Source of the DNA: Deltaproteobacteria bacterium
GTDB lineage: Bacteria > Desulfobacterota > Dissulfuribacteria > Dissulfuribacterales > DYLC01
Direction: 5' to 3'
Length of the DNA stretch: 64,000 bases
NCBI GenBank assembly: GCA_028695735.1
Contig: JAQVIJ010000001.1
Coordinates: 175,081 to 239,080 of the forward strand
Shown piece by piece: positions 1-64,000 of the stretch. The notes below the pieces were generated by a model. It saw nothing but the letters and a program-made list of their open reading frames with translations, did no database searches and was not told where the DNA came from. How positions within the stretch are numbered: position 1 is the first letter of the stretch; every line of letters starts with the position of its first letter. The position numbers and the translations under genes are program-made.

Positions 1-1009
1 CCAGAGAGAACCTCATGACCGCCATGGCGCAGGGGTGTTCTGAAGGCAACTCCCCTCCCAATACCGCCGGTGGCAAGGATGCCATGAGCCTAAAACGGCC
101 TTCGTACCTATTAACCACATCCTTCTCCAGGGCCGCGGCTGGAATAAACAAAATGGATTTAATCTGTGCACCCTCGGGCAGGGCCGGAAACAGGGCATGA
201 GGCGGTAAAAGGCTCACCACAGCGGACTTTTGCAGGTCTCCCTGTTTTTTGATCACTTTCGCCTCAAATCCACGAATAGCCTTATAAACCGGCGAGATGT
301 AAGCAGCGCCATCTGTTTCACTGGAGGCCTCCTGTTTTTTGATGCCAGGTTGGTCAAATGCAGGGGCAAAGAAAAACAGGATGTTCTTCATTCCTGTCTC
401 TGTGGCATAGGCCCGCAACAATACCTCTGTCTCATGATCTTCAGGTGTATCCTGCAACAGGACCAAAACCCGTTCCAGATTCGGCCCCATGGCCTTTAAA
501 AAGGCCTTAAACTCCTCAAAGGTATTGGATGCCAGCTGAAACGACCAGTTGTCAGCAGGGGCTGTCCCTGTCTTGTAGGTCAGGGAGGGGCTGTCAGTCA
601 AAAATACAGGCACAGAAGCGGATGCAGCATAATTCGACAAAGATTGCACGAATCTGGAATCAAAAGGCCCTATCAACAGAGTGACTCCGTTCTTTTCGGT
701 AAGGGTCTTGGCCTCATTCAAAACCACCTGTAACTCCGGTTGGACACAGCGCAGAATCGGTGTAATTCGGCACTTTTTACAGGATTCCATGGCGCACACG
801 CTGGAAACGGCCTGTTCCAGGGTCTTTTGAAGCAAAGGGCATAGCTGGTCATCCTGACTGGATACGATCACACCCACCTGCATCTCTCCTCTGCCGTCAT
901 CCTTGGCGACAAGTCCCATTATATCCGCCAGATCACGCTCAGCATCTGCATTGAATGCTGCGACAAACAACACACAAAAAATCGTAAGTAAAAAAGGCCT
1001 AATTTTCAC
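1..1009 (-). CDS. Periplasmic binding-protein-like exported protein (partial, C-terminus beyond window)
   Basis: An open frame runs from a GTG at 1009-1007 to the window edge, about 336 codons, without its stop. The GTG has a strong ribosome site (GGAGGC, 5 nt upstream). Residues 1-23 look like a signal peptide (KIRPFLLTIF, then small residues). The body has the alternating beta-alpha pattern of a type 1 periplasmic-binding fold: MQVGVIVSSQDD, LLIGPFDSRFV, VPVFLTDSPSL, VLVLLQDTPEDHE. This is the layout of Leu/Ile/Val-binding or LpoA-like proteins. It lies downstream of cpoB, separated by a hairpin, and no transporter genes are adjacent. An envelope or peptidoglycan-synthesis role like LpoA is possible from the Tol context, but that is inference. 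Confidence 0.7.
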   Translation of the reverse strand, partial: MKIRPFLLTIFCVLFVAAFNADAERDLADIMGLVAKDDGRGEMQVGVIVSSQDDQLCPLLQKTLEQAVSSVCAMESCKKCRITPILRCVQPELQVVLNEAKTLTEKNGVTLLIGPFDSRFVQSLSNYAASASVPVFLTDSPSLTYKTGTAPADNWSFQLASNTFEEFKAFLKAMGPNLERVLVLLQDTPEDHETEVLLRAYATETGMKNILFFFAPAFDQPGIKKQEASSETDGAAYISPVYKAIRGFEAKVIKKQGDLQKSAVVSLLPPHALFPALPEGAQIKSILFIPAAALEKDVVNRYEGRFRLMASLPPAVLGGELPSEHPCAMAVMRFSL

Positions 1010-1032
1010 TGACAGCCTCCTTGAAACACAAA

Positions 1033-1051
1033 GGGCGCTGTAAAAGCGCCC
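1033..1051 (-). terminator. Hairpin terminator after cpoB
   Basis: On the minus strand a 7-bp GC-rich stem (GGGCGCT / AGCGCCC) with a 5-nt loop is followed by TTTGTGTTT. It lies 33 nt past the cpoB stop and just before the next gene on the same strand, so it probably ends or attenuates the tol transcript. Confidence 0.65.
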
Positions 1052-1083
1052 ATTTTATGAAATCCCTTGAAATCACCACTCCC

Positions 1084-1938
1084 TTATTTGAATTTGGCCA
1101 GTTCTTTTTGTGCCACAGGGGCCTGTTCGCTTTTCGGATATTGTTTCAGCAACTTCTCATAGAGGATCTTTGCGCTCTGCTTGTCCCCTAACTTTTCAAA
1201 GGACATGGCCTGTTTCAGAAGTGCCGCAGGTGCCTTGTTACTTTTGGAAAATTTGCTTATGACCTTCTGATATTCCAAAATGGCCTCCTCATAACGCCCC
1301 ATTCCGAATTCACAATCCCCCAGCCAGAAATAGGCACTGTCCAGCTTGTCTCCGTTGGGGTTCTTGTCGATATAGACCTGAAAAGACTTTTTGGCCTCCT
1401 TGAAATCCTTTTGCTTGTACAACTCCACACCACGGTCATAGGGATTGACCTCTTTCACTGGAGCAGGGGCAGGGGGTGCCACCACAGGTGCACCGGTCTG
1501 TACCGGCGCAGTTACTTTACGGCCATCATCCGGTATCTCCGGACCAACTGGTGCCATGGCCTCGTTCATCATTTTGTTACGCTCGTTGATCTTGTCTATC
1601 TGTTCCTTGACCTCGCTGGCAAAACGCATGACCTCCTGTTTATCCTGCTTGTTTCTATACTCGATCTGCTCTATCAAACCATTCAAACGCAGTATCTCCG
1701 CCTCCACCTGCTCCACCCTGTTATATAAATCTGCCTGGCCGCTTTTAAGGGTCATAGCCTGCTCGCCCTGCATGGCATTGATCTTCTTGTTCAATGAGGC
1801 GTTCTCCAGCACAAGACCGTCGATTCTGCGTTCAAGCATGGCCACCTTATCCTGCGGCGCACAATTGGCCAGAAAAACCGGCAGGCAAATACCGATGACA
1901 CCCAGTAGTTTTTTGTTTAAGATGAGGGACATGGACAT
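1084..1938 (-). CDS. cpoB: Tol-Pal system TPR protein CpoB/YbgF, probable lipoprotein
   Basis: CpoB binds TolA and coordinates peptidoglycan synthesis with outer-membrane constriction in enterobacteria. This 284-residue protein has the expected layout: signal region, a coiled-coil segment (about residues 30-120, rich in Leu/Lys/Glu) that would trimerise, a Pro-rich linker (about 125-160), and C-terminal TPRs (about 165-284) starting at NPYDRGVELYKQKDFKEA. The signal ends in a lipobox (FLANC, Cys26), so it is probably lipidated, unlike the E. coli protein. The start has AGGAGT just upstream; a second in-frame ATG two codons later is equally possible. It follows tolB after 175 nt that hold no pal gene. 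Confidence 0.9.
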   Translation of the reverse strand: MSMSLILNKKLLGVIGICLPVFLANCAPQDKVAMLERRIDGLVLENASLNKKINAMQGEQAMTLKSGQADLYNRVEQVEAEILRLNGLIEQIEYRNKQDKQEVMRFASEVKEQIDKINERNKMMNEAMAPVGPEIPDDGRKVTAPVQTGAPVVAPPAPAPVKEVNPYDRGVELYKQKDFKEAKKSFQVYIDKNPNGDKLDSAYFWLGDCEFGMGRYEEAILEYQKVISKFSKSNKAPAALLKQAMSFEKLGDKQSAKILYEKLLKQYPKSEQAPVAQKELAKFK

Positions 1939-2113
1939 ACTCCTATTACTTAAAATTTAACCACTCCAAACATTGATAATTTCATGGGTTCCTTGGAAAA
2001 TAAACCATTACCGTCTTGTATCACATATCATACTGCATTTAGCGCAAAATACCAGATAGGGAGCCTTGAAAAATTGGAATTCTCGTCCAAAAACAAGGCA
2101 CCCGATAGTTGAA

Positions 2114-3391
2114 TCATCTACTTGCATTGGGGCCCCAGGTCACATGACTCACCTCGCCATGCACCTGCGTCAGTAATCTCTGATTTGAACCATTGGAGTG
2201 CATCACAAACAAGGCCTTTCTACCCAAACGGCTGGAGATGAAGAGTATCTGGCGGCCGTCAGGCGACCACACAGGCGCCTCGTTATTGGCACCATCCGTG
2301 AGAAAAGTGGGGTCTCCACCCTCAGGGGAGATGGTGCAGATCTGAAAATGCCCGTTGGTCCTCGTGGTGTAAGTAATCAGATTGCCCTTTGGAGACCACT
2401 GGGGATCGGTATTGTATGAGCCGGAATAGGTCAGCCTTCTCACAGAACGGCTGGCCATATCCAACACATAGATATTGGGAGAGCCGCCTCTATCCGACAC
2501 AAAGGCCAGCTTGGTGCCATCAGGAGACCAGGTGGGCGAGACATCCATGCCAGGCCCATGGGTCAATTTTTCCAAGACATTCCCTGCAGTATCAATGAGA
2601 TAGATACATGGACTGCCGTCTTTGCTGAGGGATACCGCTATTCTCCGTCCATCCGGATGCCAAGCAGGCGAGATATTCAGGCCGGGATGGGCACTGATCT
2701 GACGGGCATTGTCCACCCCAAGGTCCTTCAGGTACAACTGGGGCTTGCCGTGCCGGTATGAGGTATAGACCAATTGTCTGCCATTGGGAGAGATGCGCGG
2801 GGAGATGGCCAGAGAGCGCTCAGCGGTCTCCCTTCGAATGCCGGAACCATCGAAATCAGCGGAATATATGTCCTTGAAACGACCCTCTGTCACAGAAAAG
2901 GCAATCTTGGACAGGCTCAGGCCATGCTCTCCTGTGAGATAAAAGACGATTTCATCACAGAATTGGTGGGCTACCCCCCTGAAATCCGCTGTCTGAGTCT
3001 TGTATTGCCGGCTCAAGACCACGCTGTCAGTCCCCACATCCAAAAGCTGGTAATCCACCACCATATTCTGGCCGCTTACATAGACACCACCCTTGGCCAC
3101 ATAATCCAACCCAAAGGAGCGCCAGTTGGCATCAGGTCTGCCGCCGTACTCCCTCTGGTCCAACACAGCAAAAAATCCATGAAAATTCAGGTCATTGGAT
3201 AACACATCGGATATCTTGCGGCCCAGGGACTCGGCTTCAAATCCAGCCGGCATGGCAGTGAGAGGCGGGGCTGCAATGGGGATCTTGCGCAGACCAGGGG
3301 ACGTAATGTCCACATATATCTTTGCATTTCCCGCAGTAGTCAAGATTAACGTGCTCACCAACAACAAAAAACTCAAAAAAAATCTATTCAT
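2114..3391 (-). CDS. tolB: Tol-Pal system beta-propeller protein TolB
   Basis: TolB is the periplasmic partner of TolA and Pal. It has 425 residues from the chosen start. An upstream ATG would add 16 residues, but the start at 3391 is preceded by AGAGGTG and gives a clean signal peptide (MNRFFLSFLLLVSTLILTTA). Residues about 24-160 form the N-terminal domain, and the rest is a six-bladed propeller with repeated SPDG/SPKG/HPDG turns (ISPNGRQLVYTS, WHPDGRRIAVS, WSPDGTKLAFVS, WSPKGNLITYT, WSPDGRQILFIS). It lies between tolA and cpoB on the same strand. Its normal partner Pal is not encoded next to it. Confidence 0.95.
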   Translation of the reverse strand: MNRFFLSFLLLVSTLILTTAGNAKIYVDITSPGLRKIPIAAPPLTAMPAGFEAESLGRKISDVLSNDLNFHGFFAVLDQREYGGRPDANWRSFGLDYVAKGGVYVSGQNMVVDYQLLDVGTDSVVLSRQYKTQTADFRGVAHQFCDEIVFYLTGEHGLSLSKIAFSVTEGRFKDIYSADFDGSGIRRETAERSLAISPRISPNGRQLVYTSYRHGKPQLYLKDLGVDNARQISAHPGLNISPAWHPDGRRIAVSLSKDGSPCIYLIDTAGNVLEKLTHGPGMDVSPTWSPDGTKLAFVSDRGGSPNIYVLDMASRSVRRLTYSGSYNTDPQWSPKGNLITYTTRTNGHFQICTISPEGGDPTFLTDGANNEAPVWSPDGRQILFISSRLGRKALFVMHSNGSNQRLLTQVHGEVSHVTWGPNASR

Positions 3392-3493
3392 CACAACACC
3401 TCTTTTTACTTTACTCAATTCTATACTCAAGACAGACACGAGCCTGCCTCATAGTCTCAGTTAATTTCAGCCATCGGAAACACTGCATATTCA

Positions 3494-4594
3494 TCACCTG
3501 GTTACACCCTTTGGCGTAAACTTGAGTTCAATCCCCTCCAAGGCATCCTTGACCAAGGCATCCGGCGGCACAGGAAGGGGATTGGCCGCCTGCACGGCCT
3601 TGAGAGCGGTCTGGTCAAACAAGGAATTTTTGGAACGCTCTATCAATCTGACATCCTTTATGGAACCATCCCGAGTGATCTTTACCTCCACTATACAAAA
3701 GAGGCCGCCTTTTTGTTGCAAATCGTCAGGCAGTGCCCAGCGTCTCTGCACAGCCTCTGCAATGGCACCCACATAGGCAGACAGCACATCCGCTCCCCGA
3801 GACACAAACCCTGTCTGCCCACGGCTCTGGGCCTCACCCATCTGACCGGAACGGGCGCCCGCCTTGGCCTCAAGGGCGGCCAGTTTGGCCTGCAAGGCCT
3901 TTTCAGACAACTGTCCCTCCATTGCCCCGATCTTGTCCAGGACCTGCTTCTCCTTGGCCGCACTTTCGATCTGTTTCAGTTTGTTTTCAAGCTGACGTTC
4001 CTGTGCTACCTTCTGCTGTATCTTCTCTATCTCCTTTGCCACATCCTTTGGAGGCACCTCTGGTTTAGGCTCGGGCTTGGGCTCTGGTTTGGGCTCTGGT
4101 TTGGGCTCCGGCTTGGGTGGTTCGGGCTTCTTCGGCTCAGGCTTGGGGGCCAAAGACACCTCTTCTTTGGGCGCAGGTTTTGGCGGTTCCGGTTTGGGCT
4201 CTGGTTTGGGTTCGGGCTTGGGAGCAGGCTTGGGTGGCTCCGGCTTGGGTGGTTCGGGCTTGGGTGGTTCGGGCTTGGGCTCGGGTTTTGGTGGAGGTGG
4301 AGGGCTGACCTCTTTTTTGGGCTCAGGTTTAGGCGTGACAGGCTGTTCCGCAGGCCTTTCCTTTACAGCCCCGCCCTCCTCTGATTTCTGCTCCAGGGGT
4401 TGACCCTTTTGTGCCTGGGGCAGGGATGCCACATCAAAAAGGGTCACATTCTGCACCATGGGCACGGTAAGCGTCCGCTTCCAGAAAAAATTCACAGCCA
4501 CCGATATGACCACGATAAAAACATGAATGAAGATGGCGCTGGCTAAGGCCAGATACCAACCCTCATCTCTCTGTCCGAACGCCCTTCGCGTCAT
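3494..4594 (-). CDS. tolA: TolA-type energy transducer with TonB C-terminal domain
   Basis: TolA links the TolQR motor in the inner membrane to the outer membrane. This 366-residue version has one N-terminal membrane helix (about residues 13-38), a very long Pro/Lys/Glu tract (about 75-185, built from KPEP and PPKP units), a charged coiled-coil stretch (about 185-250, KEIEKIQQKVAQERQ), and a C-terminal TonB/TolA domain (about 265-366, with the RDGSIKDVRLIERS segment). Enterobacterial TolA instead has a long Ala/Lys-rich helix, so the linker here is probably extended polyproline, as in TonB. The start overlaps tolR by 32 nt, which implies translational coupling. Confidence 0.92.
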   Translation of the reverse strand: MTRRAFGQRDEGWYLALASAIFIHVFIVVISVAVNFFWKRTLTVPMVQNVTLFDVASLPQAQKGQPLEQKSEEGGAVKERPAEQPVTPKPEPKKEVSPPPPPKPEPKPEPPKPEPPKPEPPKPAPKPEPKPEPKPEPPKPAPKEEVSLAPKPEPKKPEPPKPEPKPEPKPEPKPEPKPEVPPKDVAKEIEKIQQKVAQERQLENKLKQIESAAKEKQVLDKIGAMEGQLSEKALQAKLAALEAKAGARSGQMGEAQSRGQTGFVSRGADVLSAYVGAIAEAVQRRWALPDDLQQKGGLFCIVEVKITRDGSIKDVRLIERSKNSLFDQTALKAVQAANPLPVPPDALVKDALEGIELKFTPKGVTR

Positions 4595-5021
4595 AACGCT
4601 CCCTTTTTAGATGTTCCGTGGGATCCGTGACCAGACCCAAATCCTGAATGCCTGCGGTACGCACAGCGGCCACCACAGCGGCCACCAGCCCATATGCCAC
4701 ATCCTTATCTGCCCGCAACAAGACCTGTGAGGTCTCGCCCCTGGCCTTCATCTGGGAAAGTCTCTGGACAAGGCCGGCCTCATTCACCATATCCTTGTTC
4801 AAATATATCTGGCCTGCGGCATTCAATGTAATCACCACAGGGTCCTGTTTTTGAGGCAGGGGCTTGGCTGTGGCATTGGGCAGCTTGACATCCAGTCCGG
4901 CTGTCATCATGGGCGCCGTGACCATAAATATAATGAGCAGAACCAACATGACATCCACCAAGGGGGTCACGTTGATCTCCGACATATAGGAACCTCTCTT
5001 GGAGGGAGACGACATACCCAT
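4563..5021 (-). CDS. tolR: Biopolymer transport protein TolR/ExbD family
   Basis: TolR couples proton flow through TolQR to TolA movement. The protein has 152 residues: a short cytoplasmic start, one membrane helix (about 20-40) carrying the conserved proton-path Asp (TPLVDVMLVLLIIF, Asp23), and a periplasmic domain. The C-terminal half contains the family pattern VLLRADKDVAYGLVAAVVAAVRTAG. The start at 5021 gives MGMSSPSKRG; the Met two codons later could be used instead. It lies 2 nt after tolQ and overlaps tolA. Confidence 0.93.
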   Translation of the reverse strand: MGMSSPSKRGSYMSEINVTPLVDVMLVLLIIFMVTAPMMTAGLDVKLPNATAKPLPQKQDPVVITLNAAGQIYLNKDMVNEAGLVQRLSQMKARGETSQVLLRADKDVAYGLVAAVVAAVRTAGIQDLGLVTDPTEHLKRERYDAKGVRTER

Positions 5022-5023
5022 GG

Positions 5024-5755
5024 CTATTCGTCTCCGGATTGACCCTGGCTGCCGGCACGGGAGGTGCGGGGCAAGAGCCTTCTCTCCACCAGATTGATAA
5101 AATCGCCAGCAAACCCCTGTAGCTTGCCTTCAAGCCTGGAGAGCTGGCTCATGAACATGTTAAAGGCGATGACAGCAGGTATGGCGGCTGCAAGGCCTGT
5201 GGCCGTGGCCACCAATGCCTCGGAGATACCAGGGGCTACTGTGGCCAGATTGGCCGAGCCTTGAGCACCTATATCATGAAAGCTGCGCATGATCCCCCAA
5301 ACCGTGCCGAATAGACCTATGAAAGGCCCTGCATTGCCGATGGTAGCCAAAATTGGCAGGGCGAATTCCAGATTGGTCAATTCTTCCTTTATCCCCTTTT
5401 GCAGACTTCGCTCCAGGGAATCTATCCAGATCTTGTGGCTCAGATTGATCCCCAGATTCTTGGCCGTATCCTGTAGATTCTTAAGCTCCTCATAACCTGC
5501 CAAAAACACTCCGGCCATGGGCGCAGCCAGCATCTTTCTGGCCTTGGTCTGTATCTGAGGCAGGCTGTCAGTACCCCAAAATATGTCTTCAAACTCCTCA
5601 TTCGCCCTGTTTAACTGCCTAAAACGCCTGATCTTGGCAAAGATAATGGTCCAGCACAGAAGTGAGCAGAGGATCAGGGAGATCAGAACCCCCTGTACCA
5701 CCGGACCGGAACCGAGCACCATACTCCAAATACTTGCTGTTGCCTCCACTTGCAT
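5024..5755 (-). CDS. tolQ: Biopolymer transport protein TolQ/ExbB family
   Basis: TolQ forms the inner-membrane proton channel with TolR. The 243-residue protein has three membrane helices at about 18-40, 133-157 and 180-202, with the large cytoplasmic loop between the first two. The signature region ATIGNAGPFIGLFGTVWGIM and the following ATVAPGISEALVATATGLAAAIPAV are typical of the family. The gene starts 14 nt after the mqnD stop and leads the tolQRAB-cpoB run, so the tol genes may be read through from the menaquinone genes. Confidence 0.94.
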   Translation of the reverse strand: MQVEATASIWSMVLGSGPVVQGVLISLILCSLLCWTIIFAKIRRFRQLNRANEEFEDIFWGTDSLPQIQTKARKMLAAPMAGVFLAGYEELKNLQDTAKNLGINLSHKIWIDSLERSLQKGIKEELTNLEFALPILATIGNAGPFIGLFGTVWGIMRSFHDIGAQGSANLATVAPGISEALVATATGLAAAIPAVIAFNMFMSQLSRLEGKLQGFAGDFINLVERRLLPRTSRAGSQGQSGDE

Positions 5756-5769
5756 ATACCGTTACCTTC

Positions 5770-6600
5770 TCAAATCAAAATATGTGCAGAAGAACCGGGC
5801 CAAAGTCCCAGCTCTCTACCCAGATTCACCAGATATTCTACTGCCTTTCTGCCGTCTTGACCCAAATCCACTGTCCATGAAGTCACATAGAGCGCAATAT
5901 GCTGTTTCATGACATTCACATCCATCTCCTGGGCATGTTGCCTCACAAAGGCCATGGGCTCCTCTCTGTGAGACCGGGCATACAAAACACTGATTTTAAG
6001 CGTCTCGTTTAGGTCCTGCAAGACACTCTCCGCCAGATGCCTTTTAGCCACTATTCCACCCAGTGGTATGGGCAAGCCTGTCTGCCTTTCCCACCACTCA
6101 CCCAGGTCCACCACACACTGAAGCCCATAAAGACCATAGGTAAATCGCGTCTCATGGATTATGACCCCTGCATCCACTTGGCCTTGAGAAACAGCCTCGA
6201 CTATTCGGTCAAAGGGCATACTCACGGTGTTCACTCCTCCGTTCATATACAGCCTCAAAAGCAGGGCCGCAGTGGTGTGCTCGCCTGGAATTGCAACCCT
6301 TAAACCCCTCAAGTCCTCAACTGTCAAGGGTTTTTTTGCCACTATCAAAGGACCGCACTCCCTGCCCAGCGCACTTCCTGAAGGCAACAGCACATAGTCC
6401 TTCAAGATATGGCCCAAGACACCAAAAGAGACCTTGGTCATTGCCAAACGGCCTTGAAGCGCCCATTGATTCAGACACTCCACATCAGCCATGTGCGGCT
6501 CTATGGCAAAAGGCATGGGAATTTTATTGTGTAACATGGCATAGAAGCTGAAAGTATCGTTGGGACAAGGGGAAAGCCCAAAGGAAATGACCTTATTCAT
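5770..6600 (-). CDS. mqnD: 1,4-dihydroxy-6-naphthoate synthase
   Basis: MqnD cleaves cyclic dehypoxanthinyl futalosine to 1,4-dihydroxy-6-naphthoate in the futalosine route to menaquinone. From the start at 6600 the protein has 276 residues, usual for the family, and begins MNKVISFGLSPCPNDTFSFY with the characteristic SPCPNDTF motif. GPLIVAKKPLTVEDLRGLRVAIPGEHTTA marks the periplasmic-binding-like fold. An upstream in-frame ATG at 6639 would add 13 residues that come from the inserted toxin-antitoxin segment; AGGTGG precedes the ATG at 6600, so that start is preferred. The first 17 nt of the gene recur at the end of mqnB. Confidence 0.93.
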   Translation of the reverse strand: MNKVISFGLSPCPNDTFSFYAMLHNKIPMPFAIEPHMADVECLNQWALQGRLAMTKVSFGVLGHILKDYVLLPSGSALGRECGPLIVAKKPLTVEDLRGLRVAIPGEHTTAALLLRLYMNGGVNTVSMPFDRIVEAVSQGQVDAGVIIHETRFTYGLYGLQCVVDLGEWWERQTGLPIPLGGIVAKRHLAESVLQDLNETLKISVLYARSHREEPMAFVRQHAQEMDVNVMKQHIALYVTSWTVDLGQDGRKAVEYLVNLGRELGLWPGSSAHILI

Positions 6601-6603
6601 GTA
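6584..6603. repeat. 20-bp direct repeat, copy 1 (start of mqnD)
   Basis: GAAATGACCTTATTCATGTA is identical to 7317-7336. On the minus strand this copy contains the mqnD start codon and codons 1-5. Similarity continues imperfectly for a few bases on either side. The two copies bracket the toxin-antitoxin module. Confidence 0.95.
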
Positions 6604-6692
6604 CGATAACCACCTGCAACTCAATAGGAACATGGGCACGGAATCGCCGTAACACTATTCGAATATAGTTATTTATCGGCTGAAACTGCATG

Positions 6693-6992
6693 TCAGTGGC
6701 TACGCAGCTTTTCCACGATGCCCCCTGTCACATACTGATGCAAAATGTTGGCAATAAGTGTTTGATATGATATCCCCGTAGCAGCCGCCTTCTCGCGAAG
6801 GGCCTTAAGGTCCTCTGGCGGCAGGGCAATGCTGACCAATCCCATTGATTCAAAGATGGAAGTGGCATAAGATTGATATTGACGCAATTTCTCTTGCAAT
6901 CTGGTAACGGACTGCCATTCATCCCGCTCATAGGATTCCAGCAATTCCTGCTCTCCTGGTTCTAATTTCAAGTTGTGGTTCATTTCGTTCAT
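6693..6992 (-). CDS. CopG-family antitoxin of a BrnT-type toxin-antitoxin pair
   Basis: About 99 residues. The C-terminal part (VSIALPPEDLKALREKAAATGISYQTLIANILHQYV) has the ribbon-helix-helix pattern of the CopG-type antitoxins that accompany BrnT-like toxins: a beta strand, then two helices. The N-terminal part (LEPGEQELLESYERDEW) would bind the toxin. The toxin stop and the ATG at 6992 overlap as ATGA. A second ATG at 6983 has GGGGAG at a better distance (9 nt) and may be the real start. Such antitoxins normally repress their own operon. The gene lies inside the 20-bp repeat pair between mqnB and mqnD. Confidence 0.85.
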   Translation of the reverse strand: MNEMNHNLKLEPGEQELLESYERDEWQSVTRLQEKLRQYQSYATSIFESMGLVSIALPPEDLKALREKAAATGISYQTLIANILHQYVTGGIVEKLRSH

Positions 6993-7261
6993 CTCCCCAG
7001 ATATTTTTTTGTCGCCTTGCGACTCGGAATGATTGTCTTCAAAAAGATCTCCTCCTCTGACTCCAGGAATGGGACAAGCCACGCATAATCATGGATTTTG
7101 ACGATAAAAATACGTTGCCCCTTATATTTTTCCACATGTGGATGCTCAACGATATCGAGCAAATCGCCAGTTGCAATGTGCAGAATTACCTCTTCAAACG
7201 ACACACCCCGCTCAGCCTTAAGCAGTTTATTCTTTTCTTCATTCCAGGCGTAAATTTTCAT
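6989..7261 (-). CDS. BrnT-like ribonuclease toxin
   Basis: A 90-residue protein with the BrnT (COG2929-type) pattern: YAWNEEKNKLLKAERGVSFE at the start, then GQRIFIVKIHDYAWLVPFLE and a C-terminal basic stretch IIPSRKATKKYL. Family members are RNA-cleaving toxins neutralised by the antitoxin encoded just downstream. The first gene of the pair is the toxin, as usual for BrnT systems. There is no ribosome site before the ATG, and a promoter-like sequence ends about 5 nt upstream, so the message may be leaderless. Activity is inferred from family only. Confidence 0.85.
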   Translation of the reverse strand: MKIYAWNEEKNKLLKAERGVSFEEVILHIATGDLLDIVEHPHVEKYKGQRIFIVKIHDYAWLVPFLESEEEIFLKTIIPSRKATKKYLGR

Positions 7262-7266
7262 TATGT

Positions 7267-7294
7267 ATCATAATCTTGGGAATATATTTTTCAA
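7267..7294 (-). promoter_or_regulatory. Candidate sigma-70 promoter and operator of the toxin-antitoxin module
   Basis: On the minus strand TTGAAA (7294-7289), a 16-nt spacer, and TATGAT (7272-7267) precede the toxin ATG at 7261. A 7-bp inverted repeat (TATATTT / AAATATA, 7283-7299) overlaps the -35 region and could be an operator for the ribbon-helix-helix antitoxin. This was judged by eye only. Confidence 0.45.
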
Positions 7295-7316
7295 ATATAC
7301 CCCCTTTAGCCTTAAA

Positions 7317-7336
7317 GAAATGACCTTATTCATGTA
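7317..7336. repeat. 20-bp direct repeat, copy 2 (end of mqnB)
   Basis: Identical to 6584-6603. On the minus strand it contains the last codons and stop of mqnB (CAT GAA TAA), followed by what were the first codons of mqnD (ATG AAT AAG GTC ATT), now non-functional. Confidence 0.95.
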
Positions 7337-7997
7337 AAATAGCCCAGTTGCGACTAAAATTCATGAGAAATGCACCCAATACCTTCAGGCTGGACTGAAT
7401 CTGCCAGTTGGACCTGTCACAATCACCTGCCAGATTGCTGACAGCCCTCACCTCCAAAAGCGGAATGCCATAGAGTTCGCAGACCTGAGCTGCGGCCGCC
7501 CCCTCCATATTTTCCAAGGCGACTCGCCAGCGTGCTGCAATCAACTTAGCCCGCTCCATACTGCAAGAGACTCCACAAACAGTGGCCATATCCACCAGCT
7601 TTGCCTCACCCTTTGCTATGATTTCCTGAATACAACTGGACAACGAGGCATTCCAAGCCTTGAAGAGTTCAAAACGCAGACAATTGGCATCCTCAATGGG
7701 CTCCACATTCATTCCCTTACACCTGCCCATATCTGCATAGACCTCGCTTTGAGCCACACATACATCGCCTACCCCTACTCCCATGCCTTCATAGGCACCT
7801 GCCAGGCCTGCAAGCACCACCATGTGATATCGACGCCGCAAAAGGACCTGAGTGAGGAAGATGGCCGTAGAAACAGGACCAAAACCACAGACGCTGACCT
7901 CAAGGCCATGCAGCGAATGGTCTGATGAAAGCCCCATGCCATGCAGCTCCAAATGAGTTGGAGTGACCAGGAGGATATTTTTGCGAGGTGACATCAA
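7326..7997 (-). CDS. mqnB: Futalosine hydrolase
   Basis: MqnB removes hypoxanthine from futalosine in the alternative menaquinone pathway. The 223-residue protein is a nucleoside-phosphorylase-fold enzyme, with [12 protein letters not shown] at the start, [20 protein letters not shown] in the middle, and [30 protein letters not shown] near the end, where the Glu of ENMEGAA is the usual catalytic-site region. It overlaps the argG stop by 4 nt (ATGA type). Its 3' end contains a copy of the mqnD start, evidence that mqnB and mqnD once overlapped directly. Confidence 0.93.
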
Positions 7998-9217
7998 TTT
8001 TTTGCTGTCAGACCCACCATGGAACGAATCTTGAGCCGCAGACCCTGCAGGCGGATGAAGCCCTCTGCATCGGCCTGGCGATAGACATCATCCTCCTCAA
8101 AGGTGGCAAATTCCGGTCTGTAAAGGGAATTGACCGCCTTTCTGCCCACCACCATACAGCTACCCTTGTAAAGCTTCAGGCGCACCACACCTGCGACATT
8201 TACCTGCGTATCATCCACTAATCTTTGAAGCATCTGCCGTTCAGGTGAAAACCAGAAACCATAATAAACCAACTCAGCGTAGCGCGGGACCAGACTGTCT
8301 CGAATGTGCATGACCTCTCTATCCAGAGTAATGGACTCCAGGGCGATATGGGCCTCCCGCAACAGGGTGCCGCCAGGCGTCTCATAGACACCCCTGGACT
8401 TCATGCCCACAAAACGGTTTTCCACTATATCCCTGCGGCCTATGCCGTGTTTGGCCCCCAGGCCGTTCAGACACGCCAAGAGGCTGGCAGGGGACATGCG
8501 CTCACCGTTTACAGCCACCAGATCGCCCTGTTCAAACTCCAGCTCCACATATTCAGGACTGTCAGGCGCGGCCTCAGGGGAGCTGGTCCATACGAACATG
8601 TCCGCAGGCGGCTCAAACCACGGGTCCTCCAGAATACCGCCTTCATAGCTGATGTGTAGCAGGTTGGCATCCATGCTATATGGTCTTTTTTGCGTGACCG
8701 GCACAGGTATGCCGTGTGTCTTGGCAAAATCCATGAGTTTTTGACGGGAATTGAGGTCCCATATGCGCCAGGGGGCTATGATGTGCAGATGGGGATTTAA
8801 GGCCATGTAGGTCAGTTCAAAACGCACCTGGTCATTTCCCTTGCCGGTGGCGCCATGGCTTACGGCATTGGCGCCGAACTCCCTGGCCACAGCCACCTGT
8901 TCCTTGGCGATCACCGGCCTGGCAATGGAGGTACCCAGGAGATAGGCACTTTCATAGATGGCATTGGCCCTGAACATGGGAAACACAAAGTCTCGAACAA
9001 ACTCCTCTTTCAGGTCTCGAATGACCACATCAGAGGCCCCTGTTGCCAAGGCCTTCTGACGCACTGCGTTCCAATCCTCCTGCTGTCCGATGTCGGCTGA
9101 ATAGGCCACCACAGGGCAGTCGTAGTTCTCTTGCAGCCATTTTAGGATTACAGAGGTATCCAGGCCGCCGGAATAGGCAAGGACTATTTTTTGAACGTCT
9201 TTTGTTTTCATATTCAT
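7994..9217 (-). CDS. argG: Argininosuccinate synthase
   Basis: ArgG joins citrulline and aspartate using ATP in arginine synthesis. It has 407 residues, full length for the family, with the PP-loop [13 protein letters not shown] near residues 11-23, [13 protein letters not shown] in the middle, and the C-terminal [12 protein letters not shown]. The gene overlaps both neighbours by 4 nt (the GGDEF gene upstream and mqnB downstream), so it is a middle cistron of a tightly packed operon. No argH or other arginine gene is close. Confidence 0.97.
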
Positions 9218-10167
9218 GATTTCTTTTCACAACTCCTTCTGTCAATCAGATAATTACTGCCGGGCATGGATTTGACCTTCTTTTTCAGTTGCGCAGCCAC
9301 GGCAGCCACTTCGCCATAGTGTTTATAGCGATTGGCCACACAGGGAATCACTGCGATGGAAAGGCTGGTGAGGGGAAAGGTCTGTTTGTTGCCCTGCCGG
9401 TCTTCGGATAAAAAACAGCCGTGTTCCAGGTCCTCTTCATCCAAAAAGAGGCGTATCAAGGCATCGAAATTCAGCAAAATCTTCTGGCACACCCGTTCCA
9501 CGCACTCAGTCGGCGTCACAAACACGAAGTCATCGCCACCCACATGCCCTACAAAACCGCTGTGACCGGCTATCTCCTGCACGGTGTTCACCAATATGCG
9601 GGCCACCATGCGAATGACCTCGTCACCCCTGGAAAAACCATATCGATCGTTATATGGCTTGAAACTGTCTATGTCCACATAGGCCACGGCATTAGGCTCA
9701 TTTCTGTCCAGAACCCCTTGAATATATTTCAAAATCGAGGAGTTTCCTGGCAGTTTGGTGAGCGGATTGTTGTCTCCCACTCGTTCCATGCGCTCCAGTG
9801 CCAATTCCACACGGGCTATCTTCTCCAGGACATTGGCATTGGAGAAGACCACATCATCCACGGCATAGACCTTCCAGTCCAGGGTGGTGAGATTACAGGC
9901 AGGTGGTACAGAGAGGATGATGGGCATCAGCGCCAGTTGCAGACTGGTCTTCATGGCCTGAATGACCATGCGGTCCAACTGATTCTCCAGGTCCTTTTGA
10001 ACGATGAGCAGTTCCGGCGGGTCTGCCAGAATCAACTCCATGGCCTTGGACAGGTCTTCCTTGGCCATACATCTATGGCCCCTAGCCTCCACCAATGAAA
10101 GCTCTTCCGTTGTGAAAAAGGGCTCTGTGGCGATTATTGCGATGTCGGCCAAGACAAACCCCGTCAA
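9214..10167 (-). CDS. GGDEF-domain protein, probable diguanylate cyclase
   Basis: A 317-residue protein. Residues 1-125 look like a receiver-type or pseudo-receiver fold ([36 protein letters not shown]) without an obvious phospho-acceptor Asp. Residues about 130-310 are a GGDEF domain: [43 protein letters not shown], and the signature as GGDDF ([12 protein letters not shown]). The conservative Asp in place of Glu is often found in active enzymes. It would make cyclic di-GMP. It is cotranscribed with the HDOD gene upstream, overlapping by 4 nt. Confidence 0.88.
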
Positions 10168-11027
10168 CCCAGATTCTGCATCTCAGCAGAAAAATCCTGT
10201 AATTCTATAAGTTTTTCATCCAATTCCACAAGCAGTTCCTTCATTTCACTCTTGGAGAGCTTGATGCGCTTCCATGCGTCCTGATTCAGGGGAGGCACCC
10301 ACATGTCACCTCCAAAGCCGAAACCCACAGCCCTGACCAGAATATCCGAAAAGTGCAAAATGGCCGTAACATCCTTGTGATCAGGCGCCTCCTCAGGCCT
10401 GTGATGCCAGGTGATGGGCAAGACAAGCCGGTCCGGCAGGTTCCACTGATGCACCAGCCAGCCGCCGATCTCCGAATGGGAGACACCAAGCAGTTCCTCT
10501 TCCGCCTCCCGCATGGAGATGCCCTTCTGTTCCACCAGGGCCAGCAGGGCATCGTATTCGGACGGCAGTTCTGCCCTCACCACCACCTTGCCCAGGTCAT
10601 GCAGCAGGGCCGCTGTGGAGACCTCTTCTGGATTCTTAAGCCCCTTCTTCTTGGCTATGAGGCTTGCTATGGTGGCGCATCCCAGGGAATGCTCCCAGAG
10701 CCCCACATCAGAAGACTGCATCATCTCGAAGATGGAGGAGGTGACGATGAGGGTCTTGATGACGTTTATGCCCAAGAGCACGATGGCATTGGCAACGGTG
10801 CTGATCCGCTGGGGAAAACCATAAAAAGATGAGTTGACCATCTTCAAAAGCTTGCTGGTCAAAACCTGGTCCCGCTCGATGACATTGCCCAACTGATTGG
10901 CGGTGATGTCCTCATCCTCCACCATCTTGTTCAGCTTGGCGGCTATTGGAGGCAGAGTGGGCAGAGACTGTATATCTCTGAGTCTCCGCCGAATCTCCTG
11001 TCTTTTGGTCTCTTTGTCGTCAGTCAT
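10164..11027 (-). CDS. HDOD-domain signalling protein
   Basis: A 287-residue protein. The HDOD domain (about residues 15-215) begins LPTLPPIAAKLNKMVEDEDITANQLG and has ERDQVLTSKLLKMVNSSFYGF and STAALLHDLGKVVV, the remnant of an HD hydrolase site. HDOD proteins usually act as non-enzymatic signalling partners in motility, stress or cyclic-nucleotide circuits. It sits between a small HD-GYP-associated-like protein and a GGDEF protein, a grouping that suggests a cyclic di-GMP output pathway. Confidence 0.88.
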   Translation of the reverse strand: MTDDKETKRQEIRRRLRDIQSLPTLPPIAAKLNKMVEDEDITANQLGNVIERDQVLTSKLLKMVNSSFYGFPQRISTVANAIVLLGINVIKTLIVTSSIFEMMQSSDVGLWEHSLGCATIASLIAKKKGLKNPEEVSTAALLHDLGKVVVRAELPSEYDALLALVEQKGISMREAEEELLGVSHSEIGGWLVHQWNLPDRLVLPITWHHRPEEAPDHKDVTAILHFSDILVRAVGFGFGGDMWVPPLNQDAWKRIKLSKSEMKELLVELDEKLIELQDFSAEMQNLG

Positions 11028-11036
11028 AACCGTTTG

Positions 11037-11348
11037 TTATTTCTGAATCTCCTGCTCGATCATATGTTCTGCGACAAGCTTCATCAGGGCGCGCAACACA
11101 GGATCGTCCTTCACCTTGCCGAAACGCTGTTCCAGCTCCACAATCCGCTGGGCCAAGGGCTTGTCGTCGGGCAGTTCCACTGGATGCCCCTCCACAACAA
11201 TGGCATGCACATCCGACTTGTAAAGCTTGTCGAGAAGCCCCTGAGTCAACTCCAAGCCCGGCCCACACAAGACCTGACCATCAGGGGTCTTGACCTCCTT
11301 GGCCAGCTTCATGCCGGGTTTTGCTGCATTGAGGGGAATGCGCTGCAT
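11037..11348 (-). CDS. Small protein resembling HD-GYP-associated N-terminal domains
   Basis: A 103-residue protein with a beta-rich start (IPLNAAKPGMKLAKEVKTPDGQVLCGPG) followed by GLLDKLYKSDVHAIVVEGHPVEL. This pattern commonly precedes HD-GYP or HDOD domains in longer signalling proteins. Here it is a separate gene, 9 nt before the HDOD gene and 1 nt after gatA. The C-terminal third is charged and helical. The function is unknown; a role with the HDOD and GGDEF proteins is inferred from position. Confidence 0.7.
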   Translation of the reverse strand: MQRIPLNAAKPGMKLAKEVKTPDGQVLCGPGLELTQGLLDKLYKSDVHAIVVEGHPVELPDDKPLAQRIVELEQRFGKVKDDPVLRALMKLVAEHMIEQEIQK

Positions 11349-11349
11349 A

Positions 11350-12813
11350 TCAAGGCTCCGGCCAGTTCTGAATGCCGCCTACGGCCTGTTCCAGGTTGTA
11401 GGCCGCCTTAAACATGTTGTCCTCCCTGAAGGCATCGGCCATGATCTGGACGCCTATGGGCAGGCCATTTCCATCAAACCCGCAGGGTATGGAGATGGCT
11501 GGAATGCCTGCCAAGTTCACTGGAATCGTAAAGATGTCGTTCAGATACATCTGAATGGGGTCGGCTGTCTTCTCACCGATCTTAAAGGCGGTGGTGGGGG
11601 CTACAGGCGTTATCAGCACATCACAGGCATTAAATGCATTGTCGAAATCCCTTTTGAACAAGGCCCTCACCTGAGAGGCCTTTTTATAGAAGGCATCGTA
11701 ATAACCTGCCGACAGGGAATAGGAGCCGAGCATGATGCGGCGTTTTACCTCCGGGCCAAAGCCTGCCGAACGCGTCTTTTTGTACATCTCCAGCAGGTTG
11801 GCATATTCAGAGGCCCTGAAACCGTATTTGACGCCATCGTAGCGGGAGAGATTGGAGGAGGCCTCTGAGGTGGCAACGATGTAATAGGTGGCCACGGCAT
11901 AGGGGGTGTGCGGCAGGCTGACCGGCACTATCTCACAACCCATGTCCTTCAGGGCGGCTATGGCCCTTTCCACCGCCTCTCGCACATCCCTTTGCACACC
12001 CTCTATGAAATACTCTTGAGGCAGTCCGCATCTCATGCCTTTAAGCCCCTTTTGCAGGCATTGTGTGTAGTCCATGTCCTTGCCCGCAACCGAGGTGGAA
12101 TCCTTTGTGTCATGGCCTGCAATGGCATTCATTAGCAGGGCACAGTCCGTCACATCGCGAGTGAAAGGCCCCACCTGGTCAAGGGATGAGGCAAAGGCTA
12201 TGAGCCCAAAACGGGAGACACGGCCATAGGTGGGCTTAAGACCCACCACACCACAATAAGAGGCGGGCTGGCGAATGGAACCGCCGGTATCCGAACCCAG
12301 TGAAGCCGCACAAAGACGCGCCGCCACAGCAGCAGAGGAACCTCCGCTGGAACCGCCAGGCACACGGCTCAAGTCCCAGGGGTTATGAGTGCAGTGAAAG
12401 GCGGAATTTTCAGTGGAGGAACCCATGGCGAACTCGTCCATATTGAGCTTGCCCAACATCACGGCGCCCTGGCCGTTCAGCCGCTCCACCACCGTGGCAT
12501 TATAAGGCGGAACGAAATTTTCAAGCATGCGGGAGGCGCAGGTGGTTTTTACACCCTGAGTGCAGAGCAGGTCCTTGATGCCCAAGGGAATGCCTGTAAG
12601 AGGCGTCACCTGTTCACCGCTCTCAAAACGCCTCACCGCCTCTTGGGCCTGCTGAATGGCCAAATCGCCTGTAACAGTCAGATATGCCTTGACCTTGGCA
12701 TCAACGGAGCTGATGCGCTCCAGATAGGCCTGAGTCACCTCCACAGGGCTTATGTCTCTGGCCCGATAGGCATCGTGCAGTTCCTTTATGGATAATCTGG
12801 TTAAATCAGACAT
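11350..12813 (-). CDS. gatA: Asp-tRNA(Asn)/Glu-tRNA(Gln) amidotransferase subunit A
   Basis: GatA is the amidase that releases ammonia from glutamine for GatB. The 487-residue protein has the amidase-signature Ser-cisSer-Lys layout: Lys in [12 protein letters not shown], the cis-Ser region [13 protein letters not shown], and the nucleophile in [13 protein letters not shown]. The gene is 17 nt after gatC. gatB is about 5 kb upstream on the same strand rather than adjacent. Its presence indicates that Gln-tRNA and/or Asn-tRNA is made by transamidation. Confidence 0.97.
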
Positions 12814-12830
12814 TTATTTTCTCCAGGACA

Positions 12831-13115
12831 TTATATGATTTTGGGTACCACAAATGCCCCGTCATCCTTTTGAGGGGCATTGGCAAGGGCATTTTCATTG
12901 GCAAGGGATGAAAGCATCTCATCCTGCCTAAAGACATTGGCTATGGCCAGTGGGTGGGACATGGGCTCAACGCCGTCAGTATTCACCTGCTGTAACTGGG
13001 CAACATACTCCAAAATGGCATTTAAGTGTCCTGTATATTGTTGCAATTCCTCTTCAGAAAAAGAAAGACGGGCTAAATGCGCCACATGTGCTGCCTCATC
13101 CGGAGTTATTCTCAC
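12831..13115 (-). CDS. gatC: Asp-tRNA(Asn)/Glu-tRNA(Gln) amidotransferase subunit C
   Basis: GatC is a small stabilising subunit that wraps around the GatA-GatB interface. It has 94 residues, normal length, with the family pattern ITPDEAAHVAHLARLSFSEEEL and VEPMSHPLAIANVFRQDE. An AGGAGG-like site precedes the ATG. It is the first of the gatC-gatA pair. Confidence 0.95.
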   Translation of the reverse strand: MRITPDEAAHVAHLARLSFSEEELQQYTGHLNAILEYVAQLQQVNTDGVEPMSHPLAIANVFRQDEMLSSLANENALANAPQKDDGAFVVPKII

Positions 13116-13223
13116 GCAAGACCTCCTATTTATACTGCCTTAACGCTTCTCAAAAACTGTAAGATATTATTACTCATTCCAACAAAATTCAATAGAGAAT
13201 AGGAGATGTAACCCACTAATGCC

Positions 13224-14888
13224 CTAAAACAACCTCTTTTGTTTTGGCCTTCTCCTCTGCCTTGAGCCCACCTCGGCTTTTGTCACCACATACGGCAGAA
13301 TCCTTTCAAGGAATCTACTCGGGTTAGAAGGGGCCTGTTTTGAGTGACGATGCCTACACCAGCTCACATGAAGCCGCTCCTTGGCACGGGTCATGGCCAC
13401 ATAACAAAGCCTGGCCTCCTCCGCCTCGTCTGCGCTGAAAAGGGGCAAGACACCCTCCTCCATGCCCACCAGAAACACCACTGAAAACTCCAGGCCCTTG
13501 GCCGCATGAATGGAGAGCATGGACACAGCCTCTAAACCCACGGCCAGTGGCTCTCGCATGGCAGTGTCCAAAAAGGAGAGGTCTGTGGCCAGTTCCTGCA
13601 GCTCCTCCCAATTGGAGACGCCTTCAGCCAACTGCAAAAAGGCCGAAAGCCCCGGGGAAGGCGCCTGCAACCCCAATCTTTTTAAGACCTGGCCCAGATA
13701 TGTCTGCACATTGGCGCATTCCTCAAACTCCTGCCGAGTAAGCCCTTTTAAGAGCAGTTGCAGGTCTTGTGACACGGCCTTGGGCTGCACACGGGCACAG
13801 GGAATGCCATTTTCATTCAATCTCCGCCATATCTCGTCACTCACACTGTGCGTGCGATAGAGCACGGCCACCTCCGCCAGACTGCCAACGGACATGGCAT
13901 TCTCCGTGCGCTCCATGGAAAATCCGCCTGCCAGGGCCTCGATCTCCTGGGCCACCCAGTCCGCTTCCTGATATGCATTATCAAAGACTCGAAGCTCTAT
14001 GGCCCTTCCCTGCCCCCTGGCCGAGATTAAAGTTGCCTCCTGACTTGGGCACACCACCGCCTGGGCGGCATTTAAAAAGACCTGAGGACAGCGATAGACC
14101 TCCTGTAGGCTGACACATTCAGCACCCTCAAGGTCCTGTAAAAATAGCTGCATAAAGGCAGGAGAGGCCCCTCTAAAGCCATAGATGGCCTGATTGGCAT
14201 CGCCTATTGCGGTGATATTGGCCCCTGCCAGGGCCATCTGCCGCAACAGTTCATACTGCACGGCATTTACATCCTGAAACTCGTCCACCAGCACATGAAA
14301 TGTACGGCCTGCAAAAAAGTCCCTACCCGCCGAGGTCTGCAGGACATTTAATGCCTCCAGCAGCAGATGGTCGTAGTCCCACAGCCCTTCTCGTTGTAAA
14401 TACTCCTGATATGCGAAAAAGAGCTGCTTCAACTCACAGGTATTCAAGGCAACAGGCCAGAACTGCCGTGCCTCAGAAAGCAGGCCATACCAATTGCGGC
14501 CCTTGGCAAGCCCCAACTCCCAGGCAATCCTGTTACAGATTTCAGCGGCCTCCTGTTCCTGTAGCAGCCTAAAGGGCATAGAAGTTGAATTGAAAACAGA
14601 CTGCCAATCCCTCAAAAAATCATAGGCCCAGGCATGAAAGGTATGACAAGAGACGGGCACGGAACATGCGGCCTTTATACGGTTGACCAACTCCTGGGCT
14701 GCATGCCGAGTAAAGGTGATGGCCAAAATGGCATCATGAGGCAGGTTCCTGGCAGTCAACAGGTGCACGATCCTGCTCACCAGCACACGAGTCTTGCCTG
14801 TGCCAGGCCCGGCCTGAATCAAAAGATGCGGGCATGAAGCCAAGACGGCCCTGCGCTGCGCATCGTTCAAACAGCCTAAGGCGTCCAT
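13224..14888 (-). CDS. Short UvrD/PcrA-like superfamily 1 helicase
   Basis: A 554-residue protein with SF1A helicase motifs in order: Q-motif LNDAQRRAVLA, Walker A GPGTGKT (about residues 28-34), motif Ia AITFTRHAAQEL, Walker B VDEFQDVNAVQ, motif III AIGDANQAIYGFRGA, motif V SIHAAKGLEFSVVFL, and motif VI YVAMTRAKERLHVSW. It is 110-170 residues shorter than Rep, PcrA or UvrD; the loss falls in the 1B/2B accessory regions. It therefore probably translocates on single-stranded DNA with altered strand-separation properties. It lies 12 nt after serS, an unexpected repair gene inside a translation operon. Confidence 0.88.
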   Translation of the reverse strand: MDALGCLNDAQRRAVLASCPHLLIQAGPGTGKTRVLVSRIVHLLTARNLPHDAILAITFTRHAAQELVNRIKAACSVPVSCHTFHAWAYDFLRDWQSVFNSTSMPFRLLQEQEAAEICNRIAWELGLAKGRNWYGLLSEARQFWPVALNTCELKQLFFAYQEYLQREGLWDYDHLLLEALNVLQTSAGRDFFAGRTFHVLVDEFQDVNAVQYELLRQMALAGANITAIGDANQAIYGFRGASPAFMQLFLQDLEGAECVSLQEVYRCPQVFLNAAQAVVCPSQEATLISARGQGRAIELRVFDNAYQEADWVAQEIEALAGGFSMERTENAMSVGSLAEVAVLYRTHSVSDEIWRRLNENGIPCARVQPKAVSQDLQLLLKGLTRQEFEECANVQTYLGQVLKRLGLQAPSPGLSAFLQLAEGVSNWEELQELATDLSFLDTAMREPLAVGLEAVSMLSIHAAKGLEFSVVFLVGMEEGVLPLFSADEAEEARLCYVAMTRAKERLHVSWCRHRHSKQAPSNPSRFLERILPYVVTKAEVGSRQRRRPKQKRLF

Positions 14889-14900
14889 TCAAAAGAAAAG

Positions 14901-16178
14901 CTATGGACCTGAAATCACATCCAGGCCGTCCATGTAGGGAATCAAGGCATCCGGCACCACTACTGTGCCGTCTTTTTGCTGATAGTTCTCCAAAATGGCC
15001 ACCACTGTGCGGCCTACGGCAAGCCCGGAACCGTTTAGGGTGTGCACCAATCGAGTCTTGGTCTGACCTGTCTGACGACAGCGGATATTGGCCCTTCGAG
15101 CCTGAAATGCCTCAAAATTGCTGCAAGAGGAGATCTCACAATAACGATTCTGGCCTGGCAGCCAGACCTCGATATCATAGGTCTTGGCAGCAGAAAAGCC
15201 CATGTCGCCGGTGCAGAGGCAGATGACGCGATAGGGCAGGTTCAAAAACTGCAGGACCTCCTCTGCATCCAGCAAAAGCTCCTCCAACTCCTCATAGGAG
15301 CGCTCAGGTGTGGAAAACTTTACCAGCTCCACCTTGTTGAACTGGTGTTGCCTCACTATTCCCCTTGTATCCCTGCCATGGGCGCCGGCCTCAGAGCGAA
15401 AACAAGGTGTATAGGCAGCATATTTGAGGGGAAGGCTTGATTCCTCCAGGACCTCATCCCTGTGTAGATTGGTGACAGGCACCTCAGCAGTGGGAGTCAG
15501 GTAGTAACGAAGGCCCTCCAACTTAAAGAGGTCTTCGGCGAACTTGGGGAGCTGGCCTGTTCCCCTCAAGGAGTCGTCGTTTACGATAAAGGGCGGCAGG
15601 ACCTCTCTGTAGCCGTGCCGTTTTGTGTGCAGGTCCAGCATAAAATTTATGAGGGCACGCTCTAACCTTGCGCCGGCACCGTGATACACGCAGAAACGGG
15701 CGCCTGTGACCTTGGCGGCCCTGGCAAAATCCAAAATGCCTAAACCTTCACCCACATCCCAGTGCGGCAGGGGTTCAAAATCAAAGGTGGGCCTATCACC
15801 CCAGAGCTTGACCACCTGATTCTCTGTGTCGTCCTTGCCGATGGGCACAGTCTCATGTGGAATATTGGGAATGCTCAAGAGCCCGTTTGCCACCTCCTGC
15901 TCCAGGCCCTCAAGCACTGATTCGATCTCCTTTATGCGGCTGTTGACGGCCTTCATGCGCTCCATGAGCTCTGATGCGTCCTGTTTGGCCTTTTTGAGCT
16001 GGCCTATGGTCTCAGAGACCCTGTTGCGCTCACTGCGCAACTCCTCTATCTCCTGAATGAGCGCCCTGCGCTGGGCATCCTTTTGCAAAAAGGCGTCTAA
16101 GTCAAAGGGGTTGTTTCGAGCCTTCAGGGCATTTTTGACCTTCTCTGGATTGTCTCGTATGAATTTGATCTCTAACAT
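14901..16178 (-). CDS. serS: Seryl-tRNA synthetase
   Basis: SerS charges tRNA-Ser. From the Met at 16178 it has 425 residues, the usual length, starting [18 protein letters not shown]. Residues about 30-105 are the long antiparallel coiled coil that grips the tRNA variable arm ([21 protein letters not shown]). The class II core follows, with motif 2 at [20 protein letters not shown] and motif 3 at [20 protein letters not shown] longer open frame runs into the tRNA gene upstream and is not coding there. A tRNA-Ser gene ends 37 nt before the start codon, on the same strand. Confidence 0.97.
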
Positions 16179-16215
16179 GCTCTCACTCGCTGGCTGATAA
16201 GGGATTGAAAGGGTT

Positions 16216-16305
<90 letters not shown>

Positions 16306-16327
16306 TGACTTCTTATTAACTACATGG

Positions 16328-16798
16328 TCACAGGCACATTTTCAAGCGCTTCATACGAAAAAAAGACTGCATCAGACTGCGACACTCCTCTTTCAGGACT
16401 CCAGAGGTCACCTGTATTTGATGGTTGAGCCTCTTGTCCTGAACGATCTGATACAGGCTTTGACAGGCGCCTGCCTTTAAATCCTGTGCACCATACACCA
16501 GTCGCTCAATGCGCGCCAGCACACAGGCGCCTGCACACATGGCACAAGGCTCGATGGTTACAAAGAGGGTGACACCCAACAGACGATAGTTGCCCAGCTC
16601 TCTTGCAGCCTGGCGCAGGGCGAGCATCTCTGCATGGGCCGTGGGGTCATTTAGAGAGATACACAGGTTATGGGCAGAGGACACCACCTCCCCTGAGGCA
16701 GCCACTGCCACAGCACCTACCGGCACCTCCTCAAGCGCAAAGGCCTTTTGGGCCTCTTCGATGGCCAATCGCATGTAATAGACATCGTCCTCAAACAT
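16328..16798 (-). CDS. tadA: tRNA-specific adenosine deaminase
   Basis: TadA converts A34 to inosine in tRNA-Arg(ACG). The 156-residue protein has the cytidine-deaminase-fold zinc site: His and catalytic Glu in DPTAHAEMLALRQAA, and the two Cys in TIEPCAMCAGACVLARI. The YMRLAIEEAQKAFALEEVPVGAVAV start is typical. It lies between mtnA and the tRNA-Ser gene on the same strand. Confidence 0.95.
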   Translation of the reverse strand: MFEDDVYYMRLAIEEAQKAFALEEVPVGAVAVAASGEVVSSAHNLCISLNDPTAHAEMLALRQAARELGNYRLLGVTLFVTIEPCAMCAGACVLARIERLVYGAQDLKAGACQSLYQIVQDKRLNHQIQVTSGVLKEECRSLMQSFFRMKRLKMCL

Positions 16799-16830
16799 GA
16801 ATTGACGATATGAAACGCCGTTTCACTGAA

Positions 16831-17931
16831 TTATTGAACGGAAAGAGGGGGCAAAACGGCCTTGATGGTGTGGCTAAAGGGTGGGACCAGCACGCCCCTT
16901 TCTGTAATGATGGCGGTTACCAGCTCATTGGGTGTCACATCAAAGACAGGATTGTGAATATCAGGCCTGAAGGATGTGTAAGAGACCAATTCAGAGGCAG
17001 CACGCTCCTCTATGGGGATGTGAACGCCGGAATCCATGTTGTAATCAATGGTGGAGATGGGCGCGGCCACATAAAACGGTATATTATGTGCCTTTGCCAG
17101 GACCGCAAGGCTATAGGTGCCGATCTTGTTGGCCACATCGCCGTTTGCGGCTATGCGATCCGCACCTACGATCACGGCATTCACTCTTCCCTGACGCATG
17201 AGCGTGGCCGCGGCTGAATCCACTATAACTGTAACAGGAATGCCGTCTTTCATGAGTTCCCAGGCCGTAAGGCGCACACCCTGAAGCCAGGGCCGTGTCT
17301 CGTCTGCAAAGACATGAACGGTCTTGCCCATCTGCTTACAGGCACGCACCACACCCAGGGCAGTACCATAACCGCCTGTGGCCAGGGCACCTGCATTACA
17401 ATGGGTGAGGAAATTGACCTTGGCAGGGCAAAGACTCGCGCCCATGCGCCCCATGAGCAGATTGGCAGCCACATCCTCATTCCAAATGGCAATGGCCTCT
17501 TTTTCAAGCAGTTCGGGCAGATCCATACTATCCATATCTTTGTTGAGTGAGAACACGTTTACCATTCGCCGCACCGCCCACATGAGGTTCACGGCAGTGG
17601 GACGCGCTGCCTGCAAAAGCCCTGCCGCCTGCATCCAAAGCTCATCGAAGGCCGCACTCTCCGCCTCCTGAAGTGCGTATGCCTCCAAAACCAGCCCGAA
17701 CGCCGCGGCTATCCCGATTGCCGGCGCCCCGCGCACCACCATGGAGCGAATGGCACCGGCCACCTCTGAGGCATTGGTATAAGACAGCCATATCTCTTCT
17801 TCAGGCAGCCGACGCTGATCCAAAAGATACAGGAAACCGCCTTCCCAACGCAAAGGACACACAGATGAAGCGCCATCCCGCTCCAAAAGGGCAAGGGCGG
17901 ATGCCGCTGTATTGGAAACAGGGCCGCTCAT
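16831..17931 (-). CDS. mtnA: S-methyl-5-thioribose-1-phosphate isomerase
   Basis: MtnA isomerises methylthioribose 1-phosphate in methionine salvage. The 366-residue protein has the eIF2B-alpha-like fold with [36 protein letters not shown] (Cys of the active site), [18 protein letters not shown], and [20 protein letters not shown] (Asp of the active site). It overlaps the gatB stop by 4 nt. No other methionine-salvage gene is in the window, so it may also serve other aldose-1-phosphate chemistry; that is uncertain. Confidence 0.94.
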
Positions 17932-19358
17932 GATGCAAGCATCTCCCGAAGCAATTCGTTTACGGTTTTGGGATTGGCCTTACCCCTGGTCTCCTTCATG
18001 ACCTGGCCTACGAAAAAGGCCAGGACATTGGTCTTGCCGGCCCGGTATTTCTCCACCTCTGAAGGATTGGCCTGAATGACCTTTTTGACGGCATCCCGAA
18101 GTATCGACTCGTCCGTCACCTGAGAAAGCCCCTGGGCCTTGACTAATTCAACAGGGTCTTTCGCCTCACGATAGGCCTGTTCCAGCACATCCTTGGCCAT
18201 CTTGCCGCTGATGACTCCGGTCTCCAGCATCTTTAGAAGCCCTGCCAGCCCCTGGGGCGTTACAGGACAATCCTGTATCTCGCGATCATCCGCCTTCAAG
18301 AGCCTCAGGAGTTCCACCATAATCCAGTTGCTGACCGTCTTGGGTTGAGGAAAGATACGAACAGCCTCTTCAAAATAATCGGCCAGTTCACGGGAGGCCG
18401 TCAGCACACCTGCATCATAAACAGGAATGCCGTACTGCTGCGCAAACCGTTCCTTTTTGACATCAGGCAATTCAGGCAGCGAGGCCCGCACATCCTCTAA
18501 CCATTCCACGGTAATCTGAAGGGGCGGCAGGTCAGGCTCAGGAAAATACCGATAATCATGGGCCTCCTCCTTGCCGCGCATGGAGATAGTGACGCCCTTT
18601 GCAGGGTCCCAAAGCCGTGTCTCCTGCACCACATCCTTGCCATCCAAAAGCAGGGCTGTCTGACGCCGAATCTCATACTCCAAGGCCTTCTGTACGTGCC
18701 TGAAGGAATTCATGTTTTTCAGCTCGGACTTGACACCGAAACGCTGTTCTCCAACAGGCCGCATGGAGATGTTGGCATCGCACCGAAGACTGCCTTCATC
18801 CATATTGCCGTCACTGATGCCAAGATAACGCACCAGTTCCCGAATCTTTTTGAGATAAAGGGCTGCCTCTTCAGGCGAACGAATGTCGGGCTCGCTGACA
18901 ATCTCTATGAGGGGCACACCAGCCCTGTTCAGGTCAACAAAGCTTGTGGGTTGAGTGGCGCTGTGTATCAGCTTGCCGGCGTCTTCTTCCATGTGAATTC
19001 GCGTAATGCCTATACGCCTGGTCTTGCCGTCAATCTCCACATCCACCCAGCCGTGTTCGGCCAGGGGCAATTCATACTGGGAGATCTGGTAGCCCTTGGG
19101 CAGGTCAGGATAGAAATAATGCTTCCTTGCAAAGCGATTCATGGGATTTATGGTGCAATTAACAGCCAGTGCCATGCGCATGGCATACTCCACCACCTGC
19201 CTGTTCAGTACCGGCAGAACCCCCGGCATACCCAGACACACAGGACAGACATGTGTATTGGGAGATGCCCCGAATTGCGCTGAACAACCACAAAAGATCT
19301 TTGTGAAAGTCTGAAGCTGACAATGCACCTCCAAACCGATTACCGCTTCATAGTCCAT
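17928..19358 (-). CDS. gatB: Asp-tRNA(Asn)/Glu-tRNA(Gln) amidotransferase subunit B
   Basis: GatB activates the misacylated tRNA and transfers ammonia. It has 476 residues, normal length. It starts [20 protein letters not shown], followed by the cysteine cluster [19 protein letters not shown], then [20 protein letters not shown] and [13 protein letters not shown]. The C-terminal YqeY-like tail (about residues 330-476) binds the tRNA. It is separated from gatCA by mtnA, tadA, tRNA-Ser, serS and a helicase gene, though all lie on the same strand. Confidence 0.97.
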
Positions 19359-19389
19359 TGGTATTCACCCTGAATTCATGCGCCCGAAA

Positions 19390-19656
19390 CTATTTCTTTT
19401 TACCGGCCTTGGCTGGCTTGCCTTCCGCCTTTGGAGAGATACCCTTCTTTTCAAGAAACTGAAAGATTGGATTGGGACGCTTGAAGCTCTTCTTGGGCAG
19501 ATCCGTATGCTTGCGCAAATCCGTTACAATCTTGGAGACCTGAAACTTACTGATACCTCTGGTTTCGGCTATCTCACTTGCGGTCATGTTGGCGTAATTT
19601 TCAAACACGAACTCCACATCTTCTACGTTGTAAGGCCTGCTACGTCTTCCTGGCAT
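19390..19656 (-). CDS. Small helix-turn-helix protein of unknown role
   Basis: An 88-residue protein. Residues about 10-50 form a helix-turn-helix-like segment (YNVEDVEFVFENYANMTASEIAETRGISKFQVSKIVTDLR), and the tail is rich in Lys and Pro (KRPNPIF, KAEGKPAKAGKKK). The pattern suggests a DNA-binding protein related to sigma-70 region 4 or transposase-type HTH folds. I do not recognise a named family. It is 31 nt upstream of gatB on the same strand. An AGGAGGATTATATC ribosome site precedes the ATG. Confidence 0.75.
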   Translation of the reverse strand: MPGRRSRPYNVEDVEFVFENYANMTASEIAETRGISKFQVSKIVTDLRKHTDLPKKSFKRPNPIFQFLEKKGISPKAEGKPAKAGKKK

Positions 19657-19737
19657 GATATAATCCTCCTGATATAAATTAAACTACAACCAAACTATAC
19701 CAAAAAAATGATAACACACAAGATAAAAAACGATTCC

Positions 19738-20466
19738 CTATGTTTTTTTTCGCTTCAAGATGCAACTCATGGATATACCAGCTTCATAGCTTAAAATCAT
19801 AGGCAACATCAACAAAAATTGTGAAAAAATATCATCAGGGAGAATAAAAACAACCAGCACATACATTAAAATATAACCTATCTTTCGATTTCTGCGCAAA
19901 AAATTTACATCAAAAAGACCGAAATGCACCGAGAGATAGAGCACAAGCGGCAACTCAAACAACAAACTGACCATCAGCAACGATTCCATGACAAACAGAA
20001 AATAACTCTGAAGTCTTGGCAGAGGCTCTATCCCGTAATGCGCAATACGGGAAGCCAATGTCAGAAGCCTTGGAATGACAAACAAATATGTAACGCACAC
20101 ACCTATTCCAAAACAAAACAACGCCCAGAACAATATCTTGAGAATAGCACGTTTTTCACGAAGATATAAGCCAGGTGAAATGAATCGCCATATCTGATAC
20201 AGGGCAACCGGCAGGGAACACCACAGGGCAAACCAGAAAGAGACCTTCAAATGCGTAATGAACCCTTCCGGCAGGGCGGTAAATACCATATCCGTACCCT
20301 TGGGAAAGGCGTGGGTTATGGGCCGCATGAGAATTGCTATGAGATCACCGGAGAAGGCATAACAGACTGAAAAAAAAACGAGCAGGGTGCAACCATATAT
20401 AATGAGCCTGAAACGCAGCTCTTTCAGGTGAAGCATCCATGGGAAATCATTAAAGGAGAAAGGCAT
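19738..20466 (-). CDS. tatC: Sec-independent translocase subunit TatC
   Basis: TatC is the twin-arginine signal receptor. From the ATG at 20466 it has 242 residues; a TTG at 20478 directly after the tatB stop would add four. It has six predicted membrane helices and the family segments HLKELRFRLI, SPGLYLREKRAILKILFWA and LLFELPLVLYLSVHFGLFDV. The 3' half is noticeably A/T-rich. Its evident substrate in this window is the hydrogenase small subunit at 62800-63930. Confidence 0.94.
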   Translation of the reverse strand: MPFSFNDFPWMLHLKELRFRLIIYGCTLLVFFSVCYAFSGDLIAILMRPITHAFPKGTDMVFTALPEGFITHLKVSFWFALWCSLPVALYQIWRFISPGLYLREKRAILKILFWALFCFGIGVCVTYLFVIPRLLTLASRIAHYGIEPLPRLQSYFLFVMESLLMVSLLFELPLVLYLSVHFGLFDVNFLRRNRKIGYILMYVLVVFILPDDIFSQFLLMLPMILSYEAGISMSCILKRKKT

Positions 20467-20478
20467 GGCCGGAATCAA

Positions 20479-20724
20479 TCATTTTTTGTCGTCTATGGGG
20501 ATCTTCGGCAGTTCAAGCCTGCTTTTCAGGTCTGTTTTTAATTCCTCTATCTCTGAAAGAGGGGCATCCAGATTGAGCTGGCGCTTGAATTCATCGGCGG
20601 TCTTTCGGGCCTGCCCAAGCCATCTGCCCATAAAAGACACCACTTTGGGGAGTTGTTCAGGCCCCAACAAGATCAGGGCCAGGATACATATCAACAACAG
20701 CTCCGGGCCACCTATTCCAAACAT
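20479..20724 (-). CDS. tatB: Sec-independent translocase subunit TatB (TatA/B family)
   Basis: An 81-residue protein with one N-terminal membrane helix (about 5-20), an amphipathic helix (about 24-45), and a charged tail. The start MFGIGGPELLLICILALILLG and the LGPEQLPKV motif with Glu at the membrane edge favour TatB over TatA. It is directly followed by tatC and overlaps the tmk 3' end by 13 nt. No separate tatA is seen here, so this protein may serve both roles, or a tatA lies elsewhere. Confidence 0.88.
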   Translation of the reverse strand: MFGIGGPELLLICILALILLGPEQLPKVVSFMGRWLGQARKTADEFKRQLNLDAPLSEIEELKTDLKSRLELPKIPIDDKK

Positions 20725-21311
20725 AGCCTCACCTCACAAAGCAGGTCCTGCAATATGGCGGCCAACGGCCTGTCTGCATTAATACGCCTGAAAAACGGAA
20801 AATCCATGGCATCGAATATGGCGGCCACCTTGCGCAGATATTCCAATGATTCAAAGTTATTAGGCACATCCCCTCTCAGTTCCTGAATGCGCTTTAATGC
20901 CTTTTCAGGGGCTAATTGAAGATAAAATACCCTATCAGGGATCGGTGCGATCCGTTCATTCTGCATTTGAATCTCCTCCACATTTGCCCCTCGGGCCCCC
21001 TGATAGGCCATGGTGGAAAAATAATACCGGTCACAGACCACAAGCTTGCCGTTTTTCAGGGCCGGGGCTATAACCTCGGCCACATGTGCCTCCCTGTCCA
21101 GCCCAAAAAGCCTGCACTCTTCCTGCAAATCAAGCCTGACATGGCCGAGAAAACTCTCCCGTATGCGCCTGCCCCACACACTATCCGAGGGTTCCCTGGT
21201 CAATTCCACCGCATATCCTTCCTCTGAAAGCCTGCGGGCAAGCATGCCGGCCAGGGTAGTCTTGCCAGTGCCGTCTATGCCTTCCAAAACAAACAGATAC
21301 CCCTTTTTCAA
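20712..21311 (-). CDS. tmk: Thymidylate kinase
   Basis: Tmk phosphorylates dTMP to dTDP. The 199-residue protein has the P-loop FVLEGIDGTGKTTLAGMLA at the start, ELTREPSDSVWGRRIRESFLG, and the DRY motif in VVCDRYYFSTMAYQGARG. The gene overlaps tatB and starts 1 nt after the Smr-domain gene stop. Confidence 0.95.
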   Translation of the reverse strand: MKKGYLFVLEGIDGTGKTTLAGMLARRLSEEGYAVELTREPSDSVWGRRIRESFLGHVRLDLQEECRLFGLDREAHVAEVIAPALKNGKLVVCDRYYFSTMAYQGARGANVEEIQMQNERIAPIPDRVFYLQLAPEKALKRIQELRGDVPNNFESLEYLRKVAAIFDAMDFPFFRRINADRPLAAILQDLLCEVRLCLE

Positions 21312-21312
21312 T

Positions 21313-22110
21313 TCAACCCCTTATCTTATTTTGACCTGTTTTTTGGTTTGTTCTTTTAGCCGGCCTCTGTCTTAAAAGCACATAGGTGACACCGGCCCCG
21401 CCGTCCCATGATGGTGCGCTGGAAAAGGCAATAATATAACGCCGGAAAGGCCCTGAATGCAACCAATGTATGACGGTTTCCTTTATCACGGGTCTTCCCC
21501 TGGAGGAAAGCCCCCTTCCATGAATAATGGCCACGCAGCCCTTGAAGGTGTGAATGGCCTCCTTCAAAAACTCCTCGCAGCGCTCCATGGCGGACAACAG
21601 ATCCATGCCATGCAGATCACAATAGGCCTGCACCGAAAATTCCCCCTTGTGCAATCGCTGAACAAGAAGCCTGTCCGCTCCCCAGCCGATCCCTTCAACG
21701 AATTCAGGCGTTGCAGACACGGGGACCTCGGCGCTGCCCGAAACAATGGCCTTTAACTGCCCCATGACAAGCTTCTGCTCATTTTGCGCATTTTTCACAT
21801 TCAAATCGGGCAAGGCCGCTTCAGTATGCAAAGGCGCCTTTTCGCCGTTCAGAGGTGTCACCTCCCGCATGGCATTCAAAAACAGGACGTCTTCTTCGCC
21901 GGATTCTGCAGACAACTCAACGGAGGCGGTCTTCATCTGTAGGGTGGCCACGGCATTCCCGGCGCCTTGCCTTTCCACAGCCCCGAATTTCATAGGGCCG
22001 TGGTTACCGGCAGAGCTATGGGAAGACGCCGATGAAACCGGACGCTTTATCCTTACAAGTTTTTCAAGACCGTCAAACGGCCTATAGGAAAAATTCTTCT
22101 CTTCTGTCAT
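21313..22110 (-). CDS. Smr-domain protein
   Basis: A 265-residue protein. The C-terminal Smr domain (about residues 160-250) is clear: DLHGMDLLSAMERCEEFLKEA and VAIIHGRGLSSRGRPVIKE carry the DLHG and HGRG motifs of the MutS2-like small nuclease fold. The first 150 residues are low in complexity and probably disordered, with several acidic patches. Stand-alone Smr proteins are implicated in DNA recombination control or RNA cleavage; the substrate here is unknown. It is divergent from recN across 103 nt. Confidence 0.88.
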   Translation of the reverse strand: MTEEKNFSYRPFDGLEKLVRIKRPVSSASSHSSAGNHGPMKFGAVERQGAGNAVATLQMKTASVELSAESGEEDVLFLNAMREVTPLNGEKAPLHTEAALPDLNVKNAQNEQKLVMGQLKAIVSGSAEVPVSATPEFVEGIGWGADRLLVQRLHKGEFSVQAYCDLHGMDLLSAMERCEEFLKEAIHTFKGCVAIIHGRGLSSRGRPVIKETVIHWLHSGPFRRYIIAFSSAPSWDGGAGVTYVLLRQRPAKRTNQKTGQNKIRG

Positions 22111-22213
22111 GACAACCCAGCTTAATCAGTATTTATAACCTCTATGTCTCTTTATAAAACATCAAAGGTATTTTACAATTATAAAACATAATGAAATTCA
22201 TCAAGGCGACTAC

Positions 22214-23893
22214 ATGCTACAAGAAATATTCCTCGAAAACTTTATTCTTATAAAACAGTTACGCATGGAACTGGCCGAAGGACTCATTGCGATCACTGGT
22301 GAGACAGGCGCCGGCAAATCCCTGGTGATTCAGGCCATCAAACTGGCCCTGGGAGAAAAGGCCCAGCCGCAACACATCCGCACCGGTGCAGAACAGGCCG
22401 TCATTCAGCTGGCATTCGAGGCCACTGATGAGGTCAAGGGCCTGCTGGGGGCACAGGACATTCCATGTGACGAGGATTACATATCCATCCGCCGCATCAT
22501 TCAGAAAAACGGCAAAAGCAAGGTATATATAAATGGTATGCTGGCTCCTCTTGCCCTGTTGAAGACCATCTCTCCGTATCTCATCAGTATCGCCGGCCAG
22601 CACGAGTATCAGCGGCTGCTGAACAGCGAAAACCACTGCCTCTGGTTAGATACATTTTTACACCTGGAAAATGAGCTCGAGGCCCTCAAGGACCTGCATA
22701 TACGCACTGTAACAGCGCAAAAGACCCTGAAAAAGGCGCAGGAAACCGCCCGCAACGCCGCACAGGAACTGCATGGATTATTGCAGCTGCAACAGGAATT
22801 GAACGCCATAGACCCCAAACCCGATGAAGACGACGCCCTGGAACGGGAGATAGGCATCCTGAAACAGACCGCCACGCTGCGGGAACTGGGCGACGCCACA
22901 TATTCGGCCCTCTACATGGAACGAAACTCCGTCCAGAAACTGCTGCGCGACTGCATTCAGCGCATAGAAAAGATGTCGGCCATCGACGGCAGACTCACGC
23001 AAACAGCCGAGGCCCTGAGAGATACGGCCTATCGAGTGGAGGATGCGGCGCTGGCTGTCAGAGACTATCTGGACGGGCTGCACACCGACTCCGGCAAACT
23101 GGAGGCCATGGAAGACCGCTATCACACCCTCAGAGAGCTGAAAAGGCGCCATGGCCCCAGCCTTGAAGATGTGCTGAACATCAGAAAGAGCCTGGACAAA
23201 CGCATCGTCGAACTGGAGCACCTGCAAGAGGACACACAAACCCTGCAAAATACATTCGATGCCCTGGAAAAACAGTTGATCTCACAGGCAAACCGCATCT
23301 CCAACCTCAGAAAACAGGGGGCGCACCTGCTGGAAACCGCCATTCTGAACGAACTGGCCCACCTGAAAATGGAGCATACCCGTTTCAACATAGAGATACT
23401 GACACCCGAACACCCCAACCTTGCCAAAATATCTCCAACGGGCATGGATGAGGTGAGATTTCTCTTCAGCCCAAATGTGGGGGAACCATTGCTGCCCCTC
23501 ACATCCATAGCATCAGGGGGAGAGCTCTCAAGGGTCATGCTGGCGCTGCGCGCTGCCCTTGCACGCAACACAGGCGTTGAGACCATTGTGTTCGATGAGA
23601 TCGACACGGGTCTGGGAGGTGAGGTAGCCGAAAGGGTGGGGCAAAAGCTCAAGGCCCTGGCGTCACAAGGCCAGGCGATAGTGGTCACACACTTTCCTCA
23701 GATAGCATGTCTGGCCGATCAACACCTGCTGGCCTGCAAGCAAACCGCAGACGGCAGCACCGTCACGACTATTCACAGACTTTCCGACGCAGAACGCATG
23801 GAAGAGCTTTCCCGTATGCTCGGTGGGGGAAAAGAGGCCGCCATGCGCTATGTAAAACACCTCGTTGCCCAAAAAGAACCCCATACTTTATAG
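22214..23893 (+). CDS. recN: DNA repair protein RecN
   Basis: RecN is an SMC-like ATPase that tethers broken DNA. The 559-residue protein has Walker A GETGAGKS (about residues 30-37), a long coiled-coil middle (about 150-370), the ABC signature SIASGGELSRVMLALRAAL, Walker B TIVFDEIDTGLGGEVAERVG, and the His switch AIVVTHFPQIACLADQHL. No strong ribosome site is visible before the ATG. It is the first plus-strand gene of the window. Confidence 0.96.
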   Translation: MLQEIFLENFILIKQLRMELAEGLIAITGETGAGKSLVIQAIKLALGEKAQPQHIRTGAEQAVIQLAFEATDEVKGLLGAQDIPCDEDYISIRRIIQKNGKSKVYINGMLAPLALLKTISPYLISIAGQHEYQRLLNSENHCLWLDTFLHLENELEALKDLHIRTVTAQKTLKKAQETARNAAQELHGLLQLQQELNAIDPKPDEDDALEREIGILKQTATLRELGDATYSALYMERNSVQKLLRDCIQRIEKMSAIDGRLTQTAEALRDTAYRVEDAALAVRDYLDGLHTDSGKLEAMEDRYHTLRELKRRHGPSLEDVLNIRKSLDKRIVELEHLQEDTQTLQNTFDALEKQLISQANRISNLRKQGAHLLETAILNELAHLKMEHTRFNIEILTPEHPNLAKISPTGMDEVRFLFSPNVGEPLLPLTSIASGGELSRVMLALRAALARNTGVETIVFDEIDTGLGGEVAERVGQKLKALASQGQAIVVTHFPQIACLADQHLLACKQTADGSTVTTIHRLSDAERMEELSRMLGGGKEAAMRYVKHLVAQKEPHTL

Positions 23894-23969
23894 AAATGGG
23901 ATTGCAAAAGGGCTTTATATAGAATAATTTCCGTTTGGTTTTCAAACAACGCAAGGAGAACACACGACT

Positions 23970-25862
23970 ATGCTGGATTTTATGCGCAAAAATGCCTCTT
24001 CCATGGCAGTAAAAATCATATTGGGGGCCATAGCCCTGGTCTTCGTATTCTGGGGCATAGGCACCTTCCGCTCCCAAAGGGTCACGTCGCTGGCCACTGT
24101 CAATGGCGAGGACATACATTACGAAGAATATCGAATGGAATACATCAACACCATCGAGAGATACAAACAGCTTTTCAGCGGCCAAATGCCTGAAGGCTTT
24201 CTGGAAAAAATGAACATCAAAGGCCAGGTGCTCGATAACTTGATCAACAATCTCCTCATGAAGGAAGCTGCCTCCAAACTGAATATATATCTATCAGACG
24301 AAGAGATTCAGGAGGAGATATTAAAAATACCGGCATTTTTATCCAATGGAAAATTCGACAAAAATCTCTACGAAAGGGCACTCAGAGCCAATCGCATGAC
24401 TCCGGCGGATTTTGAAAAGAAAGTCCATCAACAATTGTTATTTGAAAAAATATCCAATCTTTTGACAAACAGCATAACAATACCGGAATCAGAAGCTAAA
24501 GAGCAATATGAATATGAAAATGAAATGAGAGAATTGGCATATCTCACTATAAATCCTGACACATTCACAAAAGAAATTACACTAAAAGACGATGAGTTAC
24601 AATCTTATTACGAAGCCAATAAGGAAAAATATAGAACTGCACCTAAAATAGCACTAAATTATATTGAAATCAAAAAAACAGATGTATCCAACACTATCAA
24701 TATATCAGATGAAGATGCAAGATTATATTATGAAGAGCATCAAAGTGATTACGAAGCCAAAGAACAGAGACATGCCCATCACATCCTCATAAAAACCGAT
24801 AAAAACGCCGATGAAAGCACCGTGGCCGCCGCCAGGAAAAAGGCTGAAGACCTGCTCTCAAGACTCAAAAAAGGGGAATCCTTTGAGGAAGTGGCCAAAA
24901 AATACTCAGATGACCAGGGCAGCGCCCAAAGAGGCGGAGACCTGGGCCTTTTCGGCAGGGGCATGATGGTAAAACCCTTTGAAGATGCCGTCTTTTCCAT
25001 GCAGCCAGGCGAGCTTTCCGGCCTGGTCAAGACCGACTTCGGATGGCACATCATTCGCCTGGATGAGATCAGACCATCCGGATTGAGGCCGTTTGACGAA
25101 GTGAAGGACACCATCATTGCCAGGCTCAAAGATGAACGCTCCAAATCCGCTCTGTTCGAACAGGCCAGCAAGCTCTACGACGCAATCATCGCCCAGGGCA
25201 GTCTGACCCTTTATGCCCAGAAAAATGGGGTTGCCCTGGCCAAAACAGGCCTTTTCTCAAAAAACACCCCTCCACCACACCTTTTGACCAAAGAGGCCCT
25301 GAACGAACTCTTTGAACTGGGGCAGGGGTCATTGAGCTCCATCATTGAAACCCCTGACGGCATGCTTGTAGCCGAGATCGCTGAAAAGGTACCATCCGCC
25401 ATTCCGACTTTCGACGAAGTCAAGGCGCAGGTTACCCTTGATCTGGGCAAACAAAAGGCGACAGAAGCCGCAGGGAAAAAGGCGGAGGAACTGATCTCAG
25501 CGCTGAAGGGCAAGGATATTCATGCCGTTGCCAAAGAAAAAGGCCTGAATCTCCTGATCAGCAAACCCTACTCGCGGTCAAACATGGCCACGCTATCCAA
25601 GGAGATTCCGCCGCCGGTACTGGATGCGGGGCTTTCTCTCACCCAGTCCAAGCCCCTCACGGAAAAACCTGTGGAGGCAAATGGCGTCTTTTATGTGGTC
25701 TCGCTCAAGACCATAATAAATGCAGACATGGCCGGTTTCCCCGCGCAACAAAAGGCCATAACCGACAAACTCATCATGCAGAAAAAGGGGCTTGTAATGG
25801 ATAGCTGGCTCAAGGACCTGCGCAAGAAGGCCAAGATTACAATTCACAAGGAGCAGCTCTAA
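23970..25862 (+). CDS. ppiD: PpiD/SurA-type peptidyl-prolyl isomerase, membrane-anchored
   Basis: A 630-residue periplasmic foldase. Residues about 12-33 form an N-terminal membrane anchor (VKIILGAIALVFVFWGIGTF). A SurA-like N-terminal chaperone region follows. A parvulin domain at about 267-362 has RHAHHILIKTD, RGGDLGLFGRGMMVKPFEDA and FGWHIIRLDEI. The C-terminal 250 residues resemble the second, inactive parvulin and chaperone parts of PpiD. GGAG precedes the ATG. Codon use changes inside the gene: about 24250-24770 is much richer in A/T than the rest. It is followed 12 nt later by manC. Confidence 0.9.
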   Translation: MLDFMRKNASSMAVKIILGAIALVFVFWGIGTFRSQRVTSLATVNGEDIHYEEYRMEYINTIERYKQLFSGQMPEGFLEKMNIKGQVLDNLINNLLMKEAASKLNIYLSDEEIQEEILKIPAFLSNGKFDKNLYERALRANRMTPADFEKKVHQQLLFEKISNLLTNSITIPESEAKEQYEYENEMRELAYLTINPDTFTKEITLKDDELQSYYEANKEKYRTAPKIALNYIEIKKTDVSNTINISDEDARLYYEEHQSDYEAKEQRHAHHILIKTDKNADESTVAAARKKAEDLLSRLKKGESFEEVAKKYSDDQGSAQRGGDLGLFGRGMMVKPFEDAVFSMQPGELSGLVKTDFGWHIIRLDEIRPSGLRPFDEVKDTIIARLKDERSKSALFEQASKLYDAIIAQGSLTLYAQKNGVALAKTGLFSKNTPPPHLLTKEALNELFELGQGSLSSIIETPDGMLVAEIAEKVPSAIPTFDEVKAQVTLDLGKQKATEAAGKKAEELISALKGKDIHAVAKEKGLNLLISKPYSRSNMATLSKEIPPPVLDAGLSLTQSKPLTEKPVEANGVFYVVSLKTIINADMAGFPAQQKAITDKLIMQKKGLVMDSWLKDLRKKAKITIHKEQL

Positions 25863-25874
25863 AGGATAACGCCA

Positions 25875-27371
25875 ATGAAAATAGTTCCGGTCATTCTGTG
25901 CGGCGGCTCAGGCACAAGGCTGTGGCCCCTTTCCCGCAAGGCCTATCCCAAGCAGTTTTTGCGGCTCACAGGCCCTTTTTCCCTGTTACAACAGACACTG
26001 AAACGGGCAGCCGAGATAGACGATACCACGTCTCCCATCGTAATCGCCAATGACAAGCATCGGTTTCTGGTGCTGGAACAGGCACAGGAGATTCAGCAGC
26101 CCCTCGATGCCATTCTCCTGGAGCCTGAGGGAAAGAATACAGCGCCTGCCGTGGCCTATGCCGCCTTTCACCTATTAACCCAGGGCCAATGGCATTGTAA
26201 CACCGAAGAGGCCCCCACCTCTAAGGCAGACTGTAACTCAAATTCATCAGCAGAGGACTGCATCCTGCTCGTCCTGCCCGCAGACCATGTAATTCAGGAC
26301 AACGGCACATTTCAAACCGTCATAAGACATGGCAGGACGCTGGCTGAACAGGGTCTTATCGTAACCTTCGGCATCGTGCCCACAGGGCCTGAAACAGGTT
26401 ATGGCTATATTGAGGCCCAGCGCACCGGCCCAACTGCCCCATACTCTCCTGTGCTGCGCTTTGTGGAAAAGCCATCCCTGGAAAAGGCACAGGAATATGT
26501 GAAACAGCCCAACTATTACTGGAACAGCGGCATCTTCATGTTCAAGGCCAGCACATACCTACAGGAATTGCAGCGTTTTCGGCCTGACATTCATGAGGTC
26601 TGCGCCAAGGCCGTTTCAGGGCTTCGCAAGGACCTCAACTTCCTGCGGCTGCCGCCTGAGTTGGTACAACTCTGTCCAGCCGACTCCATTGACTATGCCG
26701 TTATGGAGCACACAGACAAGGCCATGGTCGTGCCTTTTTCAAATAAGTGGAGCGATGTGGGCTCCTGGAGCAGCCTAAAGGAGGTCTCCTGCTGTGACTC
26801 CACTGGCAATGTGGTAAGCGGCGATGTCCTGCTGCAGGACTGCAAGGACTGCCTGATCCGCTCCGAGGATCGGCTGGTGGCTGTGATGGGCATTGACAAT
26901 GCCGTTGTAGTGGAGACCTCTGATGCAGTGCTCATCTGCCACAAGGACTCCAGCCAGTCCATCAAGGACATGGTCTCTGCCCTCAAAAAACAGGGGCGCA
27001 AGGAGGCAGTGGAACATCCGGTGGTCTATCGGCCATGGGGTCACTTTCAGACCATTCAATGCAGCGATCGTTTTCAGGTAAAGCGCATTACTGTAAAACC
27101 AGGGGGCATCCTCTCCAGCCAGATGCACCACCACAGGGCTGAACACTGGATCATAGTCAAGGGTACTGCCCTGGTCACACAAGGGGACCAGGAGTTCCTG
27201 CTCAAGGAGGACGAATCCATTTACATACCCCTTGGAGTCAAACACCGGCTGCAAAACCCTGGCAAGATACCGCTGGAGCTCATCGAGGTGCAGACAGGAA
27301 GCTATTTAGGAGAAGACGACATCGTGAGATTTGAGGATCACTATGGCAGAGACAAAGAAGAGCCCCTTTAA
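25875..27371 (+). CDS. manC: Mannose-1-phosphate guanylyltransferase / mannose-6-phosphate isomerase
   Basis: A bifunctional type II enzyme of 498 residues. The N-terminal nucleotidyltransferase has VILCGGSGTRLWPLSRKAYPKQF and LVLPADHVI, then FVEKP. The C-terminal cupin (about residues 375-480) has FQVKRITVKPGGILSSQMHHHRAEHWIIV, the metal-binding isomerase site. It makes GDP-mannose for surface polysaccharide or lipid-linked sugars. The 3' end overlaps the phosphomannomutase gene by 29 nt. Confidence 0.95.
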   Translation: MKIVPVILCGGSGTRLWPLSRKAYPKQFLRLTGPFSLLQQTLKRAAEIDDTTSPIVIANDKHRFLVLEQAQEIQQPLDAILLEPEGKNTAPAVAYAAFHLLTQGQWHCNTEEAPTSKADCNSNSSAEDCILLVLPADHVIQDNGTFQTVIRHGRTLAEQGLIVTFGIVPTGPETGYGYIEAQRTGPTAPYSPVLRFVEKPSLEKAQEYVKQPNYYWNSGIFMFKASTYLQELQRFRPDIHEVCAKAVSGLRKDLNFLRLPPELVQLCPADSIDYAVMEHTDKAMVVPFSNKWSDVGSWSSLKEVSCCDSTGNVVSGDVLLQDCKDCLIRSEDRLVAVMGIDNAVVVETSDAVLICHKDSSQSIKDMVSALKKQGRKEAVEHPVVYRPWGHFQTIQCSDRFQVKRITVKPGGILSSQMHHHRAEHWIIVKGTALVTQGDQEFLLKEDESIYIPLGVKHRLQNPGKIPLELIEVQTGSYLGEDDIVRFEDHYGRDKEEPL

Positions 27372-28743
27372 GGCCTATGACATTCGCGGCCGGGTCCCTG
27401 AGGAGCTGAACGAAGACCTGGCCTTTTTTATAGGAAAGGCCTGCGCGCAGATGCTCTCGGCCAAACGGGTGGTCATCGGCCATGATGTGCGCAAAACCAG
27501 CCCAATTTTGGCAGCAAGGCTTGCCCAGGGCCTGGCATCTTGTGGAACAGAGGTACTGGACATAGGACTATGTGGAACAGAAGAGGTCTATTTCTCCACA
27601 TTTCACTATAAACTGGACGGCGGCATCATGGTTACAGCCAGCCACAACCCCCAGGAATATAACGGAATGAAGCTGGTGCGCACTGAGAGCAGGCCCATAA
27701 GCGGGGATTCAGGCCTGCGGGAGTTGGAGGCCATGGTGATGAAGGAGTTGCAGACAGGGGTTCCGCTGCCCAGAGTGAATAACCCGGTGTCCCTGCCGCT
27801 TCATCACAGACAGGACTACATTCAACACCTCTTAAGTTACTTTGGAGGGGCGACCGGCCGGTCGCCCCTACTCAAACCCTTCAGGATTGTAGTGGATGCA
27901 GGAAACGGCTGTGCTGGCCCGGTCATAGATGCCCTCGAACCCTTTTTGCCCTTTGAATTCATAAAGATATGTCATGAGCCCAATGGCGACTTTCCCAACG
28001 GCATCCCCAATCCCCTGCTGCCCGAAAACCGCCATCGCACTGCTCAGGCAGTAAGGGACACAAAGGCGGACTTGGGCATCGCCTGGGACGGAGACTTTGA
28101 CCGCTGCTTTCTCTTTGATGAAAACGGGGCATTTGTGGAGGGCTACTACCTGGTAGGCCTTTTGGCTGAGGCCTTTTTGCGCAAACCCCACCAAACGCCA
28201 CTCCGAATCGTACACGACCCCAGGCTCACCTGGAACACCATCGAACTCGTCACACAGCTAAAGGGCATTCCCATTCAATCCAAGACAGGCCATGCCTTCA
28301 TCAAGGAACGCATGCGCCAAGAAGACGCCATCTACGGCGGCGAGATGAGCGGACATCACTACTTCAAGGCATTCCAGTACTGCGACAGCGGCATGATCCC
28401 CTGGCTGCTCATCACAGAGCTCCTTTCTCAAAAAGACACCTCCCTCTCTCGCCTCATAGAGGAGCGCAAAAGGCGCTTCCCCATAAGCGGCGAGATCAAC
28501 AGACGGGTATCGAATATCGGGGCGGTCTTAAAGGCCATCGAGGCCGCTTATGCCTGCAACGCCCTGCACATAGACTACACAGACGGCCTCAGCATGGAGT
28601 TTTCAGACTGGCGATTCAATCTGCGAGGCTCCAACACCGAGCCGCTTCTGCGCCTAAATGTGGAGACCAGGGCGAATGAAAGGCTGTTAAAGGAAAAGAC
28701 AGAGGAACTCTTGAGACGAATCGATGAGTATGGGAAACCTTGA
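27343..28743 (+). CDS. manB: Phosphomannomutase / phosphoglucomutase
   Basis: A 466-residue enzyme from the chosen ATG (MAETKKSPFKAYDIRGRVPEEL). It has the phosphoserine loop VTASHNPQEYNGMKLVR (about residues 98-114), the metal loop GIAWDGDFDRCFLFDE, the sugar loop GGEMSGHHYFK, and the phosphate loop RGSNTEPLLRLNVE. It converts mannose 6-phosphate and 1-phosphate and pairs with manC. The start lies inside manC. A T-poor, repeat-filled gap of 477 nt follows it. Confidence 0.95.
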   Translation: MAETKKSPFKAYDIRGRVPEELNEDLAFFIGKACAQMLSAKRVVIGHDVRKTSPILAARLAQGLASCGTEVLDIGLCGTEEVYFSTFHYKLDGGIMVTASHNPQEYNGMKLVRTESRPISGDSGLRELEAMVMKELQTGVPLPRVNNPVSLPLHHRQDYIQHLLSYFGGATGRSPLLKPFRIVVDAGNGCAGPVIDALEPFLPFEFIKICHEPNGDFPNGIPNPLLPENRHRTAQAVRDTKADLGIAWDGDFDRCFLFDENGAFVEGYYLVGLLAEAFLRKPHQTPLRIVHDPRLTWNTIELVTQLKGIPIQSKTGHAFIKERMRQEDAIYGGEMSGHHYFKAFQYCDSGMIPWLLITELLSQKDTSLSRLIEERKRRFPISGEINRRVSNIGAVLKAIEAAYACNALHIDYTDGLSMEFSDWRFNLRGSNTEPLLRLNVETRANERLLKEKTEELLRRIDEYGKP

Positions 28744-28759
28744 AAAATTACCCTTTCGC

Positions 28760-28815
28760 TCACAACTGCGTTGCTCGTCCCTGCCTGTGCGTTGCACGCA
28801 GACAGGGGCGAAAAA
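28760..28815. repeat. Dispersed intergenic repeat, copy with hairpin
   Basis: TCACAACTGCGTTGCTCGT at 28760-28778 matches 35638-35656 with one change. It is followed by an imperfect hairpin of about 29 nt (28779-28807, CCCTGCCTG... / ...CAGACAGGG) and then GGCGAAAA, which also follows the other copy. Both copies lie a few bases after a stop codon. Confidence 0.75.
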
Positions 28816-28868
28816 TGCTCACATATCGGAAGGGTATAACAGACATGAGTCAGAAGCAAAAACAACCC

Positions 28869-28969
28869 CCCTCAATCCCCCCTTATCAGGGGGGAAGTTT
28901 GGATTATTAACTGGCCAGGCTTATATTGGTCTGTATCCCTCAATCCCCACTTATCAAGGGGGAAGTTTG
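28869..28969. repeat. Pair of 33-bp palindromic intergenic repeats
   Basis: Units at 28869-28901 and 28937-28969 share CCCTCAATCCCC, TTATCA and GGGGGAAGTTTG. Each has C-run and G-run arms that can fold back around TTATCA. They differ at only a few positions. No gene is evident. Confidence 0.8.
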
Positions 28970-29003
28970 TCCAGTGATGAATGTAACGGAAAAGGGGGGT
29001 TAT

Positions 29004-29120
29004 CACCCTCCCCTGACAAGGGGAGGGATGGGGTGGGGTTAGCACCCTCCCCTGACAAGGGGAAGGATGGGGTGGGGTTAGCACCCTCCCCTGACAAGGG
29101 GAAGGACGGGGTGGGGTTAG
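29004..29120. repeat. Three tandem 39-bp palindrome-bearing repeats
   Basis: Units start at 29004, 29043 and 29082. They differ by only two bases in total. Each holds an inverted repeat (CTCCCCT / AGGGGA type) around GACA. Because 39 is a multiple of 3, they give an open minus-strand frame (NPTPSFPLSGEGA repeats) that I do not regard as a gene. The rest of the 28744-29220 gap shows no coding region. Confidence 0.9.
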
Positions 29121-29220
29121 CAGATAAACGAAAATTCTGATTTTTCAAGAAATCTTGGGGTGTTAGACGAATTAACTCATCGAAAAAATATGCAATTATG
29201 CCATCAAAGGAAGAGAATTT

Positions 29221-30639
29221 ATGCCAAATAATCCCATTCCCATCTTGACCATCGCTGGTTCCGACTCCGGAGGCGGGGCTGGCATTCAGGAGGACCTGAA
29301 GGTCTTCACCCTCTTGGGCGCCTATGGCTTAAGCGTCATCACGGCCCTGACGGCCCAAAACACTCAAGGCGTACAAGGCGTCCTGGCCACGCCACCTGAG
29401 TTTGTTGCTCAGCAATTGGACGCAGTCCTTTCTGACATAAGGCCTCAAGCCATAAAGATTGGCATGCTGGCCAATAAGGATATCATCGTGGCAGTGGCAG
29501 AGGCCTTGAAACGCCATGCCTTTACCGGCATCCTCGTCATAGACCCTGTCATGGTGGCCAAGGGAGGCCATGCACTTCTGGAGCGAGAGGCGGTTTCGGC
29601 CCTGATTCAGCACCTCTTTCCATTGGCCGATGTCATCACGCCCAATGTGGAGGAGGCATCCGCCCTGCTGGAGCAGCCCATTCGCACTCCACAGGAGGCC
29701 AGGGAGGCGGCATTAAGGCTAAAGGGCCTGCTCAAGGATGCCCCTTCACCTGCCTATCGCTCTCCCCTTAAAATGGTGGTCTTGAAAGGCGGACATCTGC
29801 CGGAAGAAACCGCCACAGACTTCCTCTGCTGCTGTAACGGCAAGCTCAAGGAATACAGCCGGCCTCGGCAGAATACCAAAAACACCCATGGCACCGGCTG
29901 CACCTTCTCCGCGGCACTGACCACATATCTGGCCCAGGGTACCCCCGTAGAGGAGGCGGTGTATTCGGCCAAGCTCTTTACTGACAAGGCCATTTGCGCA
30001 TCATTTCCATTGGGAGCTGGCATCGGCCCTACCAACCCATTGTATCTCTTGGACAATCTGAAGGCCAGATACGAGGTGGTGGAGGCCCTGGAGCAGGCAT
30101 GGCGTTTTTTACAGGGCTTTGAATGCCGAAACATGATTCCAGAGATACAGACCAATTTAGGCTATGCCCTGCCATGGCCTGAGCCCTCCTGGCCCGAAGG
30201 AAGCAGGGATGTGGCCGCATTTCCAGGCCGTATCGTGGCCTTTGAAAGGGGAGTGGCAAGGCTTTCCTCCCCTCGTTTCGGGGCGTCCAGCCATGTGGCG
30301 CGCATCATTTTGACGGTCATGCACTTTGACCGCACTCAGCGTTCGGCAATGGCCATACGATATCGGCCTGAATTCCTGGAAAATGCCAAGCGACTCAATT
30401 ACAGCATGGCGGAATTTTCCAGGCTAAATGAGCCTGAAGAGTCTAAAGCGCGAGAGGGCTCCTCACTCATCTGGGGCGTAAAGGAGGCCATCAACTCCAA
30501 GGGCTCTGTGCCTGACCTCATCTATGACTTGGGGGATGTGGGCAAGGAGCCTGTAATTCGAGTCCTGGGCAAGGACCCCATGAGTGTGGTAAAAAAGGCC
30601 CTGCGCATAGCCGGCCTTCTGTTAAAAGACCATGAATAG
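29221..30639 (+). CDS. thiDN: Bifunctional HMP(-P) kinase / ThiN thiamine-phosphate synthase
   Basis: A 472-residue fusion. Residues 1-265 are ThiD: ILTIAGSDSGGGAGIQEDLK at the start, VIDPVMVAKGGHALL, VITPNVEEASALL, and the ribokinase-type NTHGTGCTFSAALTTYLA. Residues about 285-472 match ThiN, the non-ThiE thiamine-phosphate synthase: MIPEIQTNLGYALPWPE, SRDVAAFPGRIVAFERG, DLIYDLGDVGKEPVIRVLG. It would phosphorylate HMP and join it to the thiazole phosphate. GGAAGAG precedes the ATG. No TPP riboswitch is recognisable upstream. It overlaps the fumarase gene by 8 nt. Confidence 0.92.
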   Translation: MPNNPIPILTIAGSDSGGGAGIQEDLKVFTLLGAYGLSVITALTAQNTQGVQGVLATPPEFVAQQLDAVLSDIRPQAIKIGMLANKDIIVAVAEALKRHAFTGILVIDPVMVAKGGHALLEREAVSALIQHLFPLADVITPNVEEASALLEQPIRTPQEAREAALRLKGLLKDAPSPAYRSPLKMVVLKGGHLPEETATDFLCCCNGKLKEYSRPRQNTKNTHGTGCTFSAALTTYLAQGTPVEEAVYSAKLFTDKAICASFPLGAGIGPTNPLYLLDNLKARYEVVEALEQAWRFLQGFECRNMIPEIQTNLGYALPWPEPSWPEGSRDVAAFPGRIVAFERGVARLSSPRFGASSHVARIILTVMHFDRTQRSAMAIRYRPEFLENAKRLNYSMAEFSRLNEPEESKAREGSSLIWGVKEAINSKGSVPDLIYDLGDVGKEPVIRVLGKDPMSVVKKALRIAGLLLKDHE

Positions 30640-32134
30640 ATTGGAACAAGAGATTTGTGAAATAGTTGCAGCCCTGGTGCGCACCGCCAACACTCAACTG
30701 CCGAATTCGGTGTTAAGGGCCATTTCCGCAGCCAAACAGCAGGAAGACACTCACCTTGCCCGCTTTGTGCTGGGAGTATTGGAGGAAAACGCCGAGATAG
30801 CGGCCAGGACCGGACTTCCCATCTGCCAGGACACGGGCATAGATGTCTTTTTCATAGAAATGGGCCGAAATCTGCCCATAGAACAGTCCATTCACAGCCT
30901 TCTAAACATGGGAGTGGCCAAGGCCACAAAGGAAGGCAGGCTGAGGGCATCGGTCTGTGACCCCCTTACCCGCCTAAACACCAGGGACAACACCCCTGCC
31001 ATTGTGCATGTCACACCTGTGGCTCAGGAGGGCTATCTCTCCATATCTGTGCTGCCCAAGGGCTGCGGCAGCGAAAACATGAGCGCCGTGTGCATGCTGC
31101 CGCCATCTGCGGGCATAGAGGGCGTTATTCATCAGGTATGTCAACAGGTGCAAAAGGCAGGACCTAATCCGTGTCCGCCTGGCATAATCGGCATCGGCAT
31201 CGGTGGAGACCTGGAACAGGCGGCCATTCTTGCCAAAAAGGCGCTTTTGCGGCCCGTGGGCCAGTTGAATGCAAGACCTGATGTGGCGGAATTAGAAGGC
31301 CGACTGCTTCAGGCAATAAACCAGTTGGGCATAGGTCCTCAGGGCCTGGGCGGCAGGACCACCACACTCCATGTGGCAGTAGAGGTCTTTCCATGCCATA
31401 TCGCAAGCCTGCCCGTGGCAATAAACATTCAGTGCCATGCGGCAAGGACTCAAAGGGCCGTATGGCAAAACGGAGTCTGGACCTCGAGTTTTCCGCAATG
31501 CCAGGCCGAAGCGGCGCAGACGGCTACGCCAGGGCCTGATGTAAAGGGGGTCTGCCCTCGGGCCGAAGGCCATTCGGGCATGGCGACACAGGGGCTGGCC
31601 TTCAGTCGCGTGAGCCTGCCTTTAAGCCCCGATGTCATTCAAGGCATGCGAAGCGGCGACCTGTTACTTTTAAGCGGTCCACTCTACACAGGCAGGGATC
31701 AGACTCACAAGAGGCTCGTGGAACTGCTGAACAGAGGCGAGGCCCTACCCATAGACCTCAAGGGCCAGCTCATATACTATGTCGGCCCATCCCCTGCACC
31801 GCCTGGGCTCGCCATAGGCTCTGCCGGGCCCACCACCAGCTATCGCATGGATGCCTACACTCCAAGGCTGCTGGAGTTGGGGCTGGCCGCCACCATGGGC
31901 AAGGGCAGGCGCTCTTTGCAAGTGAGAGAGGCCATGAAGGCCCATAAGGCCGTGTATCTGGCCACCATCGGCGGGGCAGGTGCATACATCTCCCGCTGCA
32001 TTCGCTCCTGTGAGGTGATCGCATTTCCTGAACTGGGCACCGAGGCCCTTTATCGTATGGAGGTGCAGGACCTGCCAGCCATCGTCATAAACGACATAAC
32101 AGGTGCGGATTTTTATGATAATGTCTGCAAGTAA
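30632..32134 (+). CDS. fumA: Class I fumarate hydratase (alpha and beta parts fused)
   Basis: A 500-residue iron-sulfur fumarase. Residues 1-280 are the alpha part, with LPICQDTGIDVFFIEMG, LPKGCGSENMSAVCMLPPS and CPPGIIGIGIGGD carrying the three cluster Cys. Residues about 330-500 are the beta part, with GDLLLLSGPLYTGRDQTHKR, YYVGPSPAPPG and GSAGPTTSYRMD. Many anaerobes encode these as two genes; here they are one. It acts in the TCA cycle or reverse branch. It is followed 12 nt later by the DedA gene. Confidence 0.93.
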   Translation: MNRLEQEICEIVAALVRTANTQLPNSVLRAISAAKQQEDTHLARFVLGVLEENAEIAARTGLPICQDTGIDVFFIEMGRNLPIEQSIHSLLNMGVAKATKEGRLRASVCDPLTRLNTRDNTPAIVHVTPVAQEGYLSISVLPKGCGSENMSAVCMLPPSAGIEGVIHQVCQQVQKAGPNPCPPGIIGIGIGGDLEQAAILAKKALLRPVGQLNARPDVAELEGRLLQAINQLGIGPQGLGGRTTTLHVAVEVFPCHIASLPVAINIQCHAARTQRAVWQNGVWTSSFPQCQAEAAQTATPGPDVKGVCPRAEGHSGMATQGLAFSRVSLPLSPDVIQGMRSGDLLLLSGPLYTGRDQTHKRLVELLNRGEALPIDLKGQLIYYVGPSPAPPGLAIGSAGPTTSYRMDAYTPRLLELGLAATMGKGRRSLQVREAMKAHKAVYLATIGGAGAYISRCIRSCEVIAFPELGTEALYRMEVQDLPAIVINDITGADFYDNVCK

Positions 32135-32146
32135 AAAAGGATTTTT

Positions 32147-32791
32147 ATGGAATTGCTGCTGAAATTTATTGACATCTTTTTACACCTGGATATTCACTTA
32201 AAGGAACTCATAGAGACCTACGGCTTTCTGACTCACTTCATTCTCTTTGCCATCATCTTCTGTGAGACAGGCCTGGTGGTCACGCCCTTTTTGCCGGGGG
32301 ATTCCCTGCTCTTTGCAGCGGGTGCCTTTGCTGCCATAGGTGGTCTGCGCATAGAGCTGCTCTTTCCCCTTTTGGCCATGGCCGCCTTTTTGGGCGACAA
32401 CCTGAACTACTGGATCGGAAGCCAGATAGGGGCCAAGGCCTTTACTCTGAACTCCCGCTTTCTTCGCAGGGAATATCTGGAGAGGACTCAGCGCTTCTAT
32501 GCCAAGCACGGAGGTAAGACCGTGATTATCGCCCGTTTCATTCCCATCGTGCGCACCTTTGCGCCCTTTGTAGCCGGCATCGGGGCCATGAGGTATTCGA
32601 AATTCATAGGATTTAGCGTCCTGGGCTCCTTTCTCTGGATGTCGGTCTTTTTGACAGGTGGCTATTTCTTCGGAAACATCCCCATGGTGAAACGCAACTT
32701 CACTCTGGTGATTTTGGCCATCATAGTCATTTCAGTGATGCCCATGGCCTTGGAGTGGTGGAAGGCCAGGGTCAAGCAAAAGGCCGTATGA
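32147..32791 (+). CDS. DedA-family membrane protein
   Basis: A 214-residue polytopic protein. The family signature is present: FCETGLVVTPFLPGDSLLFAAGA, AFLGDNLNYWIGSQIG, and the FIPIVRTFAPFVAGIGAM loop with paired Arg. DedA proteins move polyprenyl or phospholipid carriers across the inner membrane. A role in recycling the lipid carrier for nearby sugar genes is possible but not shown. It ends in an ATGA overlap with pseF. Confidence 0.92.
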   Translation: MELLLKFIDIFLHLDIHLKELIETYGFLTHFILFAIIFCETGLVVTPFLPGDSLLFAAGAFAAIGGLRIELLFPLLAMAAFLGDNLNYWIGSQIGAKAFTLNSRFLRREYLERTQRFYAKHGGKTVIIARFIPIVRTFAPFVAGIGAMRYSKFIGFSVLGSFLWMSVFLTGGYFFGNIPMVKRNFTLVILAIIVISVMPMALEWWKARVKQKAV

Positions 32792-33501
32792 ACATCGCCA
32801 TTATTACCGCACGAGGCGGCTCCAAACGCATACCCAGAAAGAACATTCGAGACTTCTGCGGCAGGCCCATTATCTCCTACAGCATCGAGACCGCCATTAC
32901 CTCAGGCCTGTTTCAGGAGGTGATGGTCTCCACAGATGACGAGGAGATCGCTGAAATCGCCAAAAGATATGGGGCATCCGTGCCGTTTATGCGCAGTTTA
33001 GAGACAGCCAATGACTATGCCACCACATCTGATGTGCTGGTAGAGGTGCTGACAAATTACAAACAAATGGGCCGCAATTTTGACTATGGCTGCTGTATAT
33101 ATCCCACTGCTACCCTTCTCACTGTCAGTACATTAAAACAGGCCTGGGATATTTTACAAAATGACTCTATCATTCATAGTGTATTTCCAATCATTCAATT
33201 TCCATCAGCTATTCAAAGGGCCTTACGCAGAAATACTGATGGCATAGTGAGCATGTTCAATCCAGAATATATGAATACACGCACTCAAGATTTGGAAAAG
33301 GCCTATTATGATGCAGGGCAATTCTACTGGTTTCATGTCAACACATTTATGGAAAACAAAAGAATTTATGGCGATAAAAGCTATGGTCTAATTATAGATG
33401 AAATGGATGCCCAAGACATAGACAATGAATCTGACTGGAAGATTGCTGAATTCAAATATCAATACAGATTATTGCAGACCAAACAAATGGAGGAAGTATG
33501 A
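32788..33501 (+). CDS. pseF: Pseudaminic acid cytidylyltransferase
   Basis: PseF activates pseudaminic acid to the CMP-sugar. From the Met at 32788, overlapping the DedA stop, it has 237 residues. It starts MNIAIITARGGSKRIPRKNI, the nucleotide-binding signature of CMP-sialate synthetases, followed by GRPIISYSIETA and MVSTDDEEIAEIAKRYGA. The 3' half becomes clearly A/T-rich. The next three genes are pathway partners. A sialic-acid-type synthetase is the alternative, but the neighbours favour pseudaminic acid. Confidence 0.92.
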   Translation: MNIAIITARGGSKRIPRKNIRDFCGRPIISYSIETAITSGLFQEVMVSTDDEEIAEIAKRYGASVPFMRSLETANDYATTSDVLVEVLTNYKQMGRNFDYGCCIYPTATLLTVSTLKQAWDILQNDSIIHSVFPIIQFPSAIQRALRRNTDGIVSMFNPEYMNTRTQDLEKAYYDAGQFYWFHVNTFMENKRIYGDKSYGLIIDEMDAQDIDNESDWKIAEFKYQYRLLQTKQMEEV

Positions 33502-34118
33502 CTAATTTTACAACTGAGCAAGAAAAATTTTGGGCAGGCGAATTTGGAAATGAATATATTCAGCGAAATAGAGACGCAAAGATTATAGCAAACAACTTAG
33601 CCTTTTTTGCTAAGGCATTACAGCATACAACTGAAATCAAAAGCTGCATAGAATTCGGAGCAAACATAGGGCTAAATCTAATAGCATTAAAACAACTTTG
33701 CCCTGATATTCAACAATATGCCATAGAAATCAATTCAAAGGCAGCTAAACAGCTAAAAGATGTCATAGGAGAGGATAATGTATTCGAAGGTTCAATTCTA
33801 CAATACCAACCCCAAAAGCAATTTGATTTGGTTTTATCAAAAGGTGTGTTGATTCACATCAATCCAGATGTATTGGATTCAGTCTATGAAAAGCTATATT
33901 CATCCTCACAAAAATATATCTTACTTGCAGAATATTACAATCCAACGCCGGTCAATATTCCATATCGAGGCCATACAGACAAACTGTTTAAGCGGGATTG
34001 GGCAGGCGATCTCCTTACAAAATACACAGACCTACAACTCATAGACTATGGCTTTGTCTATCGAAGGGACCGCTTTCCTCAAGACGATCTCCACTGGTTC
34101 TTGCTGAAAAAGGCCTGA
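33498..34118 (+). CDS. Pseudaminic acid biosynthesis-associated methylase
   Basis: A 206-residue SAM-dependent methyltransferase-like protein. The SAM site is CIEFGANIGLNLIALKQLCP (about residues 51-70), and LVLSKGVLIHINPD follows. The start FTTEQEKFWAGEFGNEYIQRN and the NPTPVNIPYRGHTDKLFKRDWAG segment are distinctive of the methylase found in pseudaminic acid clusters. Its acceptor is not known; a methylated sugar is the likely product. The gene is strongly A/T-rich compared with its flanks. It overlaps pseF by 4 nt. Confidence 0.9.
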   Translation: MTNFTTEQEKFWAGEFGNEYIQRNRDAKIIANNLAFFAKALQHTTEIKSCIEFGANIGLNLIALKQLCPDIQQYAIEINSKAAKQLKDVIGEDNVFEGSILQYQPQKQFDLVLSKGVLIHINPDVLDSVYEKLYSSSQKYILLAEYYNPTPVNIPYRGHTDKLFKRDWAGDLLTKYTDLQLIDYGFVYRRDRFPQDDLHWFLLKKA

Positions 34119-34122
34119 TTCC

Positions 34123-35169
34123 ATGCTGTTTCTGATTCGAGCCGATGCCTCCTTCAGAATAGGCAGCGGTCACATCATGCGATGTCTGACCCTTGCCCAG
34201 GGCCTTGAGAAAGAAGGCCACAAATGCATCTGGTTCTGTCGCAGGCGCCCAGGTCATCGCATTGAGCTGCTGAAAAATCGAGGCCTTGAGGTCATAGAAC
34301 TCCCCTTTTACGACGACAGCCAGGCCGAAAATCCCTTTTTCATAGGCGGAGAGGTGAGTGAAGAGATTTGCGCCATAAAAACAGTCATAAAGTCCCATTC
34401 ATCTGATTTTATTACATTTATCTCGGATCACTATGGCATTGGAAAGGATTATGAAACGAGGCTGCGGCCCCTTGTTCAGCGCATCTTCGTCATAGATGAC
34501 CTGCAAGAGGCCAGCCATGACTGCGACATCCTCTTAAATCAAAATTACCTCAAGGAGGTCAAGTATGCTCAACTGGTGCCACGCCACTGCCAGGTGCTTT
34601 TAGGCCCGAAGTATGCCCTGTTGCGAAAGGAGTTTTGGGAGGCCCGTCAAAAACTGGCACAGGCACCTGGCCCCCTGTCTTTTTCCAAGGTCCTTGTGTT
34701 TTTTGGGGGAATGGACACTCAAAACCACACCCTAAAGGCCGTACAAGCCCTCATGGCCACACATGAGCCCTTTAGCCCCGAGGTGGTAGTGGGCAAGGAG
34801 CATCCGTCTCTGAATCTGCTGAGAGACCTGCTGTCCTCCATTCATGACGCTCATCTGCATGTGGAGACTCAGCAAATGGCAGAGGTGATGCTGAAATGTG
34901 GTTGGTATTTAGGCTCAGGCGGCACCATCACATGGGAACGCATGTGTTTGGGCTTAACCGGCATCGTAATCCCTGTGGCAGCCAATCAATTGGCCTTTAC
35001 ACAGGCATTGGTAAGGGATGGTTACCAACTGATGCTGAATCACATCGAGGAATTGAATAAAAGCCTGTTAAATAAGCTTGCCAATCAATTGGAATTCATG
35101 CGGCATAAATGTATGGAATTAGTAGATGGAATGGGCACAAAAAGGGTAATTCAATGTCTATTAAATTAA
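34123..35169 (+). CDS. pseG: UDP-2,4-diacetamido-2,4,6-trideoxy-beta-L-altropyranose hydrolase
   Basis: PseG removes UDP in pseudaminic acid synthesis. The 348-residue GT-B-fold protein has FLIRADASFRIGSGHIMRCLTLAQGL at the start with the active-site His, FISDHYGIGKDYE, VIDDLQEASHDCDILLNQN, and GSGGTITWERMCLGLTG near the end. It lies 4 nt after the methylase gene and overlaps pseH by 16 nt. Confidence 0.93.
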   Translation: MLFLIRADASFRIGSGHIMRCLTLAQGLEKEGHKCIWFCRRRPGHRIELLKNRGLEVIELPFYDDSQAENPFFIGGEVSEEICAIKTVIKSHSSDFITFISDHYGIGKDYETRLRPLVQRIFVIDDLQEASHDCDILLNQNYLKEVKYAQLVPRHCQVLLGPKYALLRKEFWEARQKLAQAPGPLSFSKVLVFFGGMDTQNHTLKAVQALMATHEPFSPEVVVGKEHPSLNLLRDLLSSIHDAHLHVETQQMAEVMLKCGWYLGSGGTITWERMCLGLTGIVIPVAANQLAFTQALVRDGYQLMLNHIEELNKSLLNKLANQLEFMRHKCMELVDGMGTKRVIQCLLN

Positions 35170-35621
35170 GACAGGCTGAAGAAAGAGATGCGGCAATACT
35201 TTATGAATGGGCAAATGATACGCTCACAAGAAAATACTCTTTTCACACTAATGCTATTACATGGGATGAACACATTCAATGGTTTAATACAAAACTCCTT
35301 GACAATAACTCAAGAATCTTCATAATGGAAGTTGAACAAGAACCAGTTGGTCAGATTCGATTTGACTTTAGGAATGAGAATACCATTTACATAAGTTATG
35401 CAATAGCTCCAAGACATCGCGGTAAGGGTTATGGCACTCAATTAGTGAAATTGGGTATTGAAACAATAAAAAAATTGGCTCAAAAACGAAAGGTCAATCT
35501 TATTGCTGAAGTAAAAAAAGACAATATCGCCTCTTGCCGCATCTTTGAAAAACACCAATTTACCTTAATCAAAAGCACAGATGATTGTATGACATATGGC
35601 CTTACATTAGAGGGACATTAG
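35154..35621 (+). CDS. pseH: UDP-4-amino-sugar N-acetyltransferase PseH (GNAT)
   Basis: A 155-residue GNAT enzyme from the start MSIKLRQAEERDAAILYEWAND. It has the acetyl-CoA loop APRHRGKGYGTQLVKLG and the C-terminal NIASCRIFEKHQFT. PseH N4-acetylates the amino sugar before PseG acts. The assignment rests on the GNAT fold plus its place between pseG and pseI. The gene is A/T-rich. An upstream ATG would add 15 residues from the pseG overlap. Confidence 0.88.
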   Translation: MSIKLRQAEERDAAILYEWANDTLTRKYSFHTNAITWDEHIQWFNTKLLDNNSRIFIMEVEQEPVGQIRFDFRNENTIYISYAIAPRHRGKGYGTQLVKLGIETIKKLAQKRKVNLIAEVKKDNIASCRIFEKHQFTLIKSTDDCMTYGLTLEGH

Positions 35622-35637
35622 AAAATTGTCATTTTAT

Positions 35638-35666
35638 TCACAACTGCATTGCTCGTGGGCGAAAAG
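35638..35666. repeat. Dispersed intergenic repeat, copy without hairpin
   Basis: TCACAACTGCATTGCTCGT followed by GGGCGAAAA. It is the partner of 28760-28815 but lacks the 29-nt hairpin between the two conserved blocks. The GAAAATT just upstream also resembles the other copy. Confidence 0.75.
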
Positions 35667-35730
35667 GCTAATTTCTCAATGTATCATATAGGTTTCCAGT
35701 TAAAATATAGAAGTCAAGAGGTATCTTGCC

Positions 35731-36774
35731 ATGTCTCCACAAGAAGTCATGAAACTCATCGAACAAGCCCAGCCGTTCATCATCGCTGAGATGTCGGCCA
35801 ACCACAACCAATCCCTGGAAAAGGCCTTGCAAATCGTAAACGCAGCAGCGAAGGCCGGTGTCAATGCCCTGAAACTCCAGACCTACACCCCTGACACCCT
35901 CACCATCGACAAGGCAGACGGCGAGTTCTTCATACACGACTCAAAAAGCCTTTGGCAAGGCGAATCCCTCTATAACCTCTATAAAAAGGCCTATATGCCC
36001 TGGGAGTGGCATGAACCCATCTTCAAAAGGTGCAGAGAACAGGGCATCGTACCCTTTAGCACCGCCTTTGACGCCACTTCCGTGGAACTTTTGGAGGCAC
36101 TGGGCGTCGAGCTCTACAAGATCGCCTCCTTTGAGATAGTGGACATTCCACTGATACAAAAAGTAGCCCGCACAGGAAAGCCCATTCTCCTCTCCACAGG
36201 CATGGCCACGGTGGCGGAGATTCATGAGGCGGTATGCGCCATAAGAGAGACCGGCAATGCCCATGTGGTGCTGCTCAAGTGCACCAGCACCTACCCCAGC
36301 TCCCCTGAAAACTCCCATCTGCGCACACTCCCTCACATGCGACAGCTCTTTGACTGCCCTGTGGGCATCTCTGACCACACCCTGGGCATCGGCGTGGCAG
36401 TGGCAGCAGTGGCCCTGGGCGCACAGGTCATTGAAAAGCACTTCACCTTAAGCCGCTCTGAAGGTGGAGTAGATGCCCCCTTCAGCTTAGAGCCTCATGA
36501 GATGCAGGCATTGGTGGAAGAGACACGGCGGGCATGGCAGGCCTTGGGCAGGGTTCACTACGGGCCTTCAAGGGCAGAGGAGGACTCCCTGGTCTTTCGG
36601 CGCTCCCTCTATGCCGTGCAAGACATAGCAGAAGGAGAGGAATTCACGGAAAAGAATGTGCGCAGCATTCGGCCTGGCCATGGCCTTGCCCCCAAATATC
36701 TGAAAATCCTCTTGGGCAGGCGGGCAAGAAGGGCCATTCAAAGAGGAGAGCCCATCACCTGGGAGATGTTTTAG
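35731..36774 (+). CDS. pseI: Pseudaminic acid synthase
   Basis: PseI condenses 6-deoxy-AltdiNAc with phosphoenolpyruvate. The 347-residue protein has the NeuB fold: PFIIAEMSANHNQSLEKALQ, ALKLQTYTPDT, LLSTGMATVAEI, LLKCTSTYPSSPE and VGISDHTLGIGVAVAA. A C-terminal SAF/antifreeze-like domain (about residues 285-345) has RRSLYAVQDIAEGEEFTEKNVR. The TYTPDT motif favours PseI over NeuB or LegI. It lies 109 nt after pseH across a repeat, and is richer in G/C than pseH. GAGGT precedes the ATG. Confidence 0.93.
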   Translation: MSPQEVMKLIEQAQPFIIAEMSANHNQSLEKALQIVNAAAKAGVNALKLQTYTPDTLTIDKADGEFFIHDSKSLWQGESLYNLYKKAYMPWEWHEPIFKRCREQGIVPFSTAFDATSVELLEALGVELYKIASFEIVDIPLIQKVARTGKPILLSTGMATVAEIHEAVCAIRETGNAHVVLLKCTSTYPSSPENSHLRTLPHMRQLFDCPVGISDHTLGIGVAVAAVALGAQVIEKHFTLSRSEGGVDAPFSLEPHEMQALVEETRRAWQALGRVHYGPSRAEEDSLVFRRSLYAVQDIAEGEEFTEKNVRSIRPGHGLAPKYLKILLGRRARRAIQRGEPITWEMF

Positions 36775-36798
36775 CCTTCAAAGTCCTGGCTTTTTTGC

Positions 36799-37629
36799 CT
36801 AATCTCCAGGCTGCTGTCTGGCATCCAGGGCGTCCCTTAACCCCTCTCCCAAGAGATTATAGCCCAGTACGGTGATCAAGATGGCCATGCCTGGAAAGAA
36901 GGACAACCACCAGGCGATCTCCAGGTTGTCCTTGCCCTCAGTGAGCATATTGCCCCAACTGGGGGTGGGCGGCTGCACACCTATGCCCAAAAAGCTCAGG
37001 GCGCTTTCCACCAAAATCGCCGAACCGATACCCAGGGTAGCCGAGACCAGCACAGGAGCCGCTGCATTGGGCAGGATATGAGAGAAGATGATGCGCAAGT
37101 CAGAGGCGCCTATGATGCGGGCAGCCAGCACAAAATCCCGAGTCTTCAGGCTCAGGAATTCCGCCCGCACCAGACGGGCCACCCCCATCCAGCCCGTAAG
37201 CCCGATGACTACCATGATATTCCAGATGGACGGCTCCAAAAAGGCGATGACCGCCATGATGAGAAATATGGTGGGAAAACAGAGCATTACATCCACAAAA
37301 CGCATCAAAAGCAGGTCTATCCAGCCGCCATAAAAGCCAGCTAATGCCCCAAGAATCGAGCCCACCAGTGTGGCGATGCCCACCGCTACTATACCCACCA
37401 GAAGGGAGATGCGGGCTCCGTAGATCATACGGGAGAGGCAGTCCCTGCCCAAGGAATCCGTGCCAAATGGATGTGCCCAGGTGGGGGGTTGCAGGATGTT
37501 CCACGTGTCTATGACCTGTGGGTCGAATGGGGCAAGCCACGGGGCAAAGGCCGCTGCAATGAACAAAACGGCCACAATGAAAAGGCCTGTCATGGCCGGT
37601 TTATTGTGCTGAAGGCGCTTAAACCACAT
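36799..37629 (-). CDS. Dipeptide/oligopeptide ABC transporter permease (OppC/DppC type)
   Basis: A 276-residue inner-membrane permease with about six membrane helices. Typical segments are APWLAPFDPQ, HPFGTDSLGRDCLSRMIYGARISL, and the EAA-loop region ARIIGASDLRIIFSHILPN. The partner permease, binding protein and ATPases are absent from both sides, so this is an isolated gene here, converging on pseI. Substrate: peptides or nickel are possible in this family, but cannot be told. Confidence 0.92.
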   Translation of the reverse strand: MWFKRLQHNKPAMTGLFIVAVLFIAAAFAPWLAPFDPQVIDTWNILQPPTWAHPFGTDSLGRDCLSRMIYGARISLLVGIVAVGIATLVGSILGALAGFYGGWIDLLLMRFVDVMLCFPTIFLIMAVIAFLEPSIWNIMVVIGLTGWMGVARLVRAEFLSLKTRDFVLAARIIGASDLRIIFSHILPNAAAPVLVSATLGIGSAILVESALSFLGIGVQPPTPSWGNMLTEGKDNLEIAWWLSFFPGMAILITVLGYNLLGEGLRDALDARQQPGD

Positions 37630-37670
37630 ATCTTATTCTTAACAGACTTGCCGACCGATTAAAAGGCACA

Positions 37671-37697
37671 AAAAAAGGGCGCACTTTTGCGCCCCTT
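37671..37697 (-). terminator. Intrinsic terminator after flgM
   Basis: On the minus strand the stem GGGCGCA / TGCGCCC with an AAAG loop is followed by seven T residues. It is 21 nt past the flgM stop and separates flgM from the ABC permease gene. Confidence 0.85.
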
Positions 37698-37717
37698 TGA
37701 AACGGCCCGGAAGGCGA

Positions 37718-38080
37718 TCAGCCCATGTTGTTGAGCACGTCTTTCATAACGGCATTGGCAAGCCTGGCGTTGTCCACCGTGTATGTGCCCGCCTGAACGC
37801 GCTGTTTAATGGACTGCACATAGACTGCACGATTTGCATCCTGTGGTGCATTGACCTGGTCGGTTGCTGTATTGCGCTGGGCGCTTAATGCCTTTGCCTG
37901 GGCCGAAAGCTCCACTCGATCCGCGGTGCGGGTAGGGGCAGCCGCAGCATTATTTCCAGTGGTCTGCCCTGCCTGTGCCACATCGTTTGCGATATTCTGG
38001 GGTCTTTGTGTCTTCTGAGCACTATTGAGGTTATTTACATAGTTATTTAGAGGGGCCTTTGAAACGGATTGAATAGCCAT
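37718..38080 (-). CDS. flgM: Anti-sigma-28 factor FlgM
   Basis: FlgM holds sigma-28 (FliA) until the hook is complete and is then exported. The 120-residue protein starts at 38080 with AAGGAGGTC upstream. It has an Asn/Gln/Ala-rich flexible first half, then ADRVELSAQAKALSAQ, and a C-terminal sigma-binding part VQSIKQRVQAGTYTVDNARLANAVMKDVL, the core of the family. A sigma-28-type promoter lies about 190 nt upstream, so it is a class 3 flagellar gene and feeds back on itself. Confidence 0.92.
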   Translation of the reverse strand: MAIQSVSKAPLNNYVNNLNSAQKTQRPQNIANDVAQAGQTTGNNAAAAPTRTADRVELSAQAKALSAQRNTATDQVNAPQDANRAVYVQSIKQRVQAGTYTVDNARLANAVMKDVLNNMG

Positions 38081-38272
38081 ATCCGACCTCCTTTCAAGTC
38101 TGTTCGCTTGTATGATAACATCTTTTGTAGAAAATTCCATAGGTATTTGCTTAAAAACATGCCCTTTTATAAGGGAGCCCTCAAAATTGTCCTTTTGCCT
38201 GATGGCCGTGTTGATTAGAACAGAAAAACGGTTTTATATTGTTTGTATTCCAAGCTCGACACGGTATTTTTC

Positions 38273-38300
38273 TTATCGGCAAGGCATTCAAAGGACTTTA
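38273..38300 (-). promoter_or_regulatory. Sigma-28 (FliA) promoter of flgM
   Basis: On the minus strand TAAAGTCC (38300-38293), a 12-nt spacer, and GCCGATAA (38280-38273). The -10 part is a perfect match to the flagellar sigma consensus. The spacing equals that of the fliC promoter at 46961-46988. Confidence 0.85.
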
Positions 38301-38365
38301 ATTTGAACTCAAATAATCAGCAAAAGGCCCCTGAAATTCAACGCAACACACAAAAAACCTCGGCA

Positions 38366-39646
38366 ATGAACGGGATTTGGCTCGTTCTCATGGCATCGGC
38401 CATTGTGCTCGCCGCCTTTTATGGCAAGGCCGCGGACATCACACGTGCCTCCTTTGATGCCGCAAAAGCCGCTGTGGAGCTGGCCATCGGCCTCATAGGC
38501 GCCATGAGCCTGTGGCTTGGGCTTATGCACATAGCTGAAAAGGCAGGTCTGATGCACTCCATTGCCCAATGGATTCAACCCGTGATGCGGCGGCTCTTTC
38601 CAGACATTCCACCGGGCCATGCCTCCCTTTCAGAGATGGCCATGAACATGTCCGCCAACATTCTCGGGCTGGGAAATGCGGCCACGCCCCTGGGCATCAA
38701 GGCCATGCAGTCCTTAAACCGCTTAAACGCCAGGCCTGGTGAGGCCACGGATGCCATGTGTATGTTTCTGGCCATCAACACCTCCAGCATTACTCTACTG
38801 CCCCTGGGCATGATCAGCATTCGGGCTGCAGCAGGAAGCCAGAATCCTGCGGCCATTCTTCTTCCCACGCTCATAGCCACCACCTGTTCCACTGTGGCCG
38901 CTGTGGCCACGGTAATCCTGCTGAAACGGCTCTTCAAGGACTCCAACCCCTCCATGCAGACCGAAGTCAATGAAACCGCTGAATTCGAGGCAAGGCAGGC
39001 CACTGACCCTGTGAGTGATAAGACCTGCACCGTATCAACGAACAAAAACCGTATCCTTTGGGCCGCCTTTTTCCTATTGTGCTTTATCGGCGCAGCCATG
39101 TGGGGCATGCTTCGCAATGGTGGCAGTCTTCATTTCACTGACCTCTTCATTCCCCTTTTGATGCTCTGTCTTTTGTGCCTTGGATATGCACGAGGGGTGT
39201 CGGTCTATGAGGCCGCAGTGGAAGGGGCAAAGGAAGGGTTTCAGGTGGCTGTGCGTATCATTCCGTTTCTTGTGATGATATTGGTGGCAGTGGGCATGTT
39301 CCGGGCCTCTGGCGCATTTGATCTGCTTCAGACCCTGCTTGCGCCTGTGACAGCCTGGCTTGGCATACCTGTGGAGGCAGTGATCGTGGCCATTTTGCGC
39401 ACGCTGTCGGGTTCAGGGGCCTTTGGCCTGGTAAGTGAGATCACGGCTCAAGACCCCAATGGTTTTACTGCGTTTCTGGCCGCCACCATTCAGGGCTCCA
39501 CAGAAACGACCTTTTATGTGCTGGCCGTTTATTTCGGCTCTGTGGGAATATATCGGCCCAGACATGCCCTGCCTGCCGCCCTCATAGCCGATCTGGCAGG
39601 CTTTGTGGCCTCGGTGGTGGTGTGCAAGGCCATGTACAATGGGTAG
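38366..39646 (+). CDS. SpmA-SpmB fusion, nucleoside-recognition-domain membrane protein
   Basis: From the Met at 38366 it has 426 residues. The first half matches SpmA (MNGIWLVLMASAIVLAAFYG, IGLIGAMSLWLGLMHIAEKAG, LGLGNAATPLGIKAMQSLN). The second half, after a charged linker at about residues 200-230, matches SpmB (GAKEGFQVAVRIIPFLVMILVAVGMFRASG, LSGSGAFG, GSTETTFYVLAVYFG). In Bacillus these are separate spore-core dehydration genes; similar fusions occur in non-spore-formers with unknown function. A TTG at 38303 with AAAGGA upstream is an alternative start, but that sequence is also the flgM promoter. Confidence 0.85.
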   Translation: MNGIWLVLMASAIVLAAFYGKAADITRASFDAAKAAVELAIGLIGAMSLWLGLMHIAEKAGLMHSIAQWIQPVMRRLFPDIPPGHASLSEMAMNMSANILGLGNAATPLGIKAMQSLNRLNARPGEATDAMCMFLAINTSSITLLPLGMISIRAAAGSQNPAAILLPTLIATTCSTVAAVATVILLKRLFKDSNPSMQTEVNETAEFEARQATDPVSDKTCTVSTNKNRILWAAFFLLCFIGAAMWGMLRNGGSLHFTDLFIPLLMLCLLCLGYARGVSVYEAAVEGAKEGFQVAVRIIPFLVMILVAVGMFRASGAFDLLQTLLAPVTAWLGIPVEAVIVAILRTLSGSGAFGLVSEITAQDPNGFTAFLAATIQGSTETTFYVLAVYFGSVGIYRPRHALPAALIADLAGFVASVVVCKAMYNG

Positions 39647-39659
39647 GGGGCCTTGTACC

Positions 39660-40424
39660 CTATGTAACGGTTCTGCGCACCGGAATGCCCTGGCTGAAGA
39701 GAAAATCCCTGACCTGCGCAGGTGTCTGCTCAGTAAAGTGAAAGATACTGGCAGCGGCCACGGCATTTGCCCCGTGTTGTATGGCCTCAAGCATGTGTTG
39801 TGGGCTTCCTGCCCCTCCTGATGCGATCACAGGAATGCTGACCTGCCTTGTCACCTCTTCGATGAGCTTGAGGTCATAGCCCTGCATGGTTCCGTCTAAC
39901 TCAATGGATGTGATGAGTATCTCGCCTGCGCCAAGCCCCTCACAAAATCGCGCCCATTCACCAGGCCGCTTGCCTGTTGGCAGTCTTCCGCTGTGGCTAT
40001 AACACTCGTAATCGCCATTTGCGGTCTTACGGGCATCTATGCTCACAACCACGCACTGTGAGCCAAACCTCTTGGCCGCCTCGGAGATGAGGTTTGGCTG
40101 CTCATAGGCAGCGCTGTTGATGGAGACCTTGTCTGCCCCACACCGCAACAGCCGCCTTATCTGCTCCAGATTGCGAATACCGCCACCTATGGTCACTGGC
40201 ACAAAACATTCCTGCGCCCAATCGGCTATGGTCTCATAATCCGGCTCTCGCATCTCGTCAGTGGCAGTGATATCCAGGAGAATCAATTCATCCACCTCTC
40301 GCATGGTATAGACCTTTATGGCTGGAAGCACCGTGCCAACCCTGCGCCAGGAGTCAAAACCTATGCCCTTTACCAGCCCTATATTCTTCCAAAGCAAGGT
40401 GGGAATAATTCGTGTCTTAAGCAT
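39660..40424 (-). CDS. HisF-like cyclase subunit of the sugar amidotransferase system
   Basis: A 254-residue TIM barrel of the imidazole-glycerol-phosphate synthase F family: TRIIPTLLWKNIGLVKG, ELILLDITATDE, PVTIGGGIRNLEQIRRLL, GADKVSINSAAYE, VVVSIDARK, PVIASGGAGSPQHM. It differs from histidine HisF at the start (PTLLWKNIGLVKG instead of PCLDVKDGRVVKG). That form accompanies LPS or flagellin sugar amidotransferases. It follows the HisH-like gene by 1 nt, and no histidine genes are near. It would deliver ammonia to the PseA-type enzyme. Confidence 0.9.
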   Translation of the reverse strand: MLKTRIIPTLLWKNIGLVKGIGFDSWRRVGTVLPAIKVYTMREVDELILLDITATDEMREPDYETIADWAQECFVPVTIGGGIRNLEQIRRLLRCGADKVSINSAAYEQPNLISEAAKRFGSQCVVVSIDARKTANGDYECYSHSGRLPTGKRPGEWARFCEGLGAGEILITSIELDGTMQGYDLKLIEEVTRQVSIPVIASGGAGSPQHMLEAIQHGANAVAAASIFHFTEQTPAQVRDFLFSQGIPVRRTVT

Positions 40425-40425
40425 A

Positions 40426-41043
40426 TCATTTAATCTTCAGAAAATTCTTGAGCAATCGAAGGCCTGCCTTGGAGCTCTTCTCAGGGTGAAATTGAGTGCC
40501 AAGCACAGTGCCTCTTCCCACTACAGATACAAAACTCCCGCAGTAAGGGGTTATTGCCAAGGCATTTTCCTTATCATGTGGCACAAAGTGATAGCTGTGC
40601 ACAAAATAAAAATCTGTGCCCTTCTCAATTCCATCAAACAATGAATGGGGCCCTTGAAAATGGACCTCATTCCAGCCCACATGGGGAATGCGCTCCTTGC
40701 CATGCACAGGCTCAAGCCTAATCACCCTGCCTGGTATCAGGCCAAGCCCTTGAGTCTCTCCTCCTTCCGTGCCCATCTCGGCCAGAAGCTGCATGCCCAG
40801 GCAGATGCCCAAAACAGGCAATCCATCCTTCAAGGCAGCCTGTTTTATGGCCTTGTCCCAGCCCTTTTCCCTTAAGGCCTCCATGGCGTCATGAAAGGCA
40901 CCCACTCCAGGCAGAACAAGGCGTTCGGCATCAGCCATATCAGAAGGGTCATTTGAGATAAAGACATGGGCACCTGCCTCCTCAAATGCCCTGCGCACCG
41001 AGGCCAGATTTCCCATGCCGTAATCTATAATCAAGACAGACAT
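40426..41043 (-). CDS. HisH-like glutaminase subunit of the sugar amidotransferase system
   Basis: A 205-residue class I glutamine amidotransferase. It has the nucleophile elbow PVLGICLGMQLLAEMG (Cys) and the His/Glu pair in VLGTQFHPEKSSKAG, plus IPHVGWNEV. Together with the HisF-like partner it would release ammonia from glutamine. The position between the HisF-like gene and the PseA-like gene, with pseudaminic acid genes nearby, supports a role in forming an acetamidino group rather than in histidine synthesis. Confidence 0.92.
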   Translation of the reverse strand: MSVLIIDYGMGNLASVRRAFEEAGAHVFISNDPSDMADAERLVLPGVGAFHDAMEALREKGWDKAIKQAALKDGLPVLGICLGMQLLAEMGTEGGETQGLGLIPGRVIRLEPVHGKERIPHVGWNEVHFQGPHSLFDGIEKGTDFYFVHSYHFVPHDKENALAITPYCGSFVSVVGRGTVLGTQFHPEKSSKAGLRLLKNFLKIK

Positions 41044-41050
41044 AAACGCC

Positions 41051-42202
41051 TCAAGGGTTGTCGTAGTTGATCTTGGTCAGATTGCCGTATTTGTCTTTGA
41101 CCAGGTTGCCCCTGGCATCGGTCACAAACAACTTTTTATTGGTAAACCTGTCACATATTTTGATGAACTCGTCCACAGTGAGCTCCAGGGGTTCCAATAT
41201 CTTTTCCAGAGGCTTTCCCAGATATGTCCAGGGAAATTTGCCGTCATGCCTTTTGACCAATTCCAGCCCCTCTTCCCTTGTAATGCGGCCACGCCGAATG
41301 TGAAGGGAGGCTATATCAGTGGCCCTGCCAAAACCGAATTTGAGAAACTTGAAGTAATCGTGTATGCCTGTCTGGTGATTGTCCAGATTTTCATAGTTCA
41401 CCACTGAACCCTCCACCGTGGTGTGCCATGTGTTAAAGCCAAAACCTTGAGCCAAAAGGGCATTGGAATAGCCGTCCCACGGCAGGTAATAGCCCAAAAA
41501 AAGCCCTGTGACCCCCACTTGTTTCAACCCCTCGTCAGAGGGATAGGTAAATGGAATCAGGTGCCTCTTCTCAATCCCCTCCACGCCTATGAGGTCAGAG
41601 ACTCGAAGTCCCAGGAGCCCGCCGAACTCCTCGAGCCAGCGGCGGTCCAGGGTGTTGTTTTCGGTGGCCGAGGCAGGGCCGCCGTATTCGTTCTGCGAAT
41701 TCTCGCCCCAGATGATGAGGGGCACACGGAACTGCACTGCTACGCGCACAGGCACCGTAAAGATGGTGACATGTTCGGGCCAGGAGATGTCGCCCACCTG
41801 CATCAGCCCTATGCGATTTAGCTTTCTACGCACTACACGATTGGTGGTCACCTCTATATAGTCCACGCCCAAGGACTTGAGGTTTTCGATGTTGCGTCGA
41901 CCTATCTCTGAAAGGTCGCAGGTGGTGCCGGTCACACACAGGGGGTTCATACCCAGCTCCAGCATCTTTATGGTCTGAAAATGGCTGTCCTTTCCGCCGC
42001 TGACTGGAATGATGCAATCCCAGTTGGAGCCGTCTTTAGAGCGATAACGCTCCAGTATCTCCATCAATTCCTGCCTACGCCGTGCCCAGTCTATAAAAGG
42101 CCGCCTCTCATAGTTTCTACAGGCATTGCACACCCCTTCTTCATCAAAGGACAGATCCGGCTTGGTCTCAGGGAACAGACATTTTTTACAGTAACGTATC
42201 AT
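41051..42202 (-). CDS. pseA: N-acetyl sugar amidotransferase (PseA/WbpG family)
   Basis: A 383-residue protein. An N-terminal Cys cluster CKKCLFPETKPDLSFDEEGVCNAC looks like a zinc site. A PP-loop ATPase core begins CIIPVSGGKDSHFQTIKML (about residues 64-82). NSQNEYGGPASATENN and YYLPWDGYSNA are characteristic of the family. Campylobacter PseA and Pseudomonas WbpG members convert an N-acetyl group to acetamidino using ammonia. With the two downstream His-like subunits it forms a three-gene set. GGGAGG lies about 10 nt before the ATG, at the end of an upstream gene relic. Confidence 0.92.
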   Translation of the reverse strand: MIRYCKKCLFPETKPDLSFDEEGVCNACRNYERRPFIDWARRRQELMEILERYRSKDGSNWDCIIPVSGGKDSHFQTIKMLELGMNPLCVTGTTCDLSEIGRRNIENLKSLGVDYIEVTTNRVVRRKLNRIGLMQVGDISWPEHVTIFTVPVRVAVQFRVPLIIWGENSQNEYGGPASATENNTLDRRWLEEFGGLLGLRVSDLIGVEGIEKRHLIPFTYPSDEGLKQVGVTGLFLGYYLPWDGYSNALLAQGFGFNTWHTTVEGSVVNYENLDNHQTGIHDYFKFLKFGFGRATDIASLHIRRGRITREEGLELVKRHDGKFPWTYLGKPLEKILEPLELTVDEFIKICDRFTNKKLFVTDARGNLVKDKYGNLTKINYDNP

Positions 42203-42205
42203 ATC

Positions 42206-42337
42206 TCATGTACCTCCCTTTTCTTTTAGGTCCCACTCATGCGCAAGTATGGCGTATTCAATTACATCATAGAACCTGCCATGCTTATAAAAGGCCTCTC
42301 TTTGCACACCTTCTTTTTTCATACCACAGGCCTCACA
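42206..42337 (-). pseudogene. GNAT acetyltransferase relic (C-terminal end only)
   Basis: Minus-strand translation gives CEACGMKKEGVQREAFYKHG then RFYDVIEYAILAHEWDL, ending at a TGA at 42206-42208. This is the C-terminal pattern of RimJ/RimL-type N-acetyltransferases. No start or N-terminal domain precedes it: the frame is closed by a TAA at 42338 and continues into a different gene relic. It probably survives from an acetyltransferase gene lost by deletion. The end still provides the pseA ribosome site. Confidence 0.65.
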
Positions 42338-42511
42338 TTAAAGACCAGAGATAGCACCTTGCTCCTTACGAAAAAAGATGGCTCGTGCAGGGCTGGAAGC
42401 CTTACCAAACACATGCCAATTACATAGGTTGCGGTGTCTATGTATCAAGCTGGACAAGACCTCCGCCCCTCCTGCATCATGGCAGACCACGAGGATATTA
42501 TGCCTTTTCAT
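42338..42511 (-). pseudogene. Truncated gene overlapping the maf stop (N-terminal relic)
   Basis: A 57-residue frame beginning MKRHNILVVCHDAGGAEVLS, whose ATG lies inside the last codons of maf. The start has the beta-loop-helix look of a Rossmann or GT-B N-terminus. The overlap with maf is the kind of coupling seen for a real operon gene. The frame stops after GKASSPARAIFFRKEQGAIS, far too early for such a fold. The same frame, after one TAA, continues as the GNAT relic, so a deletion seems to have joined two genes. Confidence 0.6.
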
Positions 42512-45500
42512 GGGCCAAGATCGCCTCTTTCACGGCCTCAAAGACTTCCTGCCAGTCATTGCGGCTACTTTGTCTAAAGAGTTGCATATTGCTGTACCAC
42601 GGGGTCTGCCTCGTGTTAATGCCCCATCTCCAGTCAGGCACATAGGCCAAAAGGGTCCAGACCTTCGGCCGTTTTTGGCCGTCAGGCGGCAGTATGGCGC
42701 CTGCCAAATGGGCAATGGAGGTGTCAACTGTTATCACCAGGTCCAAACAACTGACAATAGCGGCTGTATGGGCAAAGTCCACAAGATACGGGGCAAGGTT
42801 GTGCACATTTGCCCGCTCAACCGCAAGGGGCTCACTTTGATACTGTAGGCTGAACCACTGGGTATCAGGAAGCTCAAAAAGCGGCTTAAACATCTCAAAG
42901 GCCACTGAACGCTCTTTGTCCCGATTGTGTTTAGGGTTGCCCTTCCAGACAAAACCAATGCGCAAGGCCTTACCCATGTGCGAAAACAATCGTTCCATCC
43001 GTCCCTTCAGCCCAATATCCACCTTCAGATACCCGTCAGCCAGAGGAAACGGCCTCGAATCCTCCTGTAAATGGCTGGGCAGGTCCAAAAGTGGCACATG
43101 CCAGTCCATATTTTCGCAGGCCAGGGCCATGTGTGACTTCAAGATCACTTGTTCCACGGCCTCCATAGGCTCAAAGAGCCGGGCCAGCTCTGGGCCACAG
43201 GCCAAGGTCACCCGTTTCCCCTGTTCCCTTAAGAGGGGCAGATAGCGCACAAACTGAATGTTGTCGCCCGCTCCCTGTTCCACCCAGACCAGGATATTGC
43301 CAGGCCCGGTCTCTCCTCGCCAGAGCGGCAGGGATACTGGCGCATAAGGAGGGGCCTCCTTGCGTCGCCAGCGCCAGAGATACTCCTGAAATCCCTCCTT
43401 CACCTGATTATTGAGCAATAACACATGGCTGAGATTCCAATGGGCCTCCACCAAATCAGGTGCAAGGGCTACGGCCTTTTTGTAATACTCTATGGCAGCA
43501 GGGATGTCCATGAGCTCTTGATAGCAGTTGGCCATGTTGTAATAGGCCCTGGCCGCATCAAAGCCCTGACCATCGATTAACTCCAGGGCCTTTTGAAAAT
43601 ATGTCAGCGCAGCCTCATATGCCTTGCGATACTCCTTTAGAAGATGCCCCAAGTTGTTATATGCCCCTGAATAACTGGAGTCAGACTCTATGACTCGCCT
43701 AAAAAGGGCCTCTGCCTCGTCTATGTGCTTTGTGTCCAGATAGAGACAGGCCAGGTTGTAGAGCACATCCACATTGCCTTCATCGCAACGCAAGGCATTT
43801 TTAAAGGCCTCTTCAGCCTCCATATGGCGATTGAGCCTGCTGTAGGCCACACCCATGTTCATCCAGGCGGTGATGTGACCTGGATGCAATCGCACGGCCT
43901 CCTGGTATCGGGCTATGGCCTCCTCCAGGCGCTCCGCCTTCTGGAGTTGAAGCCCCTCTTGAAAACACCTCTCTGACTGTTCAAGCCCGGCATCCTTCTG
44001 AAAACGCTCCTTAAAGGCCTCGTAGGCCGCCTTGGCGGCCTCGATTTGGCCTGTCTCCAGATAGCAGTCTCCCATCTTCTTAAAGAGCTCTATGCGCTGG
44101 GGCAGGGCCAGAAGACAGCGCTCGTAGGCGGCAATGGCGCCTTCATAGTCCTGGGATTCCACCAGTGCATCGCCCAGTTCCTGCCAGAGCACAGCGGTTT
44201 CAGGCTCCAGGCCCACAGCCTCTGTGAGCAGTTGAATGCCCTCCTCCATTCGGTTGTTTTCCATGAGGACCCGTGCCAAGAAGGCCAGGCGCCTGCCATT
44301 TCCTTGGGCCTCTGCCATGGCCTGAGGCAGGACATCGGCCAGGGCATTCAAGTCCTCCAGCCTGTAAAAGACTTGGGCTGATAAAGAGGCATGGCCATTT
44401 AGCGGCAAAAGGGGAGTCCAGGCCTGAAGTATGGAGGAGGCCTTTTCGGCATTGTCTTCCACCAGGGCATTTAAACGCCCCTCGTACTGAGGCCAGACCT
44501 CTGTCTTCAGGGCCGAAACGGCCTTGGCTGCCTTTAAGGTGCATATGCGCTGAATCCACTGGGCAAGCAGGTGTGGGTACTTTTCACCCCAGAGCAGGTA
44601 TTCGCCGTCCGGCTGGGCCACATATTCCCTGTGACTGGTCAGACGCAGCCAGGGTGCGGCCGCAAGCTCCCGCAGATGATCGACCTCCTCATTCAGGGAC
44701 GCATTCAATTGCACAGCCCTGTTCCAATGTACCTCCGCCTCTTCAAAGTTTAAGAGCCCGGCCAGCACAAACCCCATGAGGGCATTGGCGGTGGCCTCTT
44801 CCGGCACTGACTGCAATATCTCTTTTAAGACCCCTTGAGCCAAGACCAGGTCCTCTGATTGCACATAGAGTTTGGCCAACTCCAGGCGGCTTGCCAGGGC
44901 ATCTTCTGGGCTTTTGGCCTTGGAAATGGCCGTTAAGAGCCGATCCTCTTCATTCAATCTGTGCTCCAGGTCCTTCATAAGGCCCTGATACAGCCCCAAG
45001 ACCTCCAAACGCTTCTCCTGGACCATGAGCAGCCGTTCCAGCTCGGCCTTCAGCCAGGCAAGATACCCCTGCTCCTCACGAATGCGCTCATTTTGGTATT
45101 TGATTTTGTCATTTTCCTGAAGCATGTTGTAGGTGAGCTCCAGGACCTGGTTCCAGAGCTCATTATAGCCGTCGGTCTTGTTGTTGAGCCTGTCCAATTG
45201 AATCATCTCATTTCGAATAGGAGCAGGCAGGTCCTCCAGAGACCTGACGATTACACCCTTTTCCAACAGGTCATCTATGCGTTTCAGCCCGCCTGACAAG
45301 AGCCTTTTGGCCTTTTTCACCTGTTCCAACACATCCCTGCACAGAGACAGGCTCCTTTTGCAGTAGGATGAGATTTGGCTATTCTGCCACGGCTTATGGC
45401 TGGCTATGGTCTCTTCCAGGAGGGCATGGAAATCAAATTCCTCGGTCATGAACTCTTGAATGACCTCGGCCAGGGGCATGACGCGAGTGCCGGCGATGTG

Positions 45501-46859
45501 TGCCCCACGGGCAGTGGCGTTGATGATGGGCACAGGGCTCTGAGCCACGATCTCCTCAAACTGTTGTTTAAGGCTCATCAAACCCCGATCTGTGGGGATA
45601 TCCTCGCCCGTAATAGACTTGACATAATATATCTCTTTGTCTTTTGGCAGGCCCTTTTCATGGAATATGACACCGGATGCATGGTCAGAACCAGTGGTCT
45701 TGGTGTAGGCCAGGTCCTGGCCCACCAGCACGATGGGCGAGGCCTCCATGAGATGGGCAAGGCCGACGGAGAGGTGCGCCACTGACAGAAGGGGCGGCAG
45801 AAGGTGCCGAACACCCAACTGTTGAATCATCCACATGTGAGGAATGTCTTCATTAAAGGCGTAAAAGATGTGTTGAGCGGGCAGGCGCTTGGGAATAAGC
45901 GGGCATACCTTTATGGTGATGGCCAGGGCGAAAGACAACCGGGATGCGAGAAACGGCGCCACCTTTTCAAAGTTGGCGTCCTCCATGTCCAGAGAGGCGA
46001 TGAAGTCAGGCACGATGCCGTTTTTCAGCAGGGTTGGAAGTGCGGAATCCACTGCAAAGATGGCGCATCTGCCCACGGCCTTTTGAATGTCCGGTATGCT
46101 CATGTCCAAAGAGGGCCCGGCCGCTACAAGCAGGGCAGGACGGCCCTTCAATAATCCCTTGAGTATATCTGTGTTGGTGGCATGACGAATATTTGTGAGA
46201 TTGGCCAACCTGTTTTTTACAAAGGTCTCGCCATAATAATTAGTGGTGCTGCCCATGGCATTGATCTTGTTCAGGAGCTGAAACACCCGGTCATTTGTCT
46301 CCTCGTACAACCGTGTCTGCCAGGAGAAGCTGGGCTGGTGCTTGAGGATGTGCGTGTCTGAGATGGCCACCTCCCTGCCCAGCTCCCGTTCCATACGAAC
46401 CGGGTCCCAATCCCCCACATATAAAAAGGTCTTGGCCGAGCCCAAAAGGGGTGTGAGGTCCACATGGCGCAGGGCAATACAAAATATATCAAGAGATGGC
46501 TCCACTATGGCCAGTTTTGCTATGGCAGGTCTCTCTCTTAAAATGAGAAGGGGGCCGTAACCCAGGCCCATACCCACAAAGATCACCACACCCGATGCAT
46601 CCTCTTTGACCGTCTGAAAGTGAACGGCCGCACTGCTCCAGGGGTCGTCGTTGTCATAGGCCAAAAATGCGGCGCCGTTTGAGAGCTGGTAGCGCAGGTT
46701 CGCAAGACCATTGGCGCTCTTGAGCACCTCACCGTCAAAAACCGGTCTATGCTGTTCCACCAAGGCGTGAATATGGGGAAATCGTTGTTTGAGCAGGGCA
46801 AGATTTGCCTGGAAAAGGGCGGAATCGCCTGAAAAATCCATAGACACCATAGAACCCAT
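42498..46859 (-). CDS. maf: Motility accessory factor (flagellin glycosyltransferase) fused to TPRs and a second transferase domain
   Basis: A 1453-residue protein. Residues about 1-230 are the Maf N-terminal region (VVIFVGMGLGYGP, VEPSLDIFCIAL). Residues about 205-420 hold the MAF/DUF115 core with PALLVAAGPSLDMSIPDIQK and FAVDSALPTLLKNGIVPDF. A helical segment (about 480-650) is probably coiled coil. Residues about 690-1165 carry TPRs such as AWMNMGVAYSRLNRHMEAEE. The last 290 residues resemble the GT9-like domain of TPR transferases (NILVWVEQGAGDNIQFVRYL, LRIGFVWKGNPKH, DLVITVDTSIAHLAGA). Maf proteins move CMP-pseudaminic or legionaminic acid to flagellin. AGGAG precedes the ATG. It is divergent from fliC. 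Confidence 0.92.
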   Translation of the reverse strand: MGSMVSMDFSGDSALFQANLALLKQRFPHIHALVEQHRPVFDGEVLKSANGLANLRYQLSNGAAFLAYDNDDPWSSAAVHFQTVKEDASGVVIFVGMGLGYGPLLILRERPAIAKLAIVEPSLDIFCIALRHVDLTPLLGSAKTFLYVGDWDPVRMERELGREVAISDTHILKHQPSFSWQTRLYEETNDRVFQLLNKINAMGSTTNYYGETFVKNRLANLTNIRHATNTDILKGLLKGRPALLVAAGPSLDMSIPDIQKAVGRCAIFAVDSALPTLLKNGIVPDFIASLDMEDANFEKVAPFLASRLSFALAITIKVCPLIPKRLPAQHIFYAFNEDIPHMWMIQQLGVRHLLPPLLSVAHLSVGLAHLMEASPIVLVGQDLAYTKTTGSDHASGVIFHEKGLPKDKEIYYVKSITGEDIPTDRGLMSLKQQFEEIVAQSPVPIINATARGAHIAGTRVMPLAEVIQEFMTEEFDFHALLEETIASHKPWQNSQISSYCKRSLSLCRDVLEQVKKAKRLLSGGLKRIDDLLEKGVIVRSLEDLPAPIRNEMIQLDRLNNKTDGYNELWNQVLELTYNMLQENDKIKYQNERIREEQGYLAWLKAELERLLMVQEKRLEVLGLYQGLMKDLEHRLNEEDRLLTAISKAKSPEDALASRLELAKLYVQSEDLVLAQGVLKEILQSVPEEATANALMGFVLAGLLNFEEAEVHWNRAVQLNASLNEEVDHLRELAAAPWLRLTSHREYVAQPDGEYLLWGEKYPHLLAQWIQRICTLKAAKAVSALKTEVWPQYEGRLNALVEDNAEKASSILQAWTPLLPLNGHASLSAQVFYRLEDLNALADVLPQAMAEAQGNGRRLAFLARVLMENNRMEEGIQLLTEAVGLEPETAVLWQELGDALVESQDYEGAIAAYERCLLALPQRIELFKKMGDCYLETGQIEAAKAAYEAFKERFQKDAGLEQSERCFQEGLQLQKAERLEEAIARYQEAVRLHPGHITAWMNMGVAYSRLNRHMEAEEAFKNALRCDEGNVDVLYNLACLYLDTKHIDEAEALFRRVIESDSSYSGAYNNLGHLLKEYRKAYEAALTYFQKALELIDGQGFDAARAYYNMANCYQELMDIPAAIEYYKKAVALAPDLVEAHWNLSHVLLLNNQVKEGFQEYLWRWRRKEAPPYAPVSLPLWRGETGPGNILVWVEQGAGDNIQFVRYLPLLREQGKRVTLACGPELARLFEPMEAVEQVILKSHMALACENMDWHVPLLDLPSHLQEDSRPFPLADGYLKVDIGLKGRMERLFSHMGKALRIGFVWKGNPKHNRDKERSVAFEMFKPLFELPDTQWFSLQYQSEPLAVERANVHNLAPYLVDFAHTAAIVSCLDLVITVDTSIAHLAGAILPPDGQKRPKVWTLLAYVPDWRWGINTRQTPWYSNMQLFRQSSRNDWQEVFEAVKEAILAHEKA

Positions 46860-46960
46860 GCGTTTTCTCCTGACTTATAATGGTTTGACTCCATTCTTTT
46901 GCAAAAAGAATACCACGGAAGGGGACATCGCTCCAGCCTGGGAATGAGCGGTGAGTGAAT

Positions 46961-46988
46961 TAAAGTTTTCCAAAGGCCCTGCCGATAA
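46961..46988 (+). promoter_or_regulatory. Sigma-28 (FliA) promoter of fliC
   Basis: TAAAGTTT (46961-46968), a 12-nt spacer, and GCCGATAA (46981-46988). Both elements match the enterobacterial flagellar sigma consensus exactly. It lies 150 nt before the flagellin start. Confidence 0.92.
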
Positions 46989-47097
46989 AAGAATCAAAAG
47001 AGGAAACCGCGAAAAGACAAGAAAGGAGGTGAGCGTTTCCAATTCACAAATTTTAGTTCTGCGGGCCTTTTTTATAGCAAAACAAAACCCTAACCAG

Positions 47098-47113
47098 GCG
47101 GCATGAAGGCCGC
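47098..47113 (+). promoter_or_regulatory. Leader hairpin before the fliC ribosome site
   Basis: GCGGC / GCCGC stem with a 6-nt loop, ending 12 nt before AAGGAGG. It may protect the long flagellin message or influence translation; it is not followed by a terminator-like T run. Confidence 0.4.
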
Positions 47114-47138
47114 TTAAAAAACTCAAGGAGGATTTACC

Positions 47139-49547
47139 ATGGCACTTCGTATTAACACCAACATTTCGGCCCTTAACTCCCATGCGAACCTGCAAAAGAG
47201 CGATGCATCTCTGAGCAAGTCGCTGGAAAGGCTCTCATCCGGTCTGCGCATCAACCGTTCAGCGGACGATGCAGCCGGTATGTCAATAGCCAACATGCTG
47301 AAATCCCAATCCCTGGGTCTGGGCCAGGCCATCAGGAATGCCAACGATGGTATCAGCATCGTGCAGATCGCAGATGCGGCCCTGGATGAAAGCGTAAGCA
47401 TCCTGAATTCCATCAAGCAAAAGGCGGTTCAGGCTGCCCAAGACGGTCAGACCCTGGAGTCCCGTAAGGCCATTCAGGCGGATATCAACAAACTCTTGAA
47501 GGAGATGAATGATATCGCCCAGACCACCGCCTTTAACGGCATGAAGCTCCTGTCCGGTAACTTCATCAACAAGCAGTTCCAGGTGGGTGCATACAGCGGT
47601 CAGACCGTGGACATCAACATCGCCTCGGCGGAGACCACCAAGATCGGCCATGTGACCACCGCAGACCTGCGGCTCACCAACAGCACCGGTGGCGAGGTCC
47701 GTCTGGGCATCTACTCGGCCCTGCGGGATGCCACAGTGCAGATACAGTCCGTAAACCTGGCCTATGACAACACCAAGGAGCACAGCATGGGTGCCCTGGC
47801 TGCGGCCATCAACCTCAATTCTGACCTCACAGGTGTCACAGCCCAGGCATTTGTCTCCTCCACCAGCAATTCCGCTGTAAAGGCAGGGACGACTGGTACT
47901 GACTTTGCCATAAACGGCGTAGTCATCGGTGCTGTCAGCGTGCAAGGCAACGATGCAACCGGCTCTCTGGCGAATGCCATCAACCAGAAGTCCTCTGAAC
48001 ACGGGGTGACTGCCTCTGTGGATGCACAGGGCTATCTCAAGCTCACATCCAACGACGGCAGGGCCATAAAGGTCACAGGCGATACAGGCACCACCCTGGT
48101 GGGCAGCAATCTGAACACCTTTGGCTACATCCGTCTGTTCCAGATGGGCGCCAATGAGATCAAGATCACAGATGCCACAGACATGGTCTCCCTGAACCTC
48201 ACCGGTGACTTGACCCTAAGTGCTGCTATGTCCACTACCGTGGATTCCACGCTGGTAAAGGGTTCGGTTATTGGTACAGGTTCTGTAATCAGGGCAGGCT
48301 CCACCTTGGGCGTAACATTAGGCGCAGGCGGATTTACTGGAACAGTAACCACCACACAGGACAGCGAGCTCAAGGCAGGCTCTGCATTGGGTTCAGGTTC
48401 TGTCATAAAAGAAGGCACCGTCCTGGGAGGAAGCGCAAAGAACTCCGGTACTGTCACCACCAGCACAGACAGCCTGTTAAAGACAGGCAGCATTCTGACT
48501 GCAGGTACGGTCCTGGCTGCAGGCACCACTGTCACCACAGACATCGCTACCACAGTTGGCACAATCACAGCCGGCACCACCCTGGCATCCGACTACACAA
48601 CCTCTGGTTCCAACACCCTGTTAAATGACATGGTAGTCAAGGCCAATTCCACCTTCGCTGCAGGCAGCACCTTCTTTACCGGCTCCTATGTGGGGGCGAA
48701 TGTCACCTTGGCAGGCGCCAGTACCCTGACTGTGGGCATGACCCTAAAGGCAGGATCACAGATTGTAGGTAGTGACTCGTCAACATCCATCCTGGAAGGC
48801 TCCACCATAGGCGGTGACTTCACCACCTCTACAAGCCTCACCATGACCAGCGACATGATCCTCAAGGCAGGGGCAAATATCGTGACAGCCTCCAGCCTGG
48901 CCAAGGGCTCCACCATAGGCGGGTTGGCTGTCACATCTGCTACAGTAACCCTGGCCTCGGACATGACCCTGGCGGCAGGCAGTATTCTGGCCGCGGACAC
49001 CACCATCAAAAAGGGCACGGTGCTCACGGATGAGATCGTGGCTGCAGGCGGCATTCACTACCAGGCGGGTACGGTGCTCACAGGCGATATAGTCACCGCA
49101 GGCAATAATGTCCTGGATGCCTCCATGACCTTAAAGGCAGGGTCAGCAGTGGCTTCAGGCAGCACCTTTGCAGCTACGGCCACCTCCTCCAGCGGCGCCA
49201 CTGCCTCCACAGCCCTGAGCAATGTGCAGAAGAGCAGGCTGTCAGACATAGATGTCACCTCGCAGGAAGGCGCCCAGAAGGGTATCTCCATCGTGGAGGC
49301 GGCCATAGTGGCCATCAACAAGGTCAAGGCGGACCTGGGTTCTGTGCAGAATCAGCTCACCAGCACCGCTGCCAACCTGACCACCACGAAGCTGAATGTC
49401 ACCTCGGCTGAGAGCCAGATTCGGGATGTGGACTTCGCTGAAGAGTCGTCCAACTTCTCGAAGATGCAGATATTGATGCAGGCCGGTACATTCGCCATGG
49501 CCCAGGCCAATGCCAGCTCTCAGAATGTGATGAGACTGCTTCAGTAA
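47139..49547 (+). CDS. fliC: Flagellin with hexapeptide-repeat central domain
   Basis: An 802-residue flagellin, much longer than the usual 280-500. The conserved ends are intact: MALRINTNISALNSHANLQK and the D0/D1 helices (1-170), and SAESQIRDVDFAEESSNFSK to the end (about 690-802). A flagellin-IN-like motif lies at about 246-310 (FAINGVVIGAVSVQG, VTASVDAQGYLKLTS). Residues about 360-680 are a Ser/Thr/Gly-rich domain of about eight degenerate units built from hexads like LKAGSA-LGSGSV-IKEGTV. This resembles a left-handed beta-helix, an unusual exposed domain for a flagellin and rich in O-glycosylation sites. AAGGAGG precedes the ATG. Confidence 0.95.
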   Translation: MALRINTNISALNSHANLQKSDASLSKSLERLSSGLRINRSADDAAGMSIANMLKSQSLGLGQAIRNANDGISIVQIADAALDESVSILNSIKQKAVQAAQDGQTLESRKAIQADINKLLKEMNDIAQTTAFNGMKLLSGNFINKQFQVGAYSGQTVDINIASAETTKIGHVTTADLRLTNSTGGEVRLGIYSALRDATVQIQSVNLAYDNTKEHSMGALAAAINLNSDLTGVTAQAFVSSTSNSAVKAGTTGTDFAINGVVIGAVSVQGNDATGSLANAINQKSSEHGVTASVDAQGYLKLTSNDGRAIKVTGDTGTTLVGSNLNTFGYIRLFQMGANEIKITDATDMVSLNLTGDLTLSAAMSTTVDSTLVKGSVIGTGSVIRAGSTLGVTLGAGGFTGTVTTTQDSELKAGSALGSGSVIKEGTVLGGSAKNSGTVTTSTDSLLKTGSILTAGTVLAAGTTVTTDIATTVGTITAGTTLASDYTTSGSNTLLNDMVVKANSTFAAGSTFFTGSYVGANVTLAGASTLTVGMTLKAGSQIVGSDSSTSILEGSTIGGDFTTSTSLTMTSDMILKAGANIVTASSLAKGSTIGGLAVTSATVTLASDMTLAAGSILAADTTIKKGTVLTDEIVAAGGIHYQAGTVLTGDIVTAGNNVLDASMTLKAGSAVASGSTFAATATSSSGATASTALSNVQKSRLSDIDVTSQEGAQKGISIVEAAIVAINKVKADLGSVQNQLTSTAANLTTTKLNVTSAESQIRDVDFAEESSNFSKMQILMQAGTFAMAQANASSQNVMRLLQ

Positions 49548-49566
49548 ACTGACTTAAAACCCTAAC

Positions 49567-49606
49567 CCATGGGCGGAGGCAACACTTCGCCCATGGCAGC
49601 ATTTTT
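49567..49606 (+). terminator. Intrinsic terminator after fliC
   Basis: A 9-bp stem CCATGGGCG / CGCCCATGG with a 12-nt loop, followed by CAGCATTTTT. It ends 20 nt before the fliD start and would let flagellin be made in excess of the cap protein. Confidence 0.8.
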
Positions 49607-49623
49607 ATGAAAAGGAGTAGGTT

Positions 49624-51003
49624 ATGGCAGGCACTATCAGCTCCCTTGGGCTTGGCTCCAATCTGGGGCTTCAGAACATCCTGGATCAGCTTCGCAAGGC
49701 GGATGAAGCGCCCCTTGAGAACCTGAAGTCCACACAAACGGTCCTCAAGAATCAGATAAATGCCTTTAATGCCCTGAATCAGGGCCTGATGGAGGCCAAA
49801 TCCCATGCCATGACACTGACCCTGGATTCCACCTACATCGCAAGGGGTATCACCTCCAGCGATGAAAAGGTCCTCACGGCCTCTGTGGCAGACGGCGCTG
49901 TCATCGGCTCCCGCAACATCGAGGTCACACGGCTGGCCAGTGCCAGCTCATGGGAGGGTGTAAGTGTTGCCAGTGCGGACACAAAGGTCAACACCAGCGG
50001 CTCCGGCCAGACCTTTTCTTACTCCATAAAAGGCCAGGAAAGAACGCTCACAGTTGCCAACAACACCACCCTGCAAGGCCTGGCAGACCTCATCAACAAC
50101 GACTCAGGCAATTTAGGGGTCACGGCACAACTGGTAAACGACGGGTCGGCCACTCCCTATAAACTCGTGCTCACCGCCAACAAAACCGGTGAGGACAACC
50201 GCATCACCATCAACACGCAGTTGTCAGGCTATGGCCTGACAGAGAAAAACGGGGCAGGCGGTGCATCCCTCAATGCATCCCTCACCCTGGACGGCGTTAC
50301 ATATCAACGCCAAAGCAACAACGGCATAACCGACATTCTAAGCGGCATCACTTTAAATCTGAGGGGTACTGGCACGGCCAACATAACCGTAAACCAGGAC
50401 AACTCAAAAATGACCGATGCCTTAAAGGGCCTTGTGAGCAAATTAAATGAGGTCATTACCAGCGCCAAAACCCAGTCCGGCTACGACAAGGACGGCAAAC
50501 CCAATCTGCTTCAGGGCGTGAGCACCGTAAGGAACATGGGTTACGACCTGATCAACATGCTGGGGGCCAAGATTCAGACTGGCGGCAAAATCACCTCCCT
50601 CTATGACCTGGGGCTGGAGGTAAACAGGGACGGCACCATCTCCTTGAATGAAACCACATTAAACAACGCCATATCAGCCCATCCTGAGGATGTAAAGCTG
50701 TTTTTGGCAGGCGACAGCACCAAGGGCATTAGAGGTCTTGGTGAGGCCATAAACGACAGGCTGCGCGTCATGACCAGGCCGGTTACAGGCACCCTGGCCA
50801 GCGAGCAGACCGCTGCACAGGATCGGATTTCACGTATAGATGCACAGATTACGGCTACAACCGCCAGACTTGACAAGAAATATGACATTTTAGCAAAACA
50901 ATTTTCAGAGCTCGACAAATTCACCAACTCCATGACATCGCTTTCCACCTATCTCACATCGCAGTTCAAGTCATTGTCGGGAAGCTCGTCGAGTTCCAAC
51001 TAA
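49624..51003 (+). CDS. fliD: Flagellar filament cap protein FliD (HAP2)
   Basis: FliD caps the filament and helps flagellin fold at the tip. The 459-residue protein has the N-terminal signature ISSLGLGSNLGLQNILDQLR and TVLKNQINAFNALNQGL, a flagellin-IN-like middle (LTLDGVTYQRQSNNGITDIL), and C-terminal coiled coil ITATTARLDKKYDILAKQFS with the Ser-rich tail. It follows the fliC terminator, with AAAAGGAGTAGGTT before the ATG. Confidence 0.95.
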   Translation: MAGTISSLGLGSNLGLQNILDQLRKADEAPLENLKSTQTVLKNQINAFNALNQGLMEAKSHAMTLTLDSTYIARGITSSDEKVLTASVADGAVIGSRNIEVTRLASASSWEGVSVASADTKVNTSGSGQTFSYSIKGQERTLTVANNTTLQGLADLINNDSGNLGVTAQLVNDGSATPYKLVLTANKTGEDNRITINTQLSGYGLTEKNGAGGASLNASLTLDGVTYQRQSNNGITDILSGITLNLRGTGTANITVNQDNSKMTDALKGLVSKLNEVITSAKTQSGYDKDGKPNLLQGVSTVRNMGYDLINMLGAKIQTGGKITSLYDLGLEVNRDGTISLNETTLNNAISAHPEDVKLFLAGDSTKGIRGLGEAINDRLRVMTRPVTGTLASEQTAAQDRISRIDAQITATTARLDKKYDILAKQFSELDKFTNSMTSLSTYLTSQFKSLSGSSSSSN

Positions 51004-51063
51004 AAACACAAGGCCAGGGCATCGGCCCGGCAGCAAGATAATCTTAAAAAACGAGAGAGACCT

Positions 51064-51588
51064 ATGAACAGACAGGCCGTGAAGGCATACAAAAGCACGC
51101 AAGTCATGACAACAGACCCATACAAGCTCATTTTGATGCTGTATGACGCCTGCATCAAGAACCTGTTTCAAGCACGGGATGCCGTGACCACAAACGACAG
51201 GGTGCGCCGGGGGGAGACGTTGAGCAAGGCCATCGACATCCTTTCGGAACTGTTCAGCTCCGTGCAGGGCGAGACAGAGCAGGCGAAATTTCTGCGGGGC
51301 CTATACACCGCCATGATGCTGGAGCTGCCCAATGTTAACCTCACAAACGACATCAAGACACTGGATCTGGCCATAAAATATATGGCCCAGCTTCGCAGCA
51401 TCTGGAAGGAACAGGTGATGGCCAAGGGGCCAGGCGCCGAGCCATCTTCTCTGTCTATACAGAATAAACAGGCAGGACCTGCTGCCCACGAAAAAAATGG
51501 CACAAGTTCGGGCGTTAACGACACAGCTATGAGGGGCGGCATTGCAGCCCAGCAGGCTTGTTACAAACCATTTGCATGTAAATTTTGA
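51064..51588 (+). CDS. fliS: Flagellin export chaperone FliS
   Basis: FliS binds the flagellin C-terminus before export. The 174-residue protein has the family core AVKAYKSTQVMTTDPYKLIL then MLYDACIKNLFQARDAV and a four-helix pattern to about residue 125. The last 50 residues are extra, polar and variable (SSLSIQNKQAGPAAHEKNG). It is 60 nt after fliD and overlaps no gene, but the next ATG is 1 nt past its stop. Confidence 0.94.
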   Translation: MNRQAVKAYKSTQVMTTDPYKLILMLYDACIKNLFQARDAVTTNDRVRRGETLSKAIDILSELFSSVQGETEQAKFLRGLYTAMMLELPNVNLTNDIKTLDLAIKYMAQLRSIWKEQVMAKGPGAEPSSLSIQNKQAGPAAHEKNGTSSGVNDTAMRGGIAAQQACYKPFACKF

Positions 51589-51589
51589 G

Positions 51590-51982
51590 ATGACTATTAT
51601 GGATAACAATGCCTTTACTCATTCAGCTATGCAAGAGGCACTGACCAAAATGGCCTCACTCCAGGACGAGATCCTGATACGGATACAGTCAGATGCCGAC
51701 TGGCTTCCAAGGCTTCCTGTGTGGATGGACCAATATACCCAGGCATCTCAACGAATCAAAAATCTGCTGGATTCCTATACATACGATGAACACCGGCAGG
51801 AATATGCTCAACGGGTGCAGTTCCTCATAGAACAGCAGGAAAACATACTTGTCCTGCTACAAAAACAGCGCGATGAACTCGCCACACACATGCGGCAACT
51901 GGAACAGGGCAAAAAGGCCATTCAGGGTTATAGTTCGGGGAACTCCTGTGAAAAACAGGTATTTTTGAGTATGGATACATGA
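51590..51982 (+). CDS. fliT: FliT-like flagellar chaperone
   Basis: A 130-residue helical protein directly after fliS, the usual place of fliT. It has a helical hairpin pattern (QEALTKMASLQDEILIRIQS, then a long C-terminal coiled coil AQRVQFLIEQQENILVLLQK). FliT binds FliD and controls the flagellar master regulator in enterobacteria. Sequence similarity is weak, so the assignment is mainly from position and helical content. The start at 51590 or the ATG at 51599 are both possible; neither has a clear ribosome site. Confidence 0.6.
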   Translation: MTIMDNNAFTHSAMQEALTKMASLQDEILIRIQSDADWLPRLPVWMDQYTQASQRIKNLLDSYTYDEHRQEYAQRVQFLIEQQENILVLLQKQRDELATHMRQLEQGKKAIQGYSSGNSCEKQVFLSMDT

Positions 51983-52518
51983 CCATGCTGGTACAATCGA
52001 CTTCCACTCAAATAGACGACGCCTTCCGGCAGGCGCCTGTAATAATAAGGGAAGAGGCGGCAAAAACAGCCGGCAACCATGAAATTGCCTCTCAAGAGAC
52101 AGCAACAAGGGAAGCTGCGGCCCATGCCCCTGACAAGGCAAAAGACAGCAAGGAAACCGGCCGGCTGGCCATTAAGCCCGATGAAATCACTCTAAACGGA
52201 CAGCAGGTCGGCACTGCGGATGAACGTGGGGGAAACGGCCATGTGGAGAAAAAGACAGCGGCCCTCAAAAATAACACGGCCGAGCCACAGAAAAAACTGA
52301 CACAGCAGGAGATTGAAGACCTGCAAAAAAGGCTTCCGGACACACCTACCACGCGTTTTTCATTCAAATTCGATGAAAAAAGCAAGGAAATGGTGGTGCA
52401 GATCATAGACAAAAAAACCGATAAGGTCATAAGACAGATTCCGCCGGAGGAATTTCTGAAGATCAAGATGGCCTTCAAAGAGCTGATACGAGGGACATTG
52501 CTCGATAAAAAGGCCTGA
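51979..52518 (+). CDS. flaG: FlaG-family protein, copy 1
   Basis: A 179-residue protein. The first 120 residues are polar and variable; the last 55 hold the FlaG domain (RFSFKFDEKSKEMVVQIIDK, DKVIRQIPPEEFLKIKMAFKEL). FlaG affects filament length in several bacteria. The start overlaps the fliT-like gene by 4 nt. The next gene encodes a second protein with the same domain. Confidence 0.9.
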   Translation: MTMLVQSTSTQIDDAFRQAPVIIREEAAKTAGNHEIASQETATREAAAHAPDKAKDSKETGRLAIKPDEITLNGQQVGTADERGGNGHVEKKTAALKNNTAEPQKKLTQQEIEDLQKRLPDTPTTRFSFKFDEKSKEMVVQIIDKKTDKVIRQIPPEEFLKIKMAFKELIRGTLLDKKA

Positions 52519-52547
52519 TAGTATGTTCGCCCTACCAGAATGGAGAG

Positions 52548-52958
52548 ATGATTATGCTTACCATCGATGCAAGGATGCAGACAGATGTAACGGTCGGCCA
52601 GACCAGACCCGCAAGCCAGGAACGGAACCCGGCTGTTGCAACTCAACAACCATCCACAGATAAGGCCGTCTTACAGAAAACAGAGGACATGGCAGCCGCG
52701 GCCGCCGGCGCTGAATCCAAAGGCAAGGCCGGCCTGAAGGAGACGGAAGAAGCAGTCAGGTCTATTCAAAAGGACATGGAGCTCCTGAACACGCGCATAG
52801 CCTTTCGTGTGGACAAAAAAAGCGACGAGATCGTGGTGGATGTGATCGACAAGGACACCAATCAGGTCATAAGACAGATCCCATCAGAGGAGATGCTGCG
52901 GCTCAAGACAGCCTTCAAGGAGTTGATCAAGGGCCTGCTTGTGGATGTGACCGCCTGA
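52548..52958 (+). CDS. flaG: FlaG-family protein, copy 2
   Basis: A 136-residue protein with the same C-terminal domain as its neighbour (IAFRVDKKSDEIVVDVIDKD, NQVIRQIPSEEMLRLKTAFK), about 60 percent alike by eye over that part, and an unrelated shorter Ala/Thr-rich N-terminus. GGAGAG precedes the start. The 3' end overlaps the convergent glycosyltransferase gene by 32 nt. Confidence 0.9.
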   Translation: MIMLTIDARMQTDVTVGQTRPASQERNPAVATQQPSTDKAVLQKTEDMAAAAAGAESKGKAGLKETEEAVRSIQKDMELLNTRIAFRVDKKSDEIVVDVIDKDTNQVIRQIPSEEMLRLKTAFKELIKGLLVDVTA

Positions 52959-54096
52959 CCTCCCTTAAAACAGCTTCATATACTCGCAGGTTTCCAAGCA
53001 CCATCCTTTCGATGGAAAACCCCTCGCACACAAGCCTGCGGCCCGCACGGCCCATTTTAAGCCTCATTTCTGGCTGCTGAACCAGGGTCCTGATGGCCTG
53101 GCACAATTCATTTACATCGCCTGGAGTGACGAGCAGCCCGGTAGTACCATGCTGCACCACCTCTGGTATCCCACCCGCGCGGCAGGCCACAATAGGTACT
53201 CCGCAGGATGCCGCCTGAAGAAGCGAGACTCCAAGGCCCTCCATAAGGGCAGGATGCACCAACATGGCCAGATGTGGCAGAATACGCGGCAAATCCCCTC
53301 GAAAACCCGCAAAAATGAAATATTCCTGCAGCCCCTTTGCCTGCACCAGCCGTTTTATTTCCTCCTCCAGTGCGCCTTTTCCAAAAAGCAAAAATCTCAA
53401 GGTTGGCAGGTCTGACACCAGCAGAGATGCCGCCTCCACCAGGTATCTGTGGCCTTTGCGCTCTATGAACTGCGCAGACATGCCAATGGGGATCTGTTCA
53501 GGGCCCAAGCCAAAGGTCTGTAAAAACCATGCCCGTTCCGTTTCAATCCCATCACCACAAGGCGCATAGAGCCTGGTGTCCACAGCACTGGGTACACATA
53601 CGAGTTTTGCCGCCGGAATCCCCTCATTCAGAAGCACCTGCTCTATACCATGAGAGATGGCTACGATGCGCCGATACAGCCCGTATTTGAATTCGGCGAA
53701 GACTGAAAGGCTGCGGCCCCGTTCACCCAGAAAAGCCGGTTCCGGATTGTCCACCCTGCGCGTGAGAATCGCAGGAATGCCGCAGAATCGCGCCGCAAGA
53801 CCGGCATGGATATCCGCCCCCCGACGGCTGTGCACATGCACAAGATCCGGACGCTCCTGACGCAAAATCCGCACGATACCGCCCAGCAACCGAAAATCCA
53901 TATCTCCGGCAAAGGGCGTTTCATACACCACGGCATCGGCAGACGCAGCACCTGCTATGGCCGCATTCACAGGGCAGACCAGAAGGTTCGATATTCCATG
54001 CCCCACCAAACCCTCCAGCAGATATTTTACCTGCAATGCACCACCATAAAGACTGCGGCCTGTCTCGACGTGTAATATTTTTATGTCACTTTTCAT
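52927..54096 (-). CDS. Family 4 glycosyltransferase
   Basis: A 389-residue GT-B glycosyltransferase. The start has ILHVETGRSLYGGALQVKYL, the middle RPDLVHVHSRRGADIHAGL, and the C-terminal nucleotide-sugar site LVHPALMEGLGVSLLQAASC with the EX7E-type pattern, followed by GVPIVACRAGGIPEVV. Such enzymes build LPS, capsule or glycoprotein glycans. It converges on flaG with a 32-nt overlap. The sugar is unknown; a link to GDP-mannose or to flagellar glycan is possible from context only. Confidence 0.9.
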   Translation of the reverse strand: MKSDIKILHVETGRSLYGGALQVKYLLEGLVGHGISNLLVCPVNAAIAGAASADAVVYETPFAGDMDFRLLGGIVRILRQERPDLVHVHSRRGADIHAGLAARFCGIPAILTRRVDNPEPAFLGERGRSLSVFAEFKYGLYRRIVAISHGIEQVLLNEGIPAAKLVCVPSAVDTRLYAPCGDGIETERAWFLQTFGLGPEQIPIGMSAQFIERKGHRYLVEAASLLVSDLPTLRFLLFGKGALEEEIKRLVQAKGLQEYFIFAGFRGDLPRILPHLAMLVHPALMEGLGVSLLQAASCGVPIVACRAGGIPEVVQHGTTGLLVTPGDVNELCQAIRTLVQQPEMRLKMGRAGRRLVCEGFSIERMVLGNLRVYEAVLREVRRSHPQAGP

Positions 54097-54113
54097 AATA
54101 AAATTATATGGAT

Positions 54114-54134
54114 TTAATCAGCCGGACTGATTAA
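54114..54134. promoter_or_regulatory. Perfect inverted repeat upstream of the GT4 gene
   Basis: TTAATCAG, 5-nt loop CCGGA, CTGATTAA. It is 18 nt upstream of the GT4 start on the minus strand. Possible operator or leader hairpin; there is no T run in the GT4 direction. The rest of 54097-54292 shows nothing definite. Confidence 0.35.
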
Positions 54135-54292
54135 GATATAAATGTAACACTATCATAATTTTCAGGGACATCCAAACAAGATCGGCCTGCTGCCGCCCTC
54201 TTCGTACCTGCGGAACCCTATGTGCATAAGGATCATTGCTGATTTTGAAATTGGTCTGAAAATTGCATTTAACATTGTAAAGGAATACCGCC

Positions 54293-55492
54293 ATGACAAA
54301 CAATTATAGACACCATTCAGCCATTGCATTAATTCTGATTTCATTGTGTTGCTATACACCAGGCCTGCCGGCTTGGGACGGAGGACATCAAGGCGGTTCA
54401 GACCAAAATGTCCCACCTCAGACAGGCGGCGATGCGGACAAAAAAGGCATCGTGCACAGGGAACGCCCCGCCAACACGCCGGTATATAATGTCGAGATGG
54501 CCAAACCCCATCCTCCAGCCATGGAACGGCCGCCTATGCCTGTGCCGCCTGTACCGGATGGCCGCATGCAGCATGCGAGGCCCCTGAATACCCCTAACTC
54601 AAATGATAACAGCCCTCCTCCTTTCCCACACATTCAGAGACAGACCCCTGACAGGGATACAGCCCAACCACGGCCATCTTTTGGCCAAAAACCGGCTTTA
54701 GACAGGCCGGACAACCTCAAGCCAACGGTTCAGCCCCCCTTTGGCCCCGGCGGACACGAGGCAGGTGGAGCGGCCATCAGGGAAACCCGGCCACAGAACC
54801 CGTTTGATGCAGACAGGCATAGACATGATAACCCCCCTATAAAACCTGTCTTCGAACCACATGAGAGGCCTGGAATGAATCCAGGGGCAATCAGGCCTTC
54901 CCATGAGGTATTTAGGGACAATCGTGGTCGGGAACGGCCGGCTCACGGCCCTATTATCGTTGAGAAAATCCGTCCTGCACGTGGTATGGGTTTTTATAGG
55001 GAGATGCCCGCTGGGCACCAGAGGGTTTTTGTAAGGAATCAATGGTATTTCTCCCACGAGGGCCGCTATTATAGAAGGACATCTGATGGATTTATCTGGA
55101 TAGTCCCACCTCCAGGGCTTGTGGTCACCACCCTGCCCTTCGGCTGCACCAGCTTCCTTTGGGGAGGGGTGGAATATTACACCTATGCAGGCATCTACTA
55201 TCGTCCCACCTATGGAGGGTATGTAGTGGTGGAAGAACCGGAAGACCTGCCTTCTCCCTGGGCGATGGACCCGCCTCCTGTTGATTTTGTCCTGGTCAAT
55301 ACTGAACTGCTGAATGTCCGATCAGGCCCGGGCGAGGATTTCCCTGTGATCGAACAAGCCATGTACGGCGAAAGGCTGCAAGTGCTCGGAAGCTATGATG
55401 ATTGGTATTACATAAGGCTTGCCAATGGCAGAAAGGGATGGGTCCTGGCCTATTTCACCTACCCTGAAAATCAGGCCGAACCAATGGGTTGA
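54293..55492 (+). CDS. Exported Pro-rich protein with DUF6515-like region and C-terminal SH3 domain
   Basis: A 399-residue protein. Residues about 1-30 are a signal peptide (AIALILISLCCYTPGLPAW). Residues about 35-215 are rich in Pro, His and Arg and are probably disordered. A Tyr/Trp-rich segment (about 230-315, QWYFSHEGRYYRRTSDGFIW, GGVEYYTYAGIYYRPTYGGY) matches DUF6515-like wall-associated modules. The end (about 335-393) is a bacterial SH3 domain with LLNVRSGPGEDFPVIEQAM and WYYIRLANGRKGWVLAYF. SH3 domains of this kind bind peptidoglycan. Function unknown. It converges on the next gene with a 22-nt overlap. Confidence 0.8.
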   Translation: MTNNYRHHSAIALILISLCCYTPGLPAWDGGHQGGSDQNVPPQTGGDADKKGIVHRERPANTPVYNVEMAKPHPPAMERPPMPVPPVPDGRMQHARPLNTPNSNDNSPPPFPHIQRQTPDRDTAQPRPSFGQKPALDRPDNLKPTVQPPFGPGGHEAGGAAIRETRPQNPFDADRHRHDNPPIKPVFEPHERPGMNPGAIRPSHEVFRDNRGRERPAHGPIIVEKIRPARGMGFYREMPAGHQRVFVRNQWYFSHEGRYYRRTSDGFIWIVPPPGLVVTTLPFGCTSFLWGGVEYYTYAGIYYRPTYGGYVVVEEPEDLPSPWAMDPPPVDFVLVNTELLNVRSGPGEDFPVIEQAMYGERLQVLGSYDDWYYIRLANGRKGWVLAYFTYPENQAEPMG

Positions 55493-56340
55493 AGCCGTCC
55501 GAGGGCCCGCAGACACTCAAAGGCGATATATGTGTTTTCCAGATCGGCAAGGGCACCTGGCACAGGGGCAAATCCGCCCTTTCCTGTCTGACAGGTGAGA
55601 AGATACCGCAAAAGAACCGTTTCGTATCGCGGACGCTCATTAAAAAAATGCACTGTGTCTATGCCCGCCAGCAACACCGCAAGTGTGGCGTTACTGGCGT
55701 TCGGGGCAAGGGTGAAGCCGAGATTTTCATCCTCACAGCTGCGGGCATACTCCAGGGCGGAGCGCTGCAATCCCCAGTGCAGCAATGAGTAAATACGGAC
55801 AACCGAGCCTGTATCAAGCAGATTCGCTCCAGGCCAGCCATAACCTCCGGAAGCCCCTTTCAGCATTAGAACCGCCCGTCTCAATCCCGTCTGCATTCTG
55901 ACAGGACAGACAACTCCATATACTTGACACAACTCCAGCAGCCTGCACATATCCCTGAGTGCGCCAGACCATTCCATTTTACTGCTGTTCAGCAAGGAGA
56001 CCTCAAGGCCATGCATCAGCTCCTCAAGCCATATATTGGGCGCAACGGCCAAAGGCGCCTTCAAAAGCCTCATGGCATTCAAAAAGCTCCAGCCGATTGT
56101 AATGGAAGGGAAACAGCCGTCCGCAGGTTCACAGGAGCGCAAAAACTGCACCACCGATTCCTTCTTAGGGATAGAATGGCCGACAATGGACAGGGTGGCC
56201 ACAGCATAAAAGGTGTCAGGCACATTGGATTCGCTCATGCCCCAGTCCTCATAGCGATAAAAGCAGAAACCCCCATCTGCATTCTGACGGCTTTCGACAT
56301 AATGCACAGCACTCTCAATCTGTTCCAAGAATCCGGACAT
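55471..56340 (-). CDS. Prenyltransferase/squalene-oxidase repeat protein
   Basis: A 289-residue all-helical toroid-type protein with repeated Gly-Gly-Phe/Tyr turns: ESRQNADGGFCFYRYED, RSCEPADGCFPSITIG, GASGGYGWPGANLLDTGS, CEDENLGFTLAP, LLTCQTGKGGFAPVPGALAD. The repeat resembles the beta subunit of protein prenyltransferases (PF00432). The zinc-ligand triad is not clearly preserved, so I would not call it an active prenyltransferase. AGGAGG lies before the ATG. No terpenoid genes are near. Role unknown. Confidence 0.8.
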   Translation of the reverse strand: MSGFLEQIESAVHYVESRQNADGGFCFYRYEDWGMSESNVPDTFYAVATLSIVGHSIPKKESVVQFLRSCEPADGCFPSITIGWSFLNAMRLLKAPLAVAPNIWLEELMHGLEVSLLNSSKMEWSGALRDMCRLLELCQVYGVVCPVRMQTGLRRAVLMLKGASGGYGWPGANLLDTGSVVRIYSLLHWGLQRSALEYARSCEDENLGFTLAPNASNATLAVLLAGIDTVHFFNERPRYETVLLRYLLTCQTGKGGFAPVPGALADLENTYIAFECLRALGRLQPIGSA

Positions 56341-56523
56341 ACATACCTCCTTCAGTCATGCTGTTCGCAAAGCATCTTCCCCTGCCTCCCCCCAAAAAAT
56401 GGAAAGATTCTTCCCAGCAGGGGAAAAATCCATTAAGATATTGTTTTCAATACCATCTGAGGCAGGCGTCTGTAACGGGCACTTCAGAAGTGTTTCACAT
56501 TCCTGCTGAACATTCAAGGGGTT

Positions 56524-58416
56524 ATGTCCATATTTCCTAAAAAATATGACGTGATAGTGATAGGCGCGGGGCATGCGGGCTGTGAGGCAGCCCTGGCCGC
56601 TGCAAGGCTTGGGGCCAGCACACTGCTTTTGACCATTGACCTGAACAAGATCGGCACAATGAGCTGCAATCCAGCTATCGGTGGCCTGGCCAAGGGTCAT
56701 CTGGTCAAGGAAATAGACGCCCTGGGTGGCGAAATGGCCCGAAACACGGATGCCACAGGCATTCAGTTCCGCAGACTCAACACATCCAAAGGCCCTGCGG
56801 TCAGGGCCACCCGCTGCCAGGCGGATATGCTGCGTTACAGTCTGCGCATGAAATCAGTGGTGGAAAACCAGCCGAATCTCGACCTGTATCAGGCCATGGC
56901 AGGCCGGATTCTGGTGAAAGAAGGCCGTGTACAGGGCGTAGAGACCACCATTCACGAAGAGATCCACAGCAAGACAGTGATAGTAACCACCGGAACATTC
57001 TTGAACGGACTGATTCACATCGGCCTTGAACGCTTTCCAGCAGGCCGCCTGGGAGACCCGCCGTCCAACCGTCTTTCCAGCTCCTTCAAGGAATTGGGTT
57101 TTGAGATGGGCAGGCTCAAAACCGGCACCACTCCAAGACTGCATGCCTCCTCCATTCGGTTCGACATACTGGAAATGCAATCAGGCGACGACCCATCTCC
57201 CACATTTTCATTCTTTCACAGCTCCATTGAGCTCCCCCAGCGTCCATGTTACATAACCTATACCAATGCCAAAACCCATGAAATCATACGGTCAAATCTG
57301 GACAGGTCCCCCATGTTTGCCGGCATCATAGAGGGCATAGGGGCCAGATACTGTCCATCCATAGAGGACAAGGTCTTTCGTTTTCCTGAACGGGAACGGC
57401 ATCAGGTATTTCTGGAACCTGAAGGACTGGACACTCCGGAGATATACCCCAACGGCATTCCCACCAGTCTGCCCATAGATGTGCAGTGGCGTCTGGTGCG
57501 CAGCATCGCGGGGCTGGAGCAGGCCGAGATACTGAAACCAGGCTATGCCATAGAATATGACTATGCCAATCCCGTGCAGCTCAAGCCGAGCCTCGAAACC
57601 CAATTAGTGAGCGGTCTATTTTTCGCCGGCCAGATAAACGGCACATCCGGCTATGAAGAGGCGGCTGCTCAGGGGTTGATGGCGGGCATCAATGCCGCTC
57701 GACTCGTACATGAAAAAGCACCGGTCATCCTTGACCGCTCCCAGGCATATATCGGTGTACTCATCGACGATCTGGTCACCAAAGGCACTCGTGAGCCCTA
57801 CCGCATGTTTACATCCAGAGCAGAATACCGGCTGCTGCTGCGAGAAGACAACGCAGATCAGCGGCTCGCGGAAACAGGCAGGGCCATCGGTCTGCTATCC
57901 GATGAGGCATGGTCCATCTTCGAAAGAAAACGCAATCAACGCGCATTGGCACAAGATCTGCTGAAAGAACTGCGTTTCACACCAGACGAGATAAATCCGT
58001 GGTTGGAGACAAAGGGAAGCCCGGCCGTATCCCAGGCGATACGCATAGAGGACCTGCTCAGACGGCCTGAAATCGGCATAAACGAGGCCCTGGAATTGCT
58101 GTCCTCCAAATCCAGCCAGGCAGCCGCATTGAAAGACATGGGCACCGACATCCTGACCCAACTGGAGATTGAGGTCAAATATGCCGGCTATGTCAAAAGA
58201 CAGATGGAAGAGGCCGAGGCATTTCGCAAATGGGAACACCTCACCCTGCCTTCCGACCTGAATTATTTCGAGATACCTGGGCTTTCCAGCGAGATCCGCC
58301 AAAAACTCACAGCGCAGCGGCCTGACAGCCTCGGCAGGGCGTCCCGCATATCCGGAGTGACACCGGCGGCCATCACCGCCATTCGCATTCATCTCAAAAA
58401 ACACGGACTGCAATAG
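56524..58416 (+). CDS. mnmG: tRNA uridine-5-carboxymethylaminomethyl modification enzyme MnmG
   Basis: MnmG (GidA) with MnmE adds the cmnm5 group to U34 of several tRNAs. It has 630 residues, full length. The FAD site is DVIVIGAGHAGCEAALAAAR at residues 9-28. Other family parts are CNPAIGGLAKGHLVKEIDAL, RRLNTSKGPAVRATRCQADM, LFFAGQINGTSGYEEAAAQG and FTSRAEYRLLLREDNAD. The C-terminal helical domain (about 555-630) binds MnmE. The 183-nt upstream gap shows no clear promoter. nadE follows after 10 nt. Confidence 0.97.
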   Translation: MSIFPKKYDVIVIGAGHAGCEAALAAARLGASTLLLTIDLNKIGTMSCNPAIGGLAKGHLVKEIDALGGEMARNTDATGIQFRRLNTSKGPAVRATRCQADMLRYSLRMKSVVENQPNLDLYQAMAGRILVKEGRVQGVETTIHEEIHSKTVIVTTGTFLNGLIHIGLERFPAGRLGDPPSNRLSSSFKELGFEMGRLKTGTTPRLHASSIRFDILEMQSGDDPSPTFSFFHSSIELPQRPCYITYTNAKTHEIIRSNLDRSPMFAGIIEGIGARYCPSIEDKVFRFPERERHQVFLEPEGLDTPEIYPNGIPTSLPIDVQWRLVRSIAGLEQAEILKPGYAIEYDYANPVQLKPSLETQLVSGLFFAGQINGTSGYEEAAAQGLMAGINAARLVHEKAPVILDRSQAYIGVLIDDLVTKGTREPYRMFTSRAEYRLLLREDNADQRLAETGRAIGLLSDEAWSIFERKRNQRALAQDLLKELRFTPDEINPWLETKGSPAVSQAIRIEDLLRRPEIGINEALELLSSKSSQAAALKDMGTDILTQLEIEVKYAGYVKRQMEEAEAFRKWEHLTLPSDLNYFEIPGLSSEIRQKLTAQRPDSLGRASRISGVTPAAITAIRIHLKKHGLQ

Positions 58417-58426
58417 GAGCATCCCC

Positions 58427-60121
58427 ATGAAAATCGGCCTCGCACAGATCAATCCCACCATCGGAGACATAGAAGCAAACACACAGCTGATGCGGGTATA
58501 TGTTCAGAACGCCAAGGAAAGGGGCTGCGAGCTGCTGGTCTTTCCGGAACTCTCCATCTGCGGCTATCCGCCCATGGACCTGCTGTATCAGAAGGGTTTT
58601 GTGCAGGCGTGTGAGCACAGCCTGAACAATCTGGTCAAAGAGGTGCATGGCATCGCAGTAATCTGCGGTTGTCCCACTCTAAACACTGAAGGAATCGGAA
58701 GACCCTTCAGAAACAGCGCCATGCTGTTTCATGACGGCACTGTTCGAGGGGCGGTCTGCAAAACCCTGATGCCAAACTACGATGTGTTTGACGAGGCGCG
58801 CTACTTCGAACCCGCTGGGTCAACGGCCCCACTCCTTTTCAAGGGTTTGCGCATCGGGCTAACCATCTGTGAAGATATCTGGAATGACGCCGACTTCTTT
58901 CAGCACAGGATGTATGGGACCGACCCATTGGAGCAGCTTGCCGGCGCATCGCCCCATATCTATATCAATATCGCAGCATCTCCGTTTGATTATACAAAGC
59001 CCGAGTTTCGCATCAGACTGCTTAACCACCTGGCGCGCAAATACTCCAGGCCGTTCCTTTATGTAAATCAGGTAGGCGGTCAGGACTCCCTGGTCTTTGA
59101 CGGCGGCAGCATGGCGGTCTCTCCTGACGGAGGCATATCCTGTCATGCCGGAGAATTCAGAGAAGGGCTTGTCTGTGTGGAACTGAATCCGAATGAAAAC
59201 CGCCTGATTCCGTCACCCGACTCAAATATCCGTTACACACCCATGCACACAGACGAGGCCATATTCAAGGCGCTGGTACTATCCCTGCAAGACTATACAG
59301 CGCGATGCGGCTTCAAGCGGGTTGTGATAGGCCTGAGCGGAGGCATAGACTCGGCCCTGACAGCAGCCATAGCAGCACATGCCCTTGAGCCGCAAAATGT
59401 TCTGGGCGTGCTCATGCCATCGGAGTTCACTTCCAAAGAAAGCATCGAAGATGCCCTTGCCCTGGCGGATAATCTCGGCATCGAAACCATCACACTACCC
59501 ATAGAAACCGTGTTTTCCGAGTATAAAAAGACGCTTGCCCCTGTATTTGAACGCGGTCAAAAGGGGTTGGAGGAAGAAAATCTACAGGCCCGCATCAGGG
59601 GCGCCCTGCTCATGGCCATCTCCAACAGACTCGGCCACATGGTCCTGGCTACCGGCAACAAGACAGAGCTGGCCGTGGGATATTGCACCCTTTACGGCGA
59701 TCTGGTGGGCGGCTACGCCCTGCTCTCGGACCTGCCGAAGATGCGGGTCTATAGCGTGGCAAGACATGTGAATACACTTGAAGGGCCGTGGGAAAAGGGC
59801 CGTTTGAAAAACGCCCATGTGATTCCGGAACGCATCTTCACCAAAGCGCCTACAGCGGAACTCAGACCGAATCAAACAGATCAGGATGACCTGCCGCCCT
59901 ATGATGTCCTGGATGCCATTTTGGAAGAATATATTGAGAAACAGGCATCCATAGAAGAGATAGTCGCCAAGGGATTTGATCTAACCACGGTAAAACGCAT
60001 CATAACCATGCTGCACCGCAGCGAATACAAAAGACGCCAGGCACCCTTTGGGCCGAAGATCAGCGGCAAGGCATTCGGATATGGAAGAAGATTCCCTGTC
60101 ACACACAACTATTTGTATTGA
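58427..60121 (+). CDS. nadE: Glutamine-dependent NAD+ synthetase
   Basis: NadE amidates nicotinate adenine dinucleotide. The 564-residue protein has two domains. Residues 1-260 are a nitrilase-type glutaminase with Glu in LLVFPELSICGYPP, Lys in KTLMPNYDVFDEARYF and Cys in GLTICEDIWND. Residues about 285-564 are the synthetase with the PP-loop VVIGLSGGIDSALTAAIAA, GNKTELAVGYCTLYGDLVGG and the C-terminal KRRQAPFGPKIS. AGGAG precedes the ATG. It is followed by the SRP RNA on the other strand. Confidence 0.96.
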   Translation: MKIGLAQINPTIGDIEANTQLMRVYVQNAKERGCELLVFPELSICGYPPMDLLYQKGFVQACEHSLNNLVKEVHGIAVICGCPTLNTEGIGRPFRNSAMLFHDGTVRGAVCKTLMPNYDVFDEARYFEPAGSTAPLLFKGLRIGLTICEDIWNDADFFQHRMYGTDPLEQLAGASPHIYINIAASPFDYTKPEFRIRLLNHLARKYSRPFLYVNQVGGQDSLVFDGGSMAVSPDGGISCHAGEFREGLVCVELNPNENRLIPSPDSNIRYTPMHTDEAIFKALVLSLQDYTARCGFKRVVIGLSGGIDSALTAAIAAHALEPQNVLGVLMPSEFTSKESIEDALALADNLGIETITLPIETVFSEYKKTLAPVFERGQKGLEEENLQARIRGALLMAISNRLGHMVLATGNKTELAVGYCTLYGDLVGGYALLSDLPKMRVYSVARHVNTLEGPWEKGRLKNAHVIPERIFTKAPTAELRPNQTDQDDLPPYDVLDAILEEYIEKQASIEEIVAKGFDLTTVKRIITMLHRSEYKRRQAPFGPKISGKAFGYGRRFPVTHNYLY

Positions 60122-60129
60122 TTAAAAAG

Positions 60130-60230
60130 ATAGCCAGGCACCCCCGCGGCACACAACACTGACTGCTGCCGTTGCTTCCTTCCGGACCTGGCGGAGTTCA
60201 CAGGGCATTGTTGCGCGGGACCCGGCTACC
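60130..60230 (-). ncRNA. ffs: Signal recognition particle RNA, small bacterial type (4.5S)
   Basis: The minus strand reads from GGTAGCCGGG to CCTGGCTATC, whose ends pair. The conserved apical region with GGTCCGGAAGGAAGCA (GGAA tetraloop and asymmetric loop that bind Ffh) is present. It ends in TCTTTTTAAT, which can act as terminator. Ends are approximate to a few nt. Confidence 0.93.
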
Positions 60231-60280
60231 AAAAATGCAATATCAAATACGGTAACAACGAGGACAAACGGCCAAGAGGT

Positions 60281-60373
<93 letters not shown>

Positions 60374-60430
60374 AAAACATCAGCGGCTCAATTTATTACA
60401 AATTTCCTCAAGATGCAAGGAAATTTTTGT

Positions 60431-61069
60431 TCAGGACTTCTCTACAAACTTGTCTCCGCTGAAGATGGATGAAATCATGCCCTCAGGCGCTACATTCTCA
60501 TTCCAGACCACCAGATACACATGAATCATCGCAAAAAGCATAAAGCACCACATGAAGATATGATGCAAAAATCTGGCCTGCTGCTGAGTGCCGAATAACT
60601 TGAGCCCCCAACCCTGCCAAAAGACAGACTCCGGATACAACAGGTAGAAGCCCGTTATGATCTGACAGACGGCCAGCAAAAACACCACCACATAGATGGT
60701 GAAGGCCAGGGCATTATGCCCTAAACGATGGTCCTTTTTGCCGATGTAGAGGTAAAACAGGATGGTCTTGAAAAAATTGACTATGTTAGATGGCGTAATG
60801 GGCGCTGCATTCCAAAACTTCTCCTGTCTGTTTCCAAAGATCAGGAGATAAAGCCGTACCATCAGGGCCGCGGTAAACACAAAGCCGGCCAAAAAATGCA
60901 GATAACGCATATAGGCCATGGGAAAGGTGCGCACCGCCTCCAGTTGAGTACTCGTCCATGGTTCATGTACATAAAGGCCCGTCACCACCAGACACACAAT
61001 GGAAAGTGCGAAGGCCCAGTGATAAAGCCTCAAAAGCACACTCCATGCCTCTTTCTTTTCGTACAGCAT
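60431..61069 (-). CDS. hyaC: NiFe hydrogenase b-type cytochrome subunit
   Basis: A 212-residue membrane protein with four helices that passes electrons from the hydrogenase small subunit to the quinone pool. It starts EKKEAWSVLLRLYHWAFALSIVC, with His in RLYHW, has YMRYLHFLAGFVFTAAL, and FLHHIFMWCFMLFAMIHVYLV near the end; the His residues are the haem ligands. It is 18 nt after the large subunit gene. With menaquinone genes in the window, it probably reduces menaquinone. Confidence 0.92.
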   Translation of the reverse strand: MLYEKKEAWSVLLRLYHWAFALSIVCLVVTGLYVHEPWTSTQLEAVRTFPMAYMRYLHFLAGFVFTAALMVRLYLLIFGNRQEKFWNAAPITPSNIVNFFKTILFYLYIGKKDHRLGHNALAFTIYVVVFLLAVCQIITGFYLLYPESVFWQGWGLKLFGTQQQARFLHHIFMWCFMLFAMIHVYLVVWNENVAPEGMISSIFSGDKFVEKS

Positions 61070-61087
61070 AGTCGCCTCCTTTCTGGC

Positions 61088-62788
61088 TCACAGCACCTTG
61101 ACTTGCGACACCTCGCCCCTTTCAGGTTCCAGCATATGAACGGCACAGGCGATACAGGGATCAAAGGAGTGAATGGTACGCAGGACCTCCAGGGGTTTTT
61201 CTGGGTCAGCTACAGGATTGCCCACAAGGGATGCCTCATATGGCCCCAGAATGCCCTTCTCATCCCTTGGACCTGCATTCCAGGTGGAAGGCACCACACA
61301 CTGATAATTCTTGATACGGCCGTCCTGAATCACGATCCAATGGGACAGGGCACCCCTTGGCGCCTCATGGAAACCAAAGCCCCTTTGTTCACCCTTGGGG
61401 AAGGTGGGTGGATTGAAGATGGCGAGATCACCCTTACCCACATTGTCCACCAAAAGTTCCCAGTGTTTTAAGGCAAGGTCTGCCAGCATTGCCGCACGAA
61501 TGGCGCGGGCCAGGTGTCTTCCCGGCGTGGAGTGCAAGACATTCGGCCCTACTTGAGCTCCGGCCAATGAGCTGACCTTGGAGAGGGCGTCGTCCACATA
61601 TTTTTTGGTAAGCTCGTGACCCACGGCATAGCCCACCAAGACCTGTGCCAACGGCCCCACCTGCATGGGATAGCCTTGAAAACGGGGGGCCTTCAGCCAT
61701 GTGTACTTGCCGTTTTCATTGAAATCAGTGTAGTTGGGCACGGTATCTTCTTCAAATGGGTGCTTGGTCCAGTCTCCCTTGTACCAGGAATGTGCAATGC
61801 ACTCCACCACATTGTCCTTGAAGAAGGTGTCCTTGAAGCTTTTGATCTCCTTGACAGAGGCCAGATTGCCCTGGAAGATCACACCACCAGGCAGGTCAAA
61901 ACGTTCGCCCTTGGTATCCAAAGGCATGTCCGGCACCGCTAAATAGTTTGTGACACCAGCCCCGTATTGCAGCCAGTCCTTGTAAAGGGCGCCCACTGCT
62001 ATGACATCCGGCAGATAGACCTGTTTTATAAACCCGCTTACCTCCTCCACCAGCTGTTTTACCCAATAGAGCCGCTCCATATTTAGAGTCGCCTCGTTGG
62101 CTGGATTGATGGCGGCGGTCACTCCACCCACGGAGAGATTTTGTATGTGCGGGTTCTTGCCGGAAAGGATGGCCAGGGCCTGAGTGGCCTTGCGCTGATA
62201 ATCCAATGCCTCCAGATAGTGGGAAACCGCCATGAGATTGGCCTCAGGCGGAAGGTGCATGGCAGCATGTCCCCAATAGGCATTGGCAAAAGGGCCTAAT
62301 TGACCGCTGTCCACCAGGGCCTTGACCTTGGCCTGAACCGCCTTGAAGCGCTCAGGGCTGTTGTTGGGCCACTCCGACAGGGTGGAGGCCAACCCCGCGG
62401 TCTTTTTGGAATCTGCCTGTAATGCCGAAACCACATCCACCCAGTCCAGGGCGGAAAGCACATAGAAATGGACTATGTGATCATGGAGGGCATGTAGGGA
62501 GACAATGAGATTACGGATATACTGGGCGTTTAGAGGTATCTCCATGCCCAGGGCGTTTTCCACGCAACGCACGGACGCCAGGGCATGCACCGTGGTGCAG
62601 ACACCGCAGATGCGCTGTGTAAAGAGCCAGGCATCCCTGGGATCCCTGCCCTGCAATATGTTTTCTATGCCGCGCCACATCTGACCGGATGACCAGGCGT
62701 TCTTTATCTGGCCGTCAGAAACCTCTGCATCTATGCGCAGGTGCCCTTCTATGCGAGTGATTGGATCAACAGTGATCTTGGTACCCAT
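61088..62788 (-). CDS. hyaB: NiFe hydrogenase large subunit
   Basis: The 566-residue catalytic subunit. The N-terminal nickel motif is RICGVCTTVHALASVRC, preceded by SSGQMWRGIENILQGRDPRDAW. The C-terminal motif is DPCIACAVH, followed by 15 residues (MLEPERGEVSQVKVL) that a maturation protease would remove after the His. Length and motifs fit group 1 membrane-bound uptake hydrogenases. It lies between the small subunit and cytochrome b genes. No protease or hyp genes are in this window. Confidence 0.96.
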   Translation of the reverse strand: MGTKITVDPITRIEGHLRIDAEVSDGQIKNAWSSGQMWRGIENILQGRDPRDAWLFTQRICGVCTTVHALASVRCVENALGMEIPLNAQYIRNLIVSLHALHDHIVHFYVLSALDWVDVVSALQADSKKTAGLASTLSEWPNNSPERFKAVQAKVKALVDSGQLGPFANAYWGHAAMHLPPEANLMAVSHYLEALDYQRKATQALAILSGKNPHIQNLSVGGVTAAINPANEATLNMERLYWVKQLVEEVSGFIKQVYLPDVIAVGALYKDWLQYGAGVTNYLAVPDMPLDTKGERFDLPGGVIFQGNLASVKEIKSFKDTFFKDNVVECIAHSWYKGDWTKHPFEEDTVPNYTDFNENGKYTWLKAPRFQGYPMQVGPLAQVLVGYAVGHELTKKYVDDALSKVSSLAGAQVGPNVLHSTPGRHLARAIRAAMLADLALKHWELLVDNVGKGDLAIFNPPTFPKGEQRGFGFHEAPRGALSHWIVIQDGRIKNYQCVVPSTWNAGPRDEKGILGPYEASLVGNPVADPEKPLEVLRTIHSFDPCIACAVHMLEPERGEVSQVKVL

Positions 62789-62799
62789 ATCTTACCTCC

Positions 62800-63930
62800 T
62801 CATTCCTTGCTCTTGTCATCAGAAGCCTGAGTGGAAGCAGCAGGCTTGGCGCAACAGGATGACCCCTTGCCCAGCCGCCTTCCGATACCCACTGCAGCAT
62901 GCACGCCTATGGCAGCGGCAGCCACTCCCAAAATGGTCTTGCCAGCGGACTCTGCGCTGGAAACAACGCCTCTATCCCCTGGAATGGCCACACTGGGAAG
63001 CCTCTCATAAAACGGGGTCATGGTATCCCAGAAATTGGGCTCCGTGCAGCCGACACAGCCATGCCCCACACTTACAGGCCATACGCCCACATCGTTAAAG
63101 CGCACTGCCGGGCAATTGGCATAGGTTTCAGGGCCTTTACAGCCCACTTTATAGAGGCAATAGCCCTTTTTATGGCCTTCGTCCCCGAACTTCTCCACAA
63201 ATCTGCCTTCATCGAAGTGGGCGCGGCGCTCGCAGTGGTCATGTATCTTGCGGCCATAGGCAAAAAGCGGCCTGCCCAAAGAATCGGTTTCAGGAAGGCG
63301 TTTGAAGGTGAGGAAGTGCAGGACCGTGCCCAGGAAATTTATGGGGTTCGGCGGGCATCCGGAGATGTTTACAATGGGTTTGTCGTGAATGATGCTGTTT
63401 ACACCCACAGCGCCTGTGGGATTGGGGGCTGCGGCCTGAATGCCGCCGTATGTGGCGCAGGTACCTATGGCAATGATGGCAGCTGCCTTGGGCGCCACCT
63501 CTTTGAGGATGGAAAGCGCTGTGCGGCCTCCGATCTTGCAATAGATGCCGCCGTCCTTGGTGGGAATGGCGCCTTCCACCACACATACAAACTTGCCGTC
63601 GTACTTGGTGATGGTGTCGTGCAGGCAGGTCTCGGCCTGACGGCCCGCGGCAGCCATTACCGTCTCATGGTAATCCAGTGAGATGATGTCCAGAATCAGA
63701 CGGCCAATGTCAGGATGAGAGGCGCGCAACAATGCCTCGGTGCAGCCGGTACATTCCTGAAAATGAAGCCAGACCACCGGCGGCCTTTGGGGGGATGCAG
63801 CCGCTTCGACGATTTGAGGGACCATCTCTGAGGAAAGACCCAACGCAGCGGCGGCCATGGTACAGGCCTTGAGAAAGCTGCGTCTGTCCAGAGTGGGATT
63901 CAGGTCAGAGAGATGAAGATTGCGGGACAT
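62800..63930 (-). CDS. hyaA: NiFe hydrogenase small subunit with Tat signal
   Basis: A 376-residue iron-sulfur subunit. The twin-arginine signal is at residues 15-35 (DRRSFLKACTMAAAALGL). The proximal cluster motif is ECTGCTEALLRASHP; the Gly between the Cys pair is that of standard, not oxygen-tolerant, enzymes, which have CTCC. GTCATYGGIQAAAPNPTGA and the C-terminal Cys motifs for the distal and medial clusters follow (HDHCERRAHF, CLYKVGCKGPETYANCPAV, GHGCVGCTEPNFWD). A membrane tail ends the protein (TILGVAAAAIGVHAAVGIG). GGAGGCATC precedes the ATG. Confidence 0.96.
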   Translation of the reverse strand: MSRNLHLSDLNPTLDRRSFLKACTMAAAALGLSSEMVPQIVEAAASPQRPPVVWLHFQECTGCTEALLRASHPDIGRLILDIISLDYHETVMAAAGRQAETCLHDTITKYDGKFVCVVEGAIPTKDGGIYCKIGGRTALSILKEVAPKAAAIIAIGTCATYGGIQAAAPNPTGAVGVNSIIHDKPIVNISGCPPNPINFLGTVLHFLTFKRLPETDSLGRPLFAYGRKIHDHCERRAHFDEGRFVEKFGDEGHKKGYCLYKVGCKGPETYANCPAVRFNDVGVWPVSVGHGCVGCTEPNFWDTMTPFYERLPSVAIPGDRGVVSSAESAGKTILGVAAAAIGVHAAVGIGRRLGKGSSCCAKPAASTQASDDKSKE

Positions 63931-64000
63931 GATGCCTCCTTTCCGTCTCTTTACGAGACCAAGCGAAATAAGTTACAGACATGCCAACCTAAAAACTCTT

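Follow-up and report, generated by a model that had tools for sequence, protein, structure and literature searches.

Strain-to-strain variation in flagellin sugar genes has been described in Geobacillus, in genomic islands where truncated genes are marked as well (PMC5109656). In Campylobacter, flagellins carry pseudaminic acid (Pse) and Leg with acetamidino groups; the Pse also bears further substituents, and some of the glycans are extended by a deoxypentose (PMC3958885).

We analyzed a stretch of 64,000 nucleotides from a Deltaproteobacteria bacterium (hereafter, the window), in which the space between the maf stop and the pseA start is taken up by one minus-strand frame consisting of two gene pieces split by a single TAA (Table 1). 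We consider it very probable that maf and pseA were once separated by a sugar module of five genes, that a single deletion of ~4.4 kb took out its central part and left a fused remnant of gene1, a predicted carbohydrate gene, and a GNAT acetyltransferase gene, and that the pseudaminic-acid set was kept.

Table 1. Features of the remnant and of the retained sugar genes, in coordinates of the window (G001, the same-family relative compared)
Feature	Coordinates	Strand	Description
maf	42498..46859	-	Flagellin glycosyltransferase of Maf_flag10/MptE-like type, containing TPR repeats; 14-nt overlap with relic 1
Relic 1	42338..42511	-	ATG and first 57 codons of gene1 (predicted GT-B-type carbohydrate gene)
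Relic 1, aligned part	42511-42365	-	Codons 1-49, gap-free alignment to intact relatives
Junction zone	42338..42364	-	27 nt matching neither gene; contains the TAA (42338-42340)
Relic 2	42206..42337	-	Last 43 codons and stop of a GNAT acetyltransferase gene
Relic 2, aligned part	42337-42233	-	35 codons, 27/35 identical to G001 GNAT residues 144-178
pseA Shine-Dalgarno-like GGGAGG	42213..42218	-	Within the last codons of relic 2
pseA	41051..42202	-	WbuX/TIGR03573 N-acetyl sugar amidotransferase, intact
hisH-type glutaminase	40426..41043	-	pseA partner, intact
hisF/WbuZ/AglZ-type gene	39660..40424	-	pseA partner, intact
pseF, Pse-associated methylase, pseG, pseH-like GNAT, pseI	32755..36774	+	Rest of the window's pseudaminic-acid pathway

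Two gene relics between maf and pseA

The frame (42511-42206) opens with an ATG at 42511, which overlaps the maf stop (42500-42498), runs through 57 codons to the TAA and, after another 43 codons, closes with a TGA at 42208-42206. An earlier note on this DNA had described this arrangement, and the ATG overlapping maf, the single TAA and both fragments are present exactly as claimed; the pseA ribosome site that it placed in the second fragment is the GGGAGG motif in the tail of relic 2. Taken by itself the open frame is unremarkable (57 stop-free codons, P about 0.06). A search of 41900-42800 for a non-coding RNA in the gap gave nothing in Rfam at E 1 or below, and the one promoter-like site in the gap region, on the opposite strand, is at chance level.

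The homologies of the two relics exceed chance: their local alignment scores are 138 (relic 1) and 150 (relic 2), against maxima of 44 and 55, respectively, in 1,000 residue shuffles each. When relic 1 was searched in 79 related genomes (E up to 0.01), its best foreign match was to G001 (E 9.7e-13, within a 369-codon open frame), where residues 4-52 of the 359-residue gene1 product align without gaps and with 24/49 identities. The note's reading of this fragment as Rossmann-like is supported, the source being a Rossmann/GT-B-type protein. A second relative, G014, gave two matches, one in a 314-codon frame (E 9.1e-4) and one with internal stops that we took as chance (E 0.007). A gene1 profile built from four intact members, with the window left out, recovers relic 1 at E 1.4e-13; searches with the four-member profile found the family in 4 of the 395 genomes of the phylum, own genome counted, and no gene1 was found in plasmids.

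For relic 2, a search of 46 genomes of the class returned matches in its own genome and in G001 only (E 7.6e-15 to the 190-residue GNAT of G001), which bears out the GNAT origin given for the C-terminal fragment. The 50-aa tail alone has no Pfam match; the intact orthologue scores 82.1 against Acetyltransf_3 (cut-off 25.4). We also considered whether relic 2 derives from pseH and rejected this origin, as the scores of 35 and 22 lie within those of the shuffles, compared with 150 for the module GNAT.

That the frame is a real small gene under selection, the alternative that the note itself had raised, would fit the family-invariant residues kept in the 57 open codons. However, no short conserved frame was found in the 79 genomes, and both relatives with an unbroken match (2 of the 79) carry the full-length frames given above; we rejected this explanation, the probability of which we regard as close to negligible.

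The genes probably lost and the relative that retains them

G001 (DYLC01000022.1) is a metagenome bin recorded as isolate SulCav_AS07 of Desulfobulbus propionicus. It is the sole same-family relative compared, so that the gene order ancestral to the window's lineage is inferred from it. Its gene order is neuB, gene1, a SpsF-like cytidylyltransferase gene, Gfo/Idh, DegT, GNAT, pseA, an ATPase gene pair, hisH, hisF and maf. The comparison with relatives carrying intact genes proposed in the note can be made here, since the run from gene1 to pseA is unbroken in G001, and both end genes, gene1 and GNAT, are matched in the window by relics that lie immediately upstream of pseA, with order and strand unchanged. 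Between the matched ends lie 4,426 bases in G001, three whole genes included, versus 27 unaligned bases in the window. This difference, together with the G001 order, indicates that gene1 and the GNAT gene were truncated and that the SpsF-like, Gfo/Idh and DegT genes were removed whole. The scar is an ordinary gene-loss footprint, larger than first supposed: the deletion previously suggested stands, but it reached beyond most of two glycan genes to three further genes lost whole, over about 4.4 kb by comparison with G001.

Past codon 49, relic 1 aligns poorly to gene1, and nothing aligns to the GNAT before the cysteine codon at 42337. The TAA shares the reading frame of the two relics, which is impossible inside either intact gene; it was therefore most likely created at the joint, which would then lie at the TAA or within one codon of it. 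The comparison narrows the joint to the 27-nt zone, the nearest intact sequence being too distant for a closer placement.

We propose the following course of events. A five-gene sugar module would once have stood between maf and pseA, and a deletion of about 4.4 kb (the size taken from G001), which we infer to have been one event, would have excised its middle, leaving roughly the first 50-57 codons of gene1 and roughly the last 43 of the GNAT gene. The genes for the SpsF-like cytidylyltransferase, the Gfo/Idh oxidoreductase and the DegT aminotransferase would have been lost in between. The fused remnant, with a stop at the joint, would make no working enzyme; the full pseudaminic-acid set, the acetamidino enzymes PseA-HisH-HisF and Maf would all have been kept, and the flagella would presumably have lost an accessory sugar and kept the core sugar.

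With a single assembly in 9 contigs, one may ask whether the module is in fact intact and its ends were wrongly connected in assembly. The contig is 714 kb long, however, and when all five G001 proteins were searched against the own genome (2.22 Mb, 97% complete), no other orthologue-like copy was revealed, the matches being only the two relics and DegT paralogues at 32-38% identity. Since a misjoin would normally leave the three middle genes on another contig, and they are absent elsewhere in the assembly, we judge an artefact to be very improbable.

The window and G001 have diverged unevenly. Identities are 88% for pseA, 73% for hisH and 76% for hisF, compared with 36-59% for maf, the methylase, pseF, pseG and pseI, and maf, which follows hisF in G001, precedes the gene1 relic in the window. 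The mixed divergence (window 32755-46859) suggests that the two sets of genes have had separate histories. This mosaic and the location of maf at opposite ends of the operon in the window and G001 would also be expected if module-less DNA of another lineage had entered the locus by recombination or horizontal replacement, in which case the deletion did not take place in the window's lineage. Yet the scar is still a gene1-GNAT deletion joint, with 27 nt and nothing foreign between its two sides, and we consider replacement unlikely.

In G001, an AAA/OLD-like ATPase gene and a gene of unknown function (172 aa) lie between pseA and hisH (L015 4486-6107). The best PADLOC match of the ATPase gene is AbiLi (E 3.6e-22), and the two genes form a candidate defence pair within the glycan operon.

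Retained sugar genes

The retained genes apparently make up a complete acetamidino-pseudaminic-acid set, comprising the pseF-pseI region, pseB and pseC elsewhere, pseA-hisH-hisF and maf. The curated NCBIfam cut-offs are reached by pseF (299.3 bits, cut-off 205.7), pseG (276.3, 153.55) and pseI (485.3, 340.25), as well as by the Pse-associated methylase; pseA reaches that of WbuX TIGR03573 (339.6 bits, 203.2), and the PseH candidate, at 52.3 bits, is under its cut-off of 93.1. The PseB and PseC homologues are 51% and 46% identical to those of G001, their assignment being by identity to G001 only; their genes are adjacent and far from the other Pse genes (L114 3239-5367, equivalent to about 591,240-593,370 of contig G000:C2).

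The window also contains a gene for a flagellin of 802 aa (47139-49547), the middle of which is a long run of solenoid-like, imperfect repeats that give only weak, below-cut-off matches to hexapeptide/left-handed-helix models; no tandem repeat was found in this gene at the DNA level.

Age of the loss

Several features of relic 1 bear on the age of the deletion. In leave-one-out profiles it scores 30.5, 53.0, 50.4 and 43.8 bits, where the left-out intact members score 27.2, 55.3, 52.9 and 30.2, and, leaving out the start Met, it retains 12 of the 12 N-terminal columns that are family-invariant as judged on four sequences. Because relic 1 scores like intact members and keeps all of these residues, it appears undecayed and the loss looks recent. 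Dating by dN/dS was dropped, as synonymous sites were saturated in 8 of 10 pairs and saturated or nearly so between the window and G001; the recency proposed in the earlier note is thus consistent with the undecayed relic but carries no date.

Residue changes in the window and G001 were assigned by majority outgroup, using 15 chosen loci of 80 (14 for pseA). The counts (window:G001) are 11:23 for pseA, 14:14 for hisH and 14:19 for hisF, so that these genes do not look relaxed or faster-evolving in the window than in G001, in a test that is weak if the loss was very recent. Because the pseudaminic-acid and acetamidino genes are all present and pseA-hisH-hisF are not faster-evolving, the main sugar, the pseudaminic-acid core together with the acetamidino step, has probably persisted, and what was lost is probably an accessory sugar or branch. 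The note's proposal that the locus probably changed its sugar goes too far.

The undecayed state of relic 1 could also reflect retention of the remnant frames because they are translated as a leader, linking the translation of pseA with that of maf through a restart at the ATG at 42322, inside the scar. This ATG has GAGG upstream; the 14-nt overlap with maf, the Shine-Dalgarno-like motif inside relic 2 and the finding of no terminator-like site between maf and pseA would suit such a role. However, the short frames were found in no relative, the same features can be explained as remains of genes that overlapped in the ordinary way, and the lack of decay is accounted for by a recent deletion. 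We regard such a leader as quite improbable.

Distribution of the module

Our scan kept 80 of 232 relatives as pseA loci, the other 152 lying outside all module counts, which derive from tblastn searches of these 80 loci with the module genes and no ORF filter. Gene1 is full-length in 4 of the 80 loci and no other partial gene1 was found among them, so that no sign of recurrent decay was seen. The remaining 76 loci, some of them cut by contig ends, are without a gene1 match, implying that the lost module is not needed for Pse/Leg acetamidino modification. Gene order was surveyed on ORFs of at least 80 aa chosen by a greedy filter, which hid some true genes. In G014 (L067) and in locus L069, the five module genes follow hisF in another order, with the GNAT gene on the opposite strand. 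Like the position of maf after hisF in G001, this arrangement weighs against the deletion proposed here. In a Methylobacter locus (L082) Gfo, DegT, GNAT and gene1 are placed after neuB. In the search for the same scar in the order, pseA at this match level occurred in 3 of 46 genomes, own included.

A Pse cluster in a further relative, G013, has two pseA-like genes flanking a hisH-hisF pair (L111 4866-8769); Gfo, gene1-like, DegT and GNAT genes and maf lie downstream.

Possible role of gene1 and the lost module

Gene1 is probably a sugar transferase of GT-B type. Its predicted GT-B-type fold has modest confidence (mean pLDDT 62.5, with about 68-87 in the N-terminal 60 residues), and the closest folds to the model are UDP-GlcNAc 2-epimerases (E 3.5e-7) and the polysialyltransferase 5wcn (E 2.6e-6). 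By sequence, the matches to the polysialyltransferase family PF07388 (13.9 and 17.0 bits) are under the curated cut-off of 23.3, that to TIGR04396 is likewise under cut-off, and no relatives were found in the PDB.

Oxidation by Gfo/Idh, amination by DegT and acetylation by the GNAT would presumably suit an N-acetylated amino sugar, and we take the SpsF-like enzyme to suit activation of the sugar and gene1 its transfer. The lost product is accordingly likely to have been an N-acetylated amino sugar, carried as an accessory sugar on the flagella. In the parts of the literature searched, we found no description of the five-gene set (gene1, SpsF-like, Gfo/Idh, DegT, GNAT). A bolder proposal, which we hold to be possible but on balance doubtful, is that the deleted block represents an optional module, so far undescribed, through which acetamidino-Pse flagellin glycans receive a second amino sugar, that gene1 represents a new transferase family, and that the window's lineage has just switched glycoform by losing the block.

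Comparison with known systems

The scar is a clean, well-anchored case of module loss from a surface-sugar operon: as both ends of the lost block are readable, the lost content and the spared genes can be stated. It also shows that the block of five genes can be separated from PseA-HisH-HisF, which makes it a candidate accessory-sugar pathway.

The polysialyltransferases and UDP-GlcNAc 2-epimerases, both GT-B, resemble gene1 in that its predicted fold matches both, but its sequence matches stay under curated cut-offs and it has no solved relative by sequence. With Pse/Leg acetamidino modification (PseA; WbuX-HisH-HisF), the window shares a WbuX-type pseA together with hisH and hisF and the Pse pathway alongside, whereas the lost module is not required there. 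The variable flagellin glycosylation loci of Campylobacter and Geobacillus likewise have sugar-synthesis genes beside flagellin and maf, and these vary from strain to strain (PMC5109656, PMC3958885); the window differs in that its scar keeps both ends of the lost block and in that it belongs to an uncharacterised bacterium outside those genera.

Follow-up and report, generated by a model that had tools for sequence, protein, structure and literature searches.

The only flagellin gene that we detected in this genome encodes an 802-aa protein whose outermost domain is, on good evidence, a left-handed parallel β-helix (LbH), a fold otherwise known from sugar-modifying enzymes. In the reading that we prefer, to which we give a probability of about 0.8, this protein is the sole filament protein and combines a Campylobacter-type D2 with an LbH domain in the D3 position, where it serves as a rigid spacer, non-enzymatic and variable in length, that displays sugar. 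Related sulfur bacteria have the same kind of domain.

A Flagellin with an Enlarged Outer Domain

The gene lies in a window of 64,000 nucleotides, the whole stretch of DNA analyzed, and its start, stop, and the residue-to-base conversion of the first-pass annotation all check out. Its product was rightly called a flagellin, with Pfam Flagellin_N and Flagellin_C at opposite ends of the protein (Table 1) and the filament genes FliD, FliS, and FlaG adjoining the gene. Flagellin_IN matches two stretches of D2 (E 2.5e-10), and an Ala/Ser/Thr-rich linker of roughly 20-30 residues precedes the C-terminal core. The best PDB match by sequence is Flagellin A (6x80), which we take to be the Campylobacter jejuni flagellin, and it spans query residues 1-434. 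When the genome was searched with Flagellin_C, a single ORF of flagellin size was found; the other match was a 301-aa ORF of FlgL-like size, and no second flagellin gene was detected by this search.

Table 1. Features of the flagellin and of its gene neighborhood (positions in the window; residues of the flagellin)
Feature	Positions	Strand	Evidence or remark
Flagellin, 802 aa	47139..49547	+	Pfam matches; only flagellin gene detected in genome
D0/D1 N-terminal part, residues 1-142	47139..47564	+	Pfam Flagellin_N, residues 5-141, E 1.2e-44
D2, residues 143-354, Campylobacter jejuni FlaA-like	47565..48200	+	Flagellin_IN motif at residues 255-306; 6x80 match
Predicted left-handed parallel β-helix outer domain, residues 355-690, ~17 coils	48201..49208	+	Hexads, profiles, AlphaFold2
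Hexads LVKGSV IGTGSV IRAGST, residues 372-389	48252..48305	+	Hexad scan; Pfam Hexapep match here
Hexads LKAGSA LGSGSV IKEGTV, residues 411-428	48369..48422	+	Hexad scan
Hexads LKTGSI LTAGTV LAAGTT, residues 447-464	48477..48530	+	Hexad scan
Hexads VGANVT LAGAST, residues 518-529	48690..48725	+	Hexad scan
Hexads LKAGAN IVTASS LAKGST, residues 575-592	48861..48914	+	Hexad scan
Hexads LAAGSI LAADTT IKKGTV, residues 611-628, mostly inside best-modeled stretch 615-674	48969..49022	+	Hexad scan, AlphaFold2
Hexads LKAGSA VASGST, residues 665-676, end of helix	49131..49166	+	Hexad scan, AlphaFold2
D1/D0 C-terminal part, residues 716-801	49284..49541	+	Pfam Flagellin_C, E 1.1e-26
PseF, Pse-associated methylase, PseG, PseH-like acetyltransferase, PseI	32755..36774	+	Pseudaminic acid synthesis
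WbuZ/HisF2-like, HisH-like, WbuX N-acetyl sugar amidotransferase	39660..42202	-	Putative sugar amidation
Maf/PseD-like flagellin glycosyltransferase (MptE-like), TPR, C-terminal segment weakly like GT9	42498..46859	-	
FliD, filament cap	49624..51003	+	
FliS, flagellin chaperone	51064..51588	+	
Two FlaG-like genes (51979-52518 and 52548-52958)	51979..52958	+	

The Outer Domain Follows the Hexapeptide Rule

The first-pass annotation had read the variable region as a series of hexads of the LbH type. The three triplets that it quoted are present (residues 411-428, 447-464, and 611-628), and statistics bear out the rule across residues 355-690: with the pattern [LIV]xx[GAND][STACV]x we counted 29 hexads, against a mean of 13.5 in 10,000 shuffles, and 12 adjacent in-register pairs, against a mean of 0.54, neither count being reached by any shuffle (0/10,000 for each). 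The autocorrelation of aliphatic residues in the same region peaks at lags 6, 12, 18, and 24. The same tests on the neighboring D2 revealed neither a hexad signal nor these peaks. Between the clear runs the pattern is degenerate, which counts against our preferred reading, and no tandem repeat is detectable at the DNA level. The proposal of about eight units of 34-50 residues survives in part: the repeats are there and their number is approximate, with seven clear clusters, but the unit is better read as roughly 36 residues (two 18-residue coils) with variable loops.

Sequence comparisons, most of them with a reversed control, point to the same fold. A hexad model whose training set consisted solely of five LpxD enzymes from related bacteria scored this outer domain at z 11.9 and 17 homologues at 5.5-21.8, while the reversed domain scored 0 and D2 gave no signal. 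Using a profile built from nine homologous outer domains and taking PDB matches at E up to 0.1, we obtained 49 sequences (best E 1e-6), all 49 of them LbH proteins, including LpxD, GlmU, PglD-type acetyltransferases, and γ-carbonic anhydrases; a reversed-sequence profile (seven of the nine domains) found one unrelated capsid protein (E 0.016) and no LbH protein. Profile-profile comparison of the outer domain with LpxD gave a probability of 96.9 (E 1.3e-10, 150 columns), as opposed to 0.1 upon reversal. Pfam Hexapep and LbH_EIF2B each match all nine homologous domains at E up to 1; in the domain of this flagellin itself, Hexapep scores above its curated cut-off and LbH_EIF2B below. Bactofilins, which had been suggested as a further family to search, are right-handed β-helices, unrelated to the LbH domain. 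A left-handed parallel β-helix is thus well supported for the outer domain.

A Structural Model Supports Solenoid Topology

Structure prediction bears out part of this picture. While the full-length protein modeled by AlphaFold2 without an alignment was uninformative (mean pLDDT 39), the outer domain modeled with an alignment of six sequences displays 51 short strands, 46 of the 50 spacings between them being 5-7 residues, and can be read with moderate confidence, as regards topology, as one unbroken solenoid with about 17 coils. The mean pLDDT of this model is 53, with half of the residues below 50 and low confidence across the N-terminal half; its confident part is limited to residues 615-674 (about 60 residues, pLDDT 77-88). 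A Foldseek search of the PDB with this model yielded no significant match (E 0.1 or worse), and the best match in a viral library, an LpxD-like protein with a probability of 0.99, was likewise not significant (E 0.009). Since the model gives topology only and the fold searches were nonsignificant, the handedness of the helix rests on the sequence evidence.

This leaves some room for a β-solenoid that is right-handed, or of another cross-section, similar to antigen 43 or pertactin. Right-handed helices such as antigen 43 do occupy the top of the (nonsignificant) Foldseek PDB results, and what the AlphaFold2 model provides is topology, not handedness. However, the coils of right-handed β-helices are longer and less regular than those of LbH proteins, and neither a strict 6/12/18 periodicity nor exclusive LbH matches with negative reversed controls would be expected of them, which makes this alternative improbable. 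Considerably less probable still is a disordered, mucin-like stretch under a sugar cover, with hexads arising from low complexity. Although Ser and Thr make up 33% of the outer domain and model confidence is low in its N-terminal half, the composition is phase-specific, the shuffle tests argue against chance, and both domain length and hexads are conserved across families at 33-65% identity.

A Probable Structural Role in the Filament

Across the nine homologous domains, no column of His, Cys, Arg, Glu, or aromatic residues is conserved (0-3 His per domain, Cys absent from all), so that the catalytic His of hexapeptide acyltransferases has no conserved counterpart. As none of the catalytic residue types is conserved, the outer domain probably has a structural role, that of a stiff spacer at the D3 position. 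An active hexapeptide enzyme carried on the filament, in the way that flagellinolysins display a protease, is hardly credible in view of this lack of conservation, even though all solved proteins similar in sequence are enzymes or enzyme relatives and proteolytic flagellins exist (PMC7643111).

In the filament made of LbH-bearing flagellin that we favor, the gene would encode the main, and only, filament protein, whose D0/D1 core would polymerize as in all flagellins. The Campylobacter-type D2 would project outward, and an LbH of about 17 three-sided coils would fill the D3 position, each coil consisting of three hexads with Leu/Ile/Val and Ser/Thr inward and Gly in the turn. At 4.8 Å per coil the helix would be about 8 nm long and, as a rigid spacer, would thicken and stiffen the filament surface and display sugar. 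We infer this mechanical role, as well as the handedness of the helix, the orientation of the domain on the filament, and its decoration with pseudaminic acid by the adjacent Maf protein. One consideration counts against this arrangement: a single 17-coil solenoid would separate its ends widely, yet both must join D1/D2. If the domain is one such rod, the chain would have to return via the 20-30 residue linker, or the rod would lie along the filament surface. We put forward as a tentative and rather doubtful extension that these LbH domains, with about 17 coils here and perhaps 40 where a relative's domain approaches 750 residues, are a previously undescribed, length-tunable class of flagellin outer domain that packs between neighboring subunits into a continuous outer β-sheath, which would make the filament thick, stiff, and glycosylated. 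Varying the length of a long solenoid from one species to another would offer a simple means of adjusting how thick and how stiff the filament is.

Probable Glycosylation Genes near the Flagellin Gene

Besides the pseudaminic acid (Pse) genes of the window, PseB and PseC were found elsewhere in the genome, so that the pathway is complete across the genome, the PseH-like acetyltransferase being assigned at a score below its curated cut-off. Next to the flagellin gene are the putative amidation genes and the Maf/PseD-like TPR fusion, and a Maf-like gene is near the flagellin in 8 of the 15 stretches of relatives that were compared. Since the Pse pathway occurs together with an adjacent Maf transferase, the filament is likely decorated with pseudaminic acid, as judged from gene content. 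The first-pass annotation had also suggested, in part from Ser/Thr richness, that the domain may be a heavily glycosylated sheath. While the genes keep glycosylation plausible, the compositional argument is weakened, because position 5, where most hexad Ser/Thr are found, points to the interior of the LbH fold; among in-register hexads of all homologues this position is 88% Ser/Thr (a bias that the search pattern itself favors). Ser/Thr richness alone is hence weak evidence, and loops and less regular coils are possible glycosylation sites.

Two genes of this neighborhood merit description in their own right. The 1,453-aa Maf fusion, in which an MptE-like Maf domain is followed by a long TPR array and then by a weakly GT9-like C-terminal segment (E 0.0014, below cut-off), could be a two-step flagellin glycosyltransferase. 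A Pse-associated methylase between PseF and PseG (33498-34118, plus strand) suggests a methylated Pse variant.

Related Flagellins Within and Beyond the Order

Our homologue searches covered genomes of the order and of the phylum; a second phylum search, with another center, covered mostly the same genomes. Other genomes of the order encode full-length homologues at 57-75% identity, and with the domain profile homologues were detected in seven of its families and in another four elsewhere in the phylum. These homologues are all flagellins, of 795-1209 aa where complete, with outer domains of about 340-750 residues; the f55 match of the phylum search, by contrast, is an LbH ORF of enzyme size, not a flagellin. 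As a single query sequence, the outer domain alone had no match in genome contigs, and none was found for it in viral contigs or in plasmids. Giant Synergistota flagellins with large outer domains (L036 and L037, about 965-977 aa) were rejected as not of the hexapeptide-helix type, showing only one adjacent hexad pair.

Core and outer domain have partly separate histories, since the flagellin of G335 is closer to that of G186 in the core (84-89% identical) but farther in the helix domain (40%) than it is to the flagellin studied here (70-72% and 50%, respectively). Flagellins of about 500 aa without the helix occur in other members of the order; in a tree of the core, most of them group in a clade of their own.

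Several relatives depart from the common layout. In G011, a helix-type flagellin (L087:6261-8660) has a strongly diverged D0/D1 core without a canonical N terminus, yet in D2 and in the helix domain it ranks with the sequences most similar to the present flagellin. Tandem flagellins of 1,195 and 1,209 aa in G277 (L074:3724-7308 and 7557-11183), with 28-30 adjacent hexad pairs each, have outer domains roughly double the length of the one described here, and in G019 two helix-type flagellins, 810 and 811 aa in length, likewise stand in tandem (L086:7004-9433 and 10159-12591). Further Flagellin_C matches were recorded at G234:C1:2728690-2728932 (ORF of 1,067 aa) and G277:C33:32391-32633 (ORF of 890 aa).

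In G006, the only flagellin-sized gene is of the β-helix type and adjoins fliD. Dissulfurimicrobium hydrothermale Sh68, a member of the order Dissulfuribacterales, is motile with a polar flagellum, and the locus tags of its flaA (LGS26_05105) and fliD likewise point to neighboring genes (PMC8780430). G006 is apparently this strain, so that one cultured motile species would swim with a β-helix flagellin. Because a motile species in culture would have this as its sole flagellin, we infer that β-helix flagellins build working filaments, the structure of which would be open to direct testing in culture.

Comparison with Known Systems

Few known protein regions are as variable as the outer domains of flagellins, and an AlphaFold survey by Fields et al. 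2024 (Nat Commun 15:9500) reportedly catalogues hundreds of clusters of them, among which the LbH domain may be included. With this main survey outside the comparison, we found no paper that joins a flagellin with a left-handed β-helix or a β-solenoid. The giant flagellins of Oceanospirillales resemble the present group in having an enlarged outer domain with repeats, the relatives described here reaching 1,209 aa; their description covers DE/DX regions and mentions no β-helix or solenoid (PMC6248924).

Among solved flagellins, Campylobacter jejuni FlaA (6x80) is the best sequence match and shares the core and a D2 with Flagellin_IN. The C. jejuni gene is likewise found in a context of pseudaminic acid and Maf genes. 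In contrast, its outermost domain is unmatched by our hexapeptide-domain profile, and the full-length match stops at query residue 434. LpxD, GlmU, and γ-carbonic anhydrase, for their part, share with the outer domain the hexapeptide rule and profile similarity, but the flagellin domain lacks conserved catalytic residues, is much richer in Ser/Thr, forms a longer helix, and is placed inside a flagellin, where a β-helix of the kind known from such enzymes would stand on the outside of a filament.
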